Assembly: GCA_003194525.1 (NCBI GenBank)
Contig: NBIV01000001.1
Span: forward strand, 124,001 to 188,000
From: Gracilariopsis chorda
Lineage: Eukaryota > Rhodophyta > Florideophyceae > Gracilariales > Gracilariaceae
Length of the DNA: 64,000 nucleotides
Reading direction: 5' to 3'
Shown here in pieces: positions 1-64,000 of the stretch. Under the pieces are notes generated by a model, which searched no databases, was not told the origin of the DNA, and saw only the letters and a list, made by a program, of their open reading frames with translations. The translations under genes were made by a program, and so were the position numbers. Within the stretch, counting starts at the first letter, position 1, and each line of letters begins with the position of its first letter.

Positions 1-143
1 CCTGTACGAAGACTGTCCGGCCCTGCCGGTTCGTAGTAACGTCCCTCGGGGCGTGCGTGCCCTCGTGAGGGAGAACGTCCCGCAATAGGGAGTGCAGGTG
101 GCTTTTCCGCTCAGCGGGTCCTTCTCCGCGAGGAGTAGTTAGT

Positions 144-2159
144 TCACCAGCATGGTGGTTCGTTCACGATGCGAGGTGGCGAGGTTGACTCCGTGCTGAC
201 GGTAGCGTTTGCGCGTACTCCTGAGGAGAGCTTCCACGTTGTGGGGTGAGTAGTGCCGGTGGCGCCACTCGTAACATCTGTGACGGTTGGTTCGCCACGA
301 GGTGTGGTGTAATCCGCCTCCCTAATTAGGGTGTTTTTCCGTGGCTGCACCGTGCCCAGCTTACGTAACGTCCCGTGGTCCACGGTAAGCTCACTGATCT
401 CCATTCCGGAGCCATCTCCATGTGGGGCGTGTACAGGTATTACACTCCTATGGGGCTTGGGTAAAATATCCCGGATCGGGGTTTGCGCTCCGTGCTTAAC
501 GGTGAAGTCATCCGGCAGCGGCGGTTTGCCGTCGGTAATTACTCCCGAGTCTACCGAGACGCTTGGGTTCCGCGTACGCGAGCGCGGCCGTGTCGAGACT
601 TCTCTCCCTTCTTTAGGGCTCCCAGTTCCGCTTCTCGCGGTGGGTACCCTCACTGCAGTGTCATTCCCGTTCGAAGTGCTTATCCGCGAAGTGCTGCGAG
701 CGGTTTCTCCCGGCGTTGCCAGTATCTCCTCGTCACTTTCCTTTGCGTCCAGTGACGGTGCTTCTTCAGGGCTTGCCGCTACTGCGGGGACTTTCGTCAT
801 GGACGGCGGCTTCGCGGCCTTGCCGCGAGGGGGCGTTGCGCGATTATCTTCCCGCGGTTGCGGTGCCATTCCAGCGTTCATAATCCGTGTTCCACGGCTT
901 GCTTCCCGTTGCGACGGCGTTGTATCCACGATTTCGTGGTCCCCCTCTCCCTCCTCAGATGGAGCGATGGGGCTACTGGGTTTCCCAGAGGTCACCGTAT
1001 GGCGGTGGTAGATTCCGTTGTACGGTGACTGAGAGCGGCCTCGAGGGCCGTTCGTTTCCAGCGTAGCCGGGGTTGTCGCACTAGCCGGGAGGTCTGTGAG
1101 ACCCCAGGCGGGGTGTGGCAACACGGCAGGCCGTGAAATCACCGAGGTATGGGGCGTAGATTCACCTTCAGGTGTGGCGTCCAGCGTAGCTAATGTAGCC
1201 TCGGTCGGAGGTGGAGCGCCGCGTTCAACGCGATCGCGCGACAACCGCTCGAGCTCGTGGCCCATTTCCACCACGACCGTGCCCGTAGTAACGGAGTTAA
1301 CCTTAAAAGGTCCGTCCGCCACTGGCGATAGTTTGTGGCGCTTCTCCCTTTCGGGGTTGTAGTATTCCTTCCTGACGAAGACGTAGTCACCGGCCCGCAA
1401 TGCGGTTGTATCCTTTCGAAAGCGACCATCGAAATTCCGCTTATAGGCGGCTTGGGCTCGACCCATAGACTTCCGCGCGGCCGGTACCAACTGGGTTAGC
1501 CATGTTTTCCACTTTTGGCGGTAGTCCTTCATGGAAGGGAAGGTATCCAGTGTAGACTGGGATTCCAGCGCCACTGGCAGTGGTTTCCGTGATAGGACCA
1601 ACTCGAATGGAGAAATCCCGGTAGTCCGGTGTACCTGCGTGTTGTACGCGAACGTGATCGCATCGGTGTAGAGATCCCAAGTCTTTGGGTGGTCAGCCGC
1701 ATAGGAGCGGAGAGATGCTAGCATCGTCTGGTTAAACCGCTCGACCTGCCCATTACACTCGGGATGATAAGTGGTTGTGAAGAGGTTCTTCACATCCAAT
1801 ATCCTGCAGACGTCCTGGAAGAATCACGATGCGAACTGTTTCCCGTTATTGGAGATTAGCTCCACTGGAGGTCCGTAGACAAAGGCCCAATGCGTCACCA
1901 ACGCATTGGCGACCGTGTAAGCGGTTATCCTCCTAAGAGGTACTGTCCGAATGAGCTTCAAAAATCTGTCCGTTATTACGAGTAGGAACTTGTTTTCTCG
2001 CTTTGTTGCGAGTAAAGGGCCGAGAATGTCGATAGTGACAAACTCGAGGGGCGCCCTAGCGGGGAATAGTGCTAACTTCTTGGTGTTTTTCCGGAGCTTT
2101 ACCCGTTTCTTTGCGCATTCAGTGCAAAACCGCACAGTTGCGTAGCAATCCACTGCCAT
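144..2159 (-). pseudogene. integrase of gypsy element 1
   Basis: Retroviral-type DDE integrase catalytic core: FVTIDILGP, then the VYGPPVELISNNGKQF segment, then TTTYHPECNGQVERFNQTM. The GPY-like module after the core shows as RKEYYNPEREKRHKLSPVADGPFKV. A long low-complexity Ser/Thr/Pro-rich tail follows. Element 2 carries a chromodomain further downstream; the matching part of this copy would lie beyond the left window edge. Fossil copy. Confidence 0.88.
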
Positions 2160-2165
2160 GGCAGG

Positions 2166-3804
2166 TCAATAGAAGTCCCTTCGCAGGGTTAGATACAATT
2201 TCCTGCCACCAAGGTGTCCACCGAGCTTCGCGAAGTGCGTTAGCCGCAATATCCTCGATTCGAGGGAATACGGAACCACTACTTGTGCTGTGCTTTCGAC
2301 GTTCCGTACGAGGTAACCAACATCATTAACTCCAAATGGGAGGTCCTCTCCTCCGTTTAGATGGGCACGAATCTTCATACAGAACGGGTCCCCGAATTGT
2401 TCTCGGATCATTTCTTCCGTCGTGATGGGCACGAAACTTCCGGGTAGCGGGGTTTCGAGTGTCTCGCTTGAAGCGAGTAGCTCGTCGAACTCAACGTCCT
2501 GTTCCCAGTCGCTGGGCCATTCCGGGTCTTCCAGTGCTTCCATGATGAAGCATGGGATCTCCTTGTCACCCGTACTCGGGAATGCTTCCCCATAAGTGGG
2601 TAACCGCGACAGAGCGTCGGCTTGCGTCTTCATCGCTCCCTTCTTGTAGGTGACTTCGAAATCAAATTTCGCTAAGCGGAGCCTCCATCGCATGAGGCGA
2701 CCGGAGGGATCCGAGATGTTCATTAACCACCTCAGGGAGGAGTGGTCCGTGTAAACGGTGAAATGTACTCCCATTAGATATAGGCGGAGGGTCGAAAGGG
2801 CCCACACAACGGCTAGACATTCCTTCTCCGATACGGAGTAATTTCTCTCGTGTACGTTGAGAGAGCGGGACCAGAATCCAATTGGCTTTCTTTACCCCTC
2901 CGGGGTTGTTTGAAAGAGCGCACAACCTACCTGGTAGTTGCTCGAGTCCGTCCGTGTCCACGGAATAAGGCAACCCCAATTTGGGTAGCGACAGGATAGG
3001 AGCTGTCCTGACGGCCTCTTTCAAGGAGTTGAAAGCTTCCGATTGCTCGGTGGTTAGCGGTTCCAACTTCGGTGGCTGTCCCTTCCTCAGAAGTGCATTC
3101 AACGGAGCTGCCGTATGTGAAAAATCCGGTATGAACCGTCGATAGACGTTGACCAGCCCTAAAAAGGAGCGCAACTGCGTCTGCGTTTGCGGTTCTTTCG
3201 CCTCCATGAGGGATTTGACTCGAGCCTTCTCGATGGTTAGCCGCCCCAGGCGGATGATATGCCCGAGATACTTTACGGTGTCCGTGAAGATCTCGCATTT
3301 CCTCAATTTGAGCGTTACTCCTGCATCTCGCAGCACGGTCATTACCTCCCTGACATGGGTCAGGGGATCATCCAAATTATTGGAGAAGACTATAATCTCG
3401 TCCAGGTAAACCAGACAAGTCCGCCACTTGAAGCGGGACATTAAAATGTCAATAGCCCTTTGAAAGGGGGCCGGTGCATTGTTCAAACCAAATGGAATCC
3501 GCTTGAAGCGGTAAGACCCCGAGTGACAGACGAAAGCAGTCTTATCTCGGTCTTCCTCCCTTACAGGGACTTGCCAATATCCCCAATTGGAGTCGAGAGC
3601 CGTGAAAACGGTTGCATCTCTAAGGGAGTCAATACACTCATCCATACGTGGTATGGGGTAGGTGTCCCGTAAAGTTACGGAGTTAAGGCGACGGTAGTCG
3701 ACGCAAAATCTCCAAGTGCCGTCCGCTTTAAATTCCAGTACAACTGGGGATGCCCACGCGGATTGTGCGGGTTCGATCACTACGGCACGGAGCATTTTGT
3801 CCAC
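2166..3804 (-). pseudogene. pol: reverse transcriptase and RNase H of gypsy element 1
   Basis: Reverse transcriptase palm and fingers are recognisable from WRFCVDYRRLNSVT, the PIPRMDE motif, the SYRFKRIPFGLNNAP motif and the VYLDEIIVFS segment. RNase H follows with FTVYTDHSSLRWL and YKKG..ADALSR. The last part is the HHCC-type zinc-binding segment that leads into integrase (LTHFAKLGGHLGGRKLYL). The order RT, RNase H, integrase marks it as Ty3/gypsy and not Ty1/copia. Fossil copy. Confidence 0.92.
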
Positions 3805-3927
3805 CTGGAATTGTTCCTCTTCCCGATCTTTCGTTCCTGCCCGATACGGGGTTTGTGCAAGTGGCCGAGCATTCGGTAATAAATCTATCCGATGTTCGGC
3901 TGCGTTAATCTCCCCAAGGGAGCCATC

Positions 3928-5100
3928 CTACATAGTGGTCAACTCCCGTAATAGGTCACGAAGGCGCCCACGATGCGAGTCCAGTACGTCACCGAGGTCC
4001 AACTCTTCGAGAACCTTCTCCGGGTCAATTTGGTCGTAGCTTGTTCCGCCGTGGTCCCCTTGATTAGGCAAAGGGTGCGGATCGTCCGGTTTTTTATCCG
4101 TTACAACGGTGTTACCATCTCCCTCCTCAGTGGGTTGTACGTCCTCTTCCGAGGTTACCACACCGAGAATCTCGGCAGCCGTCATCTTCTTTGGCACCAT
4201 AGCCAACGGATGGGGCGTAGCTGATCCAATCACCTGGTTCTTCACCATAAAATGGGTAGTGGTGCCAAGATTGGCGACCAGCACCCGGAACGGGGCGTCC
4301 GGCGTCACTTAGACCACTCCATTTGCAATGGTGAGTTGATGTTTCTCGTACAACGAGGTCAGAGGTTGGATAACTCGTACTCCGTGTCGACAGGAGGTGA
4401 CCAGAACCATTACCTGGGTCTCCGGGGGTATCGATATCGATGCCGCAACGCGGAGCTTAGTTGACTCCCGCGACGCAGGCGGCGGTTCCTGCGCAGCAGG
4501 TAGTGCCACTTCCTTCTTCGTCACCCGCCTTAGCGGCTTTCGAACTATTGGTACGGTGGACCCGTCCTCTAGTTCGACTTGCCTCTGACGAGGTCTGATT
4601 GCTTCGACGAATCGGTGGCAGTAATCACAACCCAGTATGACTGGAGCGGCCAACGACCGACAAACAATAAAGTCGAGCTTCACCACGGATGTTCCGAGCC
4701 TCACCACCAAGTCGATAGTTCCCACCGTTTTCAACGGATTGTTGTTTGCGTCCGCGATTTCCGGCGCCGTTCCCGAACGGATACGAAACCGCAACAGCGG
4801 GGGCAAAGCCGATTCCACGATGAATTTCGGACCGGCATCTGTATCCAGGACAGTTACGTACCTCACCATGAACTGGGGGTGAAGCCCAAGGTCAGCATAT
4901 ACCTTGTAGTTGCGCTTGGCCATTACCAAAATTCTATCCGGGATCCGGTTATTTCTTACCTGTACCCACGGTCGACGCAGAACACCGAAGTGTTCCAAAT
5001 CCCCGTCTGCGGCGTCCCTCTTCGAGAGGATTTTCACCGAGGAGCGAGGCAGTGACGCCTCGGGCGTCAACAACCTCGACTTGGAGGACGCCTCTCCCAA
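3928..5100 (-). pseudogene. aspartic protease region of gypsy element 1
   Basis: Region between gag and reverse transcriptase. It carries a retropepsin-like active-site context (VLDTDAGPKFIVES) and, about 75 residues later, the second conserved protease motif (VILGCDYCHRF). The latter half is a linker towards reverse transcriptase. This is the usual place of the protease in the Ty3/gypsy pol order. Fossil copy. Confidence 0.7.
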
Positions 5101-5117
5101 TTGGGAGACTCCCTCGG

Positions 5118-7285
5118 CTAGTGTCCCTGAACAGGGCTTTCCTGAGCTGGTTGCTCAGGATCCTTGACTACTAGAGGTTGTCCGTTCTCACCACGGTTAA
5201 CCGCTTGTGCGGGAACAACTTCCATCGTCCGCGAACGGTTGTTAGCCGGCGGTGCTGCGGCCATTCTCCGGAAAGGAGTTGACGGTACTGCGTGCGAAAA
5301 GGTCTTGGCGCGCAAGTACGACGCGGCCGGGACAGACGCCTTCTCCTGTGGAGTTAACGTCTCGTAATTGAAGACAATCTTCAGGAGGTCCCGGATAGAA
5401 CACAGACACTGTGGTGAGGTGTGGCCAAATGTGTAACACAAGTGACATATTATGGCCACCACCGCCGTACGTGGGTCCACATTCCGAGTATCCATCACAA
5501 CTCCAGGGGAGCGGTTGTTCACCCAACTGGGCCGCTGATTGCGGGTGTATCCGTTTGCATACGGTATGCGGGGCACCTGAGCTCTTCCGTTCCCTGTATA
5601 CAACAGGTCATCTTCCCGATCCGTCGGTTGCGTCCCGTCCAAGGTTGACGGTAGTTCCGCAGTCGGCACTGACACGCCATCGCCTTGAGCGATTTGTACG
5701 TTGCCGTACCCCTTCTGGGAAGGGTCATCCGCCAAAAGCGAGAGGGCGTTGGTCTCTTTCTCAACTACCAACGCTTTTGCGGTTCTTACCCTCTGTTGAG
5801 GTGTCCTGGCGCGCAGTGCATCTCCTTCAGCGCGGGCGTACTGCACCAGCTCCAAGTAGGAGAGCTTAGGCCGGTCTTCCCGGTATCTCTTCACTGGGGT
5901 CTTGATGGCTGGGTCCAGCCCATCAATGACCATCGTGCACTGCTCCGCAGCGGGATAAACATTACCACACCTGTGGAAATCCTTGTTCAGGCGTACCGAG
6001 TAACCGGTTTCCAATTCCCCAGGTTTCTGGCGGGTGCCTCGCAGAGCGAGGATTGCCGATTGAATCGCGATGTTAGTTGCATACGACCGTAGCAGGTATT
6101 GCACAGCTTCTGGCCAGCAGCTAACCCCTCCTTTGGAGGCACGAGTTGAGCCTCTTACAGAGTTGAACTGATCTTCAGCGATTCACCGTAAAAGTACGGT
6201 AGTGTAATGTAGGCCTGAGCCTCATTCATCCCGAGTATATCAGCTTCTGCCACGAAACATGCGAGGAAATCCAACACCAGAATGGGGTCTTCTCCAGAAA
6301 AAGTCTGGTTGCGGAGTGAGAGCTGCATGCGCTTGATGTAATCTCTCACTCTACCCGTGTCACGGGCATTTCTCTCGAGAGAGGTATCTTCTAACCGATA
6401 GTATTGGTATGACAGCAGCTTCCAATACATCTGGTTCGTTGGCTCCAACTCCTTCAAACCGGAGTGCCTCTTACCCTGAGTTCGGGCGCGAACTGCACCT
6501 TCGGTGGCATATGACCGCTTGGAGCGGGAGGAGCGCCCGCGGCGGGTGTTGCCAGCCTCAGAGTCCGAGCTTTCGGAATTATCTGAGTCGCTCGATGAAA
6601 AATGCGACGAAGTCGGTGGTGACCGAGAAGATTTCTTTCTTCGGGATCTTCGCTTCTTGCGGTCTTGTCGCTGGTCCCTGCGCTCGGCGCGTTGGGAGAC
6701 AGCTCCATGTACCGCTGGTGCAGGTTGGTCCTTCAAGACGGTTTGCTCCAACGTCTCCAGACTGGCCCTAAATCGATTGAATCGGGTCTCAATTCCTTCG
6801 ACGAAGGCAGCGGGTCCACCAAAGCTTTCCAGCAAGGTGTTGACGTCCGACCGTATTAAACGGAGATCTTCTGCGACATCCCTTACAGGGTTGGCCTCCA
6901 TCACTCCACGGAAGGAGGTAAATTTCCTGACAAGGGTGTTGTGAGCAGTCCGTAGCGTACGGAGATGCTCGTCCAGGTGAGTCACCTGGCTCTTCTCGAC
7001 GGCCCCAGATGGCGGGGGCACTTCTGCAACAGCGGTAACGGCCGCAGGCGGCCCAGCACTGGTTGTCAAGTTGTCCAGCAGAGCTGGTGGATCATTCCGG
7101 GGTTCCGGTTTCTGGCCCGTTGAGTGGGAAGCGACTTGGGCAGCCAAGGTTGAACCAGCCCTAATCAGGATCCTGGTAGGATGCTGAACATCGGATTTGT
7201 CACAACTTTGGTGGGAGCGGCTGCGAATAATCGCCGGATCCGCGTCCGAGGGCTTCCACGGAATTGTCCCGGATAAATGAATCAA
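5118..7285 (-). pseudogene. gag: gag region of gypsy element 1
   Basis: Structural polyprotein region of element 1. The first part has a long helical segment, then a basic stretch with RRKKSSRS and a serine/aspartate-rich tract, then a capsid-like segment with the motif GEDPILVLDFLACF typical of Ty3/gypsy gag. The later part holds a CCHC zinc knuckle (CHLCYTFGHTSPQC, spacing C-2-C-4-H-4-C). Element 2 has the same order, including the serine-rich tract before the capsid segment. Fossil copy; family assignment is firm, exact borders are approximate. Confidence 0.85.
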
Positions 7286-7319
7286 ACCTCCACGAGGAGT
7301 AATAAAGAGCTTAGTCTTC

Positions 7320-7334
7320 TAGGTCAGGAGACCA
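7320..7334 (-). other. primer-binding site of element 1
   Basis: On the minus strand this reads TGGTCTCCTGACCTA, starting with the TGG that pairs with a tRNA CCA end. It lies 3 bases inside the LTR end. The same 15 bases occur at the matching place in elements 2 and 3, which supports the call. The tRNA it pairs with was not identified. Confidence 0.75.
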
Positions 7335-7337
7335 CTT

Positions 7338-7935
7338 TGTGGTAAAATGCCCAGTGATGGGAAAACACGCCCAAGACGTTCGGGATCTTCCTCTCACCAG
7401 GGTAACAGAGCGAAAGAGCCCTTCCAGGGATGACACGACGAAGTCGGAAGTAAACCGAGGTCAACCTTCGCAACTAGCACAGGAAGGTGAATAGGTAAAC
7501 CTGTAACACAGTGCAATACTCCGGTGAGGAGGGATGACTCCACACGGTGGCGCACACACGACAAATGTCAGTATGAGCCGCGAATAGCGGGAACTATCCT
7601 AAATAGGAGAGGGGAGATATAAAGGAATATGGGGGGAAAGGGACAAAGGAAAGGGACGACAACGAGTCGCGCCAGTGGCTCGGGGGAGGCCCGGCACTGC
7701 CAAGAAATATACCGTATACACGGGCGAAATCACAACAATGGGAACAATCCTCAAGAGGGGTATCTTGGCGAGCAAGGGGGTTGAGCACACCGTAGGCAAC
7801 GGGATATCTCTCCTAAATGGAGTCGAGTACCACCGAAGGCGAATGAGCTCAGAGCCAAGTTCTTGGAGTAGAACACCCTTGGTGGGCAAGATTTAATGGT
7901 GCGGCGGCCGCAAGGCCGGCGCACTAAGTAGTGTA
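7338..7935 (-). repeat. 5' LTR of gypsy element 1 (outer border approximate)
   Basis: The inner edge is set by the primer-binding site: on the minus strand the LTR ends in TACCACA just before it. The outer edge is placed near 7935 because the minus strand there (CTACTTAGTGCG followed by a GGCC-rich hairpin) resembles the first 25 bases of the element 2 LTR. The implied length, about 600 bp, equals that of the element 2 LTR. No second copy is inside the window to confirm it. Confidence 0.55.
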
Positions 7936-9548
7936 GCTTCCCTAGTGTAATAACTAATTAAATGGATAGTTAAATAAATATATAACAGCCACCCGTTCAC
8001 TATCTATCCTTGCCTGCAACCCTTGCCAACGGCCGTGTTCCACGTGTACCACCGGTGTACCAGGCCAACTCCTGCTCGCAGGCAGTGCCACCTGGCACGG
8101 GGAAAAGTCATCTATGAACATGTATGAAAGCCGGTGCGACCGGGAAAATTACCAAGTCCTCGGATGTCCCTCTTACGAGGCATGCTCTTCACAGCTGGCA
8201 CCTGTATCACCAAAATACAGTGGTAATGCTGGGCTAGCGAGGCTTGGAATGCTCCAGACACTGCTGGAGGACTCAGGGCTGGAACATTCTACCAACTCTG
8301 CGACCGACACTCAACATCGCACACATCAAGCGCTTTAAAATTTGTGCCTTGTCTTTGGCATTAAAAACTCTGTGTGCCCTATGTTTTTGGGATTTGGTCG
8401 CCAACTACTCCTAAGAATCTTAGACAAAGATTTTACCGCGGAGGTACGAACGTTCACAGACATGAACGTTTAAATGTTCAAGAATGCATTCACGAAAATT
8501 TTCAAAACTCTCACGAAGTTATAGGATGTCTTGGACAGCTTAAAACTCCTACTATCTTACTACTATTTTTTCTTTTGCGCAATTTAGTGTGCAAACGTAT
8601 TAAACATCTGAAACTCACTCCGAATGAATGCACTGTCCTTCTAAGTCAGGAAAACGGTAAAAACACGAACAAAAACCTCTGTAAAAATTGGCTTTTAGAA
8701 CAACATAAGCTGTGTACTGCAAATCTCGAAAGAGGAGAGACATTCAAGGTGTTCGAAGCCTTGCTCCCTGTGTGGGTAGCGCAGTCGGCAGAATCCTCCT
8801 TACCACATGGTTGTCGGGTGTATGACCAACGGTGACTTCGGAAATACCACGGATGTGGGCATTTCAGTCCTTGAGTGCGTGAAGGTATGGTTAGTTTGGC
8901 GTGGAAGCCATAGAAACGGTAGTTCAGAAAGGAAAGAGAGAAGCAGAGGGAGAAGAAATCCGTAAGAACGGCGCTGTACAGACCGAAACAGAGGGCTTCT
9001 TGTAGCCACGAGAGATACGTAATACCAAAGAAATAACCCTATTCAGTGGTGAAAGAATGTCCTAGATACACAGGAAAAACAAAAGGAAACAAAGTAAGTA
9101 AAGTGGTAAACTTCGGACCCGACTGTCTGGATAACCCTGAGTGGTTGATACTACCGTGAAAAGCCGTTGTTCCTCCCGAGCGGGACAAATACGGTCACGT
9201 AGACGGCAGGTATCAGGTCCGACATTCTGCAAAGAGAAATTCTCAAGGATGAGCCTCAGTTACCTTTACTAGGCGCACATGATGGCGAGGAGCCATCACC
9301 TAAGCAGGCACGACGCCTGTGTCTGAGACTACGGTTTGTAGCGCACCAGACGTGGCACTTCCCAGATCTGGAGGTGTACGAGCCTCCTAATGACGAAAAC
9401 AAACTAATAATTTAAACCTAACATACCCCAAAATACTGGGAAAGTCCTATGCAACCATCCATCTATCCTGATATCCTCCGGGGTACCAGGAATTGGTACA
9501 CGTCAAGCCCGCATCCACAGCCACGTAGCATCCCAGCAGAGAAACTGC
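7936..9548. other. unassigned DNA between elements
   Basis: No gene with family features is seen. A 153-codon open frame at 8374-8835 has no recognised domain and its codons look random. At about 8776-8793 there is a short tRNA A-box-like stretch (GTAGCGCAGTCGGCAG), but no convincing B box or cloverleaf follows, so a tRNA or tRNA-derived SINE is not supported beyond suspicion. Confidence 0.4.
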
Positions 9549-10670
9549 ATCTCATAACCAATATTCCCATTACTAAAGGGATACATGCCTTATATGATCT
9601 CCATCTTCGCTAAGTCGCCACAAAAGCATTGCAATACACTGCTTCTTGGATTACTATGGCTGCTCCGACAACAGCAAATTCATGGCACGAGGGTGATTGT
9701 TTTTCTCGATAATCAGGCTCTAATTGATGCTCTCCGTAAAGCAGGTAGCAGCATAGCGAGTTTCAATCGATTGTGTCGGCTCATAGCCGCTTTACTCCTC
9801 GTGGGCATCTTATACATGGATTTTCTCTATACCCCAAGCGATGCCAACCTGGCTGAAAGAGCCTGCCTCGTTTTATCAACTTGCCCATAAACGAGTAAAG
9901 CCGTCCACGCTGCACAATTATATCAAACACTTGGAACAATTCTTGACGTGGCTGGAAACCTTGAGCGAGTCGGAACGGCGGTTCACCACCGCTGGAGACG
10001 TTGATCGGTTATTCACACGTCAACTTATGCACGGCTACAATGGGAATCATGATCTGAAGTCGAAGGAGCAGCTCAGGCGAAGACTGCTTTGGATTTTTTA
10101 TATACCTCAACTACAAGGAAAATTGACGCTTTCTGCGCTAAGCTTGCGTGGATGGGGTGTGAGTGGGCCTATGTCACATCACAGTGTATGCCCCAGCATA
10201 TGACATGCTTATTCATGGTCAGACAGCCGTTGGAATTGGGCTGCTGTTGCTTTTTGAATGGTACCTTAGATTAGGAGATGCATTACAGGTGAAAGTTGGC
10301 GATATCGTATTTTCAGATTCCTCAAGCCAAGGGTCACACTATGCAACGATAAACATCATGAAGGGAAAACGGGGACGGAAGGGAGCTGTGATCATTCGAC
10401 TTTACATTATCGCAAGGCTTTTATACAAACTGGTGGACAGCCGAAAAATCCTGGGACGAGAAAATCTCTTCCCATACGCACCTGCCCGATTCTGGGCAAT
10501 ACTGCGACGCTCGGTGGACCGAATGGTGTTGCCATTCGAGCTGACGCCTCACATATAGCGATCCAGAGGCGCAACCGTGGACATATTGTTTGGACGGCTC
10601 GGCGATCAATATATCAAATCCCGAGGACGGTGGAAAGGGGACAAGAATTTCAAGGTATATGTCGTATAGT
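9549..10670 (+). mobile_element. DIRS-like tyrosine-recombinase retroelement fragment (fossil)
   Basis: The first part (about 9585-9890) resembles the RNase H region of DIRS-type elements (VIVFLDNQALIDAL, later TPSDANLAERA). Straight after it comes a tyrosine recombinase: an N-terminal SAM-like domain (STLHNYIKHLEQFLTWLET) and a catalytic domain with the arginine segment FEWYLRLGDALQVKVGD, a KGKRGRKG lysine segment, and a final RGRWKGDKNFKVYVV segment around the tyrosine. RNase H followed by a tyrosine recombinase is the DIRS/Ngaro order. Reverse transcriptase and terminal repeats are not seen. The copy is broken and 5'-truncated. Confidence 0.72.
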
Positions 10671-12381
10671 GGGTTTTTGTGCCAAAGTGGTGCGCAAAAT
10701 ACCAGTTCGGTGTGCCACGTGGGTGATTGGACCAGGGCAGTATGTCCTAATATTTAAATTTAATTTTTAGAAATAGTTCTAACTGATAACTACAGTACTG
10801 AGGTGCACCACTAGGGTGTAACTCACACGTGGCACACGTAGAGTGCCATGTCTGCGGCGAGTCGAGCTCGCCCACCCTTAAGGTGAGCGTCAGCCTCCTC
10901 CCCCTTCAAGGTGAATGTTACGTACCTCTTGGATAATTGTGATACCAACTGGTTTTTACAGTCAACCTTTTTGGTTATCCAAGATCTTATCAGGTATTAC
11001 TAGTCCGCCAGTACGATACCTAGCGACTACCAAGCTGGTACGTAGAACTAGCCGACTATCTTGCATCTCTAGTGGTTGGTGTGGCCACAGACCCTACCGG
11101 TAGCCCTCTTTTCCCCTTCTAGGTCGAGCCCACCCGGGGCTCCCTACAGCCGAGGTCCACACGAACTACCCATTTGGTCATTGACCTTCTTCGGTTATAC
11201 CACAATATACAAACAGCCCCACAAGCTTTACATTAACCTGAATGCCCTCACCCTACAACAGCGCAATCATTTTGAGGCGGTAGCCACCAATGCACTATGG
11301 CTTTTCAAAGTGCCGTTGCCAAATTGGGGTGGGGGTTTGGAGGATCTTCAAGTCTCGTCATGAGTCCATCATGGAACTGGAATTTGGAAGAGGTCGGGCT
11401 TATGGGAATCTGGAAGTAGTACTAGTAGTAAATCAACGGTCGAGGCCTGTACATGTGTAGAAGTTTTGCCATGGATAGAGCCGGGAGTAAGAATGTGTGA
11501 AGGAGGTGCATGGGTTCGAGGAGGGGCAGGGAAAATAGTTCAAGTTCATTGATGGATGAAGGCGCTTGCTGATGCTTCGCGCGGTTTTCTAAATATCTTA
11601 GTTTCATACTAAAGTCAAATGTTGTTTTAAAAAATCATCATTTGCAAGCCATGCCTTTAGTTGCCTTAGAAAATAGCGTGTAGCCTAATTCCTGAACGAA
11701 TGTAGTGAGCTTGCGAATGTTTTCAAGTAAGGAATGGCAATACACGTTAGAATCAGCGGTGGAAGAGACGTCAAAGTGAAGCCTGTCTTCATGTTGTTCA
11801 GAAATGGCAAGCGCAGTTACCCCAACCACGGTGTTTCAGACAGTATCCCAAAGTTTTCGTATCGCAGCGGAACCAAAGAGTGCATGGATACAAATATGAT
11901 GCCCCAGTGGCTTGAACAATAACGTCATCAAGTGTTTACTGCATATTAGGAAGCAAATCTTATATATTGATAATTATAGCGGACAAAATGAGACTGCTGC
12001 GTTGAAGAAAAGGTCAGAAATATCAACATCGAGATTACATAAGTTTTTGAGCAAATACAAAACATCCCATGCAACCTGTAAACAACTTTGGAATCCAAAA
12101 TATTAAAACAGCTTGAGAAACACCTTGGAAATCTTACAAGATGAGCAAAACTTCGGAAAATGCCTTGGGGCTTTCTAGGACGCTTATGTCTCGCACGTAC
12201 CTTCTTTGTTTGGAAATGATAGCTGTGCAGTTGGTGACCAGCGTGTTTCATCACGTAATTTCCAAAATTGTAATAAATGCTGGCACTGCCAACCTGTCCT
12301 TACGTCCGTCATTTTCCCAGCCTTTGTCACCGGTGAGACTATTTTTTCCCGCCTTTCCGTTTTTATGCCACCGAAAGACAA
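10671..12381. other. unassigned DNA
   Basis: No recognisable gene. The stretch 10.7-11.2 kb has an LTR-like look (AT-rich start, GC-rich middle), and near 11175 there is TGGTCATTGACCTTC, faintly like the primer-binding site of the three gypsy elements; this is too weak to call. Short open frames at 11076-11363 and 11422-12254 show no family motif. Confidence 0.35.
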
Positions 12382-15300
12382 TTGCGCATCCAAACGATGA
12401 GCAACACATCTCACATATTGTTCATTGCAATCAACGCGGCCTTGACGTCTAGTCTGCTTTGTTTTGTCTCGATCGTCAAAATAATGGAGTCTGTGGCCAG
12501 AGTGTCCACAGACCCTTATCTTTCTGGCGGTAGTTGCCCCGTCCTCTGCTTCGCTTGTGGCTTATGTCACCCTCAGAAACCGAGCAAAAAGCTCACCCTT
12601 AGTGTTGACAGATTTCGTGTATGGGTTTCAGTTGATACGGAAGACCTCTCAAATACGTTTGCCTCTCTTGAGTGCACTGCTGATCGTGAAGTCTGGTTGT
12701 TCATACCATGCCGAGACAGGCAAAAGAGATGGCAAGTTATTGCAAACCCGCAGAATTATGGCCCCAATATCTCTAAGAGGGCATTGCAACCCTGGAGAAC
12801 TAGAAAACGGAAACGTACCTCCCAAAGAGTTACAAAACCTTGCCTCATTCATTGTGATGAAAAAACATCGACACCTGATGTCGGCAAGCCTGGGCGAAAT
12901 CTAACCTGTGACTGGACCATGTACAGACTTTTTTCTGTATCCGATGAAGCTGTCAAGGAAGCATTCAGTAATGAATTCTGTAGACTCTCGAGGTGATTTG
13001 CTTGTAGTAGCTAAGTTGTTCGAAAATCCTTCCGCCACTCACCTATGCTACCTAACTTTCAACCACAGTCCTTATGCTCAAACAATTGCGTTGACAAAGC
13101 TGACATCCGCGATAGGCGTCATCAATAGATATTGCGTTTTTTCATAAGCATGGGTACGCATCATGAGAAAGAGGGATCCTGGACCTTTCTGGCGTCTTCC
13201 ATTCATCGATATGAATAGCTTGTCAGCGCCGGAGGCTTTCTCTGATTTTGAAGAATCTATCACCTCTCATTCCAGTAACTCATTGCATGCATGGGACTTG
13301 ATGGGAATGTATTGCTGTCCAAGTTGCTTGTTTATCGTCACCGAAGGAAAACAGGGTAAACGTTTGTTGCTATCCATACGAACAGTTTCATCTTCAGTCG
13401 ACCGCTTCCTCATACGATGTGTATTGTCTTCACTTGAATATCCCACCATCGCCAAGGTTATATTAATTTTTGACTCAGATACGCCTAGAAAAATTACCAC
13501 TATTGGTAACACGTTGCGTGCGAGTTGCATTGTAGTCAATTTACACGCCGGTGTAGAAGTTCGTATGCTGCCGTTTCAGGAAGTTTGTCGCTAAAAAAAA
13601 CGTTTATGCCAACTCGATTTTACCGAATCGTTCCCTGACCAGCGTGCGGTGGACGATAGAACGCTTCAAAAGCGAATCAAAGCATTGCTGGCCACCAAAG
13701 AAGTAATGCTCAAGAATCTAAGCTATCGCTTGTGATGTTATATTTCTTTCGACCAAATTGACGGTTCGCTTTCGAGTAGGGCCTCGAAAGATGTCCTGGG
13801 CTCAGTCAACGTACATAGACCAAGTCGAGCCGAGTTTAACCGTCATTTAAATGATGTTTCCAAGCACTGTAGGTAGATGAAAGACCTTTTCTGGTGTGGG
13901 GACTGGTCGTGGTGTGCTGAGATATCCTCGATTCCACGCGCCCTGTGGACGGATTTCTTGCTCATGATGGCTTTTCACATGCGTATTAGTGTCTGGAAAC
14001 TAACTGCGAAAGCTTGTGGAAAGGAGCTGGAAGTAAATTTTCCCGTGTGTAACTCAATGAAAGTACTTCCAACTCCATCCATTGAGGAGGCTTTGCAAAG
14101 CGGAACGGATCATTGTACAGATAACGTGCTCATGTGCATCAGGAAGATGAAGGTTATTGAGCAAAAGGCTCTGTCACGGACTGGCGGTGTGTCGGGACCT
14201 CTAACAATTACCAGTTCTGTGAGTGGGAAATGCAAGGTTTCGCCATCTTTTGTTAGTGTCCTAAATGCTATTGGGCTTTTTCTTTCGTATAATGTCACCG
14301 AGAGATATCGGCAGAGCTTGACTGCCGAGCGTGAGTGGAATGCTTGTTCGGATTGCAGTTCAATGGAGGAAAGAAGATTGCCCGTTCTAGAATTCGACCA
14401 CTGGGACTTTAAGTCACTCCATGCCGTTACAGTAGATGGAAAGGCCATGCCAAAAGTCAATGGATCGCTGCTTCAGGGACAGACCTCTGGCAAGAATCGA
14501 AAGAAAGGGGATAGAGAAAGAAATGCCGTGAAGAGACCCAGACGTGATTCGTGATGGAGTGTTGACAGTTTCGGGAGCCGAGAACAGTTTATTGAACGGT
14601 TCACTTCTGCTGAAAATACTACGAGAGTACAGCCATTTGAAAAGATTGTGTTCGAACTTGTCGCACTGTACCGCGGTCAAATGCTGGGAGATCGAGAGGT
14701 GGTCGGCAATGAATACAACACAGGTGCGCCAGAGGTTTTCCGTTCGGGCAATCATCAATCAAGGTAATCATGGAAATTGTGTCAACTTCAGAACTTTATG
14801 GTTCTCATCGTCTAAGGCGCACGGAGGGTGCTCAGAATTTAAAGACTCTTCACATGATCAACACGTGGTGTTTGTTGAAATCAGCAGAGATAGCGCGGGC
14901 GATGTCCTCACTTTTAGGCGTTATCTCAACCTCGTTCGTGACCAGCTGCAACCTGGAAAACGAGGACGTCCTCGGTATATTGTGATTGCTTGAGATCAAC
15001 CGTCGTATGAAATGTTTACAGAGCTCTGACTAGAATCGTGGCGACTGCACAAGAGACACAGCTCCAGCTCAAGTGAAACCGGTACTGCTATTGGAGAAGG
15101 ATTTAACTTACGCAACTGGTTGATCCCGTTCCCCGGTTTCTTCCATGCCGAGAAACAAGCGATGTACTCTTTATGTAAGGACATGCTAGATGGTGTCGGA
15201 TTAGAGGAAATGGCAGCATGTGCAGGACTTTGAGCAGCTCAAGTGAGCAACATATTTACACACGCACATGCTCTGTACAACAGAGCCGTTCTGTTCAATC

Positions 15301-18300
15301 TGGCGTGCGCCATGATCATCCTTCTGAATGACGTGATCTTTTTGGAGTACTCAACCATGTTCGAGGCCATACGTCCCTTGCACGATCATTCTCCGCGTAA
15401 AACTGTCATTCCTGACACTTCTGGTCCATCCATGCACTCATCTGCCACGCCATTACAATACAGAACAACTTCATCGCGTAATATGAATGGGGAGATACAT
15501 ACGGCGACAACGAGAATTTACACTACTGACGTCATTAGGGTCGGAAAGCATTTAAGGGAGAAGATAGCAAGACAGTACACCAAAGCACAGAATGGAAAAA
15601 ATTCGTGAAGACCGTTTTACTTTCGTGTCTTCTTCCGACAATTGGGCTTCACGTGTTGTCCAGGACTGGGCATACCCACCACATTGAAGCTTTTTGGCTT
15701 AAGCATAACGCCATACTGCACTCTTGAAAACATATCAAATATCAGGAGCTGCTCCAGTTTTATTCCTTTTTCAAGGGAATTATACCAACTTGAGTGGTAG
15801 ATGATTTGTTCTGAAGTACTCCAGGAAGGGCAGTTACCAAACTGCCGAGCTTCAAAGGGCATGGAAAACAAGGCATTCACAGAAGAGGATTTGCATATGT
15901 GAATAGAGATGAGGCTTTGGAAATGCTGATCGTCCGCAATTTGAAGAGCTTGATTGTAAATTCCCTAGCCCATCTGGAGAACCCAGCAGCCTGGCTGATG
16001 CAGGAATCAATGTTTCGAGCGCTAAGTAGATACGTGACAGGAGCTTCTAGAGCGTATGGTTGACCCAGATAAGTCAACGATGGTGGAGAGAACATGGGAC
16101 CACTGACAGATTTCGATAGGAATGCGTGTCAGTGAACGACAGCCATGCGAATGGTACATATAATGAGAGAGGCTAGTTTCCTGATCGTTTCGCACCAGGG
16201 ATCTGAATGGATACTAAACGTGTTCGCAGTTCCGCCTAGGCGAATACACAACAAGCTAGATCAGGAGAATCTGCTCTATATGGCAGAGAGTGGAGTCACT
16301 ATGTCCTAACTTCACGTCTCTGTTCTATTCCCAGACGTTTTCGGGTCTTTAACAGCGAATGACAGGAAAAACAATTCAATGATAAGAAGTTCACGAGTTG
16401 GAACAGGTGTAGAGCTTTGCTGCGACCAGCAAAGTGTATGGAGAAGTTGGATTCGTGCGTAGATATTTTGCCTTGTGATAACGAGAGGCGCGACCCTTCA
16501 ATTGGAAATAAAGCTAACGAGGCCGGACTGAAACGCTCGAAATCTAGGAAGGATTCATGAAGTTTGTGCAGGCACAATGCAAGAAGGTTGAGATATTGAA
16601 GGAAACGCTGCATACGCAGGAGCGACTGGCTATTCGAAGCGGGAACGATGCGTATCTAAAAGAGGTTATGGGAAGATGGGATCACGTACATGACAGGTGA
16701 CATCTTCTATCTCCTTTCGCGTACTGCTTTGTTGACGTGACAGGTAGATTAAATCATGGTGCAAAGTCCAAGTTTCTCAAGTATGCAGTAAGAGACAACA
16801 GGGACATACTATATCCTCTTGACTTCATGAGGTGCAGCACTACAACGGTGCAACAAACTCACTCTTCCAATGATGAGGTATCCCGTTCTCTGTTTACATG
16901 CGATATGCCTCCGTATATATCTGTTCAGTTGGGGTTTATGAATGCCCTGCATTATAGAGGTGATACCGGACACAGGGGAACGTTTTTGCGTCATGTAGTC
17001 ATCGATAAGATGAAATCAGTGCTTCGCCCATGGATTACAGGACCAAGGGCATTCTGGTTCACACACATACATCTACAAGTTGACGATTCGACCAATATAT
17101 TGCCATAAAGGACATCTGAGCAGAAACAAAGGGATCGTAGGAGGGAAAATGTAAAACCAACATGAACGAACCGCAATCGTCTGCTGTTAACTGCGCTATT
17201 GAATTTGATGAGTAGTTGAATTTCCCGTGGTCGTTTCTTGTCAAGTACCGTTCAGAAAAGGATGAACTAGCTTACCTGCATCTCTTCTGCGGTGCAACTA
17301 CAGCTTTCGAGTTTTTGAAGGAGAGCAAGCATGTCTCGAAATGAAATGTGCTCCTCCACAGAGGATGTTTTGCAATCCCTAATACATTTTCTATTCCTCA
17401 TCTAGGTCAATGCAATCTTAAACGATATTTGTTGAAAGAGAACAGTTTGGCAGAGCTATTGAGAGGGTGAGTAGTTCTGGCAAGAAGCATGGAAAATAAT
17501 GTTGACACTACAACGTTTATTCTTTTCTCGCGCTCATGGTGCCTGGTGTTTCAGACCGATGGTGTCTTCTATGTTGACATTATCGATTTAGAACATGGTG
17601 AGTCTGAAACTAGGTTGGTTGGCGTAATGAACAAATATGTTATCCTAGCAGTACAATCTACGCCGCATATGAATTCACATGGACTGGTAACTAAACCGCA
17701 GTCTGCTCATCGAATCGATCTAGCGTATGGATGGATGAACGGACTGAGTCAGACCATAATCATATCAGATGAAACTGACGTCTTTCTTACTTTGCTAAGA
17801 AATCCAGTCATGTCCGAGTGAGGTGTAATGCACGTCCTAAACGATACAATCCACAACGTTTATCCTGCTTTTAAAGCTCTGGCGAAGGTGGGAAGTTGTG
17901 GACCAAGCTTCGCTGCTTTGTACTGTATTGCCCTGTGCAACTTCAGCCTTTCAATATAATGAATGGAACATGAAACATATTGGGAGAGTTTCGTTACTCT
18001 TCTAGAGCATAACGGTACTTTAGTGCCTTCACTGAGGGACAAGTTGGAACAAGTGGACACCTTAGTATGTTTGTTGTTTTTGCGGAGAGAGAAAGAAGAA
18101 ATATTCTGCAACGAAGATGACAGGAACCGAGAAACTCAACAAACAGCGGAGCGGAGCGGCGTGGCATGTACTCAAGAGGGCAAAATGCGACGTTCGTTCT
18201 TCGTCTCACAGCACTGTGTGGGCTTGGCAAAATGGAGGGTGGAGGCGAGGACCTTCGTTGCAGATTCAGTCCCGTATGCCACCCAACTAATACCAAACGA

Positions 18301-18487
18301 CGCGTACATTAAGTTGCATGCCACACGGGCAACATTTATTAGCACAATTTATTGGGGACGGAGCACGGAGCGGAACTTATCATCCGCAGTCATTGCCGAT
18401 TGCACGGAGTCAAATGGTTATGACGTTGAACGAAATGTAGTGATTGAAAGCGTCGCTAGCGTAAAAAAGTTGATGAAGAGCATGTAA
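12382..18487 (+). pseudogene. long decayed gene of a transposon-like family (DUF6589-like middle, nuclease-like tail)
   Basis: A single plus-strand coding region of about 6 kb can be followed through many stops and frame changes. Recognisable blocks: a Cys-rich start (CPVLCFACGLCH); an HAVTVDGKAMPKVNGSL block near 14430; DQPSYEMFTEL followed by WLIPFPGFFHAEKQAMYSL at about 14994-15165, which resembles the core of DUF6589-type proteins of fungi and invertebrates; ALEMLIVRNLKSLIVNSLAHL near 15920; a TDVFLTLL segment near 17775 reminiscent of PIN/FEN-like nucleases; and a C-terminal LHATRATFISTIYWGRS segment at about 18310. I cannot name the family with certainty and infer that it is mobile-element derived. 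An old copy: nearly every block is separated from the next by a break. Confidence 0.55.
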
Positions 18488-19309
18488 GGTCTCGTGAGGT
18501 CTTGCAATTGCAATGGAAACTGTGCATCCCGGAGATGCTAATGTTTCAAAAAGCCACAGAAATGCATAGGGGTGTGGGGTGACGACTAAATATGCCAAAA
18601 ACATGTCATAGTACGCATCGATACTGGAGGAAGCGATCTGCAGCCACAACAAGAAGGCAAGGTGGAAACAGAGGAAACGACAAAGGGGGATGCACATCAG
18701 AGTACAGGGCATAGGAATCCAAATCTACTGTCTTGCGAGATTGAAAATGATACCTCTCACGACAGTCAATGTGAAAGCGAACGCGAATCGATGATAAACA
18801 TGCACGCGTGTGCAGACTCGCAGTGTGACTCAGAATCATCATCTACCGGATGCGGCGAGCACGTTTTTGAAGATGAGGAGACAATTTGAAGCACTTAGCC
18901 TCTACACCCCGCTACTTCCTGTCGAAATAATATTGCCTTCTGTTCCGGACTTCGGAACTCGGGTGGAAATGACTTGACAAAAGCATCAGTGTGCAGTAAA
19001 ACTCTACCAGAACTGAAAAGGAATTGGTCAATCCATATCTGGTACATCTCTTGAATGTCACACGAAGGTTTATGCTTCAAAAGATATTCCCTGTTACACC
19101 ATACGACGATCGTGATGGACTGGTACAGACTGGGCTCGGTTTGACATGGTCTCGCGACATCCGCACCTGTTCATGCAAAAACGGGAATGAACCTGGGGGT
19201 ATCGTTACGAACAGTTCACCTTCCGAAATGAGAGCTTTTAGATGAGAGCGTACGTTATACTTTTATACCATCGGCAGAACTAGCAGACGGCACTATGGTT
19301 CCTCCCGTG
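18488..19309. other. unassigned DNA
   Basis: A short open frame at 18662-18889 encodes an acidic, Ser/Cys-rich peptide, possibly a remnant tail of the preceding gene. The rest shows nothing I recognise. Confidence 0.35.
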
Positions 19310-19621
19310 GTGCAACGCAAAATGCGTGTAAATCGGGATGATGCTACTGATAGGAGAGCGACACGGTTACCGTGGCCACTCTACCGTATATGAGTTGGAA
19401 CCGTACGAGGTGATGCCAATGGGATGGTTTATTGTGTGAAGTTTCACCTACAAAGGTAAGAATCTAGAATGGATTGCAGGATTAGTGGACACGTGTGCGC
19501 GTGTGCGACAGAAGCATGTTGTAGTGATATGTTTTACTTAGGTTGACCCCTCATGGTGCCTGACACTGGCCTGGCCACGTGTGTGGACCTGAGCAGGTGT
19601 GCACTATTGTATTTAATTATT
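19310..19621 (+). repeat. dispersed 312-bp repeat, copy 1 (LTR-like)
   Basis: This stretch matches 46258-46570 over its whole length and in the same orientation, from GTGCAACGC to TTAATTATTA, with scattered substitutions. Shared blocks include CGTATATGAGTTGGAACCGT and ACCTGAGCAGGTGTGCACTA. Copy 2 is preceded by a polypurine tract, which suggests an LTR; copy 1 has no such tract and no coding remnant beside it, so it may be a solo LTR. Confidence 0.8.
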
Positions 19622-19744
19622 AAACCGTATTACAAGATGAAGCGGCCTTCGGCCGCGGGCGGCGCTGGACGCCGCGGTAGAAGAGTGATAAAACGCGGTG
19701 GGAAGAAAAAAGGGTGCAGAAAGCAGAAGCAGAAAAGCAAGTAG
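19622..19744 (+). other. GC hairpin and a short Lys/Arg-rich open frame
   Basis: GCGGCCTTCGGCCGC at about 19647-19661 is a perfect 6-bp-arm hairpin. Downstream the frame encodes a peptide rich in R, K and G (GGAGRRGRRVIKRGGKK) ending at 19744. The hairpin lies near the 3' end of the adjacent Helitron, where Helitrons carry a hairpin, but I could not find a convincing CTRR terminus beside it. Confidence 0.35.
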
Positions 19745-19814
19745 TTTTAATTCAATGAATGAAGAACGCAAGAAATATAATTACGGTTGTGGAGGGATGC
19801 AGAACCGAATGGCT

Positions 19815-22800
19815 TCAGGCAGCACTGGGTTGGTGATGGCCACAGGCATGAGATGAATTTTGTGCGCATTTGCGGATGTAAGCTGCGGATCATGCATGAG
19901 CAGCACATGGTTGTTCCTTCAAACGCGCGACAATGCGACATACAGCTGACCAGCGCAGAAGAAGTTGGATCGCACATCCACGACGAACCCATCCAAAGTC
20001 TTTCCCTGTCCTTCGTGAACAGTAGCTGCAAACGCGAGATGAATGGGGAACTGCCTTCGAATCAAGCGAGTATCTGCGAAAGAAAACTCGAAGTCGATAC
20101 GATGTAGGAGCTGTCGTTCCAGAACCTGTCCGTTTTCGTCGAATCGAGCCACCTGAATCGTAAATTGATCTACACGCACGACTACGAACAGCTTTCCGTT
20201 GACCACAGCAGATTGCAGCACGTTCCCAATGACCATAAGTGGCACACCGATCTTCAAGTCCAAGTTATGAGGCGCGACTCCAGTAGGGCATACTGATATG
20301 CAAACTAGGGGACGATAGTACTGGCGAAGTCAGACTCTGGGTTCTGTCCACGATCAGGTTGCACGGTTGTCGCTGACAGAAGAGTGAAGCGCTCACCAGG
20401 AAACAGATCTAGCGCTGCCGCATTATGTTCGTCGACCAATTGATTTGTGGAGGCAATGAGCATTTTGCTGAGATCCACATCCTCCTTGGGTCGTGTTGTA
20501 AGCCACTTCCACAGAAATTGGTAGGCGGTTTGAATGCCACCGGTCGATCTGAGTGGTATTGGAGCACTTTTTGATATTTTGTTGCGTGCAATGGAACGTA
20601 ACAGCGACGGAAATGCCGCATCATCGGCTTGGCGTACTTGTTCGGTGAGGTACAGCACTTGAACCGAGCACACTGTCCACAGATCAATCTTCCATGGCAA
20701 TTCGTTGAGAATGTTTGTGTACACTTGTCTCACATTTCCACTTGGCTTGGCCTCCATGTACACCTGTGGCACCACTGGAAGCAGCTGGGAGTAGTCGCCA
20801 GATAGAACGATGGTCAAGCCCCCAAAAGGAAGCGGGTTTTCCATTCCACTGCAGTGAAGATCTTTGAACAACGCATCCATGAGTTTGAAGAGCTTTATTG
20901 AGAGCATGGACGCCCCATCCAAGACGACCAGTTGTATTTCGCGTAGCAGTTCTGCACGTTGAGATTGGGGACCATACTTTGACAAAGTGGCTGTAGTGCT
21001 GCTTGTGCTGTCCCTATCAGCTACACCCAGTCCGAGCAGGCTATGTAAAGTGCGGCCACCTTCGTACAGTGAAGCTGCAATGCCTGTTGTAGCAGTCATT
21101 TTGGCGAGCATTCCTTCCGACTCAGCGATATCACGAAGAACGTTAAGCACGTATGTCTTTCCTGTTCTTGCGGATCCTTGCACAAAGAACACGTTTCCAG
21201 GAGTGCTTGTTCGCTCCTGCAGCGCCTGTAGGTGTTGCGATGCGGCAATGACGGTGTCAATGACTTGTCTTTGGCGAGGTTTCAAGGTGGCGTAACTTGA
21301 CTGCAAAGTTGACGAACTTCGCACCACTCGCGAGTCTCGAGTTCTTGTAGCTAGATTCGCCTCAGTCAATGCTGCATGATCCCGCTGTAGGTGTTGGGAG
21401 AAGAAGCTGTGATCAAGAAGCAGTCGTCCTCCGTGCCGGTCTGAGATTTCCACCACACGTCGATACATTTCTTGCTTTCGTTGCTGCTCATCTCCTGTAT
21501 GTATGTCGCTACATAGTGCCTCCCAGTTTTCGACGGCCATTTTTTCTGGGTCTGCGCCTTGTTGGTATAGTGTAACAACCAGAAGTCGTAGCTCTGAGGG
21601 CGTGCTGTATATCTGCACTGCTTCTTGGAATGCAATATCAAACTCGGATCCGTCCGCGAGCAGTCCGCTTACAATCGCAGTTTCACGATACGTTCCATAC
21701 TGCTGTCCGTTGAAAGTCCTTGCGTCTTCATAAGAGCTCGAGCCGTGATTCATGAGCAGCAAGCGCAGAGCAAAGAGCTCAATGGCCGACGGTGAAACAC
21801 CTCTGATCCTTGCGACACACTGCTCGTCGTCCGTGCGCTCTACCACGTACATGGGCGTATCGCAGTCGTCTGTGGGCACCTGACTGCTGTCTCCGTCGTA
21901 TTGGTTAAGCACGCGGGCTGGAAGCGTGCGATACAATCGCACTTTTTCAAAGTACGAAAGGTAGTCGAGGTTCGCGTATGCTTCGGGCCTTGCAAAGTAT
22001 CTCTCCAGTGTAGACGGCTGTGATGCAGAAAAGAGCTGGTTTGGACCTCTCAGCAGAAATGTGCGCTCTCCTTCCAAGTGAATGGCCAGTCGCTCTACTT
22101 TTGGTACGATTTGAACATGTCGAAACTCGAAAAGTCTCCAAGCTGCATTGACGGCGCCCACCACACGCGCTCGCATGTATGCACGAATGTCTTTCTGCAC
22201 CTGTGGCTCTTGTTGCTGCTCGTTGTGTGTGCCTGTCTCATTAGCATCACTCACATTGAGCACCACCTCCTGAGCTTTGGGCTGCTTAAACGCGTACTTC
22301 ATCAGATAAGCCACTGCGCCCCCTCCTTGCGTGCGTGCTACGTTGATATGAGAGCGGTACTTCTTGGTCAGAGTTGGGTTGTACGGCACAATCTTGAGGT
22401 CTTCTTGCCTTCTTCTGCGGTAAATAACGCGATTCGTGCCTTCTTCAATGTACGTCTCCGGCACAATCATATTGCTGTCGTATCCGAACGTGCGCCGCCC
22501 AGCGCGATTCCGGCAATAGGTGGAGTGGCGGTGCCTGTGCATGGAAGAAATGAGAGCACGCAACGCGTCGTCTTCGCCTGGAAGGGGAAGTTCTGCACGA
22601 ATGAGCTCGTCGATCACATCAACGTCTTCAATCACGCCTCCTTCGAGCCACACGAGCATGTGGTGATGAGGCAAATTGCGCTCTTGAAACTCGAGCTTTG
22701 ATGCAAGCCCCAGGCACTTCAATCCAAAGATCTGCTCCGAGTTCTTCTCCAAATCCTTCATGAAGTCGTTTGCGTACTGGTTGTACACCCTTGCAATCAG

Positions 22801-25197
22801 ATCCGGTCGGTCAAACGGTCGAGGGCGGTTACTTTGTGCCGTAAATGCGCCACGATTGGTGGTGTCCATCCCAAGACGCTGGATGTCCTCTCGCCAGATG
22901 TTCATGGTGATTGTAATGAACAGAGAAGGCGGTCCTCTCCGCGCCACGATCGCCTGTACATCCATGCGCTTGTTCTTCCAGTATGCTGCTGAGTTGACGG
23001 AGTCATCGGGCAGAAAGATGCGTCCCATTAGCACGAACTGGGATTGTGGCACGTGACCGGTTTGCTATTGTGCTTGCTGCATTTCTTTCTCTCGTACAAT
23101 GCGTGCCCGTTGTTCTCTTTCCAGGAAACGCAGTCGCATGTCCTCAATGTTTGTGTGGGTGCGAAGCATCCACATCTGCATCAACGGTCCGCTGTTGAGG
23201 AGGATTTTGTCTGAGTACAAACGTCGCTTCGCGTTCTGAGCCCAGGTGAGCTTTCGGAGCTTCCACTCGTTGACGCTGAGATCTGAGCTTTGCTGTGTGG
23301 AGTTCCTTGCCTCCAGGAACAGGCCGATGTCAAATGGTTCGTGCTGATCACCGTACGGGTAGAGAAGAGCGAAAGTGCCCTTCTCTGCAAGTTTAGATGC
23401 CGGTTTTAGAAGTCGGTACCGCACTTGCGCATTGTTTGCGGCATTCGCAGTCGCCCCTGCTCCAGCAGCAGCAGCACTCGTCACTGCAGCGTGCTCTTCG
23501 GTTACGGTTCCTTCTACCAAGCGCGGTACTTGAGACTCCACTCGATACAGGCCAGTTGGATCCACGACGAGCGTTCTCATCATGGTTGGCCCGCCACCAG
23601 GAGCATCTTCAGGGAGAGGCCCAGCACCTGCGTGAGGAGCACTGACTGTGGCACTTCGGGTTCCTTCGTAACCACGTACGACTACTCCCTCTTCTGCTGC
23701 CTGCATGCTGATATCGACGGCGGTATCTGCATTTTGTTGTTGTTGTTGTGTGCTAAGCATGGATCGGTACCGCTCACGCACCACGTCTGGCTTGGGCTGG
23801 ATCACATCGTACAACTTGGGCACGATGTCTCGTACGTCGATGTCTTGAATGAACGCACGCAAATTGGCACGCGCATAGTGAGAGGGATCCAAGGAAGGCG
23901 GACCAGTACCCCACAGAAAGCTGTAGCGCGTGTTGTTCTGGTTCTGCGCGGGCAGAGCGAGTGCTGCGTTGCCCTCAAGTCTGAGAAAGGAGGGACCGCC
24001 TCCCGTCACATACGACATGTCCATGAGCGCTTGCGTCGTCGCGAAGAGCGTATTCAAGTTGAGGAAATGGCTGTGGAAGGCTCTCAGGCTATAAAGACTG
24101 CAAACCAACTCGTTGCTATGCCTTCTGCGGAACGTAACGACCCACCCTGACATTCTTTTCATTCCACAGCACACTCCATTGGTCTCTTTGCCAAGCAAAA
24201 CGCATCCGCAGTACTTGCAGCTATGAATTCTCAATGTCCAGTCCCGGTACGGGCAGGAGGAGAGCGTGTGTGCGTGCTCGCCGCATCTTCCGCATCGCCT
24301 TTGACCTGCAGTGGGAAGCGTCTCAAACTCCGGCACGCTTGCACGGATGGCCGGATCATTCCTCGCCTGAGCTGCCACGGAATCCCACGCATAGTACACG
24401 CGATAGAGTCCTCGATCAGGACGCCCAGCACAGTGCATGACCGTCGTATCAAGCTGTTGCTGTGGCTGATGCTGCGGCTGGTGTGAGGGAGCCGGTGTTA
24501 TCTCATCCTCTTCCACCTCCATCGGAATGGGCATCTGTTGTTCTTCCTGTTCAGCTTGTGGCAGCGCAGGCTACGGCGGCAGGTGTGAGGGAGGCCGGGT
24601 GATCTCATCCTCTTCCACTTCCATCGGGAACGGCATCCGTTCTTCCTCTTGTTCAGCTTGTGGCAGAGCAGACTGCTGTGGCGGCGGTGGCTGTGAGGGA
24701 ACAGGGATGATCTCATCCTCTTCCACTTCCATCGCAACAGGCATCTGTTCTGCAGGCATCGGTGGGAGAGGGGGAGGCATCGGAGGCGGTGGGATGTGAC
24801 TTGGAAGGCCTCTGAAAAACTTCAGAAATTCAAGAATTGGGCATGAAGTTGGTAGATATGTGGCAACGGACCTAAAGGCTCCAGCGGCGCTTGTGCTAAC
24901 TGCAGCTGCAACCAAAGTAGGTGCAGGAGTAATTTAGTCTTCTTCAACCACTCGAACAATATGTCCTTGAACGTGCGCTACGCTTTCATTTACTCCCAAC
25001 TCATCTGTAGCTGGAGGAGCTGGTGCTTTTCGGGGTCTTCCAGCTCCTGCCCATGCTCCACCACTGCTGACGCGATAACCACCAGCGTTTTGCCTTGCAC
25101 CGCCTGCGTTCAACCTGGCACCTCCAGCACTGTCTCTGGCACCTCCCGAATTAAATCGGACGGCACCACAGTTCAGACGTCACCCTCCTTTCGTCAT
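19815..25197 (-). mobile_element. Helitron
   Basis: A nearly complete Helitron coding region containing the Rep (HUH) and PIF1-type helicase domains expected of a rolling-circle transposon. It is unusual in its N-terminal part, which has Gly/Arg repeats and tandem acidic/proline repeats. The element ends (5' TC, 3' hairpin plus CTRR) could not be placed, so the true borders extend beyond the coding region on both sides. Confidence 0.9.
19815..25197 (-). pseudogene. Helitron Rep-helicase protein, interrupted
   Basis: Rolling-circle replication protein that would nick and unwind the element's DNA. Order: ATG at 25197; GGAR-type repeats; three repeats around MEVEEDEI; a zinc-finger segment (CGRCGEHAHTLSSCPY, CKYCGCVLLG, about 24140-24300); the Helitron-like N domain; HUH motif LPHHHMLVWLEGG near 22640-22680; tyrosine motif AYLMKYAFK near 22300; PIF1 Walker A GSARTGKT near 21150; VVLDGASM in the Walker B position; LSGDYSQLLPVVP; and the C-terminal [14 protein letters not shown] and YVALSRV. 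Interruptions in the minus-strand frame: TGA near 25180, TAA near 24932, TAG at 24571-24573, TAG at 23065-23067, a one-base frame change near 20290-20304, and TGA at 19919-19921. Homology resumes in the same frame after each stop, so decay is recent. Confidence 0.88.
24500..24765 (-). repeat. tandem coding repeat in Helitron N-terminus
   Basis: Three units of about 100-110 bp, each encoding MPxxMEVEEDEIxPxPS followed by a proline/glutamine linker and ALPQAEQEE. They remain similar at DNA level (TCATCCTCTTCCACTTCCAT recurs in two units, with one change in the third). A fourth, more diverged unit (VVEED) lies near 24935. Confidence 0.85.
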
Positions 25198-26117
25198 TTC
25201 AATATACCAAGAAGAAAAAAGAAACAATTCTATGTCCCTAAAACGTTAAAAACTTTGCCAGAGTTCCAGAATATTTTCCGATGTAACAAAAAGTTAAAAG
25301 TGAAAAACTGGTTGCAGTTTGTTGCGTTGCACCCACAAGGCCTAGTTGCAAGAGCAATTAAAAAATTGCTGCAAGACTTATATTTACCCGATGCAGTCGT
25401 GCGCAGCACAGGGACTCTCGACACACTCCTGTTGGATTATAACGGGCGGAGTGTGTTCAGCAGTTTTTCAAGCCATTTGATCTTTAACCCGCGTCCAGTT
25501 GTAAGGATTGGTCTGCCTTTACTCAAACACCGAAGTGTGCTTTCCGGCCCTAAGAGGTACGACACGGCGGCCGCCCCGGACCCTGCCCCTACAACAAAGT
25601 TTTTAAATTTTCGGAAGTTTAATGGAGTGCAGACTGTATCTTTTTGCGTAATATGATGCTGTACAGCGAGCATCAGGCAGGGTCTGCAGTGTGCTCAGAT
25701 GTAATCCAGGTGCGTTTTCTGAACATAATGATGCTTTATGGAGGACTTCGTTTGTCTTTGCCGCTCCACCAATTTCATTCCGTGCAATTAGTATTCGACC
25801 TGCGTTTCAACCGCGGCCACATGCACTCCCAAAAGCGCGCATGTAGATACCTCATGGCAAGGTCGTCTGCCTGCGACCCGCCGCAGTGCACGATCCCGTA
25901 TTCCTGCTGTGCGTTGAACGTGCTTCCCGATGCAGTGAGCCTGCCGCGTTTGAGTGTCGTGTCTTTGGCGCTGCCTTCGTCGCCGCCGCCGCCCGTGATG
26001 ACGCGCGCATTGACTGCACGACTTGACTCCGCGCGGGACGACTCGTACGTGGCTGACATTCACTCGCGGCTGGCGCATTGAGATGAAAATGTGAGGGAAT
26101 TTCATTCCGACGCCGTC
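25198..26117. other. unassigned DNA upstream of the Helitron gene
   Basis: Probably contains the Helitron 5' end and leader. Plus-strand reading at 25200-25656 gives a basic/hydrophobic frame (LKVKNWLQFVALHPQGLVAR) with no recognised family. From 25.7 to 26.1 kb long open frames occur on both strands in GC-rich DNA; neither has family features. Part of it may be the lost N-terminus of the PX-BAR relic downstream. Confidence 0.35.
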
Positions 26118-27764
26118 ATGGATCGCTGCCATGTTACGCTGTTCCTGGCCGCCGCGCAGAGAAGCACCGCCACGGGCGTGTATGATGTGCGCTCCAAGCG
26201 CAATTGCTGGATTGTTTCTGAGCCTACGGGGGGCGACTACTACTTGGTGCACCGCTCCACTGCCGACTTTCAAGGCTGCATGAATGCCTCAACGCGAAAA
26301 ATGAGGGCGTCATTGTGCTGCTGTTTCCGCCGCTCAGCTTTTGCTGGGTGCATCATATATGGCTACGAGTACAAGCACGAGCGTTTGAGGGGGTGGGAGA
26401 CCTTCTTGAGAATAGTTGCTACCCAAGCTGTGCTTTTTACCAGCGAGGCGTTGTTGGCCCTTTTGGGCGCCCTAGACGAGGACAAGTGGTTCAAGATTCG
26501 CAGGAAGTCCATCAGTCGTTAGAGATCCATCAATTTTGCCTTATTCGGCAGTTCTTCCGACGACAATGCGTGGCACCATCTGAGCCATTGGGGCGAGAAT
26601 AAGCTCTGCCAGACGAGACAATGATAAACAAGGTGTTTTGAAGTTTCTCGATCGCGATGGGTCGGAGACGCTCGCGCAAGATTCGGCTCAGGCTCTTGTG
26701 GAACGGCTGCACACTTATGTGAAAGGCCTGGGCGTTTCGCTTTCATTTCTGCGACATGCCACAGAAAAGGTTCAAAAGTAGAGGGAATCGGAACGTGATA
26801 GCGCCGTTTCAATGCAAAACGCTCTTTGCGAGCTGGGCGCGAGGAAGGGGGACAAGCTTTGCTCTCTTTTGGAGAAAGTGAAACTGGAGATTCTAGCAGA
26901 AGGGGAACGCCAATCTACTTCTTCTTGGATCGCCATCACCAGCTCCGACCCAAATGGCGGTGCTAGTGGTGGCGAACGTTACGTTCCGGCGTATTGCGTG
27001 CTGGACCTCAGTTGGATCACGGCGTATCTGAGCGTGGCTCACCACATGCGCCAGAGAAGCGAAGCTGCACAGCTCACCTTCAGATTCGAAAGCGCACTCG
27101 CGACGAGTGTGGTTTGAGCCTTCCAAAACGCCTCGCTCCGTGGCCACTGCCAAGGACAATGGGCGGAAGCTGATGTGAGAGGAGCCAAGTGGCCACTCAA
27201 CGGCGTGAAAATTGCACTGTACGTCGCACGTGTTAGGGAAGAGGTTTTCAGGGATTTTGAAGAAAGGGCAAAGGGCGCTCAACGCATAATGAACGCCAGG
27301 ATAGAGGGACAGGATGCGTATGAACACGCAGTCGCGGTGTGTACAAAGCTCCGTGATCAACTGGAGAGCCGGACGGGAAGTATGTGGGACGGGAGAACGA
27401 AGGCATCTAACGAGAGCTTGGAGGGCTTGAAAATTGATGTGCATAGGGCTTCAAACCGACTGAAGCAGGTACGGGAGCGATACAAGAAAGTGGCTCTGTC
27501 CACGAATGATGAGTTGAGGCGGTTGCGGAATGATATGCATCAGGACTTGTTTGAAGCAATTCACGTAATGGCTGTCGAGTACGCCCGACAGCACGCTGCG
27601 CACGCTGAAGCATGGAAATCTTTATCGCAGTGCTTGAACGAATTTCAAAGGAGTTCAAAGACAAATGCGACTACTTCCAGTCCACAAGTTGGATCAGTCG
27701 CAAACCTCTCCTTCGAGGTCAGCGGTAAAGGAACAACTTCAACCCTACAAATAGCCGAAACAAA
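26118..27764 (+). pseudogene. PX-BAR sorting-nexin-like gene relic
   Basis: Sorting nexins bind phosphoinositides through a PX domain and curve endosomal membranes through a BAR domain. Here the PX part reads YDVRSKRN, GDYYLVHRSTADF, then RLHECLNAKNEGVIVLLFPP in another frame, then LRGWETFLRIVATQAVLF back in the first frame (26118-26522). The BAR part follows as long helices: YVKGLGVSLSFLRHATEKVQ, then a TAG stop near 26779, RESERDSAVSMQNALCELGA, and at 27175-27660 ANRLKQVRERYKKV type heptads ending in DMHQDLFEAIHVMAVEYARQ. At least two frame changes in PX and one stop in BAR argue for a pseudogene. The class is supported by domain order and motifs; the subfamily is not resolved. Confidence 0.7.
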
Positions 27765-28724
27765 ATGGAGACACAGCCGCTTTTGCCACGCAGGGAGACA
27801 ATCCCTCAGTCAGACACTCAGTGTACCACACAGTCGTGAACTGCCTTCTATGGCTTAGCATGGATTACGCTTTCTGCAATGTTAGTAGCTGTTCCATCAG
27901 TTGTGGTTCGTCTCGCTATAAGACGATATGGTTTCCCTGCTAGTGCTGCGGCATTACTTCGAAGCATTGTTCAACTTCTACTTTCATCTATATCACTTTT
28001 GGGCGTTGTGAACGTCTCCCCGCTTGACCTGAGTCCTATGCAAAAGACAATATTGTTCGTCCGTAGTACGTGCGGATCGGTTGGACTGCTATTGGTGTAC
28101 GCGTCAACAGCATATCTCCCAGCTGGCGTAGTCACTTCCATATCCCCCTTAAGTCCTGTCTTGATAATGCTGCTATCGCGAGTGTTTCTGAAAGAAACCA
28201 CAAGCGTCTGGGACATAGCCTGTGCGCTCGTCGGAATATGTGGCGTAGCATTGATTGCAGGACCAAGTGCTAACATCGAAGACATACTCGGCGTCATACT
28301 TGCCTTTCTTGCAGCGTGTTTTTTCGCATGTGCTTATATATGCGTAAGTGGCATGGGTACCAGCGTGCATTTCATGCTCTCAGTCTTTTCCATCGGAGCC
28401 GTAGGTGTCCCCATTATGGCTATTTACGGTGGTAGAGAAGCTATACAGCATCTTATACATAACCACGAAGGTGTGGCAGTGACACTGGTGGGTTCTCTGG
28501 TAGGATTTTTCGCACATTGCTCCCTGAACAAGGGGTTTCAGTGGCGCAAGGTTGGAGAAGATAACTTTATGACTAACGCCTAGGTGCCGTGTTCATACTT
28601 TTTACACATGTTGATATTCTGTGAAACGCCAAGCCTCTTGAGAGTCATGAGATCAGTGTTTCTGGTTTCTGGGGTGCTCACGGTTTGGTTGCGGCGGCTG
28701 AGGACATATAAGACCCAAGGATAG
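27765..28724 (+). pseudogene. EamA/DMT-family membrane transporter, interrupted
   Basis: A drug/metabolite transporter superfamily protein, about 319 codons, expected to have ten membrane helices and act as a carrier of small metabolites; the substrate is unknown. Start chosen at ATG 27765 (METQPLLPRRE) because reading continues in the same frame through TGA at 27837-27839 into the first helix (GLAWITLSAMLVAVPSVVV). The EamA signature appears as PAGVVTSISPLSPVLIMLLS followed by RVFLKETTSVWDIACALVG. TAG at 28581-28583 cuts off the last helices, which continue in frame (ETPSLLRVMRSVFLVSGVL) to TAG at 28722. Two in-frame stops with intact flanking sequence mean a young pseudogene or sequence error. 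Confidence 0.8.
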
Positions 28725-29064
28725 CCTTAATGGCTAAGAGCCCGTTCGTTTTGCCCTAGATGCTTAAAAATGGATTTGTTGCACCACTAAGAACAACAAT
28801 TGTTATTACACATTTCCTGAAGGTGTACAAAGGTGCCTAGAGAGCTTCACTGCCGCAACAGTTTCTCTTACGGGGTAATGCACTTTCCTGAACCTGTTTT
28901 GGTCTAGAAACGGCTCGAATAAGCTTCCGTTCGCCACCAATTCCTGTTCGGAGCTCAAAAAGATCCCCATCTCCTTTTCCATGTTTTGTGAACATATGAA
29001 AACTCCGTTTCACCTCGTACATGTCAATCGTTGTATAAATACGATACGCTCCTTGGCTCTGAGA
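28725..29064. other. unassigned spacer
   Basis: AT-rich stretch between the transporter relic and the next gene. A 61-codon minus-strand frame (28837-29022) has no recognised feature. Confidence 0.3.
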
Positions 29065-30163
29065 TCAGGAGATTACCTTTGCCGCTCTATTCTTCTCCGG
29101 TGAAAGAAACACTGTACTGTTCTCAGTGCTCGAATTATCATCTGTATTAATGGCAACACCTACATTTTTGGCTTGTATCGGCTTTTCTTTAACTTCTTTT
29201 CGCTCGTGATACCGACGTCTTGCATTGTAATTGTCCTTATTCCGATTCCTGGTTCGATATCTACGCACCTTTTCTGCATTTTTGCGGCGCTTTTCTACTT
29301 GGAGCTGCTCGCCCGTGTAGTATGTCTGCAGTTCTGTCCTGGGAAGTATTGTATTCGTTCTTTTGCTCAGATTACCACTGCTTTCAACACGGTCTTCTCC
29401 ATCTGGACAAATGTAGTGCATGGGATCGTTGTAAACCCTTCTCACTGAGTTTTCCTGAGTTTCAACATAAGAAATCACGCTAACATCCGCTGGAATCAAG
29501 CTGGAGAAGATACAAACAGAGGCATTAGCGGCGTCAACAACAGTATTGGAACTCCGCTCGACGCTTCTGGACACCTGACAGACACTACATATCACGCAAG
29601 ACCCTGAACCGTATAATGCTTTATCCGGAGCATACTTATTTTTCAAGGACTCGGAGAGCTTTGTCCCGCAAATACTGTGAATTGCAGCACTGCAAAGAAG
29701 GCAACTGTGGCTCGGATATTCTCCAATTTTCTCATTTCCAACACGACAGCGACTTCGATCGCGTTCAACACAGTAATATATCTTCTTCATACCCTCCAGA
29801 TACAGACAGATTAGAAACAGTTGTGCCTTTCTAGAAGCGTGGGTGTCCGTCAGAACAAAATGGGCACATGATTGGTATCTGACAAGGAAGCAACAGACGA
29901 TTTGCTGAAAGAAACGGAATTCGCGTAACCCGCCATAAGCTTCCAAAGCCAACGACACACGGTTTTTCGCGTAACCAAAAACGTGTGAAAAGTTTTGCAC
30001 GTTGCAAAAGTTTTAGACATTCATGGCTGGCCCCTAACGGAACATTGAAATCTTCATTTTTCACATCCGAGGATGCTGGAAATGGCACAACAACACCGCA
30101 TAACATTTGTTCATCGAAGCTGCTCCTTGTTCCCCTATGAGCGCTTTGGTATCGTCTTCCCAC
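29065..30163 (-). pseudogene. Cys-rich protein of unknown function with basic tail
   Basis: Not a family I recognise. Reading from 30163 the first frame ends with CPFCSDGHPRF near 29850; the adjacent frame (to 29065) continues with YYCVERDRSRCRVG, CLLCSAAIHSICG and CVICSVCQ, which together look like a multi-cysteine zinc-binding module. The C-terminal third is basic and helical (RRKNAEKVRRYRTRNR, NARRRYHERKE), suited to nucleic-acid binding. The change of frame near 29850 is either an intron or a frameshift. It sits on the minus strand, divergent from the transposase at 32.5-36 kb, and could be an accessory protein of that element; this is inference. Confidence 0.45.
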
Positions 30164-30462
30164 ATATTTATATTCTCAACTCCTCCATTCTTTCCAACAC
30201 GAACACTTTTAAAATGTATGTCAGGCATCTGGGACTTCGTTTCTCACATTTTTGCATGCTCCATCGATAATGCGCACCGATAATGCGCACCGACAAAGTT
30301 CCATTCAGAGTGTTGAAAATCTATGTGGTTCATCATCTGCATTTTGCACTTGTTCGAAAGTAACATTGAACAACGATTCTACCACTTACTATTTATCCGT
30401 CTATGCATAATACACTGCAACTCGCAAAGGAGATACGATATCTGCCTACTCTAAAAAGTACG

Positions 30463-32230
30463 TCAATGCAAGTTTTTTGTTTCTGCTCTACGTCCAATCT
30501 CCAAAGTAGCTCCTTGGTTCCTTACAATAAGTTTCTTTCCTCCTCGATTGGAAACACGCCCGCAACTGCAACCTCTACCCCGTCCTTGGCGTGCTGTTAC
30601 ATTCTGCTTTGATCCTTTGTGAGCTCTTCCACGCGTGGAATGGGAGAGTCGATCTGCTCGTACGTCACGGTTGAAAGCGGATGAAGATCCAGTTCTCATT
30701 CTCTGCAGGCATTCTTCAGCTTGTGCAAGTGGAGCCATTACTGTGGTACTAAGAGCATATTTTGCACCAACGGTAGTAGGCAGAACACCTTCAACGCTCG
30801 TGATATTTTGCAGTCGTCTTGCACTCAGGTGCGATTTATGAGCTGGAGGTCGTATTGGTAAGCGAAGCAAAATGCTTTTGTGAATTGCCTCTCTATTATC
30901 AAGTTGTGGTGCCATACTTGTACCATCTGCCTTAATAACTTTTGTCATGGTATTGGAAGGCGTCCTTTCGTGCATGCCTCTGATTGACTCAGTTCCGTGG
31001 TATTTATAATCAAACACCCTTCCATTCTCATCATTTTGGGCCTGTTAGTGGGATTTCAGTGCGCCCCACGTCTCTTGCTTGAACCCAAGACCCACAAATA
31101 TGCGTATGAGTTGTATTTTTGTGAGTCTGGTTGTCTTTGGATGAAGACCCGCAAGCGGGAGCGTGTACCGGAGTTGAATATCGTACAGAGGGATTCATAT
31201 TCTCCAGTTCTCTCGCAGAAACTGTGAGCCAGACCAAATTACCAGTACCCGATATAGGTTGGTCGTTTTCTGCTGAGTGTAGATTGCGCACAGTCTCATC
31301 GGCTTCGGAAGGCGATTGTCGTGCGGGAATGAATATTAACGATGAAGGTGGTGGTAAAGCCTGATTTATATTCTCATGCTCCCTTTCCGCAGCTCTCATG
31401 GATGTCAAAGCTCTTCCATGACCTCCAGAAGTTCGATCTAAAACTGGCGAAGCTTTTTGTGTTGCCCCCTCACGTTTTAAACCATGATATGCGGGTGATG
31501 AATTGTTTTCAGCTGGTCCGGGAACGTTTGATGAGTTTCGTATGATAATAACCACATTTACATGTTCTCGCCCATGAAAGTCATTTGCTTGATGCCCCGG
31601 GTCAGTGAAGTTATGGATGTCATCATTCTCTTGATTCACAGTTTCGGAGAGGTTCCCGGGGATGCAGTTGACAGGTGTGGACTGAAAGTGCTGCACTCTT
31701 CTTGCCACTGGCAATCGCCCCTTAGACTTCATCTTCTGTTCCGCAAGCCATCTGATGCACCAAAGATTACTGCTCTGTTTGTACACAAGAAAGTCTTTCC
31801 AGGCACACGCAGTTCGAACGACTGCTTCACACTGGGATACATGGGTCCTTCTCGAAGCAAGGCCACAAGAAAACTTCCCATATTCTATTCCTATCTTCTG
31901 TATCATGATCATTTCCAATGCATCCTTTGCATCCGCGTTTAGTTTCTCATCACTAACACTCGACGAGAATTGAATATATTTTTCTTCACCATCAGGTATC
32001 AACGCATTTCGGAAATCTATGGCTGCTCGCATTAGCGCTGTAATGTTCGGTTCACTAACGAAATATTTTCCTCGAACTGGACTCGGAATGGTTGGAAGCG
32101 GAGAAGAGGGCGCGAGGGCCTCAAGACTTTTGTTAATTTTCGCCACATCTTCTTTCCATAGGCGAACGACTACCTCTTTGGTTTCGGATGGGAAACGTTG
32201 CAGTGGCGCTTGTGGAATTGGACGGGCCAT
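30463..32230 (-). CDS. hypothetical protein(s) divergent from the Tnp2 transposase
   Basis: A 399-codon frame (32230 to 31031) starting MARPIPQAPLQRF and a 184-codon frame (31017 to 30463) ending in a Gly/Arg-rich tail (RQGRGRGCSCGRVSNRGG). They lie end to end in different frames, so they may be two exons, two genes or one broken gene. The first has a helical N-terminal third and a polar, Ser/Asn-rich rest; no catalytic motif was found. The start at 32230 is about 250 bp from the first frame of the plus-strand transposase, so the two would share a divergent promoter. Confidence 0.45.
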
Positions 32231-32480
32231 TCAATATGCGTCTTTTGAGGTTGCAGAGATCCACTAAGATGCTCGAGGGGGTCAGATTCGACGAATGCTT
32301 TCCCGTTGATCATGTGAGTCATGAATCACATCACATTAGACTCGCTGCTTTCTTGAGCGTAACTTATAATTTCGATTCAACTTCAGAATCGATTCCAAGG
32401 ATGCGAATCGCAAGCAAGCGATCGAGAAGATATATTTGTTATATATCTTCACGGTTCTTGATATATTTCAATGAATCGAG

Positions 32481-35400
32481 GTGTGGAGACGAAGTGTTTT
32501 GAGCACCTTCTTCTCTTCCTGCAAAATTTACCCCAAGTATGTATGTCTTCCAGAGTATGAATGCACTTGCTGTCCTCGGGGAAAAGCTGTGAGCCGAACT
32601 ACTAAGCTCAAGCACAGAAAGTCAGCAAATACCTCCAGAAGAAGGCGAGGAATTCAAGCAGATCTACCGTGGGGCCCAACAGAGAAGTGCAGCTTGACTG
32701 TTAGTGCGCAGTACGAATCATATGTTCAGCAATCGCGTGGGCCACTCTCTGAAAGATATCCAAATCCCAATGTTCTAGTATCCCCTTTAGAAGCCAACTC
32801 GAGTCCCAAGTTACATCAGATGCAATCCATGGATTCAAGAAGTGGACAGAATGCGTCTCGTTCTCCAACTACAAGTCCTAACTTTATTGAAATTGCATTT
32901 TAATCAAAGGAATGGAGCCAAATGGAAACACTGGACTTGGAGGAACGAAACATTGGTACAAGCAACATGGTCTCTGAGTCGACTAAAGATCCATCACAAC
33001 AACAGAGGCTTTGTGAGCAGCCAGGCGAAGAGCCACAAGATACAATCTTTGGAAATTGTGATTCATCTTCGGAGAAGAGCCCAGACAACGAACAGTTCCT
33101 AGCACCAGCACATTCTTCAGGCAGGCATGAAAAATCAAATTGCGTTATATCGAACAAAGAAGCACCCAGAAAGAGGACTTCAGTAATATTATAGAGTATC
33201 ATTCGAGCCCATATAATGAGATCGTGCCGTCTACATTGAACTCGAACGTGGAAGATACTCTTGGCATCAACAACAATATTGCTCTTGACACAGAACCAAA
33301 CGAGAACTCAAATCCACATACCGACAAAAGCTACCTCACCACTGGCGTCCCAGAACCGTCCCAAGCAACCCATCAGCCCGGGTTGCGACACGAAAATGAC
33401 GTTGTGGCACACATTCAACCGTTTGCTTACGATTCGGACTTGTCGGGCCGTTCTGAAGTAGACCAAAACTGTTTTCAGAGCTTCAATATGGGTGGTGAAA
33501 ATTTTGAGTGTCAATATCTCGGTGAGGATCTCGGAGAAAACTATCTGAATCAGAATCATCTTCAAAAGAAGTCGTGGAATCCGATTTTTCGTCATGGGCT
33601 TTGAAAAACAGACGGTGGATAGACTTGTTCTTCAAGCATGGTATCACACAAGCTGTCATGGATGATATTCTACAACTTATTCAGGCACCGTATAAGTGTT
33701 GGAAAACCGTAGTGGGTCGCATAAACATGGAGTCAAGAATAGATGAGGCGATTAAGTCCTTTCCAATATGCCCAGGACACATGTGTTTCTACAACGAGTC
33801 CATTACGCAATGCTCCGTTTGCGCTAGACCTCGCTCGGCTCCCAAAATCCAACTCGGTCCAAACCTATCATGGATACCATCGAAACAAAGATTGGAGCGT
33901 ATGTTTGTTGACAAAGCACGATGTGATAGTCTGTACAAATATCAGGAATGCCAGGATTCAGAAGGAGACCCTGAGTGTACTCGAGACTTTTTCGATACAG
34001 ATGCGTTTGCAAGGATTGCAGATGCTTCAGGGGGAAGGGATGCGATCAAATTCGATCTCTTTCTGGCCGTATCGACAGATGGTTTTCAAGCTTTCCGAAA
34101 GCGTACTTATGATGTATGGCCTATTGCAGCGATAGTCTGCAACCTGGAGCCCGGCCAGCGATACCTAATCAAAACGTCCTGCCGTTTACCTTCATCCCGG
34201 GCCCATCCGAACCCGTCAATCTTCAGTCATTCGTTGCTCCGCAGGTGGAGGAAATCCAATTGTTTAACAAGTATGGTACGGGGACGTAATTTGCGTTTTA
34301 CGACGGCTCACCACGAATGATCCGAGTTCATATGATATGGTTTACAGGAGATCTGCCGGCCGTAAAGAAGTTTTGTGGGCTAAAGGGACATAATGCCAAG
34401 CGACTTTGTCGCTATTGCAATATCGAAGGAGTCTGGTCAGCTTCCAACCTAGATTACTACTTTCCCAGTGCGCTCCGACACTCTGGTCGAAGAATTATTC
34501 TCTTCGACTTATCTCCTCTTCCACAGCGTTCTGTCAGTGAAACAGTTCTGGCCATTGAAAAGTTAAGATTGCTTGAAGGCAAAAGAAAATCTGATATGCA
34601 ACGAGCAACTGGAATCAACGAAAACTCAATACTGTTCTCTCTTCCCAACATATTGCCATACACTTCATTTCCGATTGATATCATACACTTGTTCTACAAC
34701 ATTGGAAAAGATAGGCTTCGTTTGTGGCTTACTCCGGGCAAACCGTATTCATTGACCACACTGTCTGTCAAGGAGATAGTTGAAGAGCTGATGCGTTTTA
34801 GAGGTGGCGTTCCAAGTCAAATGGCAAGTCGTCCAAGACCTTTGAGTAAGTTCTTCGAGTGGAAATCGGCCGAATTCAAGTCGTTCATCCTATCCTATAG
34901 TCTCATTGTACTCGATGGACATCTTCCTCATACATTTCTTTCAGGTTGGAGAATGTTTATCCAACTTGTCGATATATGCTGGCGTCCAACCCTCAAGAAA
35001 CGTGATGTGGAGAGATTTCAAAACTTGGCGTTTGGTTTTTATCGTCACTTTGAGCAACAATATTTTAGAGAAGACCCTGAGACAATTAAGCTGTGAAATT
35101 ATACCCTTCATTTGCTACTACACCTTGCAGAAGGTGTATTTGAAAGCGGAACTCCAGTCGGATACTCGCAGTACTGGATGGAGCGTTACATTGGGTGGGT
35201 CTTGATTCGTATGAACGCGAGAAACCTTACTGCGGCGTCACTAATGAATGACGCAAAATTTGTTGAGGCCTATAAATCTTTTTGCCGTGTTTCGGTGAAG
35301 AACAATGGGATGCAAATGATTCGAGATCTGAACGAAAGAGGGGGGTATGAACTTAGAGGTCAGAAGCAGACGTACTGGGTGGGACGCAACGAGGACATGG

Positions 35401-36044
35401 ACGAACTGCTTTCATCGGTCTTGAGGGGATACTTCATGCGGAATTATGATGGTTTGACATCTTCAAAAGTCATTGATATTCTAGATGCGATCGATCACGT
35501 TCACTTCAGACCTCGACTACGTTTCATTTGTGGAAGTGCGCTACAGGACACCATGGCCATTATTCGCCCAGGTACCCTTGACCATGTTCAACGACGTTCC
35601 CGCGTGGACTTGCATATTGCAGCTGAAATGGAAGATGGCAGTAGAGTTGAGGTGTACTTTGGACATGTGAAAATGCTTCTTGAGTTCAAAGTGAACATTG
35701 AAGACACCGAGTGCTCCACCGAATGGAGTCATTGGCAGAGAACGTATGAAGTTGCGCTCATCGAGTGGGCGACAAGTCTCCAGGTGGGTGAACAAATGCA
35801 GGTGTACAAGAATTGCAGTTCAACAGATGCATTTCGATAGAAAACAGTGGAGGATCTCTCCATTGTTGCCACGCTGATCACTGTTGTTGACCATACCGTT
35901 CCTTCTCAACCGTCACGGAACGGAGGCCGACAAAGATGTTACTTCATCGACGACGACTTGGCTTCTGATTTTCTTCTTGATACCGACACGACATCAGTGG
36001 ACAACAAGAACCGAGTGTTGTGTGGCATCAGAGGTCAAAGATAA
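32481..36044 (+). pseudogene. Tnp2-type DNA transposase (CACTA/Plavaka-like), interrupted
   Basis: Large transposase. An N-terminal Cys/basic segment (YECTCCPRGKAVSRTTKL) and an acidic region precede the Tnp2-like core: CPGHMCFYNESITQCSVCAR near 33770; FDLFLAVSTDGFQAFRK near 34060; VWPIAAIVCNLEPGQRY; FIPGPSEPVNLQSFVAP near 34190; DLPAVKKFCGLKGHNAKRLC near 34350; and HLLLHLAEGVFESG and YWMERYIGWV near 35105-35190. Frames change near 33570 and 34165. In-frame stops are TAA near 34297, TGA at 35094-35096 and TAG at 35838-35840, each followed by matching sequence in the same frame. Terminal inverted repeats were not found by eye. The Plavaka transposase at 47.6 kb is only a distant relative. Confidence 0.78.
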
Positions 36045-37540
36045 TGTCAACTACAACATTTATAGTATGATATCCGCAATCCACTCTTCTTCGGCCATCC
36101 AATGCAGCTCGTGAGGGAGTTCAATCTTGTTCTTCAGCGAAGTATCAATCAGACCAGAAGCGGAGGCGGCTATTACTGCCTTCAAATGCGCTCCGTTTTC
36201 TTAGATGATATGGCGTCTTCCACCTAATTTGTTTCTTGTACCTTTGATCACTTTAACAAGGTTTCCATATGTGGCACTCACGGCGGTGTCTTTCAAATTC
36301 CAGATTCGGTTAGGATCGCTGAAAATATCAGGATACTTTGTTCTCAACGTTTTAAGGTGGTTGATGAACGAACGAACTTGAGTAGCCCTGCTCCGGAAAA
36401 GTACTTTTGGTAATTATTTTCTGCTTTACGCAAACTCAAGCCAGTGAGTTTGGCTTTGTACGTCTTGCAACATATTATACCTTATATGGTCGACATCTAA
36501 CGCAAAGCTTTCTCTGTGCTGCGTGTTCAACTCGTTTGACTATCATTTTTGCGCCTCGGTGTGCAAAACAGGGAGAAGACGGGCTTGATACAATACAGGA
36601 CTTTCAGGATTTATCATTCCCAGCACAGTGCTGCTTTTTAACTTCCATGCTCTTTCGAATTTGGCTTGACTATGGTTGCTATAATCTTCATGGTCGAGAA
36701 CGAATGCGCACAGCTTGGTTTCCTTACGCTTGTCTTTCTTTTCATGCGCGGTGTTTGCTGCGGCATAAATTCTGGTGTGGACGGACTAGGTCTGGTTACC
36801 ATATTGCACTAGATTAAGAGTCATGGATGTCATTATGAGTCAAACAAGCGGTAATTATCTACAAACTACGTATCGTTCGGAGATGAATGTGCGATGTAAG
36901 CAAAGAATACCCCCCAATTAATTTACTGCGTTTACAACAAGAAATGAGCAGGTCAAAACCATATGGATGTCTTGCAACAGTAAATTGAGTATCTTATTAT
37001 CATGATAATGTCTGCCCAAATAGGAGGGCACACGGAGGACGCTTTGATGACAACCCGGAAAGCTTTGCTTTCTGGCTTATATGAGGTGTCACTTTGGAAG
37101 GCGCATTGATATCACCTTGGATGCACCTGGATGTTCAAAGAGTAACAAAGAGCTCCAATTACAATCCCGTTTTGTAAAATTGACAAATCGAAATCAGGCC
37201 GGAATCAAGGCGTGGTACAACTTTAATGCGCACACCACCTGCGCAGATATTTTTGAAATATTTCTCAAAGGGTGCATAACAAGCTGGTATTAGGTCCGAG
37301 AAACCCTCAGACTTCCTGAGCGCCGTCAAACGACCAGCATACCACAGAGGAGCACCTCACCTTTCTCAGATACGTGGTACTTAGTGGGATACACTTGCGG
37401 CGACCTGCACACAAGCTCGGCCTTGCCTAAGTCCCAGGCCAGCAAAAAGTGGCCGAGGTAACAGAAGATTACGACACTGCGCTAATGGCCAAGCCTGAAT
37501 GGGATGAAAAATAGTGGTTGGGGTCAGAAAGCGAGATGCA
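36045..37540. other. unassigned AT-rich DNA
   Basis: One 136-codon frame at 36407-36817 shows Cys and aromatic residues but no family. The rest appears non-coding. It may hold the 3' end of the preceding transposon. Confidence 0.3.
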
Positions 37541-37545
37541 TTTGG

Positions 37546-37881
37546 CACTGCGCCAGTGCAGTATATATGTCTGTTGCAGGCATGTCTGAAATGATGTAAC
37601 TTCAGTATACATTGCACTGGCGCAGTGCAATTTGCCATGTTTTGGAATGGCGCAGTTCAATTTGCTACGGGTCGGAATGAACAGCCGGGTTTTGCTGCGG
37701 AGTGGCTGGCACTACAATTTGATTGTATTGCAAGCCATTCAGCAGCCATTTCACAGTCAACATGCAGCAGCAGCAGCTAATTAACTGAACGCTTTGCTGC
37801 TGCTGCTGAATTCGTTAAATGTTAGGGAGGCATTGCGCCAAATGGGCGTTTTGCATGCGCAAACGGGGGCGTGCAAAACGA
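37546..37881. repeat. cluster of three inverted repeats
   Basis: (a) CACTGCGCCAGTGCAGTATA at 37546-37565 is inverted at about 37605-37626; each arm is itself nearly palindromic, and a further imperfect copy (TGGCGCAGTTCAATTTGC) follows at about 37649. (b) A GCAGCAGCAGCAGC run at 37765-37778 faces GCTGCTGCTGCTG at 37797-37809. (c) CGTTTTGCA at 37848-37856 faces TGCAAAACG at 37873-37881. No coding sequence overlaps. Confidence 0.75.
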
Positions 37882-37960
37882 TTATGTGTTGAAACGCCTC
37901 CATTCAGTCAAGAACACCCCCCTCATACGCATTTATATGCTTATATTGGAGAGATTGTAG

Positions 37961-38564
37961 TGTACCTACTTAAGTGAGCGCGACTCCATCGTCGCGAGCA
38001 CTAAGTAAAGTTAACCTGAGACTTTGGTCATTTATAAATATTCAGTTTGACCTGAGGTATCCCGCTCTGGATTGGGACGTCGTTGCACCGTCTACTACTC
38101 CTCGCGGACGGTCAACGAATTTGGTTCGCTCAATACACCCGCTCAGTAAAGCTACAGATACTCTGTGTTATAATTGTCGTGTGACATTATCTACCGTGTG
38201 GAACTGCTATCGCCCCTGTATTTGGTAATTCGTCCGCTATATCTCGTGCAAATGCGTCCTCAATTGGGTCTGTTTCCGCCCTTCCGCACGACCCGCCGGG
38301 TGGGGTTTCTCCGTCCTCAGAAGGCACTCTTCACCGGGTATATTCTAAACCGCCGCATCACGTGGCTCCCCAGTCTCTGGTTTTACCGTCTTTCTAGCCC
38401 CATTTCAGCTTTCTTAATCCACCTCTGTGATCAATCCGGAATACCTACGGCGTTACGTCCGTATTTAAGGTATACAGAGGGCTCTGGAACTGGGTCTGCC
38501 TCCACAGGCAGCAAGGCCCCGGACACCTTGAGTGTGATACCCAACCTTTGGGTTTTGCAGTACA
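37961..38564 (+). repeat. 5' LTR of gypsy element 2
   Basis: Begins TGTACCTACT and ends TGCAGTACA, giving TGTA...TACA inverted ends and 604 bp. The start matches 46587 onward (shared blocks TCGTCGCGAGCACTAAGTAA and GGTCATTTATAAAT). Near the start GCGCGAC and GTCGCG form a hairpin. The primer-binding site follows after two bases. Confidence 0.85.
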
Positions 38565-38566
38565 AG

Positions 38567-38581
38567 TGGTCTCCTGACCTA
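38567..38581 (+). other. primer-binding site of element 2
   Basis: TGGTCTCCTGACCTA, two bases after the LTR end, identical to the sites of elements 1 and 3. Confidence 0.8.
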
Positions 38582-38805
38582 GAAAGGTTGAAAGGTGCGT
38601 GGTTACTTAAACGGAATAAGCATAATTTGTTCACTTCGGAAAAGGAAGCGTAGGTGGAAGTCGAAGAACTGGTGATCAGTTGGGCCATTGTGTGGTGTTC
38701 GAGGGATGTTGGTGAAGATTATTTTTGTGTTTTGTGCTCCGTTCTTCAGATATCTCGTAATTGAGCTCTTCAGTACTCTGAGTGGATTGGGTGGCCGATT
38801 GAGAA

Positions 38806-40910
38806 ATGTCACCATCCTCTAAGGGTTCTCGTGCAGGGTCTTCAGGCGTTCCTCAGCCTGCTGCACCGTGTTCGAGTGGTTCTATCATCGAGATTTCACC
38901 TACAGATGAGGCCGTTACGGATGTTCGGAGAGCACCCTCTGTTGCTTCAGGTCCACGAGAAGTCGCAATAGTTAATCATTCTGTGGTTGAGACACCGTCA
39001 GCGGTTATTCCGGGTCGCAATGTGGCTTCGGAGTTATCTCGGCTCGAGTCTTGCCTTGACATCGCTGCTGCGACACATGTGGAACTCTTCCAGAGTGTAA
39101 CCGACCTCAGGCGTAAGGTTGAATACTTCCCGGTTCGGGACGTCTCTAACGCTCTACGTTGTTTGAGACAGGACGTGAATTCCATTTTGGAACATCTTGA
39201 TACACCCGAGTCTTTTACGAAGGGTTATCACATATTCTACGATGAAGTTCGTGAAGCGACAGTTCGAATCCACTCGCGTCTTGGTATTATTTAAGAAATA
39301 ATCCGTATGGATGAAGCCGTGGATGCACGTGATCAAGAAGAAGATGCATCGGTTGGTTCGAGTCACCCCTCATGCAAAAAAAGTCAGGTCAAATCCAAAA
39401 AGGGAGTTCGCATCCATTCGGATTCATCAGATTCAGACTCTGAAAGTCCATCGAGTAATTCCTCTTCGAATTCATCTGTTTCCGATATCAATCATGATAG
39501 ATCTCGCGCAACACGTTCTAAGGCCACGTACTACACTCAGGGAGTTATTCCCTCTCACGAGAAGGGACGGCGCCACCTTACGCTTAAAGAGCTGAAGCCG
39601 ACGAATCCTCTTTCCTGGAAACGGTTATCGTATCGAAATTATCGCCTTAACCATTCATCGAATGATCGATCATCACGAGGATCCGGAAAAGTCAGGGACT
39701 ATATCAAAAGAATGACTCTCACCTTACGGAAGCGCTTTAATGGTGAAGACCCAATCTTGTTTCTTTAATTCCTCGCGAAGTTCATTCAGGAGGCTGATAT
39801 ACTCGGGATGAGTGAAGCACAAGCGTATGTCGCTCTAACGTACTTTCTGGCCGGTATGGCTGAAGGTCAGCTCAGTTCGTTCGTGCATCATCCCGTGCAT
39901 CGAAGGGTGTGGTAACCTGTTGGCCAGAAGCGGTTCAATACCTTCTCAGGTAATACCCAACTGGTAATGGTATACAGGATGCGATACTCGCTTTGCGCGA
40001 TACAAGGCAGAAGCCTGGAGAGACCGAAACAATTTATTCGAGGCGTTTGAATAAGGAGTTTCACCGTTGTGGTAATGTGTACTCCGCCCAAAAACACTGC
40101 ACCATGTTTGTTGACGGTCTTGATGCTGCTACGATAGCTTTGGTTGCTTGCCATTACGAAGAGAAACAGAGAGTTACCTACCTTGAATTGGTTTAATTTG
40201 TCCAAGCCGAGGTAGATACTTATCGTGCTCGACATCCGTCAAGAACTTGACCGTCGAAAGCACTTCAGGTGGAAGGATCATCCTCGTTATCTCTATTGCC
40301 CGAAAGAAGCGCAACAGGTGATAAATACAACATCCACTTTGCTGGAAGTGACCCAGACTGGTTAGGAACTACGGATCTCCAGTCAAAATCGCCTCTGACC
40401 GCGGATAAAGACCCTCCGTGTTATGGAGGCGTTCGAGATCTGGCAGCTCCGCTCGCTTATGCGAACATCGATACGCGTCACACCCGTCCCGGATGGAAGG
40501 ACACAACACAACCTCTGTTGGACAATCGAAAATCTAATGCTTCAGCCCAGCTGATATGTTTTATCTGCTACCTAAATGATCATGTTGCACACAAATGCAC
40601 ATTTCCCATGCGGGACAGGTTGAAGATCATCGCACAGTACGAAGCCCTCACGCCTGAGGAGAACACTGATGTTAGGAGTTCGTCATACCAACAGCAGAAG
40701 ACCCTGCAAGCATACCTGCAGCAAGTCTCAGCAGACGATGCTGTTCGAGTACCTAACCTTGGTAAACAGGATGAAGACGGAGTACCTGCGATTGGGGTTC
40801 AATCAGGATCTCTTGAAGTGTTTCAGCTCCCATATACCATGCAACCCACTCCAAAAAATAAATCTCGGGAGTTTCCCCTTCGGGAGGGGCGTCTTCTGAA
40901 CCAAAATTGA
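38806..40910 (+). pseudogene. gag: gag region of gypsy element 2
   Basis: Starts MSPSSKGSRAGSSG at 38806. It contains the Ser/Asp-rich tract also present in element 1 (SDSSDSDSESPSSNSSS, about 39415-39470), the capsid-like FNGEDPILF segment, RQKPGETETIYSRRLNKEFH, and a CCHC-type knuckle (CFICYLNDHVAHKC near 40555). Order and spacing match gag of element 1. Fossil copy. Confidence 0.82.
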
Positions 40911-41067
40911 AGAAGTCTGAGGCGGAACAGCTTCGCTCCCCAGGTGTTAAAATCTTTACACGGTTCTTCCGCAACCGGTAGCAATCGTCCGGACGAGGTT
41001 ACCTGTTGCTGAGGTTCTCAGTATCGCAGAACCTAAAGAGGGGGAGAGTGCTGGCGAAGCCGAAATC

Positions 41068-43067
41068 GTGCAAGCGAAGACTGAATACTCGGATTATGTA
41101 ACAATGGAACCCCGAAACGGTATTGCACCGCCCGGTTGTGAACAGAAGAATCCTGTCAAGGAGTTGGAAAACTTGGACTTAAGTCATGTCCCTGGGACAA
41201 ATTGCGAAAGATTGCGAGATACGCTGCGGGAGTTTACATCAATGTGGGATGGCTCCCTCAGAAAAAGAGGAATAACGGAACAACGTACTGATCTCCTTCC
41301 AGACACAAGGCCAATTGCACAGCACCATCTCGGGCAGGGCCGAAAGCTCCGAAAGAAGAGACATCTATGGTCGAGAATATGCTGCGCGCAGGCTTGATAG
41401 CGCCCGCTCAATCGTCATGGGCTTCACCAGTCGTGTTGGTTCCGAGACCCGATGGATCTTGGAGATTCTGTATTCATTACCGACGTCTTAATGCGGTTAC
41501 CGTCAAAGACGTTTGTCCAATTCCTCGGATGGACGAATATCTCGAGTCACTTGGAAGTGCTACGCAGTTCACCGCCTTAGACGCCAACTGGGGTTATTGG
41601 CAGGTTCCAATATGAGAGGATGATCGCGATAAAACCGCATTTTATTGCCACCAAGGATTGTTTTGGTTCAAATAGATGCCGTTCGGGCTTACTAATACAC
41701 CCGCTACGTTTCAACGTGCTATCGATATATTGTGAGCTTGATTTAACTGGAAAACCTGCTTCGTATACCTGGATGATATCATCATGTTTTCGGATAATTC
41801 GGATGCCCACTTAACCCATGTACACGACGTCATGTGTGTACTGCGCGATGCAGGAATAACTCTTAAGTAGAAGAAATGCGGGATTATTACAGATTCTGTG
41901 AAATACATTGGACATATCATTCGTCCTGGTCAACTCTCTGTGGTTGAAGTTCGAGTTTAATCGCTTAAGAATGGGAAACATCTGGTTACGCAGACGGAAC
42001 TAAGATCCTTCCTTGGATTGTGTAACGTATACCGACTTTTCGTACCCAGTTTTGTGGACATCGCAGCTCCCCCTAATAGGCTCCTAACGAATAGACAACC
42101 AGTGAACTTGGTACCTTTTCATGATGCAGAATGTACTGTTTTCTCCAAGTTTGTGGATGCTGTTACCTCACCACTAGTCTTGGCTCTTTCCAAAATTGGG
42201 CTCCCCTATGCAGTGGACACTGAAGCCAGTGATAAACGGGTTGGTTTTGCACTATTTCAGATCACAGAAGACGGTGTAAGAAATCTCATCTGATAGTGGT
42301 CGAGAAATTTGGACGTGCACTAACGTAACTACTCGGTTTCTGAGATAGAATGCCTTGGCGTTGTATGGGCATTGACAACGCTCCGACCCTACCTTATGAG
42401 TACTCACTTTAATGTATATACGGATCACGCGTGTCTCCATTGCCTTTTGGAGATCACCGAACCTTCCGGTCGCTTGATGCGTTGGCGCTTAAGCCTATCG
42501 GAGTTCGATTTCGATATACTATACAAGAAAGGATTCTCTAATGCTCACGCCGATGCGTTATCCCGACAGGGCAGCAATGCAGAAGCAGAATCGACAGCGG
42601 ATCGGGATATACCATGCTTCATGGTTGGAGACCTACATGGAAGTGCCGAAATCCTTTCGGATGATGTATGTGACGACATACTGTCTACCCAAAGCTCAGA
42701 ACCACCGGCTGGCTCATTTTTACCTATTGCTTCAGAAGAGATGATCCGTGAACAGCAATTGGATTCGTTCTGCGCCCAGATTAGAGCACGCCTCAATGGA
42801 GGAGATCAAATACCGTTTGTGGTGAATGATAAGGGCTATCTTGTTAAATTGGTCGAATCTACTCCACAAATTGTGGTACCGCATTCATTTCAACACCGAG
42901 TATTACATTTATCCCACTACGTAAAGTTAGGAGCTCACCCTGGAGGTCGAAAGTTATACTTTACCCTCAGAAAGAACTTCTACTGGCCTGCTATGGCATT
43001 TGACTGCTATGCAGCTCGCCGTTCTTGTACGGACTGTGCTAAGAATAACGTGAAGCTACGTAAGTAA
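41068..43067 (+). pseudogene. pol: reverse transcriptase and RNase H of gypsy element 2
   Basis: RT blocks include WRFCIHYRRLNAVTV, CPIPRMDEYLESLG and the TALDANWGYWQVPI segment. RNase H shows FNVYTDHACLHCLLEI and YKKGFSNAHADALSRQG. The integrase zinc-binding lead-in (LSHYVKLGAHPGGRKLYFTL) closes the region. A protease between gag and RT is expected near 40.9-41.0 kb but I could not recognise it. Fossil copy. Confidence 0.88.
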
Positions 43068-43084
43068 CCTAAGAATTTAACGAT

Positions 43085-44150
43085 ATTCCCAGCTCGGGCA
43101 TCACTGGAACTCGTCGCCATCGATATACTTGGAGAGCTTATTCGAACACCTCGAGGACACAAGTTCTTACTTGTCATAACCGATCGGTTTTCTAAACTAA
43201 TACGGAAAGTGCCGTTGAAACAGATTACTGCGAGTGCAGTGGCGCAAGCTTTTGTCACTCACTGGGTCCTCGTATACGGTCCACCGGTAAATCTGCTCTC
43301 AGATAGTGGAGGCCATTTTACTTCTAAGTTTTTGCAGGATGTCTGTCGAATCTTGACGATAAAGAACTTGTTCACAACGACTTATCACCCCCAAAGCAAT
43401 GGGCGGGTAGAACGATATAATTGTACCATGCTTAATGCATTAACACCTTAGGTGGCGGATCGCCCCAAGGATTGGGACTTATACACCAATGCTATCACGT
43501 ATGCTTACAATACCCATGTTCATTGGGTTACTTCGCTTTCACCTTTTGAGCTGGTCTTGTCCCGTATTCCCCCACCGGTGGCTATCGAGGCACAACAGAC
43601 TCTCTTGAAGTACCCTTCGCCAGATTTATACCGTGAATCGTGGACGAGATGGCTAACAAAGATATTACCGACGGCTTGAAAAGCAATGACGAAAGCTCAG
43701 GACGCGTACAAGCGTAATCTCGATAGAAATGTTCGTACACCTCTTCCAAAGGGTGCTACAAACGACTTTGTATTCGTACGCAAAGAGTACTATAATCCTG
43801 AGAAGGAACGCCGTCAGAAGCTCTTTTCAATTGTGGATGGACCCTATCGAGTGGTACCTACTGATGCGAACACAGTTATGTGGGATATTAACAATCAACA
43901 CGAACGGATATCACGCGATCGCGTCACCCACGCTCCAAATCCTAATATGGAAGTGGTTGTCGCTTGTGCGACGCTTTCAGAGGTTTCTCAATCGTATCAG
44001 CCGCAGCGTACGGATTCTAAGTCCTCGCGCCCTGCGATTCTTCTTACACTGGATCGTGGTTTAGCCGATCTCCCTTTTTATCGGATTTTTAACCCATTTT
44101 GCCTCGTGTTAAACAACGGAATACTCTGCAAGTACTCACTCGAGTAACAT
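43085..44150 (+). pseudogene. integrase of gypsy element 2
   Basis: DDE integrase core: AIDILGE near 43120, then VYGPPVNLLSDSGGHFTS near 43275, then TTTYHPQSNGRVERYN near 43380. The GPY-like module follows (KEYYNPEKERRQKLFSIVDG). Each block lines up with element 1. Fossil copy. Confidence 0.88.
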
Positions 44151-45185
44151 TCCGACCTGAGGTTCTTTTTGCTCCTCTGGCTACGGCTAAGGAGGGGGAG
44201 GGTGCTGGTGACATCGCTGTCGATGTATCGCCGTCATTGGAAAGCTGCTCGCTGGATCTCGTCGCAACGCTGCGTTGGCTCCAGAGGGAAAAAATCCTAC
44301 TAAGGAACCGAACCTTTGAGGTATAAGAGACGCTACGCCTCAACTCAAAGAGAGTAACGTCAGTAAGCATCAGACTATCCCATGACGGGAATGAATTACT
44401 GGTAACACCGATGCTGTGGTTGAACCACCATCTTTAACGAAGAAGGACAATCGCACTGGCTAAGTTCTGAAACCCACCGAAACGACGGTCTACGCAGATC
44501 CATATGGGGTTTATTAAGATTGCAGCCTAGGTTGATCGACCTCATGGGGTAGAGAAGAACGATGCTCCGTGAAATTACTAAAGTCCATTCTGAGAACTTT
44601 TGGGCACAATCCATACCTTCATTGGGAAAATTGGACGCAATGGCCTACGCTGTGAGAGCTTTGCCGTTGGGAAGTATGGAAAACTGTATTACAGTGCCAG
44701 AGAACGCCGACGCTTGTGAAAGCGCTCCATGGCGACCGTTCGAAAACGCAACACCATTTGGTGACGCACAGTAATCTTGTGGCTCTCGTGGACCTGACCC
44801 AAACCAATCAGATGGTGGCAAAAGCACTTTGTTCGGTGAACCGCCACTTTGGCGCTGTGAGTGCAGTCTGTGAGTTTCACCGTCCCAACGGTACCTCCGA
44901 GTGGATGAGAAGAACTTTTCGAATCTCTGAGGCCACCGTTCCACGAAAACTCGCTTATGACATATTTTCTTTAGCTCATTGTACTTATGAGAGTGAATAC
45001 TTTCAAAGGAACGTCCCGGACCGCCATTTGGACATATATGACGTAAGTTTTCATATCGTCACCGCGACGATATACAACGAAGTCTTGAAGCTGTCACCGC
45101 TCCCCAAGAGGGTTGGTATCGCCCCTGTTGGCGCCTGGAGCCCTAGTTTGGGTTGCACAAGAGACACTGGCCAACGGTACGCGTC

Positions 45186-45416
45186 ATGGTGATGGAGAAC
45201 ACAGAGGTGTATTCACAGGAGTTCGTCGTGGAACGTATCGTACGTCATGAAACTCGTGATGGAGTACTGCAGTATCTCTTCCGCTGGTATGGATATCCAC
45301 CCGAGGAGGATACATTGGAGCCTATAGAGCATCTCACAAGATCCAAGATTATGTCTTATAACCGTACGACCCGGTCAGCTCTCCCATCCACCTTGGATAA
45401 TGCGCAAGTTGGATAA
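45186..45416 (+). pseudogene. chromodomain segment
   Basis: The sequence from the methionine codon near 45186 encodes a canonical chromodomain: EFVVERIVRHETRDGVLQY, then LFRWYGYPPEEDTLEPIEHL. Such domains sit at the integrase C-terminus of chromoviruses and steer integration to chromatin. It most likely belongs to element 2. An alternative is that it belongs to the element whose LTR-like repeat (46258-46570) follows, since a polypurine tract lies directly before that repeat. Confidence 0.75.
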
Positions 45417-46240
45417 CTACACTTGGTGAGATCGCGCAGGACCTTGATACTACCGCGAGGCAGTATGTGAAGGGACTCGAGGAGAGTGATGAGTTGAGAA
45501 CTCTGATAGGAGTAGAGGTTCCAGGATTGTTCCCCTTTACTCACCAACTTAAAGGTTTCAACGAATTAATGGTTTATGGCGATATGCATCATGGTTTTGA
45601 AGTACACGAAGAAGAAGTGTGAATCAAGAAGAAGAAGAAGTATGAAGACATAATTTTGTTTATTCTGTGTTCAGAAGATCTATCACTAGGTGATCAAGTA
45701 CTGCTAGGTTGCTACACTCCCCATGAGGGACCGGCACCACCTCGGTTTGACGCTCCTGGCGTATGCTGCCCTGGTAACGCTATCCGATAGCTCACGTCAT
45801 TCATACCAGGAGGAACTGGGATACCCAGACTCAAGAGTTTCGCTCGCAATGCCGCGACTTATGCGGAAACCACAGTCGGCGGTGGGCTTATTTCCAAGAT
45901 TCCACCCGGATGGTACCACGGCTTCTGTAGCGGATGCTTCGGCAATAGAGCCGAACAAAACCAGTCATCTGGTGCACGCTCTTCGGCGAAGGTTGGAAAG
46001 GACCAGCAGAGCTGGAGGCACCCGGGAGAGAATTGGACGGAAAGTTTGTTGGCATCATCGGAGGAGTTGATAGTTCGTATTCCAAAGCATCACTCGAGTT
46101 CGAGTTTGACGCTTCGGAAATCTGGCGTGTATTGCCTGATTTGCGGGGAACCGGAATGTCGGAGGAACTCTTCGTGAGTCTGATACTTAAGCCTTTCACC
46201 ACCTGCGAGTTCCGCTCGAAGAACGCGGGAACCCTGGGCT
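45417..46240. other. non-coding 3' part of element 2
   Basis: No gene recognised between the chromodomain and the polypurine tract. Short open frames here show no family features. Confidence 0.4.
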
Positions 46241-46570
46241 GAGGAGGAGGAGATGTTGTGCAACGCGAAATGCGTGGAAACCGCGATGATGCTACTCATA
46301 GAAGTGCTACGTGGTTACTGTGACGGCTCAACCGTATATGAGTTGGAACCGTACGAGGTGATGCAAATGGGATGGTTTACTGTTTGAAATTTCACCTACA
46401 ACGGTATTAATCTAGAATGGATTGCAGGATGAGTGGACACATGTGCACGTTTGTGACAGCACCCTATTGTAGTGATATGTTTTACTTGGGTTGACCGCTC
46501 GGGGTGCCTGACACTGGCCTGCCCACGTGTGTAGACCTGAGCAGGTGTGCACTATTGTACTTAATTATTA
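46241..46570 (+). repeat. polypurine tract plus dispersed 313-bp repeat, copy 2
   Basis: A purine run (GAGGAGGAGGAGA, 46241-46253) is followed three bases later by TGTGCAACGC. From 46258 the sequence matches copy 1 at 19310-19621 over its whole length. A polypurine tract directly before a TG start is what a 3' LTR looks like. The 3' LTR of element 2 starts 16 bases after the repeat ends. Confidence 0.75.
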
Positions 46571-46586
46571 TAAGTTATTATGGTAG

Positions 46587-46975
46587 TGTACCTACTTAGG
46601 TGGGCGCGACGTAATCGTCGCGAGCACTAAGTAAAGTTAACCCGATACTTTGGTCATTTATAAATGTTCAGTTTGACCTGAGGTATCTGACTCTGAATTG
46701 AGACGTCGTTGCGCCGTCTACTATTCCTCGTGGAGGGTTACCGCATTCGGTCCGGTCAATTCACCCGCTCGGTAAACCTACAGAACCTCTGTTTTATAAT
46801 TGTCGTGGGACATTATCTACCGTGTCGAACTGCTATCGCCCCTTTATTAGGTAATTCGTCCGTTACATCTCGTGTATGTGCGCCCTGCGTTGGATCTGTT
46901 TCCGCTTTCCGCACGACCCGCCGGATGGTTTCTCCACGTCCTCGGAAGGCACCCTTTGTAGTACAGTGGGTACTA
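46587..46975 (+). repeat. 3' LTR of gypsy element 2, similarity to 5' LTR partial
   Basis: Starts TGTACCTACTTAGG and follows the 5' LTR for about 390 bp (for example ACATTATCTACCGTGT and TTTCCG..CCGCACGACCCGCCGG), with many substitutions. Beyond about 46975 the two copies no longer align by eye, so the rest is replaced or highly diverged. Confidence 0.8.
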
Positions 46976-47618
46976 TATACGCTCCTAGGGATGGGCTGTG
47001 ACGGACGATTCCTAACAGAGTATCTGTATTTTCTAACTGGTGCCATGTAGCACACCACTCCAGAGGAATCATTCCAGTGGACTATAATTTGACTAGGTAG
47101 AATAACCTAACTTAGATTATTATAGGGTACAGTGGATAGTTTCCGTCGAAGTCAGCTCGCAGTGCTGTACATAGTGCGCCGCTGGAGCTCCACCTCCGGG
47201 GAAGTAAACCAAGCACCCTCGAGGCTTGTTCTAGTTCGTTTGGTTCAACCTCGTGATACACACCTTCAGGTACACTACCTCGGTGTTCTCGTTATGCTAG
47301 TTTGGCATTCAAAACACAAAGAATTAAAATGAACGAATAACGACTCTTCAAACCCAATTTTGAATCAATCAAATTTCTCAAAATAATTCCATACATAGCA
47401 CAGAGCTAGTTTGCTTGGGACAAAAGAATAGCAGTATACTAGACATTTCCCAGTTTCTTTGGAGGTAATACTAGCGCCAGATTCCACTAATACCTACCCT
47501 CTCAGGTGCACGTGGAATAGAAATCTTACTGGTCCGGAGCGATTGCCCCTTCAAATAGCAGAATAGAGTAGATAGAATAGATAAAATAGATACATAGCGT
47601 TTACATAACCAAATAGCC
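46976..47618. other. unassigned spacer before the Plavaka transposase
   Basis: No gene seen. An AT-rich stretch with repeated ATAGA steps (47560-47600) lies just before the transposase start. Any element terminus would be expected here, but no inverted repeat matching 62.6-62.8 kb was found by eye. Confidence 0.3.
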
Positions 47619-50600
47619 TTGGCTTTCTATCACCCGTTGCCCGACCTGCTCCCTGCATCGCATGCTCTACCCCACGCCCTACGAAAAGACGCTCTGCATC
47701 ACGTGCACCACCTCATCTACGTGCGCCATAATATTACGCTCCCCGATATCCCACTCTGCCACCACCCTCCCTTCTCCGTTTCCAAGCATCCCGTTCTCGA
47801 TCCTCCTTCCCCCGCCATGATACCCTGTTGCCATCCCCGTTGCACCTTCTATGGCCGCACCGCGTTCTCTCTCCAAAGTCCCCAACGCAGGTGCCCTCAT
47901 CGACTCACCCTCGACAAACGCCCTTCCTTCTCCACCAACGCTCCCGTCCAGTTCCCTCCCAGGACCAAGCGACGAAAATCCGTTCCAAACCTCTCCACCA
48001 TTCCTCCTCCCACTTTCTCACACCGCCCCTCCGACGACATCCCCCTCGCCGAAGATGACCCCTATCACATCCAACAGCCCTCCCTTTCCCTCCAAACACA
48101 AGACGCACACCACATGGCAAGTCACGCCCTCTGTTCAGTGTCCTCCTCAAACCCACCTTCCCATACCTCGTGCCAGTCCCCCTCCTCTCTCCTCAACAAC
48201 TCCCTTCTCGAACAACTCGTCCTCTACATCTCCTCCATCGCTTCCTCCTTCATCACACGCAAAGCCGACGAACTCATCTCTCTTCTCAGCCACCGAGACT
48301 TCTCCAAGTCATTCTTCCAGAAATCCATCTCCTCCGCAAAGCAGTGCCTCGCACTCCAAGAACAGCTCCTCAAGGAATGCATCAGCTCCACCGGCTTCAT
48401 CCCTCTCACACTCACCGACGAGCACAACTCCCTTTCCGCAACCCTCTTCCAAAAACGCACCACAGACGTCCTGAAGCAACAACTTGCTCTCGCACACTTC
48501 AACAACACCTTCTTCCAACCCGTGTCCCACTCTTCCCCTTTCTCCTCTTCCACCCCCGCCTTCGCCCATCCTATGGCCGCAGCCTTTGGAAACAAAGTCG
48601 TTGCTGCCTTCAAACAAGCCATCATGCAGTGCCACATCAATGACATCGTCTGCCATACCCCCGAAACAACCGGTATGGAATCTTTTGTCGGTCTCGTCCA
48701 GTTACACTCTGATAAGTCGCCCACCTCACTCAAGAGCTCCTCCATCAACTCATATCCCCTTCACATCACCCTTCTCAACTTTTCAGACGCATTCCGCCGA
48801 AAGTGTACCTCCGAAAACCTCACCCTCCTCGGATACCTCCCAAACTCCTTCTCCCCCTCTTACTCCCCCGACTACGCAGGATTCATCCCACATTCGTCCT
48901 CCATCATCCCACGCGAAACAAGAATGGACCTCATTCAGCGCGCCATCTCTGCAATCCTCAACCCACTCCTCTTTTCCGCCCTCCTCGGTTTCTCATTCCG
49001 TGACGCCCACGGTGTACTCCGCCACTGCCACCCCATCCTCTCCAGCTCCTGCGCAGACATCCCAGAGGCAAAGGAAATCCTCGCCATCTCGCACGGAACA
49101 CGACCACATCACCCCTGCCCCAGATGTACCGTCCCCCGCGAACACCTCTCCCTCAACACAAACCCCATCCACTTCCGCACACAATCTCAGACTCGAAACA
49201 AACGCAGAGAACACGCCGCTCTCCTTCGCCAGTCCGACGAAGCCCAGCTCGCCCTCAAGCCAAACGTCGCTCGCACCAAAAACGTACAAGCAACCAGAGT
49301 CCTCCAGTTTCTCTCCCTCGCAAAGTATCCCTCTCTCTCTTCGAATCTTACGCCATTTTCAACATCACTCCCCTTCTCTCCTCTTACAACATCTTCGCCT
49401 TCGAAACCCTTCACAACTTCCACCTCGGCGTCTCAAAGCTCATCAAAGCCACTGCCATCAAACCACTCCGTTCCGAATCACTCTTCACCACAGTCGGCCC
49501 CAAGAACACCAAACGTTCTGTCCATTCCATCTTCACCTCAATCCTCAAACACTCCAACTCCATCCTCGCCGCCATCGAAAAGAACTCCCCCGCACCCGGC
49601 CTCCATATCGACTTCTTCACAACCGACAACTCCCAAGCCCTCAACGGCTTCTTCACCACAGAAGGATTACGAGGAATGCTGGAAGCAAAGGATTACCGCA
49701 CCCTCGACATGGTCTTCCCCTTCATCGGCGCCTTCTTCGACAGATGCTGCAAAGAAACCGACTCCTCCCCCATCACTTCTGTGTTCAACAAGTACACAGA
49801 CCTCCTTCTCTCCGCTATGCGATACAACTCGTCCCCCGAATGGACAGACACCTCCCTCCTATCTCTCGAAAAACACATCAGATCCTTCAAAGTCACAGCC
49901 GCATCCATTATCGGACCCTGCCACTCCTACCACATCGGCACCCTCAAGTTCCATCTCCTAGACAACATCGTCGAAGACATATGCCGATACGGGGGTCTCC
50001 ACTTCAACGACGAAGGCATCTTCGAGCATGCCCACGTCCTCTTCAAATCACATTACTCCAAAAATTCCAAGCGAAGAGCCACCGCCTATACAGAAACCAT
50101 CCGTGCTATAGACCGCTCCAATCTCTTCGAAGACTGCAATCCACTTTCCGCAGACCCTTCCCTATCCTCCCATGCTTGACCTCAAACTCAAACGCAACCA
50201 CGCAAACCCTCCTTCGTACGTGACGGAAAACATCTTTCCTTCCAGGACGTCTTCACAGCCGCAAAGTACCTTGCATCCACCCCCAACCCAAGTCCAAAAT
50301 TTTTCAAGAACTCTTCTCATCAGACACGCTCTCAATCATCTCACAACTAGGTCACACCACACTTCATTCCTTCGTCTCCCTTTCCATCGAATATCTCAAG
50401 CTAAATCCCTCACCCAACAACCTCCGTCGAACTCGTCTCACCTTCGTCAACTCCGCATACGTCGTCGGCGGTTACATCCCAGCACTACACAATTACAACC
50501 AAGAACGAAACGAACTCGTCCTCCAAGAACCCTCCGTCCTTCTCCTCCAGTGCATCTTCGCCATTCCATCACTCGGACCTTCCAGATCACCAAAGTTCTC

Positions 50601-51072
50601 CCATATCCTTGTTGCAGGAACCAACTCCTCCTCTCCATCCACACCCACTGTATGGGTCTCCAAGCTCATTGTCCTAGTTAGCTTCAAGCTACCTTCCCCC
50701 TCTTCAAGCTCTTCCACCCCCATTACAAAGGAATTCGCTTTCGTACAATTCCTTGAACTCGTACCACCCCGCGACAATGTCTATATCACCCTCAACTGCG
50801 GCTGCCTTCGGTGGTCAACCGATGACCAGCGGGACCACACCATCGATCCAGTTCCCAACTCCAAACCTTCCACCGACGACAACGTATCTCCTTGATTCGG
50901 CCTCATTCCTTCCACCTCCATTCTAGGTGCAGTCCACGTCATTCAAGAAAACTACCCCGCCTATCCATTCACTCCTCGTCTTCACTGGCGCTTCCATCGT
51001 TTCTACATCAACCGATTCTATCGTGACAACTCTTCAAAGCCTTACACCCCACAATCTACAACACAGCAGTAA
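47619..51072 (+). pseudogene. Plavaka-family DNA transposase, interrupted
   Basis: A cut-and-paste transposase of about 1150 codons. The N-terminus has a Cys/His cluster (CCHPRCTFYGRTAF, RRCPHRL). The core shows Plavaka landmarks: SDKSPTSLKSSSINSYPLHI followed by NLTLLGYLP near 48710-48845; SSCADIPEAKEILAISHGTR and HHPCPRCTVPREHL near 49045-49150; SYNIFAFETLHNFHLGVSKL near 49385-49440; and a C-terminal VHVIQENYPAYPF and FYINRFYRDN near 50935-51030. The frame changes near 49300 and again in about 50180-50300, and TGA at about 50893-50895 interrupts the C-terminal part. The first 780 codons are open. The coding strand is strongly C-rich and the protein Ser/Pro/Thr-rich, unlike its neighbours. 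Confidence 0.82.
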
Positions 51073-51094
51073 ACCACCCGTTCCACCAGTAACA

Positions 51095-53526
51095 CTATTC
51101 TACTTCAACTTGTTCTTCATAACCTCCCAGACCTTCCTCCCACTGCGCCTCCACATGATCCGTCGCCTCACCTCTCCCAACATCTCGACTCTCTTTCACC
51201 AACCTCTTCACCCACACATCTTCTGGCTGACACGCAGCAACATAACAGTCCAGCACCCCTCCCAGCCGTTTCGTCATATGTTCCCAAAAGTATTCATCCT
51301 TCACGGCCAAGTATATCCTCCGCTTCGAAGGTATCCACAGCGCTACCGTCACTTCTCTATCCCCATTCCCAGCTTTACAACGCCGGTCACCCTCATCGCA
51401 ACCTTCATTCTCCAATTCTTCATGATGTAGCTCTCTCACCCTCTCCCATGCCACACCAAGTATATTCTCAACCGCGAGCAGAACATACTCACCGTACAAC
51501 GTAGAAAATAACAACTGCCATCTTCCTCCACGCCCCACATCTGTGTCCATTGCCGTCAAAACACATCCGATCCACGCATCCAAACGAGCCAAATGCATCA
51601 CAGTCCCATCAACCTACTCCATCTTTCCCCCCCTTTCCGTTCCCACCTCATATCCCATGAATTCTTCCAACAATTCCACCGCAGCCCCGTTTTTGAAGTA
51701 CATGTCCCCTTCACTAAACTCTCTCAGCCGCCCAGCAACCTGAAATCCAGAATACGTAAGATCTTCGATTATTTTCATCCTCCAAGAACACAAACTACCG
51801 CTCTTCGCCTCCCCATCCCCCTTGAACTTCGTCTTTGCTTCCTCTAACTGCTTCTTCAACTCAATGTCTAGCTCCGTCCCCTCTCGCGGTCTCACACGTC
51901 TGGCTATCAAGTCATATCCAAGCAACGAAAAAATTTTGTCCCGTGCCGCACGCTTCCGAACCCCAATCAAATCACTCAACTTCTGCTTCATAATTTGCCT
52001 CAAAAACCTGTCCGCAACAACCTCCCGCACGCATTGATCCTTCCTACCCGCTTCACAAATCGACTCCCATCTCTCTCCCTCAATCTCAACGCCAACCAAG
52101 TACTTCAATAGTTCATTACTTCTTCCTCGCGACGAAGGCGTGTGCGACCTCATCTCAGACGCAATCTCAAACGGACATCGAGGTACAATCTCCTTTCCTC
52201 CCACAACAAACACACTCCCCTCTTTTCAATTCCCCAATACTTCGCATCGATTCGTCCAGTTTCTTTCCACACCCTCCGAAGTAAAACAAAGCTCCAATAC
52301 CTCCACCTTCACATAGTACAACAACCTATCATATACTACCCTGGAAAACTCATAAAAACCCTCTTGCACATCAACCACATACTTCCTATGCCCTCGCGAT
52401 TCCTTTTCACCTTCAGATTCCTTTCTCTCCCCTCGTCTCACCTTCATCCCTTCCCGTAAGCTATCTATCAGCAATTCTTCTCGCTCATCTCTCCTCTCAT
52501 CCTCTTCAGTTCCTCTTGCGTCAGCTTCAGCGACATCTTTAGGCTGCAGTGGTCCCCTTTGATCTGCCCGAGTTCTGCCCTCAACATATTGACCCTCCCA
52601 ACTAACGAAGATCGAGACATCACACCGATGTCGTCATTCCCTGCATCACCCAAAATATTGATAGGCACCCGTCGCTCCTGAGCAAGCTCACTTGGCGACC
52701 GATGAACACTTCGTTTCCTCTCTCGCATTCCTTCCGGAGTCCGCGGGGTTATGCTTCCTTTATCACTTTCCAAGTCTTGAGCCATTTGCACCTTTCGCGC
52801 CCGTACCGGGGTGCTCCTATGTTCTCCGCTTTTCGATGCTTCCTGTATTCCATCCGTCGCTCTGACCACTCCTTGCACTTCTCGTGTTTCCTTTAAATCA
52901 GAGTGGCGTCCCACTCCTTCCTTTATTCTCTCTCTCGTCCATCTCCCTTTCACAATGTGATCCTCTTCGTCCCCATCACTCTCTACCAAAGGGACATTTA
53001 CCTCTCCTCCATATTAATTTCCACTTGGGGCTCCACCTCTCTCCAGCGCAACTGCCTTTTCCATTTGTTTCCTTTCCGGCATTTCTTCATCTTCATTTCG
53101 GTCTTCGACCCGCGCATTTGCTTTCAACCCTCCCTGATGTGGTACATCTTCTCTTCTCCTAGTAACCGACCCTTTCTTACCCTCCACCTCACCACCAGAC
53201 CCAGGCATAGATCGCTGTCCCCGAACCGAATCTCTCCTGCGCGCTACATGCGCATGGGCATCAGCCTTCAAATTCTCAGTCGTCGTGCGCTCACTCGTCG
53301 TGCGCTCACTCGTCGTGCGCTCGGATCCGACGTTCTTTGCCCCACCTCTTCCCCCTCTCTTCGAAGCACCTTCTGTTGACCTCCTCCCCGATAATCCGCT
53401 CCTGGCAAAAAAGGATTTCGCTTTCGTTCTACTCGCGATTCGCTTCTCAATAGCCTTTCGCCGGGTATTAGGCGCACTCGCCGCACCACCCCTTGCCTGG
53501 CCTCGCTTCTTTCCCTTTGGCACCAT
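51095..53526 (-). pseudogene. RG-rich, coiled-coil protein convergent with the Plavaka transposase
   Basis: Not a known family. ATG at 53526 (MVPKGKKRGQARGGAAS) starts a basic Arg/Gly-rich N-terminus with TTSER repeats, followed by a Ser/Arg-rich region, a coiled coil (VGRVNMLRAELGQIKGDH, LTQEELKRMRGEM) and a helical C-terminal half (LRQIMKQKLSDLIGVRKRAA; VRELHHEELENEG). Interruptions: TAA at 53014-53016, a frame change near 52470, TGA near 52226 and TAG near 51614; reading resumes in the same frame after the stops. Only about 20 bp separate its end from the transposase end. An accessory DNA- or RNA-binding protein of the transposon is plausible but not shown. Confidence 0.55.
53280..53324 (-). 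repeat. 15-bp coding microrepeat (SERTT)
   Basis: Three tandem units of CGTCGTGCGCTCACT (plus strand), the last diverging at its end. In the minus-strand frame they encode SERTT repeats inside the basic N-terminal region of the RG-rich protein. Confidence 0.85.
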
Positions 53527-53823
53527 TCTTGGAGTCCAACCTCTTGCGCAAGTAGCTAGTGACGCTCTGGGATGGCGCACGCCGTGTGTTGTCCGGGAAA
53601 ATCTCGCCACCCAATGCGCACAAAAATCTTTGTTATTTGGGAAATCTTGAGAATACAATCCTCCATGGTACCGAAAATGGACGTTTCTGTGTCACATCTA
53701 TATCGCTTTGTATCTTCTATCCTTACTGAAAAGTGATGTTCTTCTAAGTTAGGAGTACACATCCGTTCAAATAATAAACTTCGCTCTTTAGCCAAGCTGT
53801 GGACAAAGGTTTATAACAACAAA

Positions 53824-56800
53824 CTAATCAATGACTATCGTTCCATCCTCCACATTCAAATGGGTTTGCCAGTCATAAAAATCACTGTATCTGGCGAGGA
53901 GTTCCTCTCATTGCTCTATGTTGGCTGTCGCCTCCATCTCAATAAGTTTGTAGTCCGTTATTCCCCCTGGTGTTCGTCGCACTCCCGGTGTCCGTTTCAT
54001 TCGCACATTAGCCTACCTTTTTTTCACGAGAACATCCACCATGGCATCTAACTTTTTATCCCCTTCCACGTACTTTGGATCGTTGATATACCCCGCAATA
54101 CAAAAAGAGGCATGAACCACCCATAAAATGGGGTTTGCTTCTTTTCCATGCCAATTCGTCAGCTGTTTTCGATGCGGAAGTGATTGGAACTGTTGACCAT
54201 ACACTTCTATCTCCACCGCATACTTCCGGAAGCGATCCTTTGTCACACCCATGACTCCCTCCCCGTATGTCTTGTGCACTTCTTTCCGATTCCAAAATGT
54301 CATGATAAACCAACGTCCCGTAGAAATAGCACACTACCTCGCCTGCAGCAATTCGACGAGTTGCAAACACTCCAACACCAGCCTTTACGTGACGAATAGT
54401 AGACTTGCCCACTCACAACCCATATTGCACAGCCGCCATTGCCAATAGAGACCTCATATTCTCCAGATTCATTCTTCCCTGCAGCGCCTTCGGCCATCCA
54501 TCCATAGCTTTCTTCCTTCCCAACGTCCCTAGAATTTCACTTTGCCACAAAGTGGAGAGAAAGTCGACAAGGTGTGGGGGAAGAATTTGGTAGGGTGGAA
54601 ATCCGTCAAAATCCCTCCATAACACGGTGTGCCTGCTTCTTCCCATTGGGAATGCAGAGGAAACACAATGGGCCACCTTTCGAAGCTCCTGGCTCTTCTC
54701 AATATCCGTGTGTCCTTCCTGTATTATGGAAGCGAAGCCAACAATAGCGGCATGCCTGGCGTGTTCAAAGCAAGCTTTGTCTGGTTCACACCTCACAAAC
54801 TTCCGATGCTTGGGCAGTTCCATGCACGCCATCGCTGTCGAGAACGTTCCGGCAAACATGTCGACCACGAGGTCTCCTGGCTGACTGAACCTGCAGATCA
54901 GCTCTTTCAACAGTGCCCTACACTTCTGTTCCGGTCGCACCCTCTTCCTCGTATACTTCCCATCCGGGGTTTTCACAGACCACATGAGCATCTCATTATT
55001 TGACATCGGCGGCACCTGATCCATGATTGCATGATACGCTGGGTATTTGAAGCAACATAAATGAAGTTCTCATAGTTGACTATCCGGTGCTGGTGTGCAT
55101 AAGGAACTCCAGAACGAACAGCATGTACAGCGTATTCTGTCGTCTGGTGCAGATGGCAACTTCTTCTCCCAACGTTACCTGTCGTATTACCTAAAGACAG
55201 TACGAAATGGAGGGGCTGTTCGTCGACGACAAAGGAGTAACGCATCGTATCAGAGTCATCCCTGTAGGTAACTTTCCGTAGCATATCCCGCCACAACGTT
55301 ACCTGATCCCATGAGCAGAACTGTTTAACATGTCCACCAGGACGTAGAAGCTTTGAAGACCTCCTCGCTGACCTGCTCATGCCCTTCTCTGTCAGAATAT
55401 CGTGTTCGCAGTTCTCCAAACGACGCTCAGAACGAGTCCCATATGGTGGATCGGAAAGCAGGAACTGTACCCTTCCTTCAATAGATACCTCGCTTTCGCC
55501 AGCCTCGTTGTCATCAACTTCGATGAGATTTTCGAACTTGCAGTTGTGGAGACGGAAGTTGCGGGACATCTCCTTCTCACAATATTTGTAAGCTATCACA
55601 TCATCCAAAGTCGTAGGGTACGGTGGTGCACGAATCCCCGTGCCTTCGACATCATACAATAAGTTCTGCGACAAAGCTGTTGTCTGCAATCCTTCAGTGG
55701 CCTTTGGTGCAGTACCACGTTCCACAGTACCACGTTCTGCATCCTCTACCATCTCTATCTCTTCCACTTCTTCCCACTCACCCTGATCACACCTTCCACG
55801 CGCTCAGCACGTTCGTTCCCACCACCAGCCGTACCAGTTTCTACCGGCTCCACAATGATGTCAACGTCTTCTGCGGGCTCTGGTTTCACAGCTTGATGTA
55901 CTTTGACATTGCTCCCATGCAATGCAATGAGCTTCAGAGGCTTTATGGCCTCCTGAACTGTAGTGACAAGAGATTCACTAAAGTTCTCACACCGCAGAGG
56001 TAAAAGTCTCGTTCTCGTGATGATGAACCTTTTGAGGGCATCCCATTTGCTGGGAGCAGAGATGTCGAACAGTTTCTCTTGTACCACCACATTAGAAAGG
56101 TCACCAAGGTATTCTTTGGCACAAAGGCGAAGCGCTGTATCCACTGGGTCCGGCAGATTCCATGCCCATTTGGTAACGTTTTCTTCTACGGTGGTGACGT
56201 TCTTCTCCTCCACAAACTGTTTGGAACAATCTTTGTGTTGGAAGCCCATGAAGCGTTGTGCGATATCAGTGAGGTCTACACTGATATATTCGAGTCGAAT
56301 GTAAGGCAAGATCATAACCTCAACGTTGGGAAACCCGATGAATTGGGCGAAACAATCCCAAGCGCTGGTCACCAGCTGCACACCATACCCGACTCTCTGA
56401 CTCTGGGTCATCTCCGACCATCTCAATTTCGAGAAATTCTTAGCTTCCATGCCCCTTTTCCTCTTCCTACTACTTCCTTTCTTATCCACGGCAATGTGTT
56501 GCACCATAGACAACCCAATGACCATTTCAAAGTCGGTGCAAGGATCCGTGTGGAAAGCGGAAGATTTATTGGTTGCTCCCAGAACACGGGACTTGCAAAA
56601 GATAGATAGCAACACGTTATGGGGAATTCCTTTAAGCCCTTCCCTTTTACAATAAACCTTCCAAAAGTCCCTTACACGCCTGTCTTCTTTACGGTCCTTT
56701 ACGTGAACCACTCTTGCCATAAGATAGAGTTGACGTGGAGGGCCTCTGAGAGACATGTTACGGAGCTCGGAGTCCGAATACGAGATGTAATCCGGTTCGA

Positions 56801-56975
56801 TGAGAGTGAGAAACATTTTCTTGGCGGAGTCATGAACGTTGCAACTTTGTACCGTGAACTCCACAAAGTCGGTGTGCTTCAAACTTCTCGGCTCATCCAC
56901 ATTTTGCCTCGTCGCTGCGTAGTCATCACTAACTGCAAGATAAGCATCGATAAGCTCTTCTCCGGTTCCGTGCAT
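53824..56975 (-). pseudogene. DNA amino-methyltransferase fused to a SET domain, interrupted
   Basis: Three parts in order. (1) 56975-55755: 406 residues of unknown fold. (2) 55767-54413: an S-adenosylmethionine DNA methyltransferase of the N6-adenine/N4-cytosine type. Catalytic motif IV VQFLLSDPPYGTR near 55440 precedes motif I DLVVDMFAGTFSTAM near 54850; that order is the beta class. (3) 54412-53824: a SET domain (AGVGVFATRRIAAGEVV, ASFCIAGYINDPKY, then YKLIEMEATANIE and EELLARY), the fold of protein lysine methyltransferases. The frame changes at 55.76, 55.02 and about 54.30 kb. GTGAGTGGG occurs near the end of the first frame and again at the MTase-SET junction, where TGA is followed by GTG, so short introns are possible. 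In-frame TAG at 54013-54015 and TGA at 53908-53910 interrupt the SET end. Confidence 0.75.
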
Positions 56976-57020
56976 CTTGAATGCACCCGTTTCCTTCGGA
57001 TTATGCTTCTCTTTGTTTTG

Positions 57021-57168
57021 GGTCGAGGACCGTGGTCCGAGGTGTCATGGTGCTCCATCGCGAAGACGATGGAGCGCCAGGATGCAATATTTTAATTAAA
57101 GTTCATGCCGGGTGCTCCTTCGTGTTCGTGATGGAGCACCGCGACACCTCGGACCATGGTCTTCGACC
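57021..57168. repeat. imperfect inverted repeat with nested hairpins in a divergent promoter
   Basis: Left arm 57021-57078 begins GGTCGAGGACCGTGGTCCGA; right arm 57111-57168, read in reverse complement, begins GGTCGAAGACCATGGTCCGA. The arms are 58 bp each and differ at about ten sites, with a 32-bp AT-rich spacer. Inside each arm GGTGCTCCATCG-type and CGATGGAGCGCC-type halves form a further hairpin. It lies 46 bp upstream of the methyltransferase gene start and about 210 bp upstream of the ParB-dioxygenase start. Confidence 0.9.
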
Positions 57169-57269
57169 AAAAAATTATCAAATATTTTTGCAGTGCAAGT
57201 AATTGGAAGGGGAATTGCAGGGATGCTACGATGACGACGGATGGATGTCATAAAACGTCTAGAAAACGA

Positions 57270-57278
57270 TATATAGTG
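57270..57278 (+). promoter_or_regulatory. TATA-like box of the ParB-dioxygenase gene
   Basis: GATATATAG lies about 105 bp upstream of the chosen ATG at 57380 and between the inverted repeat and that start. Position and sequence suit a TATA box; nothing else supports it. Confidence 0.4.
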
Positions 57279-57379
57279 CTTACGTCCATCTCTTTGGAAC
57301 TAAGCATACGTGATCACGGGAGCATTCGACGTCAGCGGGTGCCAAGAAAACGCAAGCGCGACCTTTGAAGTACTCAGCC

Positions 57380-60300
57380 ATGGATTCCACTGGGAATAAG
57401 ATAAACGTGCCATCACAGAAACGGACTCCGAGGAAGCCTGTTTCGCCGAAGAGACGTGTTATCGACATGCCAACCACGCGAGGCAAAGCGAAGAGCCGGG
57501 GCGCCACCCGAACTGCCAGCCACCCTGAGCCATCATTTGGGGGCAATACGGGTCAGGTGCTTAAGGGCGATGCGGAGGTCAACCTGTTCGTATGAGTTGG
57601 GAGTATTGATGCGATGTTGAAGGTAGGGGAGGCGAAATTGCACGGTGTGGGGGTTGCTGGGAGGCCGGGGACGAGACTCTGTCGTTCACTACACAACCAT
57701 CCCCTGTCCTCTATGCAGAGACCTGGAGAGGACTTCGTGGTTATCTCTAAGACAAATATTTCGTCACAACCAAGATGAGAAGTACCCTTATGTTTTTGGG
57801 GGTCCCGAGGAACCGCCCGCAACTTTGAAGGAGATGGTTTCAGCGGGTTTATATGCATGGGATACTGCGATGATGAGTGTCAAAAATGAAGGTGGAGAGG
57901 GGAATGAGTCGGTTCCACCGCAGTCAGGAGCAAATTTGAAGACTGTCCACAGAAGTACAGCTTTCAGGACCACTGTAAGACAAGTCAAGCGCCTTCCCGC
58001 TGTTGCTGGTACACCATCAAGCATTTTGGTGACCAAAGCGCCGGTGAAGAGCCTTGAGAGCGGTTGAGAGGCTCCGGTGAAAACCTCTCAGAGCGGTGGA
58101 CGAACATCAGGTGCTCTCGCGGGCGGCTCTGGAAACCGAGGAGGCCCTGAAGTCGGAGCAAGCTCCGATGATGACGTCAAAGAGGTGCCTGTACTCTCCA
58201 GGAACGATCTTGATCCGGAAAAAAGGGTTTTATATGATGATGGTGATGCTGTTCTTTCGGAAGAGGTGGATAACAGTTTGGGGGTCTTAGACATCAATCG
58301 AGATGATTATGACCAGCAAAATTGCGTAATCGATATCCACAACATTCGATTTCCGAAGAACATGGTTCGTTCGAAGAATGACAAACATCTTCGAGATACT
58401 TCGAACAAACTGAGGAAATTCGGATGGCTCCCTTTTCTTGGGTCGATTGCGGTGGCCCTGTTGGAGGATGTGCCGGTTCGTGACGCTATTGATGCGAGTG
58501 GGTGTTTGATTGTTCCTGTGGTTTTGGTGGACGGCTTCCATCGAGTGATTGTTCTACTGGACCTCGAGCAGGATGGTGCGAGATGGGCACGGATTACTGC
58601 TGGTTTGAACGTCACGCTTTGGGAACGGAACGATGGCCGGAGAATGACATTGAATGAGGTGTTGTGGCTGGGGAAGACGTTGAATGATTTGAGCTCCAAT
58701 TTTCTGGTGATGTCCTTCGCAGATAAGATTCACACTGCTGTTTTGTTTATTCGTAATGGCGTAGAGCAGGATGGGTATGAGTTGTCGAAGCTTAAACCAA
58801 GCAAAATCACGGGGGTGTTGTGGAGCAGTGAGACGAAGGGGAATGAAGGGAAGATACGTCATTTCAATCGCCATTCTGCTCTTGCTCTGAAGTTTGCGCT
58901 TAATCCCGGTCTGTTAGAGTTCTTCGATGTGGTGTGGCAGGAGACGCCTCAAATTGGAATCACTCATGTGTCTAGTGATATTCTGCTTGGAATGTCAGGG
59001 GATAAGTTTCGTTTTACTATCCAATGTCTACAGGCGCATGTTCGAGTGAGGTTGGCGGCCACTGTGAGGATGGGACCGTTTGAGGATTTCCGAAAGTACT
59101 TCTTCGACTGCGCTTCTACAACATATGACATTTGCAGTGAGCTGGGGAGTTCCATGAAGAAGAAAAAGAATGTACAGGAAGTGATGAATACCACGGTTAC
59201 CATCGGCGATTCTGACCAGACTGTGTCAAAGTATATCATAACTCGTCTGGGGAAGTGGTATACGAAAGGGAAACGCAGTTCACTGGAGTCCAGAGTGAGT
59301 AATAAGGTGAAAGAGGTTCGTGGGACGTTTTCCAGCGCTTTGTTAGGCATGCCGGGACAGGATGCTACTGCTGTTGCTCCCCCGGCGGCAGATGTGGACG
59401 TGATCGAGTTGCTTGGTCTGAATGAGGAAGCTGCTCAGGAGCCTCCAAACCGTGACCAGGAGCCTCGAAGAAGTAAACGAATATCAAAGAAGCGTAAAGT
59501 GGAGGTCCTGGACGAAGATGAAGATGAAGAGTCAGTTGATTTTGAGCCACCGGTGAAGAGGCAGAGACGATCGAATCGTAAGCCGACTGCACCTGGTGTG
59601 AAGCGACCTGGCTTTGGTATCTCGCAGGAGGTGGTGGAGGTGCTGCGTAGTATGGAAAGGAGAGATTTGAAGAGGTGGTTGACAGCACAGGAGATCATTG
59701 TGCTCGAGTCAAGCGAGGATGAAGCTCAGGAGGACTTTGTGGATGATGAGGAAGACGAGGCTGAGAAGCAGCAAACCGCAGGCAGCTTTGACGATAAGAA
59801 TCCTGACAAGCTTCCAGCTGGCTTACGTACGCCAGGAGAGCCGGCTATGGGAGCGGACATGTCTTGGGTGGACCAGGTATACTCGTTGCCGAGTGAGTGG
59901 CCTGCAAGTGGAAATGCAGTGAAGCATTCCCATCCATGTATGCAGAGGATAAATCTGAGGAAGCACCATCGGGCGGAGTGCCTATCACCTGATGACTTCC
60001 GAATGGTTCATCATGCTGTGTACTGGCGTGCGTCGCGCAACATGCAAAAGGAGATGGGTACTACGACACGTGCAGTGCTGGGCGTAAAGATGCCGTCATC
60101 AGGAATGGCATCGAATGAAGAGGAAACGTTATGGATGGCCACTTTTGAGAGAGAGGACTTGGCTCGTGTTAAGCTTGCGAAGAAGAGAGTGGAGCTGTCG
60201 GAGAGAGGGTTTTGTGTGCTGGAGAATTTCGGGACCGATGAAGGCATGGCGAGTGAGGCTTCGAAGAGGGGACTGCAAATTGACGAAGATGTGATAGGAG

Positions 60301-61256
60301 AGCTGATGGACTTCTTCGAACGCGACTTTGTTTCGCAACCAGATCTCACTAACGAAGCGAATCGTGTTTTCTGGAATATGATCATCAATGAAGGATGGGT
60401 AAAGGATGTTAAGAATGGTATCAAGGCGGTGAGGCATTTCATCACAACCAAACGAGGGATTGCGGACAGAATTGAGGAGCTTGAAAACGGTGCGGTTCTT
60501 GCTCGAAAGAGAGCCATGTTGGATGCAAGGCTCGGTCAGATTGCAGCGGCTCTCGGGTTGTCTGAAAGTGGAACGACGTATGCCCCTCACACGGGTGACC
60601 ATATCCTTTGTACTGGAGAGGATTGTCCGAGGCAGGTGCTACAAACGGATTTCAGGGGTTTGACGGAGAATGACAGGATGAGAAATGTGAAACCGGGGTA
60701 TTTTGCAATGGCATCGGGACCGGATGCGTTCATGATTTGGGTTTGTGAACGGTCCCATACTCTAACAATGACACGGGGTAACTTGAAAGAGCTTTCGGCT
60801 TTTATGATGGTTCGGAAGTTCAGAGCTCCACCGTTTTCTGTGTTCATTGGAAGAGGGGATGTATTTCATGCTGGGGCTGGGTACAATGATGCAATAGCGA
60901 AAGGCTATTGCATGCGATACCATATGTACTTTGTACCTGAGGGATACAATCTCCCGGATGCGGTGCATAGGCAAAGCGGTTTTCGCCCTCCCTTTTTTAA
61001 TGATGAAGAGAACCGTGGCTATTTATGTGAGGTGGGAGGAGGGGAAGAGGAGCGGGGAGATGAAGCTGACGATAGAGATGTAGTTATGCAAGAAACCGAA
61101 GGTGAGAACCCGTCGGATGAGGAGGACGATGAGAATATACTGAAACCAGCGGAAATGAACACTGATGGAGATTATGAACAGGAAGATGACGATGAGGGTG
61201 AAATGGTTCCTAAAGGAGCAGAGGGTCTGATAGGTGAGGACGATGAAAGCGATTGA
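57380..61256 (+). CDS. ParB-like domain fused to a 2-oxoglutarate/Fe(II) dioxygenase domain
   Basis: About 1290 codons; the last 1059 (from 58077) are uninterrupted. ATG at 57380 starts a basic leader. TGA at 57593-57595, a frame change near 57775 and TGA at 58065-58067 interrupt the first 230 codons; these may be small introns or damage. Counting from 58077, residues about 85-250 look ParB-like: an R..ND..L..TSNKLRKFGWLP segment, then VDGFHRVIVLLDL, then LNDLSSNFLVMSFADKIHTA. The middle (about 450-600) is acidic and basic low complexity with nuclear-localisation-like RRSKRISKKRKVEV. The C-terminus holds a double-stranded beta-helix: RQVLQTDF (Q856, D858), GPDAFMIWVCERSH, GRGDVFHAGAGY (H931) and GYCMRYHMYF (R947), then an acidic tail. 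The first iron ligand, usually His, reads as Gln. Confidence 0.7.
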
Positions 61257-61851
61257 TAATGATAAGTAAACTAGTGATATACGTTTGTCAAACCTGATGA
61301 TTTCTTTTTATCTTTATAAGAATGTTTATAGTGAATGTTCATAGTGAATGGGAGAGGTTTACTACGATGGGGATTACTTTTTATGCGGCTTCATTCGAAT
61401 GATGCGTAATAACGAAGGGATGATTTCTACAAAGATTTCGCTTTGTTATATTCCATAAAGAAAGGTCTACAAGTATGAGAAGAAACTTGGGATGGGTGTA
61501 TTGGAGGGGAGAATGAAGGGGCAGCTCACATGAAACACGAATGGATGTAAGATTGAGTATGGGATTATGTATGAGAATTGAAGGTGATTGTATGGATGTG
61601 AAGGATCCCGTTGTTATAGCCAAATACCGCGATTGTGCATTCTGTTGATATAGAAAGTACTGGTTCTTTTCATACATGAATGCATTGGGGCGTGCTTGAT
61701 GTATGAAGAAGAGTGAAGAGGGTGAAGGCATTATCGTGTAGAGGTTCAAAATATTGTTTTGTGTGTTGGGAAGGACAAGGGTTGAGCAAATGAGAAGACG
61801 ATAAGCTGTGCATTTAAGCAGTGACAAAGTTGGTTCAAGTGAAGAGGTGGG
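61257..61851. other. unassigned spacer
   Basis: AT-rich DNA after the ParB-dioxygenase stop. A 167-codon minus-strand frame (61381-61884) has no recognisable feature and is likely chance. Confidence 0.3.
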
Positions 61852-61919
61852 ACATTCATTATCGACTTTTGAAAATTCATTCACGACTCTTGAACATTCA
61901 TTTTCGACTCTTGAAGATT
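61852..61919 (+). repeat. 21-bp tandem repeat
   Basis: Three units of the pattern CATTCATTTTCGACTCTTGA with small changes, followed by a partial fourth. In one plus frame they encode seven-residue repeats (HSLSTFE, NSFTTLE, HSFSTLE), a heptad pattern. They sit directly before the start of the small coiled-coil gene. Confidence 0.75.
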
Positions 61920-61920
61920 C

Positions 61921-62607
61921 ATGTCATTTGAGAACATCCACACGCACCATGACTACTATTTGCAATTTTTGGTCAGTGAGCTTGGGGTTGGGACGATGAT
62001 GGGAGGGGATGGTGGGGAGGGAGGTGCAGGCGAGGGTGGTCGAAAACGAGGGGTAGGGGGAGGTGGAGGGAGACGAATGGATGGGTTCTACCGCGATGTG
62101 AAGGAACGATTGAGGAGCGCTGGGGGAGGGCTTAAGCAGCGTTTGGATGAGTGCATTAAGGAGATTGTCATTGAGTTGGGAGGGATGGTTCTGAGTGCGT
62201 CGGAGGAAGGAGTGCCGATGGGTGCTGTGGCTGAGTGGCGCCGGAAGGTGAGGGAGGCTGGGGTGTGAGCAGAGCAGCACGTCGATGGGGTTGTGGAGTG
62301 TGTGGGAGAGGAGCTGGGGAGGCTGTGGAAGGAGAATGAGTAGTGGCAAGGACGGATTTTGGAGTTGGAAAAGCGGCTTTTACTGGTGGACAGGCCTGTG
62401 CATCTAGTCGAGGATATGCGGAACAAGATGTATGGAGGTGGAGGGGAAGGTGGGGTGGGAGGTGCTGTCGGGAGTGGGTCTCCGGTTACTCCTGGTGGTA
62501 GAGGGGTAGTTAAAAGAAGGTTGGAGGAGGAGGACGAAGAAGGATTGGAAGTTAGGAGTCGGTTGAAGAGGAGGCATGGAAAGAGGGAAGAGGGAGAAGA
62601 AGGCTAG
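61921..62607 (+). pseudogene. small Gly-rich coiled-coil protein, two in-frame stops
   Basis: Family unknown. ATG at 61921 (MSFENIHTHHDYYLQF) starts about 228 codons in one frame. There is a Gly-rich basic linker (GGRKRGVGGGGGRR), a helical core (FYRDVKERLRSAGGGLKQRL), a second coil (RILELEKRLLLVDRPVHLVE) and a charged C-terminal tail (VKRRLEEEDEEGLEVRSRLK). TGA at 62266-62268 and TAG at 62341-62343 interrupt it. The composition recalls the RG-rich protein at 51-53.5 kb, and it could be an accessory of the same locus. Confidence 0.5.
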
Positions 62608-62786
62608 TGATGTTTAGGAGTGACTTTGAGGCTGTTAGGACGACGGAATGGGTGGTATTGGAATCTGATGCGCGGTGCGTAGGGTTTGTGAGAACGGAGA
62701 GAGCTGCCCAGATGAGTTCCTGAGGATGAGTTGGAAGTCAAACTAGGGCAGTATGAAATTTGAAATTCAAAAGATGGAAATAAAAA
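62608..62786. other. spacer
   Basis: AT-rich; nothing recognised. Confidence 0.3.
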
Positions 62787-63330
62787 TGTTAGTTTTGGTT
62801 GAGTACTCGAAATGGCGCTGGCCGCTGCGCGGCCAGCGCCATTTCGAGATCTGTATCTAGCTTTTAGTGGAGAATGAACTTGCTCCAAAATTGAAACTAG
62901 TGATGCGCAGTGCATGTGAGGCAAGGCTCTGTAACATATGGAAGTGTGAATTCCAAAAAAAATTCTTTATTACTTGGCAAGCGCCAGAAACTAGCAGAAG
63001 CTATCATTTTCGTAGTATTTTTGAGCTTTTGCCTAAGAAACTTGCGATCTAGCACCTCTTCCTAGCATTCCGAGAACACCGACGTACTACGTCATCCTCT
63101 AGGTGTGGTTTGTAAGCCGCCAAATCCCAGCGCCTCCCATAGCAGCGCCCGTAGGATTATTGTCCGCCCAGTGAACCCACTCTCCGCTTGGTGCTTGCGG
63201 ATCTCCTTTCAGGATTCCCCCGGTCGCCGCTTGTATATGAAGGAGACCACCACCTATTGGAACTCATCTGTTAGGCCGAATCTAAAAGTCCTATTCTACG
63301 GAGGTTGTGCTCACCACTGGCTGTTCCACA
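62787..63330 (+). repeat. 5' LTR of element 3 (start approximate)
   Basis: The end is fixed by the primer-binding site. The start is placed at TGTTAGTTTTGG because that gives a TG...CA pair, a length (544 bp) close to the other two LTRs, and a strong hairpin near the LTR start as in elements 1 and 2. Confidence 0.5.
62806..62848. repeat. perfect 43-bp palindrome
   Basis: Arms CTCGAAATGGCGCTGGCCGC (62806-62825) and its exact reverse complement (62829-62848) are separated by three bases. The stem is 20 bp without mismatch and GC-rich in its centre. It lies about 20 bases inside the presumed LTR start. Confidence 0.95.
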
Positions 63331-63332
63331 AC

Positions 63333-63347
63333 TGGTCTCCTGACCTA
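63333..63347 (+). other. primer-binding site of element 3
   Basis: TGGTCTCCTGACCTA, two bases after the LTR end, identical in sequence and position to elements 1 and 2. Confidence 0.8.
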
Positions 63348-63486
63348 AAATATTCGTTCCTTAAGGTATATTTAACAGAGCGCGACAAAAAAGCGCTACA
63401 ATTGGACCGATTGGACCCCTCTCGTAGTGGAATCCTTCCTTAAGCTGATTCGGAAGAGGAAGCAAACCACCCCGACGTACTCAGCT

Positions 63487-64000
63487 ATGGACCCCCATGA
63501 TCTGACCACGGAATCCCCCTCTCAAGCTCCTCAGGCACCGGGCCACCAGGGTGGACCCAGCACGTGTACCGCCTCTCAAGGACCCACCGCCATGCTGGAT
63601 GATCCTGACCGTCTCGTACGCAGTGCTGGCTCCAGTTTCGACCGGTTCCAACAACGCCTAAGGAGACTACATGACCTGAGGATAGCGGATAACCCCGCCA
63701 TGCCACAAGAGAATGCCACTGTGGAAGATGAAGAGCCCCAGACGGCGCCAAAACCGCGGCCACCTCAGGAGATCCAGGCCCAGGGCGTGATAGAACCCGA
63801 TAGAATTATTGAGTCTATGGCCCTACGCATCACTGATTGGCTCTCGCAAGAGCTCGCCAAACGGATTCCTGCAGGTTTCGAGGCGCATCTTGGATCCCAC
63901 AAGCACGCTCTATTGGAAGAGATTGCGATCGAAAGTGCGCACCGCGCGGCAGACGCCCTCTTGAATTCCGATGGTTTCCTGGAGATGATTTCTGATGTTA
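63487..64000 (+). CDS. gag-like open frame of element 3, runs out of the window
   Basis: ATG at 63487 (MDPHDLTTESPSQAPQAPG) opens a frame of at least 171 codons with no stop before the window end. It has a Pro/Gln-rich start, a charged middle and a helical segment (MALRITDWLSQELAKRIPAG; HALLEEIAIESAHRAADALL). Its place after the LTR and primer-binding site makes gag the natural reading, but no capsid or zinc-knuckle motif is reached before the edge. Confidence 0.6.
   Translation, partial: MDPHDLTTESPSQAPQAPGHQGGPSTCTASQGPTAMLDDPDRLVRSAGSSFDRFQQRLRRLHDLRIADNPAMPQENATVEDEEPQTAPKPRPPQEIQAQGVIEPDRIIESMALRITDWLSQELAKRIPAGFEAHLGSHKHALLEEIAIESAHRAADALLNSDGFLEMISDV

Follow-up and report, generated by a model that had tools for sequence, protein, structure and literature searches.

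Structure of the locus

The DNA analysed here (the window) is a 64,000-nucleotide stretch of the Gracilariopsis chorda genome (contig NBIV01000001.1, positions 124,001 to 188,000). It contains a divergent gene pair in which a minus-strand methyltransferase-SET gene faces away from a plus-strand ParB-oxygenase gene across a short intergenic region, as the preliminary description had stated. The gene extents were partly revised: position 53824 is the last base of the methyltransferase-SET gene, not its start, and the open reading frame at 58077-61256 is only the 3' part of the ParB-oxygenase gene, which extends back to about 57380 with breaks. The features are as follows.

47276..47277, no strand: left target-site duplication TA (element ends read)
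47278-63084: Plavaka-type DNA transposon, 15,807 bp (terminal inverted repeats, TA duplication and transposase)
47278..47300, plus: left terminal inverted repeat, 23 bp (repeat scan, genome search)
47601..51045, plus: Plavaka transposase gene (Pfam PF18759, 8.8e-19; tblastn pieces)
51173..53598, minus: protein X, function unknown (tblastn)
53824-56975, minus: methyltransferase-SET gene, whole (Pfam, tblastn)
53824..54291, minus: SET part of that gene (Pfam PF00856; stop codons in the window copy)
54416..55728, minus: beta-class-like amino DNA methyltransferase part (PF01555, 6.8e-10; motif IV DPPY precedes motif I DMFAGTFST)
55758..56975, minus: N-terminal domain encoded by that gene, of unknown fold (one frame with the methyltransferase in L020 and L016)
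57016..57173, no strand: long palindrome of the shared promoter, two 66-nt arms with 85% complementarity around a 26-nt loop
57380..61256, plus: ParB-oxygenase gene (tblastn)
58302..59147, plus: ParB/Srx-like domain with invariant DGxHR (homologue alignment, hhalign)
60171..60995, plus: 2OG/Fe(II)-oxygenase-like domain (motif, hhalign; HxD is QTD in the window)
62086..62586, plus: small gene CC, function unknown (tblastn)
63062..63084, minus: right terminal inverted repeat, 23 bp (repeat scan, genome search)
63085..63086, no strand: right target-site duplication TA (element ends read)

A high-copy DNA transposon carries the gene pair

The 2-bp target duplication matched in five of the six elements read at both ends. 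A search of the G. chorda genome with the terminal repeat returned 280 matches (139 + 141), compared with 1 + 0 for the reversed control, and among 100 matches listed, 14 neighbouring pairs lying no more than 20 kb apart faced each other and one did not. The divergent pair is cargo of a large, high-copy transposon of the Plavaka superfamily. The element termini read CGTCGG.., whereas those of Kojima's Plavaka A and B are TGT..ACA or CATCA..TGATG, so that by its termini the element belongs to neither sub-lineage.

Plavaka elements first suggested a fungal host, which was dropped once the G. chorda protein P0009 matched the genome at C39 with 99 and 98% identity, against no more than 93% at the other places listed. 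The pair had previously been read as one modification system, taken here as a stand-alone system of the host. Public records do annotate two of the sequences (P0009 and P0012) as ordinary G. chorda genes. However, the transposon ends, target duplication and terminal repeats at the locus, together with the 43 loci of the ParB-oxygenase gene and 152 genomic matches of the methyltransferase gene, refute a host system at this locus; single domesticated copies may exist elsewhere, and overall we consider such a system highly improbable.

The copy in the window is decayed. Its transposase gene contains frame changes, whereas L009 and L016 each hold an open 1160-aa frame (PF18759 in L009, 2.7e-21). 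The same two loci carry protein X as an open 821-aa frame, and CC forms a 276-aa frame in L015. The Pfam scan detected no family in protein X and none among the CC pieces scanned. Family B elements carry an extra 417-aa gene that is absent from the window's element. Their copies gave nearly equal match scores in the genome search and therefore look recently active. A shorter element of 7,985 bp (C232) had no oxygenase match, and its 608-aa frame was common to 11 places; short copies lacking the oxygenase gene have thus spread, so an element can do without the pair in cis.

An amino methyltransferase and a SET domain are joined in one protein

The window copy of the methyltransferase-SET gene contains frame breaks and stop codons, and the SET match in its piece (0.0024) was below the Pfam cut-off. 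In L020, the N-terminal domain, methyltransferase and SET domain lie in a single 1039-aa frame (PF01555, 1.6e-11; PF00856, 7.2e-6). L016 holds 926 aa of frame similar to this one, and 1065-aa frames were found at C53, C745, C332 and C241. The fusion of all three parts is therefore real, which bears out the earlier proposal of a joined gene. The Pfam scan returned no family for the N-terminal domain. Introns were considered as the cause of the broken window gene and rejected, since the relatives are in one frame and stop codons, too, interrupt the copy in the window.

Eleven homologues of the protein were found and seven were aligned. PF01555 was detected in all seven, as were the motifs DPP[YF] and DxFxGT. 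The SET domain exceeded the Pfam cut-off (PF00856, 22.4 bits) in L020 and in five of the seven homologues; P0002, P0008 and the piece from the window scored under that value. Beta-class amino DNA methyltransferases have motif IV ahead of motif I, and a profile search identified DpnA, MboIIA and CcrM as relatives of solved structure. Motif IV was found in four copies of family C (L020-L023), with the readings DAPT, DAPY, DAPY and DVPY; given this alteration, the family C methyltransferases may be catalytically dead.

A viral source was rejected, as four loci in viral contigs matched the methyltransferase core only. Prokaryotic genome contigs yielded at least 69 methyltransferase loci with matches within residues 451-811, none of which extended into the SET domain among the matches listed.

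The divergent gene encodes candidate ParB-like and oxygenase domains

An open frame of 1417 aa for the ParB-oxygenase was present in L011 and L013. Direct Pfam scans found neither a ParB nor an oxygenase family in this protein, and profile searches against solved structures gave no significant match for either part. In profile-profile alignment with hhalign, the ParB part matched the YbdM family with a score of 40.5, against at most 20.8 for shuffled templates (P 8.7e-5, probability 60%). The probability was 16% with poorer reference frames and 60% with better ones. DGxHR was invariant in six of six aligned sequences, and there were weak matches to DGQHR and to sulfiredoxin, the latter (0.55) among the solved structures. 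These results lend modest support to the predicted ParB fold.

For the oxygenase part, alignment with PhyH gave a score of 28.6, the shuffled maximum being 18.6 (P 0.0042, probability 8%). Over all shuffled templates the highest score, reached by the oxygenase part on the shuffled methyltransferase, was 24.1, which is below 28.6. The part also shows a conserved HxD...H...R pattern, with exceptions in the window, where Gln occupies the position of the first iron-ligand His, and in L030 (Arg to Leu). A motif search located the motif in 10 distinct copies besides the window's, L018 being a repeat of L008, and gave no match in L002, L004, L025 and L029. The His was kept in all 10 and HxD in nine, L003 having HTN; HxD was also found in families B and C and in P0001 and P0013. 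The 2OG/Fe(II) oxygenase fold that had been proposed thus receives weak support from profile-profile alignment and motif. The TET/JBP family PF12851 matched neither the ParB-oxygenase nor the genome, and control genomes gave no match either. Viral contigs contained no match to the ParB-oxygenase as a single-protein query and no PhyH relatives.

The two genes are conserved as a divergent unit

Pairing was counted over all 50 oxygenase matches, which collapse into 43 loci, together with 109 of the 152 methyltransferase matches and 57 of the 62 transposase matches, with family C and short second pieces excluded from the methyltransferase matches. The results showed a divergent, adjoining methyltransferase gene at 37 of the 43 ParB-oxygenase loci, no same-strand neighbour at any, and no methyltransferase neighbour at six. 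The two genes are therefore neighbours elsewhere in the genome, in agreement with the earlier view of the pair as one unit. A transposase on the opposite strand lay downstream within 12 kb at 43 of the 109 methyltransferase loci, with none at 66.

Gene order was common to three families (A, B and C), with methyltransferase identity of about 39-72%. Between families A and B, dN/dS was 0.122 for the ParB part, 0.135 for the oxygenase part, 0.206 and 0.189 for the methyltransferase, 0.181 for the N-terminal domain, 0.183 for protein X and 0.290 for the transposase (SET and CC were left out). The B-C comparison, a weaker one, gave 0.40 for ParB, 0.21 for oxygenase and 0.36 for transposase, the methyltransferase being saturated in dS and protein X having no value. 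The element parts measured are under purifying selection (A-B dN/dS 0.12-0.29). The divergent arrangement at 37 of 43 loci, the same order in three families and an A-B dN/dS of 0.12-0.21 for the measured parts of the two genes support the view that they belong to a single conserved unit.

These data bear on whether the genes are captured cargo that hitch-hikes with no joint function. Capture does happen, as the 417-aa gene gained by family B indicates, but the low A-B dN/dS of the measured cargo parts, the conserved divergent order and the recurrence of the same set in families about 40% identical make this explanation very unlikely.

A long palindrome occupies the shared promoter

When the window was scanned, no other repeat as strong as the promoter palindrome appeared, and the DNA fold of the palindrome gave a z of -14.5. 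Similar palindromes were present in all four further family A copies looked at. Long palindromes occupy the shared promoter in families A, B and C, with sequences that differ between families. In the window, the palindrome core occurs only in the promoter and is absent at the element ends.

This placement concerns a further explanation, in which the methyl mark lets newly made copies be told from older ones or acts as a gate on the transposase at the element ends, and the ParB part organises the ends or the promoter. Dam methylation regulates transposition of bacterial Tn10, and transposase, methyltransferase and ParB part co-occur in three families. Confinement of the window's palindrome core to the promoter speaks against such regulation, as does the lack of an identified methyltransferase recognition site or of any link to the terminal repeats, and we regard it as doubtful.

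Proposed function of the cassette

We consider it somewhat more likely than not (about 0.55) that the pair is a self-carried write-and-oxidise cassette whose targets are the DNA and chromatin of the element itself. The fused enzyme would write an amino-methyl mark on element DNA, with 6mA slightly likelier than 4mC judging from DPPY, and its SET part would methylate a lysine of nearby histones. The ParB-like domain may bind the promoter palindromes or spread from them, and would bring the putative 2OG oxygenase to oxidise methyl groups of that DNA or its histones. Together, the two proteins would keep the divergent promoter, and hence the element, permissive and self-controlled despite host silencing.

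Two further readings were weighed against this one. In the first, which overlaps with the cassette reading so that the likelihoods do not sum to one, methyltransferase and oxygenase act successively on the same base, and the resulting oxidised N-methyl base hides the element from host nucleases or silencing; phages hypermodify cytosine to hide DNA from the host. Among the parts compared between families A and B, dN/dS is lowest for ParB and oxygenase, and these travel with the methyltransferase, and the C5-methyltransferase search described below leaves 5mC erasure with no obvious substrate, all of which fits hypermodification. We nevertheless hold it to be a possible but improbable account, in view of the missing oxygenase gene in short copies and because Pfam identified no additional modifying enzyme in protein X or among the CC pieces.

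The second is that the methyltransferase and SET parts act to silence copies of the element that encodes them and the oxygenase lifts this silence, for example at sexual reproduction. The bdelloid N4CMT, which places 4mC on transposons (PMC8885841), follows the same logic of an amino methyltransferase with a chromatin domain. Purifying selection on an element's own silencer would, however, require a special benefit, and the family B copies look recently active, so self-restraint is unlikely and ranks behind hypermodification and ahead of transposition control.

Comparison with known systems

A single epigenetic enzyme on a transposon is already known; we found no description in the open-licence literature of a conserved set of amino methyltransferase-SET and ParB-oxygenase. 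According to Kojima 2025 (PMC12730594), fungal DNA transposons carrying TET/JBP include TET-bearing Plavaka elements, whose 2OG oxygenase is thought to counter silencing. The G. chorda element likewise combines a Plavaka transposon with a candidate 2OG oxygenase, but this candidate gave no TET/JBP match, shares its protein with a ParB-like domain and has an amino methyltransferase-SET fusion as its partner; the host is a red alga, not a fungus, and the termini are not CATCA.. or TGT... The text makes no mention of ParB. The oomycete Harbinger and MuDR elements in the same source also carry a SET lysine methyltransferase, although no amino DNA methyltransferase fusion or ParB-oxygenase is mentioned in the part describing them.

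N4CMT (PMC8885841) similarly joins a bacterial-type amino methyltransferase to a eukaryotic chromatin domain. It belongs to the host, has an SPPY motif and carries a chromodomain, which is a reader, whereas the G. chorda enzyme has DPPY and a SET domain predicted to write, lies on a transposon and has a candidate oxygenase partner. The giant repeats of Amoebidium (PMC11244446) are also very large, with flanking Plavaka transposase and gene relatives in dinoflagellates or red algae; many of their genes are tyrosine recombinases, and neither a methyltransferase-SET nor a ParB-oxygenase is named in the section describing them. ParB-CTPase fold fusions (PMC12704722) place a ParB fold, joined to other domains, on mobile elements, as is predicted for the present case, and the text mentions no oxygenase, transposon or alga.

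Relation to DNA methylation in G. chorda

Methylation in G. chorda is about 8% and mostly non-CG according to a review, which also describes it as equal across transposons, genes and promoters and not transposon-focused, a pattern that counts against the cassette reading. The genome search returned no match to a C5-methyltransferase, which would leave a 5mC-erasing role with no obvious substrate, and at least 150 matches to N6_N4_Mtase. If active, the cassette would combine a DNA-and-histone writer in one polypeptide with an adjoining candidate eraser, and might account for the methylated DNA of a seaweed where no C5-methyltransferase was found. It is conceivable, though we think it improbable, that transposon-encoded amino methyltransferase-SET proteins account for G. 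chorda DNA methylation largely or wholly; the signal could then be 4mC (or 6mA), and the ParB-oxygenase would be the matching eraser or modifier, with the palindromes in the promoter as its nucleation sites.

Genomic context of the gene pair

Two divergent genes, a methyltransferase-SET gene and a ParB-dioxygenase gene, had been read in the preliminary description as one DNA or chromatin modification system. Their divergent orientation was borne out, and the gene pair is part of a Plavaka-type transposon. The features are:

47278–63084: transposon element, with terminal repeats, target duplication and Plavaka transposase
53824–56975, minus strand: methyltransferase-SET gene (Pfam N6_N4_Mtase, 6.8e-10; SET, 0.0024, sub-threshold)
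57380–61256, plus strand: ParB-oxygenase gene (no Pfam match)

The GC skew of the window is polarised over approximately 47.5–63.0 kb, a stretch that encloses the gene pair and bears an imperfect inverted repeat at its edges. The terminal repeats, CGTCGGTGTTCTCGnnATGCTAG, were read at both ends in several copies, and the flanking 2-bp duplications matched in five of the six elements with both ends read (window, TA/TA; contig C114, TT/TT; C7, TA/TA; C53, AT/AT; C232, TA/TA; non-matching in C10, GA/TA). We searched the genome assembly (91.3 Mb, 1081 contigs) with the terminal-repeat pattern, allowing up to 2 mismatches, and obtained 139 forward and 141 reverse matches, compared with 1 and 0 for the reversed control. 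Among the 100 matches listed, 14 neighbouring pairs no more than 20 kb apart face each other (spacing 4.7–18.1 kb) and one does not. A Plavaka transposase (PF18759, 8.8e-19) lies just within the left end of the window element, and PF18759 has 114 matches genome-wide. A 20-bp perfect hairpin (62806–62848) was also seen close to the right end. Two direct repeat pairs (37954–38331 / 46580–46956, 86% identical; 19307–19622 / 46255–46570, 88% identical) have right-hand copies that adjoin each other immediately left of the transposon.

Element families and selection

Three element families were found in the genome: A (the window copy), B and C. In the methyltransferase piece, family B is ~72% identical to A, with numerous copies of almost equal score, and family C is ~39–45% identical. 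When family B proteins were used as tblastn queries, the gene order was transposase (+), X (−), N-domain-methyltransferase-SET (−), ParB-oxygenase (+) and CC; it is complete in family A, and in the B and C copies examined some parts are missing at deletions, contig ends or stretch ends. The family C oxygenase was found at locus L030. The side-by-side arrangement recurs elsewhere: 37 of the 43 oxygenase loci are preceded, at no more than 9 kb, by a methyltransferase match in the opposite orientation, none is preceded by one on the same strand, and six have no such neighbour; no methyltransferase match was found within 9 kb downstream of the 43 loci. Family B carries an additional 417-aa gene between oxygenase and CC (L013:2037–3290, minus strand; L010; partial in L015), which looks membrane-protein-like by eye, matches no Pfam family and had no counterpart found in the window.

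Between A and B, dN/dS was 0.122 for ParB, 0.135 for the oxygenase, 0.206 and 0.189 for the methyltransferase, 0.181 for the N-domain, 0.183 for X (123 codons) and 0.290 for the transposase, ratios that the decay of the window copy should have inflated. Between B and C, the values were 0.40 for ParB, 0.21 for the oxygenase and 0.36 for the transposase, with the methyltransferase saturated (pN/pS about 0.55). Between A and B the cargo is under stronger constraint than the transposase; between B and C the oxygenase, though not ParB, again shows the stronger constraint.

In the window, the methyltransferase-SET gene is split among several frames, with stop codons in its SET part, and the ParB-oxygenase gene has breaks 5' of the originally reported ORF. 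The notion of a single modification system stands as far as a conserved cassette is concerned, but the cassette is carried by a transposon and decayed in the window copy; the earlier observation was largely right and its interpretation half right.

The methyltransferase-SET protein

The proposed fusion was confirmed in family C, where L020 encodes a single 1039-aa frame with an N-domain, N6_N4_Mtase (1.6e-11) and SET (7.2e-6). A similar frame is visible over 926 aa in L016, whose place is among four genomic places with 1065-aa methyltransferase frames. Profile searching against 5.8 billion proteins yielded 11 relatives, seven of which (P0002–P0008) were aligned. These show 28–38% identity to P0002; all seven keep DPP[YF] and DxFxGT, and five have SET above the Pfam cut-off. 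Another relative, P0009, is a Gracilariopsis chorda protein that aligns to contig C39 of the assembly at 99% and 98% in two adjacent pieces, against no more than 93% at the remaining places listed; the host is thus very probably this red seaweed. Among solved structures, profile comparison points to adenine methyltransferases of bacteria, e.g. DpnA, MboIIA and CcrM. In the matches listed for prokaryotic contigs (at least 69 loci) and in viral contigs (4 loci), only the methyltransferase core is covered. DPPY by itself does not discriminate between 6mA and 4mC; according to an excerpt of PMC8885841, both specificities arose repeatedly in this domain.

Motif IV reads DAPT, DAPY, DAPY and DVPY in the family C copies L020, L021, L022 and L023, against DPP[YF] in the aligned outside relatives, and was not found in L024. 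These changes count against methyltransferase activity and, judged by sequence, may represent catalytic loss in one lineage.

Further N6_N4_Mtase matches occur on C435, C192, C842, C420 and C228, outside the methyltransferase loci listed for families A–C. Those on C435 and C228 have open frames >900 aa, and Plavaka matches lie within ~15 kb of N6_N4_Mtase on C228, C842 and C192. Perhaps these matches belong to another methyltransferase-bearing element family.

The putative ParB-oxygenase protein

Frames of 1417 aa encode this protein in L011 and L013, and its relatives are few (P0001, P0013, P0014). The proposed folds gained modest (ParB) and weak (oxygenase) profile-profile support, but direct Pfam scans found neither a ParB nor an oxygenase domain. 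With hhalign, the ParB part was aligned with a family assembled from YbdM of E. coli and relatives in viral contigs (score 40.5, P 8.7e-5, probability 60%; 30 shuffled templates ≤20.8, unrelated templates ≤17.1), and the oxygenase part was aligned with three PhyH proteins of the same assembly (score 28.6, P 0.0042, probability 8%; shuffled ≤18.6, unrelated ≤15.8). DGxHR is invariant in the ParB-like part; P0001 weakly matches NCBIfam DGQHR (0.031), and a PDB profile search gave a weak sulfiredoxin match (0.55). Five aligned sequences share HxD, the distal H and R, apart from a Gln in the window copy and a Leu in place of Arg in L030. In a motif search, all 10 other distinct copies with the site found keep His, and 9 of 10 keep HxD.

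Promoter palindromes and a proposed mechanism

The window intergenic region contains an inverted repeat with 66-nt arms (DNA fold z −14.5); scanning all 64 kb revealed no other repeat of comparable strength. Arms measured 64–71 nt in all four further family A copies examined and 43–47 nt in family B (94–100% complementary; doubled in L011; also in L017). The core GGWCCRYGGWCC occurs in 14 of 179 loci, all from families A and B, and was not found in the family A locus L005; in the window it is confined to both palindrome arms, although with one mismatch allowed 1.6 matches would be expected by chance. Family C palindromes occupy the same position with different sequences (TTGACATTGTCG five times in each of L021 and L022; 80-nt arms in L020). 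A position that stays fixed while the sequence changes would be expected of a co-evolving operator, and the proximity of a palindrome to a ParB-like protein recalls parS; alternatively, the palindromes may be nested foldback insertions.

The mechanism we consider most likely, every catalytic step of which we infer, is that the fused enzyme would mark both DNA and chromatin of the element and that the ParB-oxygenase would sit at the palindromes and oxidise methyl groups there, leaving the divergent promoter permissive and self-controlled. In eukaryotes possessing 6mA, this mark accompanies permissive chromatin, as stated in an excerpt of PMC12695648, which fits an activating role. No description of this pairing of a methyltransferase-SET fusion with a ParB-oxygenase was found in open-licence papers.

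Methylation context and other mobile elements

C5-methyltransferase profiles (PF00145, TIGR00675) gave no matches in this genome, where intron-split genes might escape, and gave matches in 10 of 14 control genomes, these prokaryotic. N6_N4_Mtase has at least 150 matches, including families beyond A–C. Passages of a review (PMC8566409) describe the G. chorda genome as ~8% methylated, mostly non-CG, with methylation equally distributed among transposons, genes and promoters and small RNA at methylated transposons. If this methylation is real and a C5 enzyme is absent, the transposon amino methyltransferases are candidate writers; the even spread argues somewhat against this.

The window also contains a Helitron-type protein (20308–23052, minus strand; Helitron_like_N 2.5e-22, PIF1 helicase 1.3e-32). 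A reverse transcriptase (2665–3804, minus strand; 7.6e-32) and a weak integrase-core match (147–1799; 0.00053, below cut-off) are probably remnants of an LTR-type retroelement.
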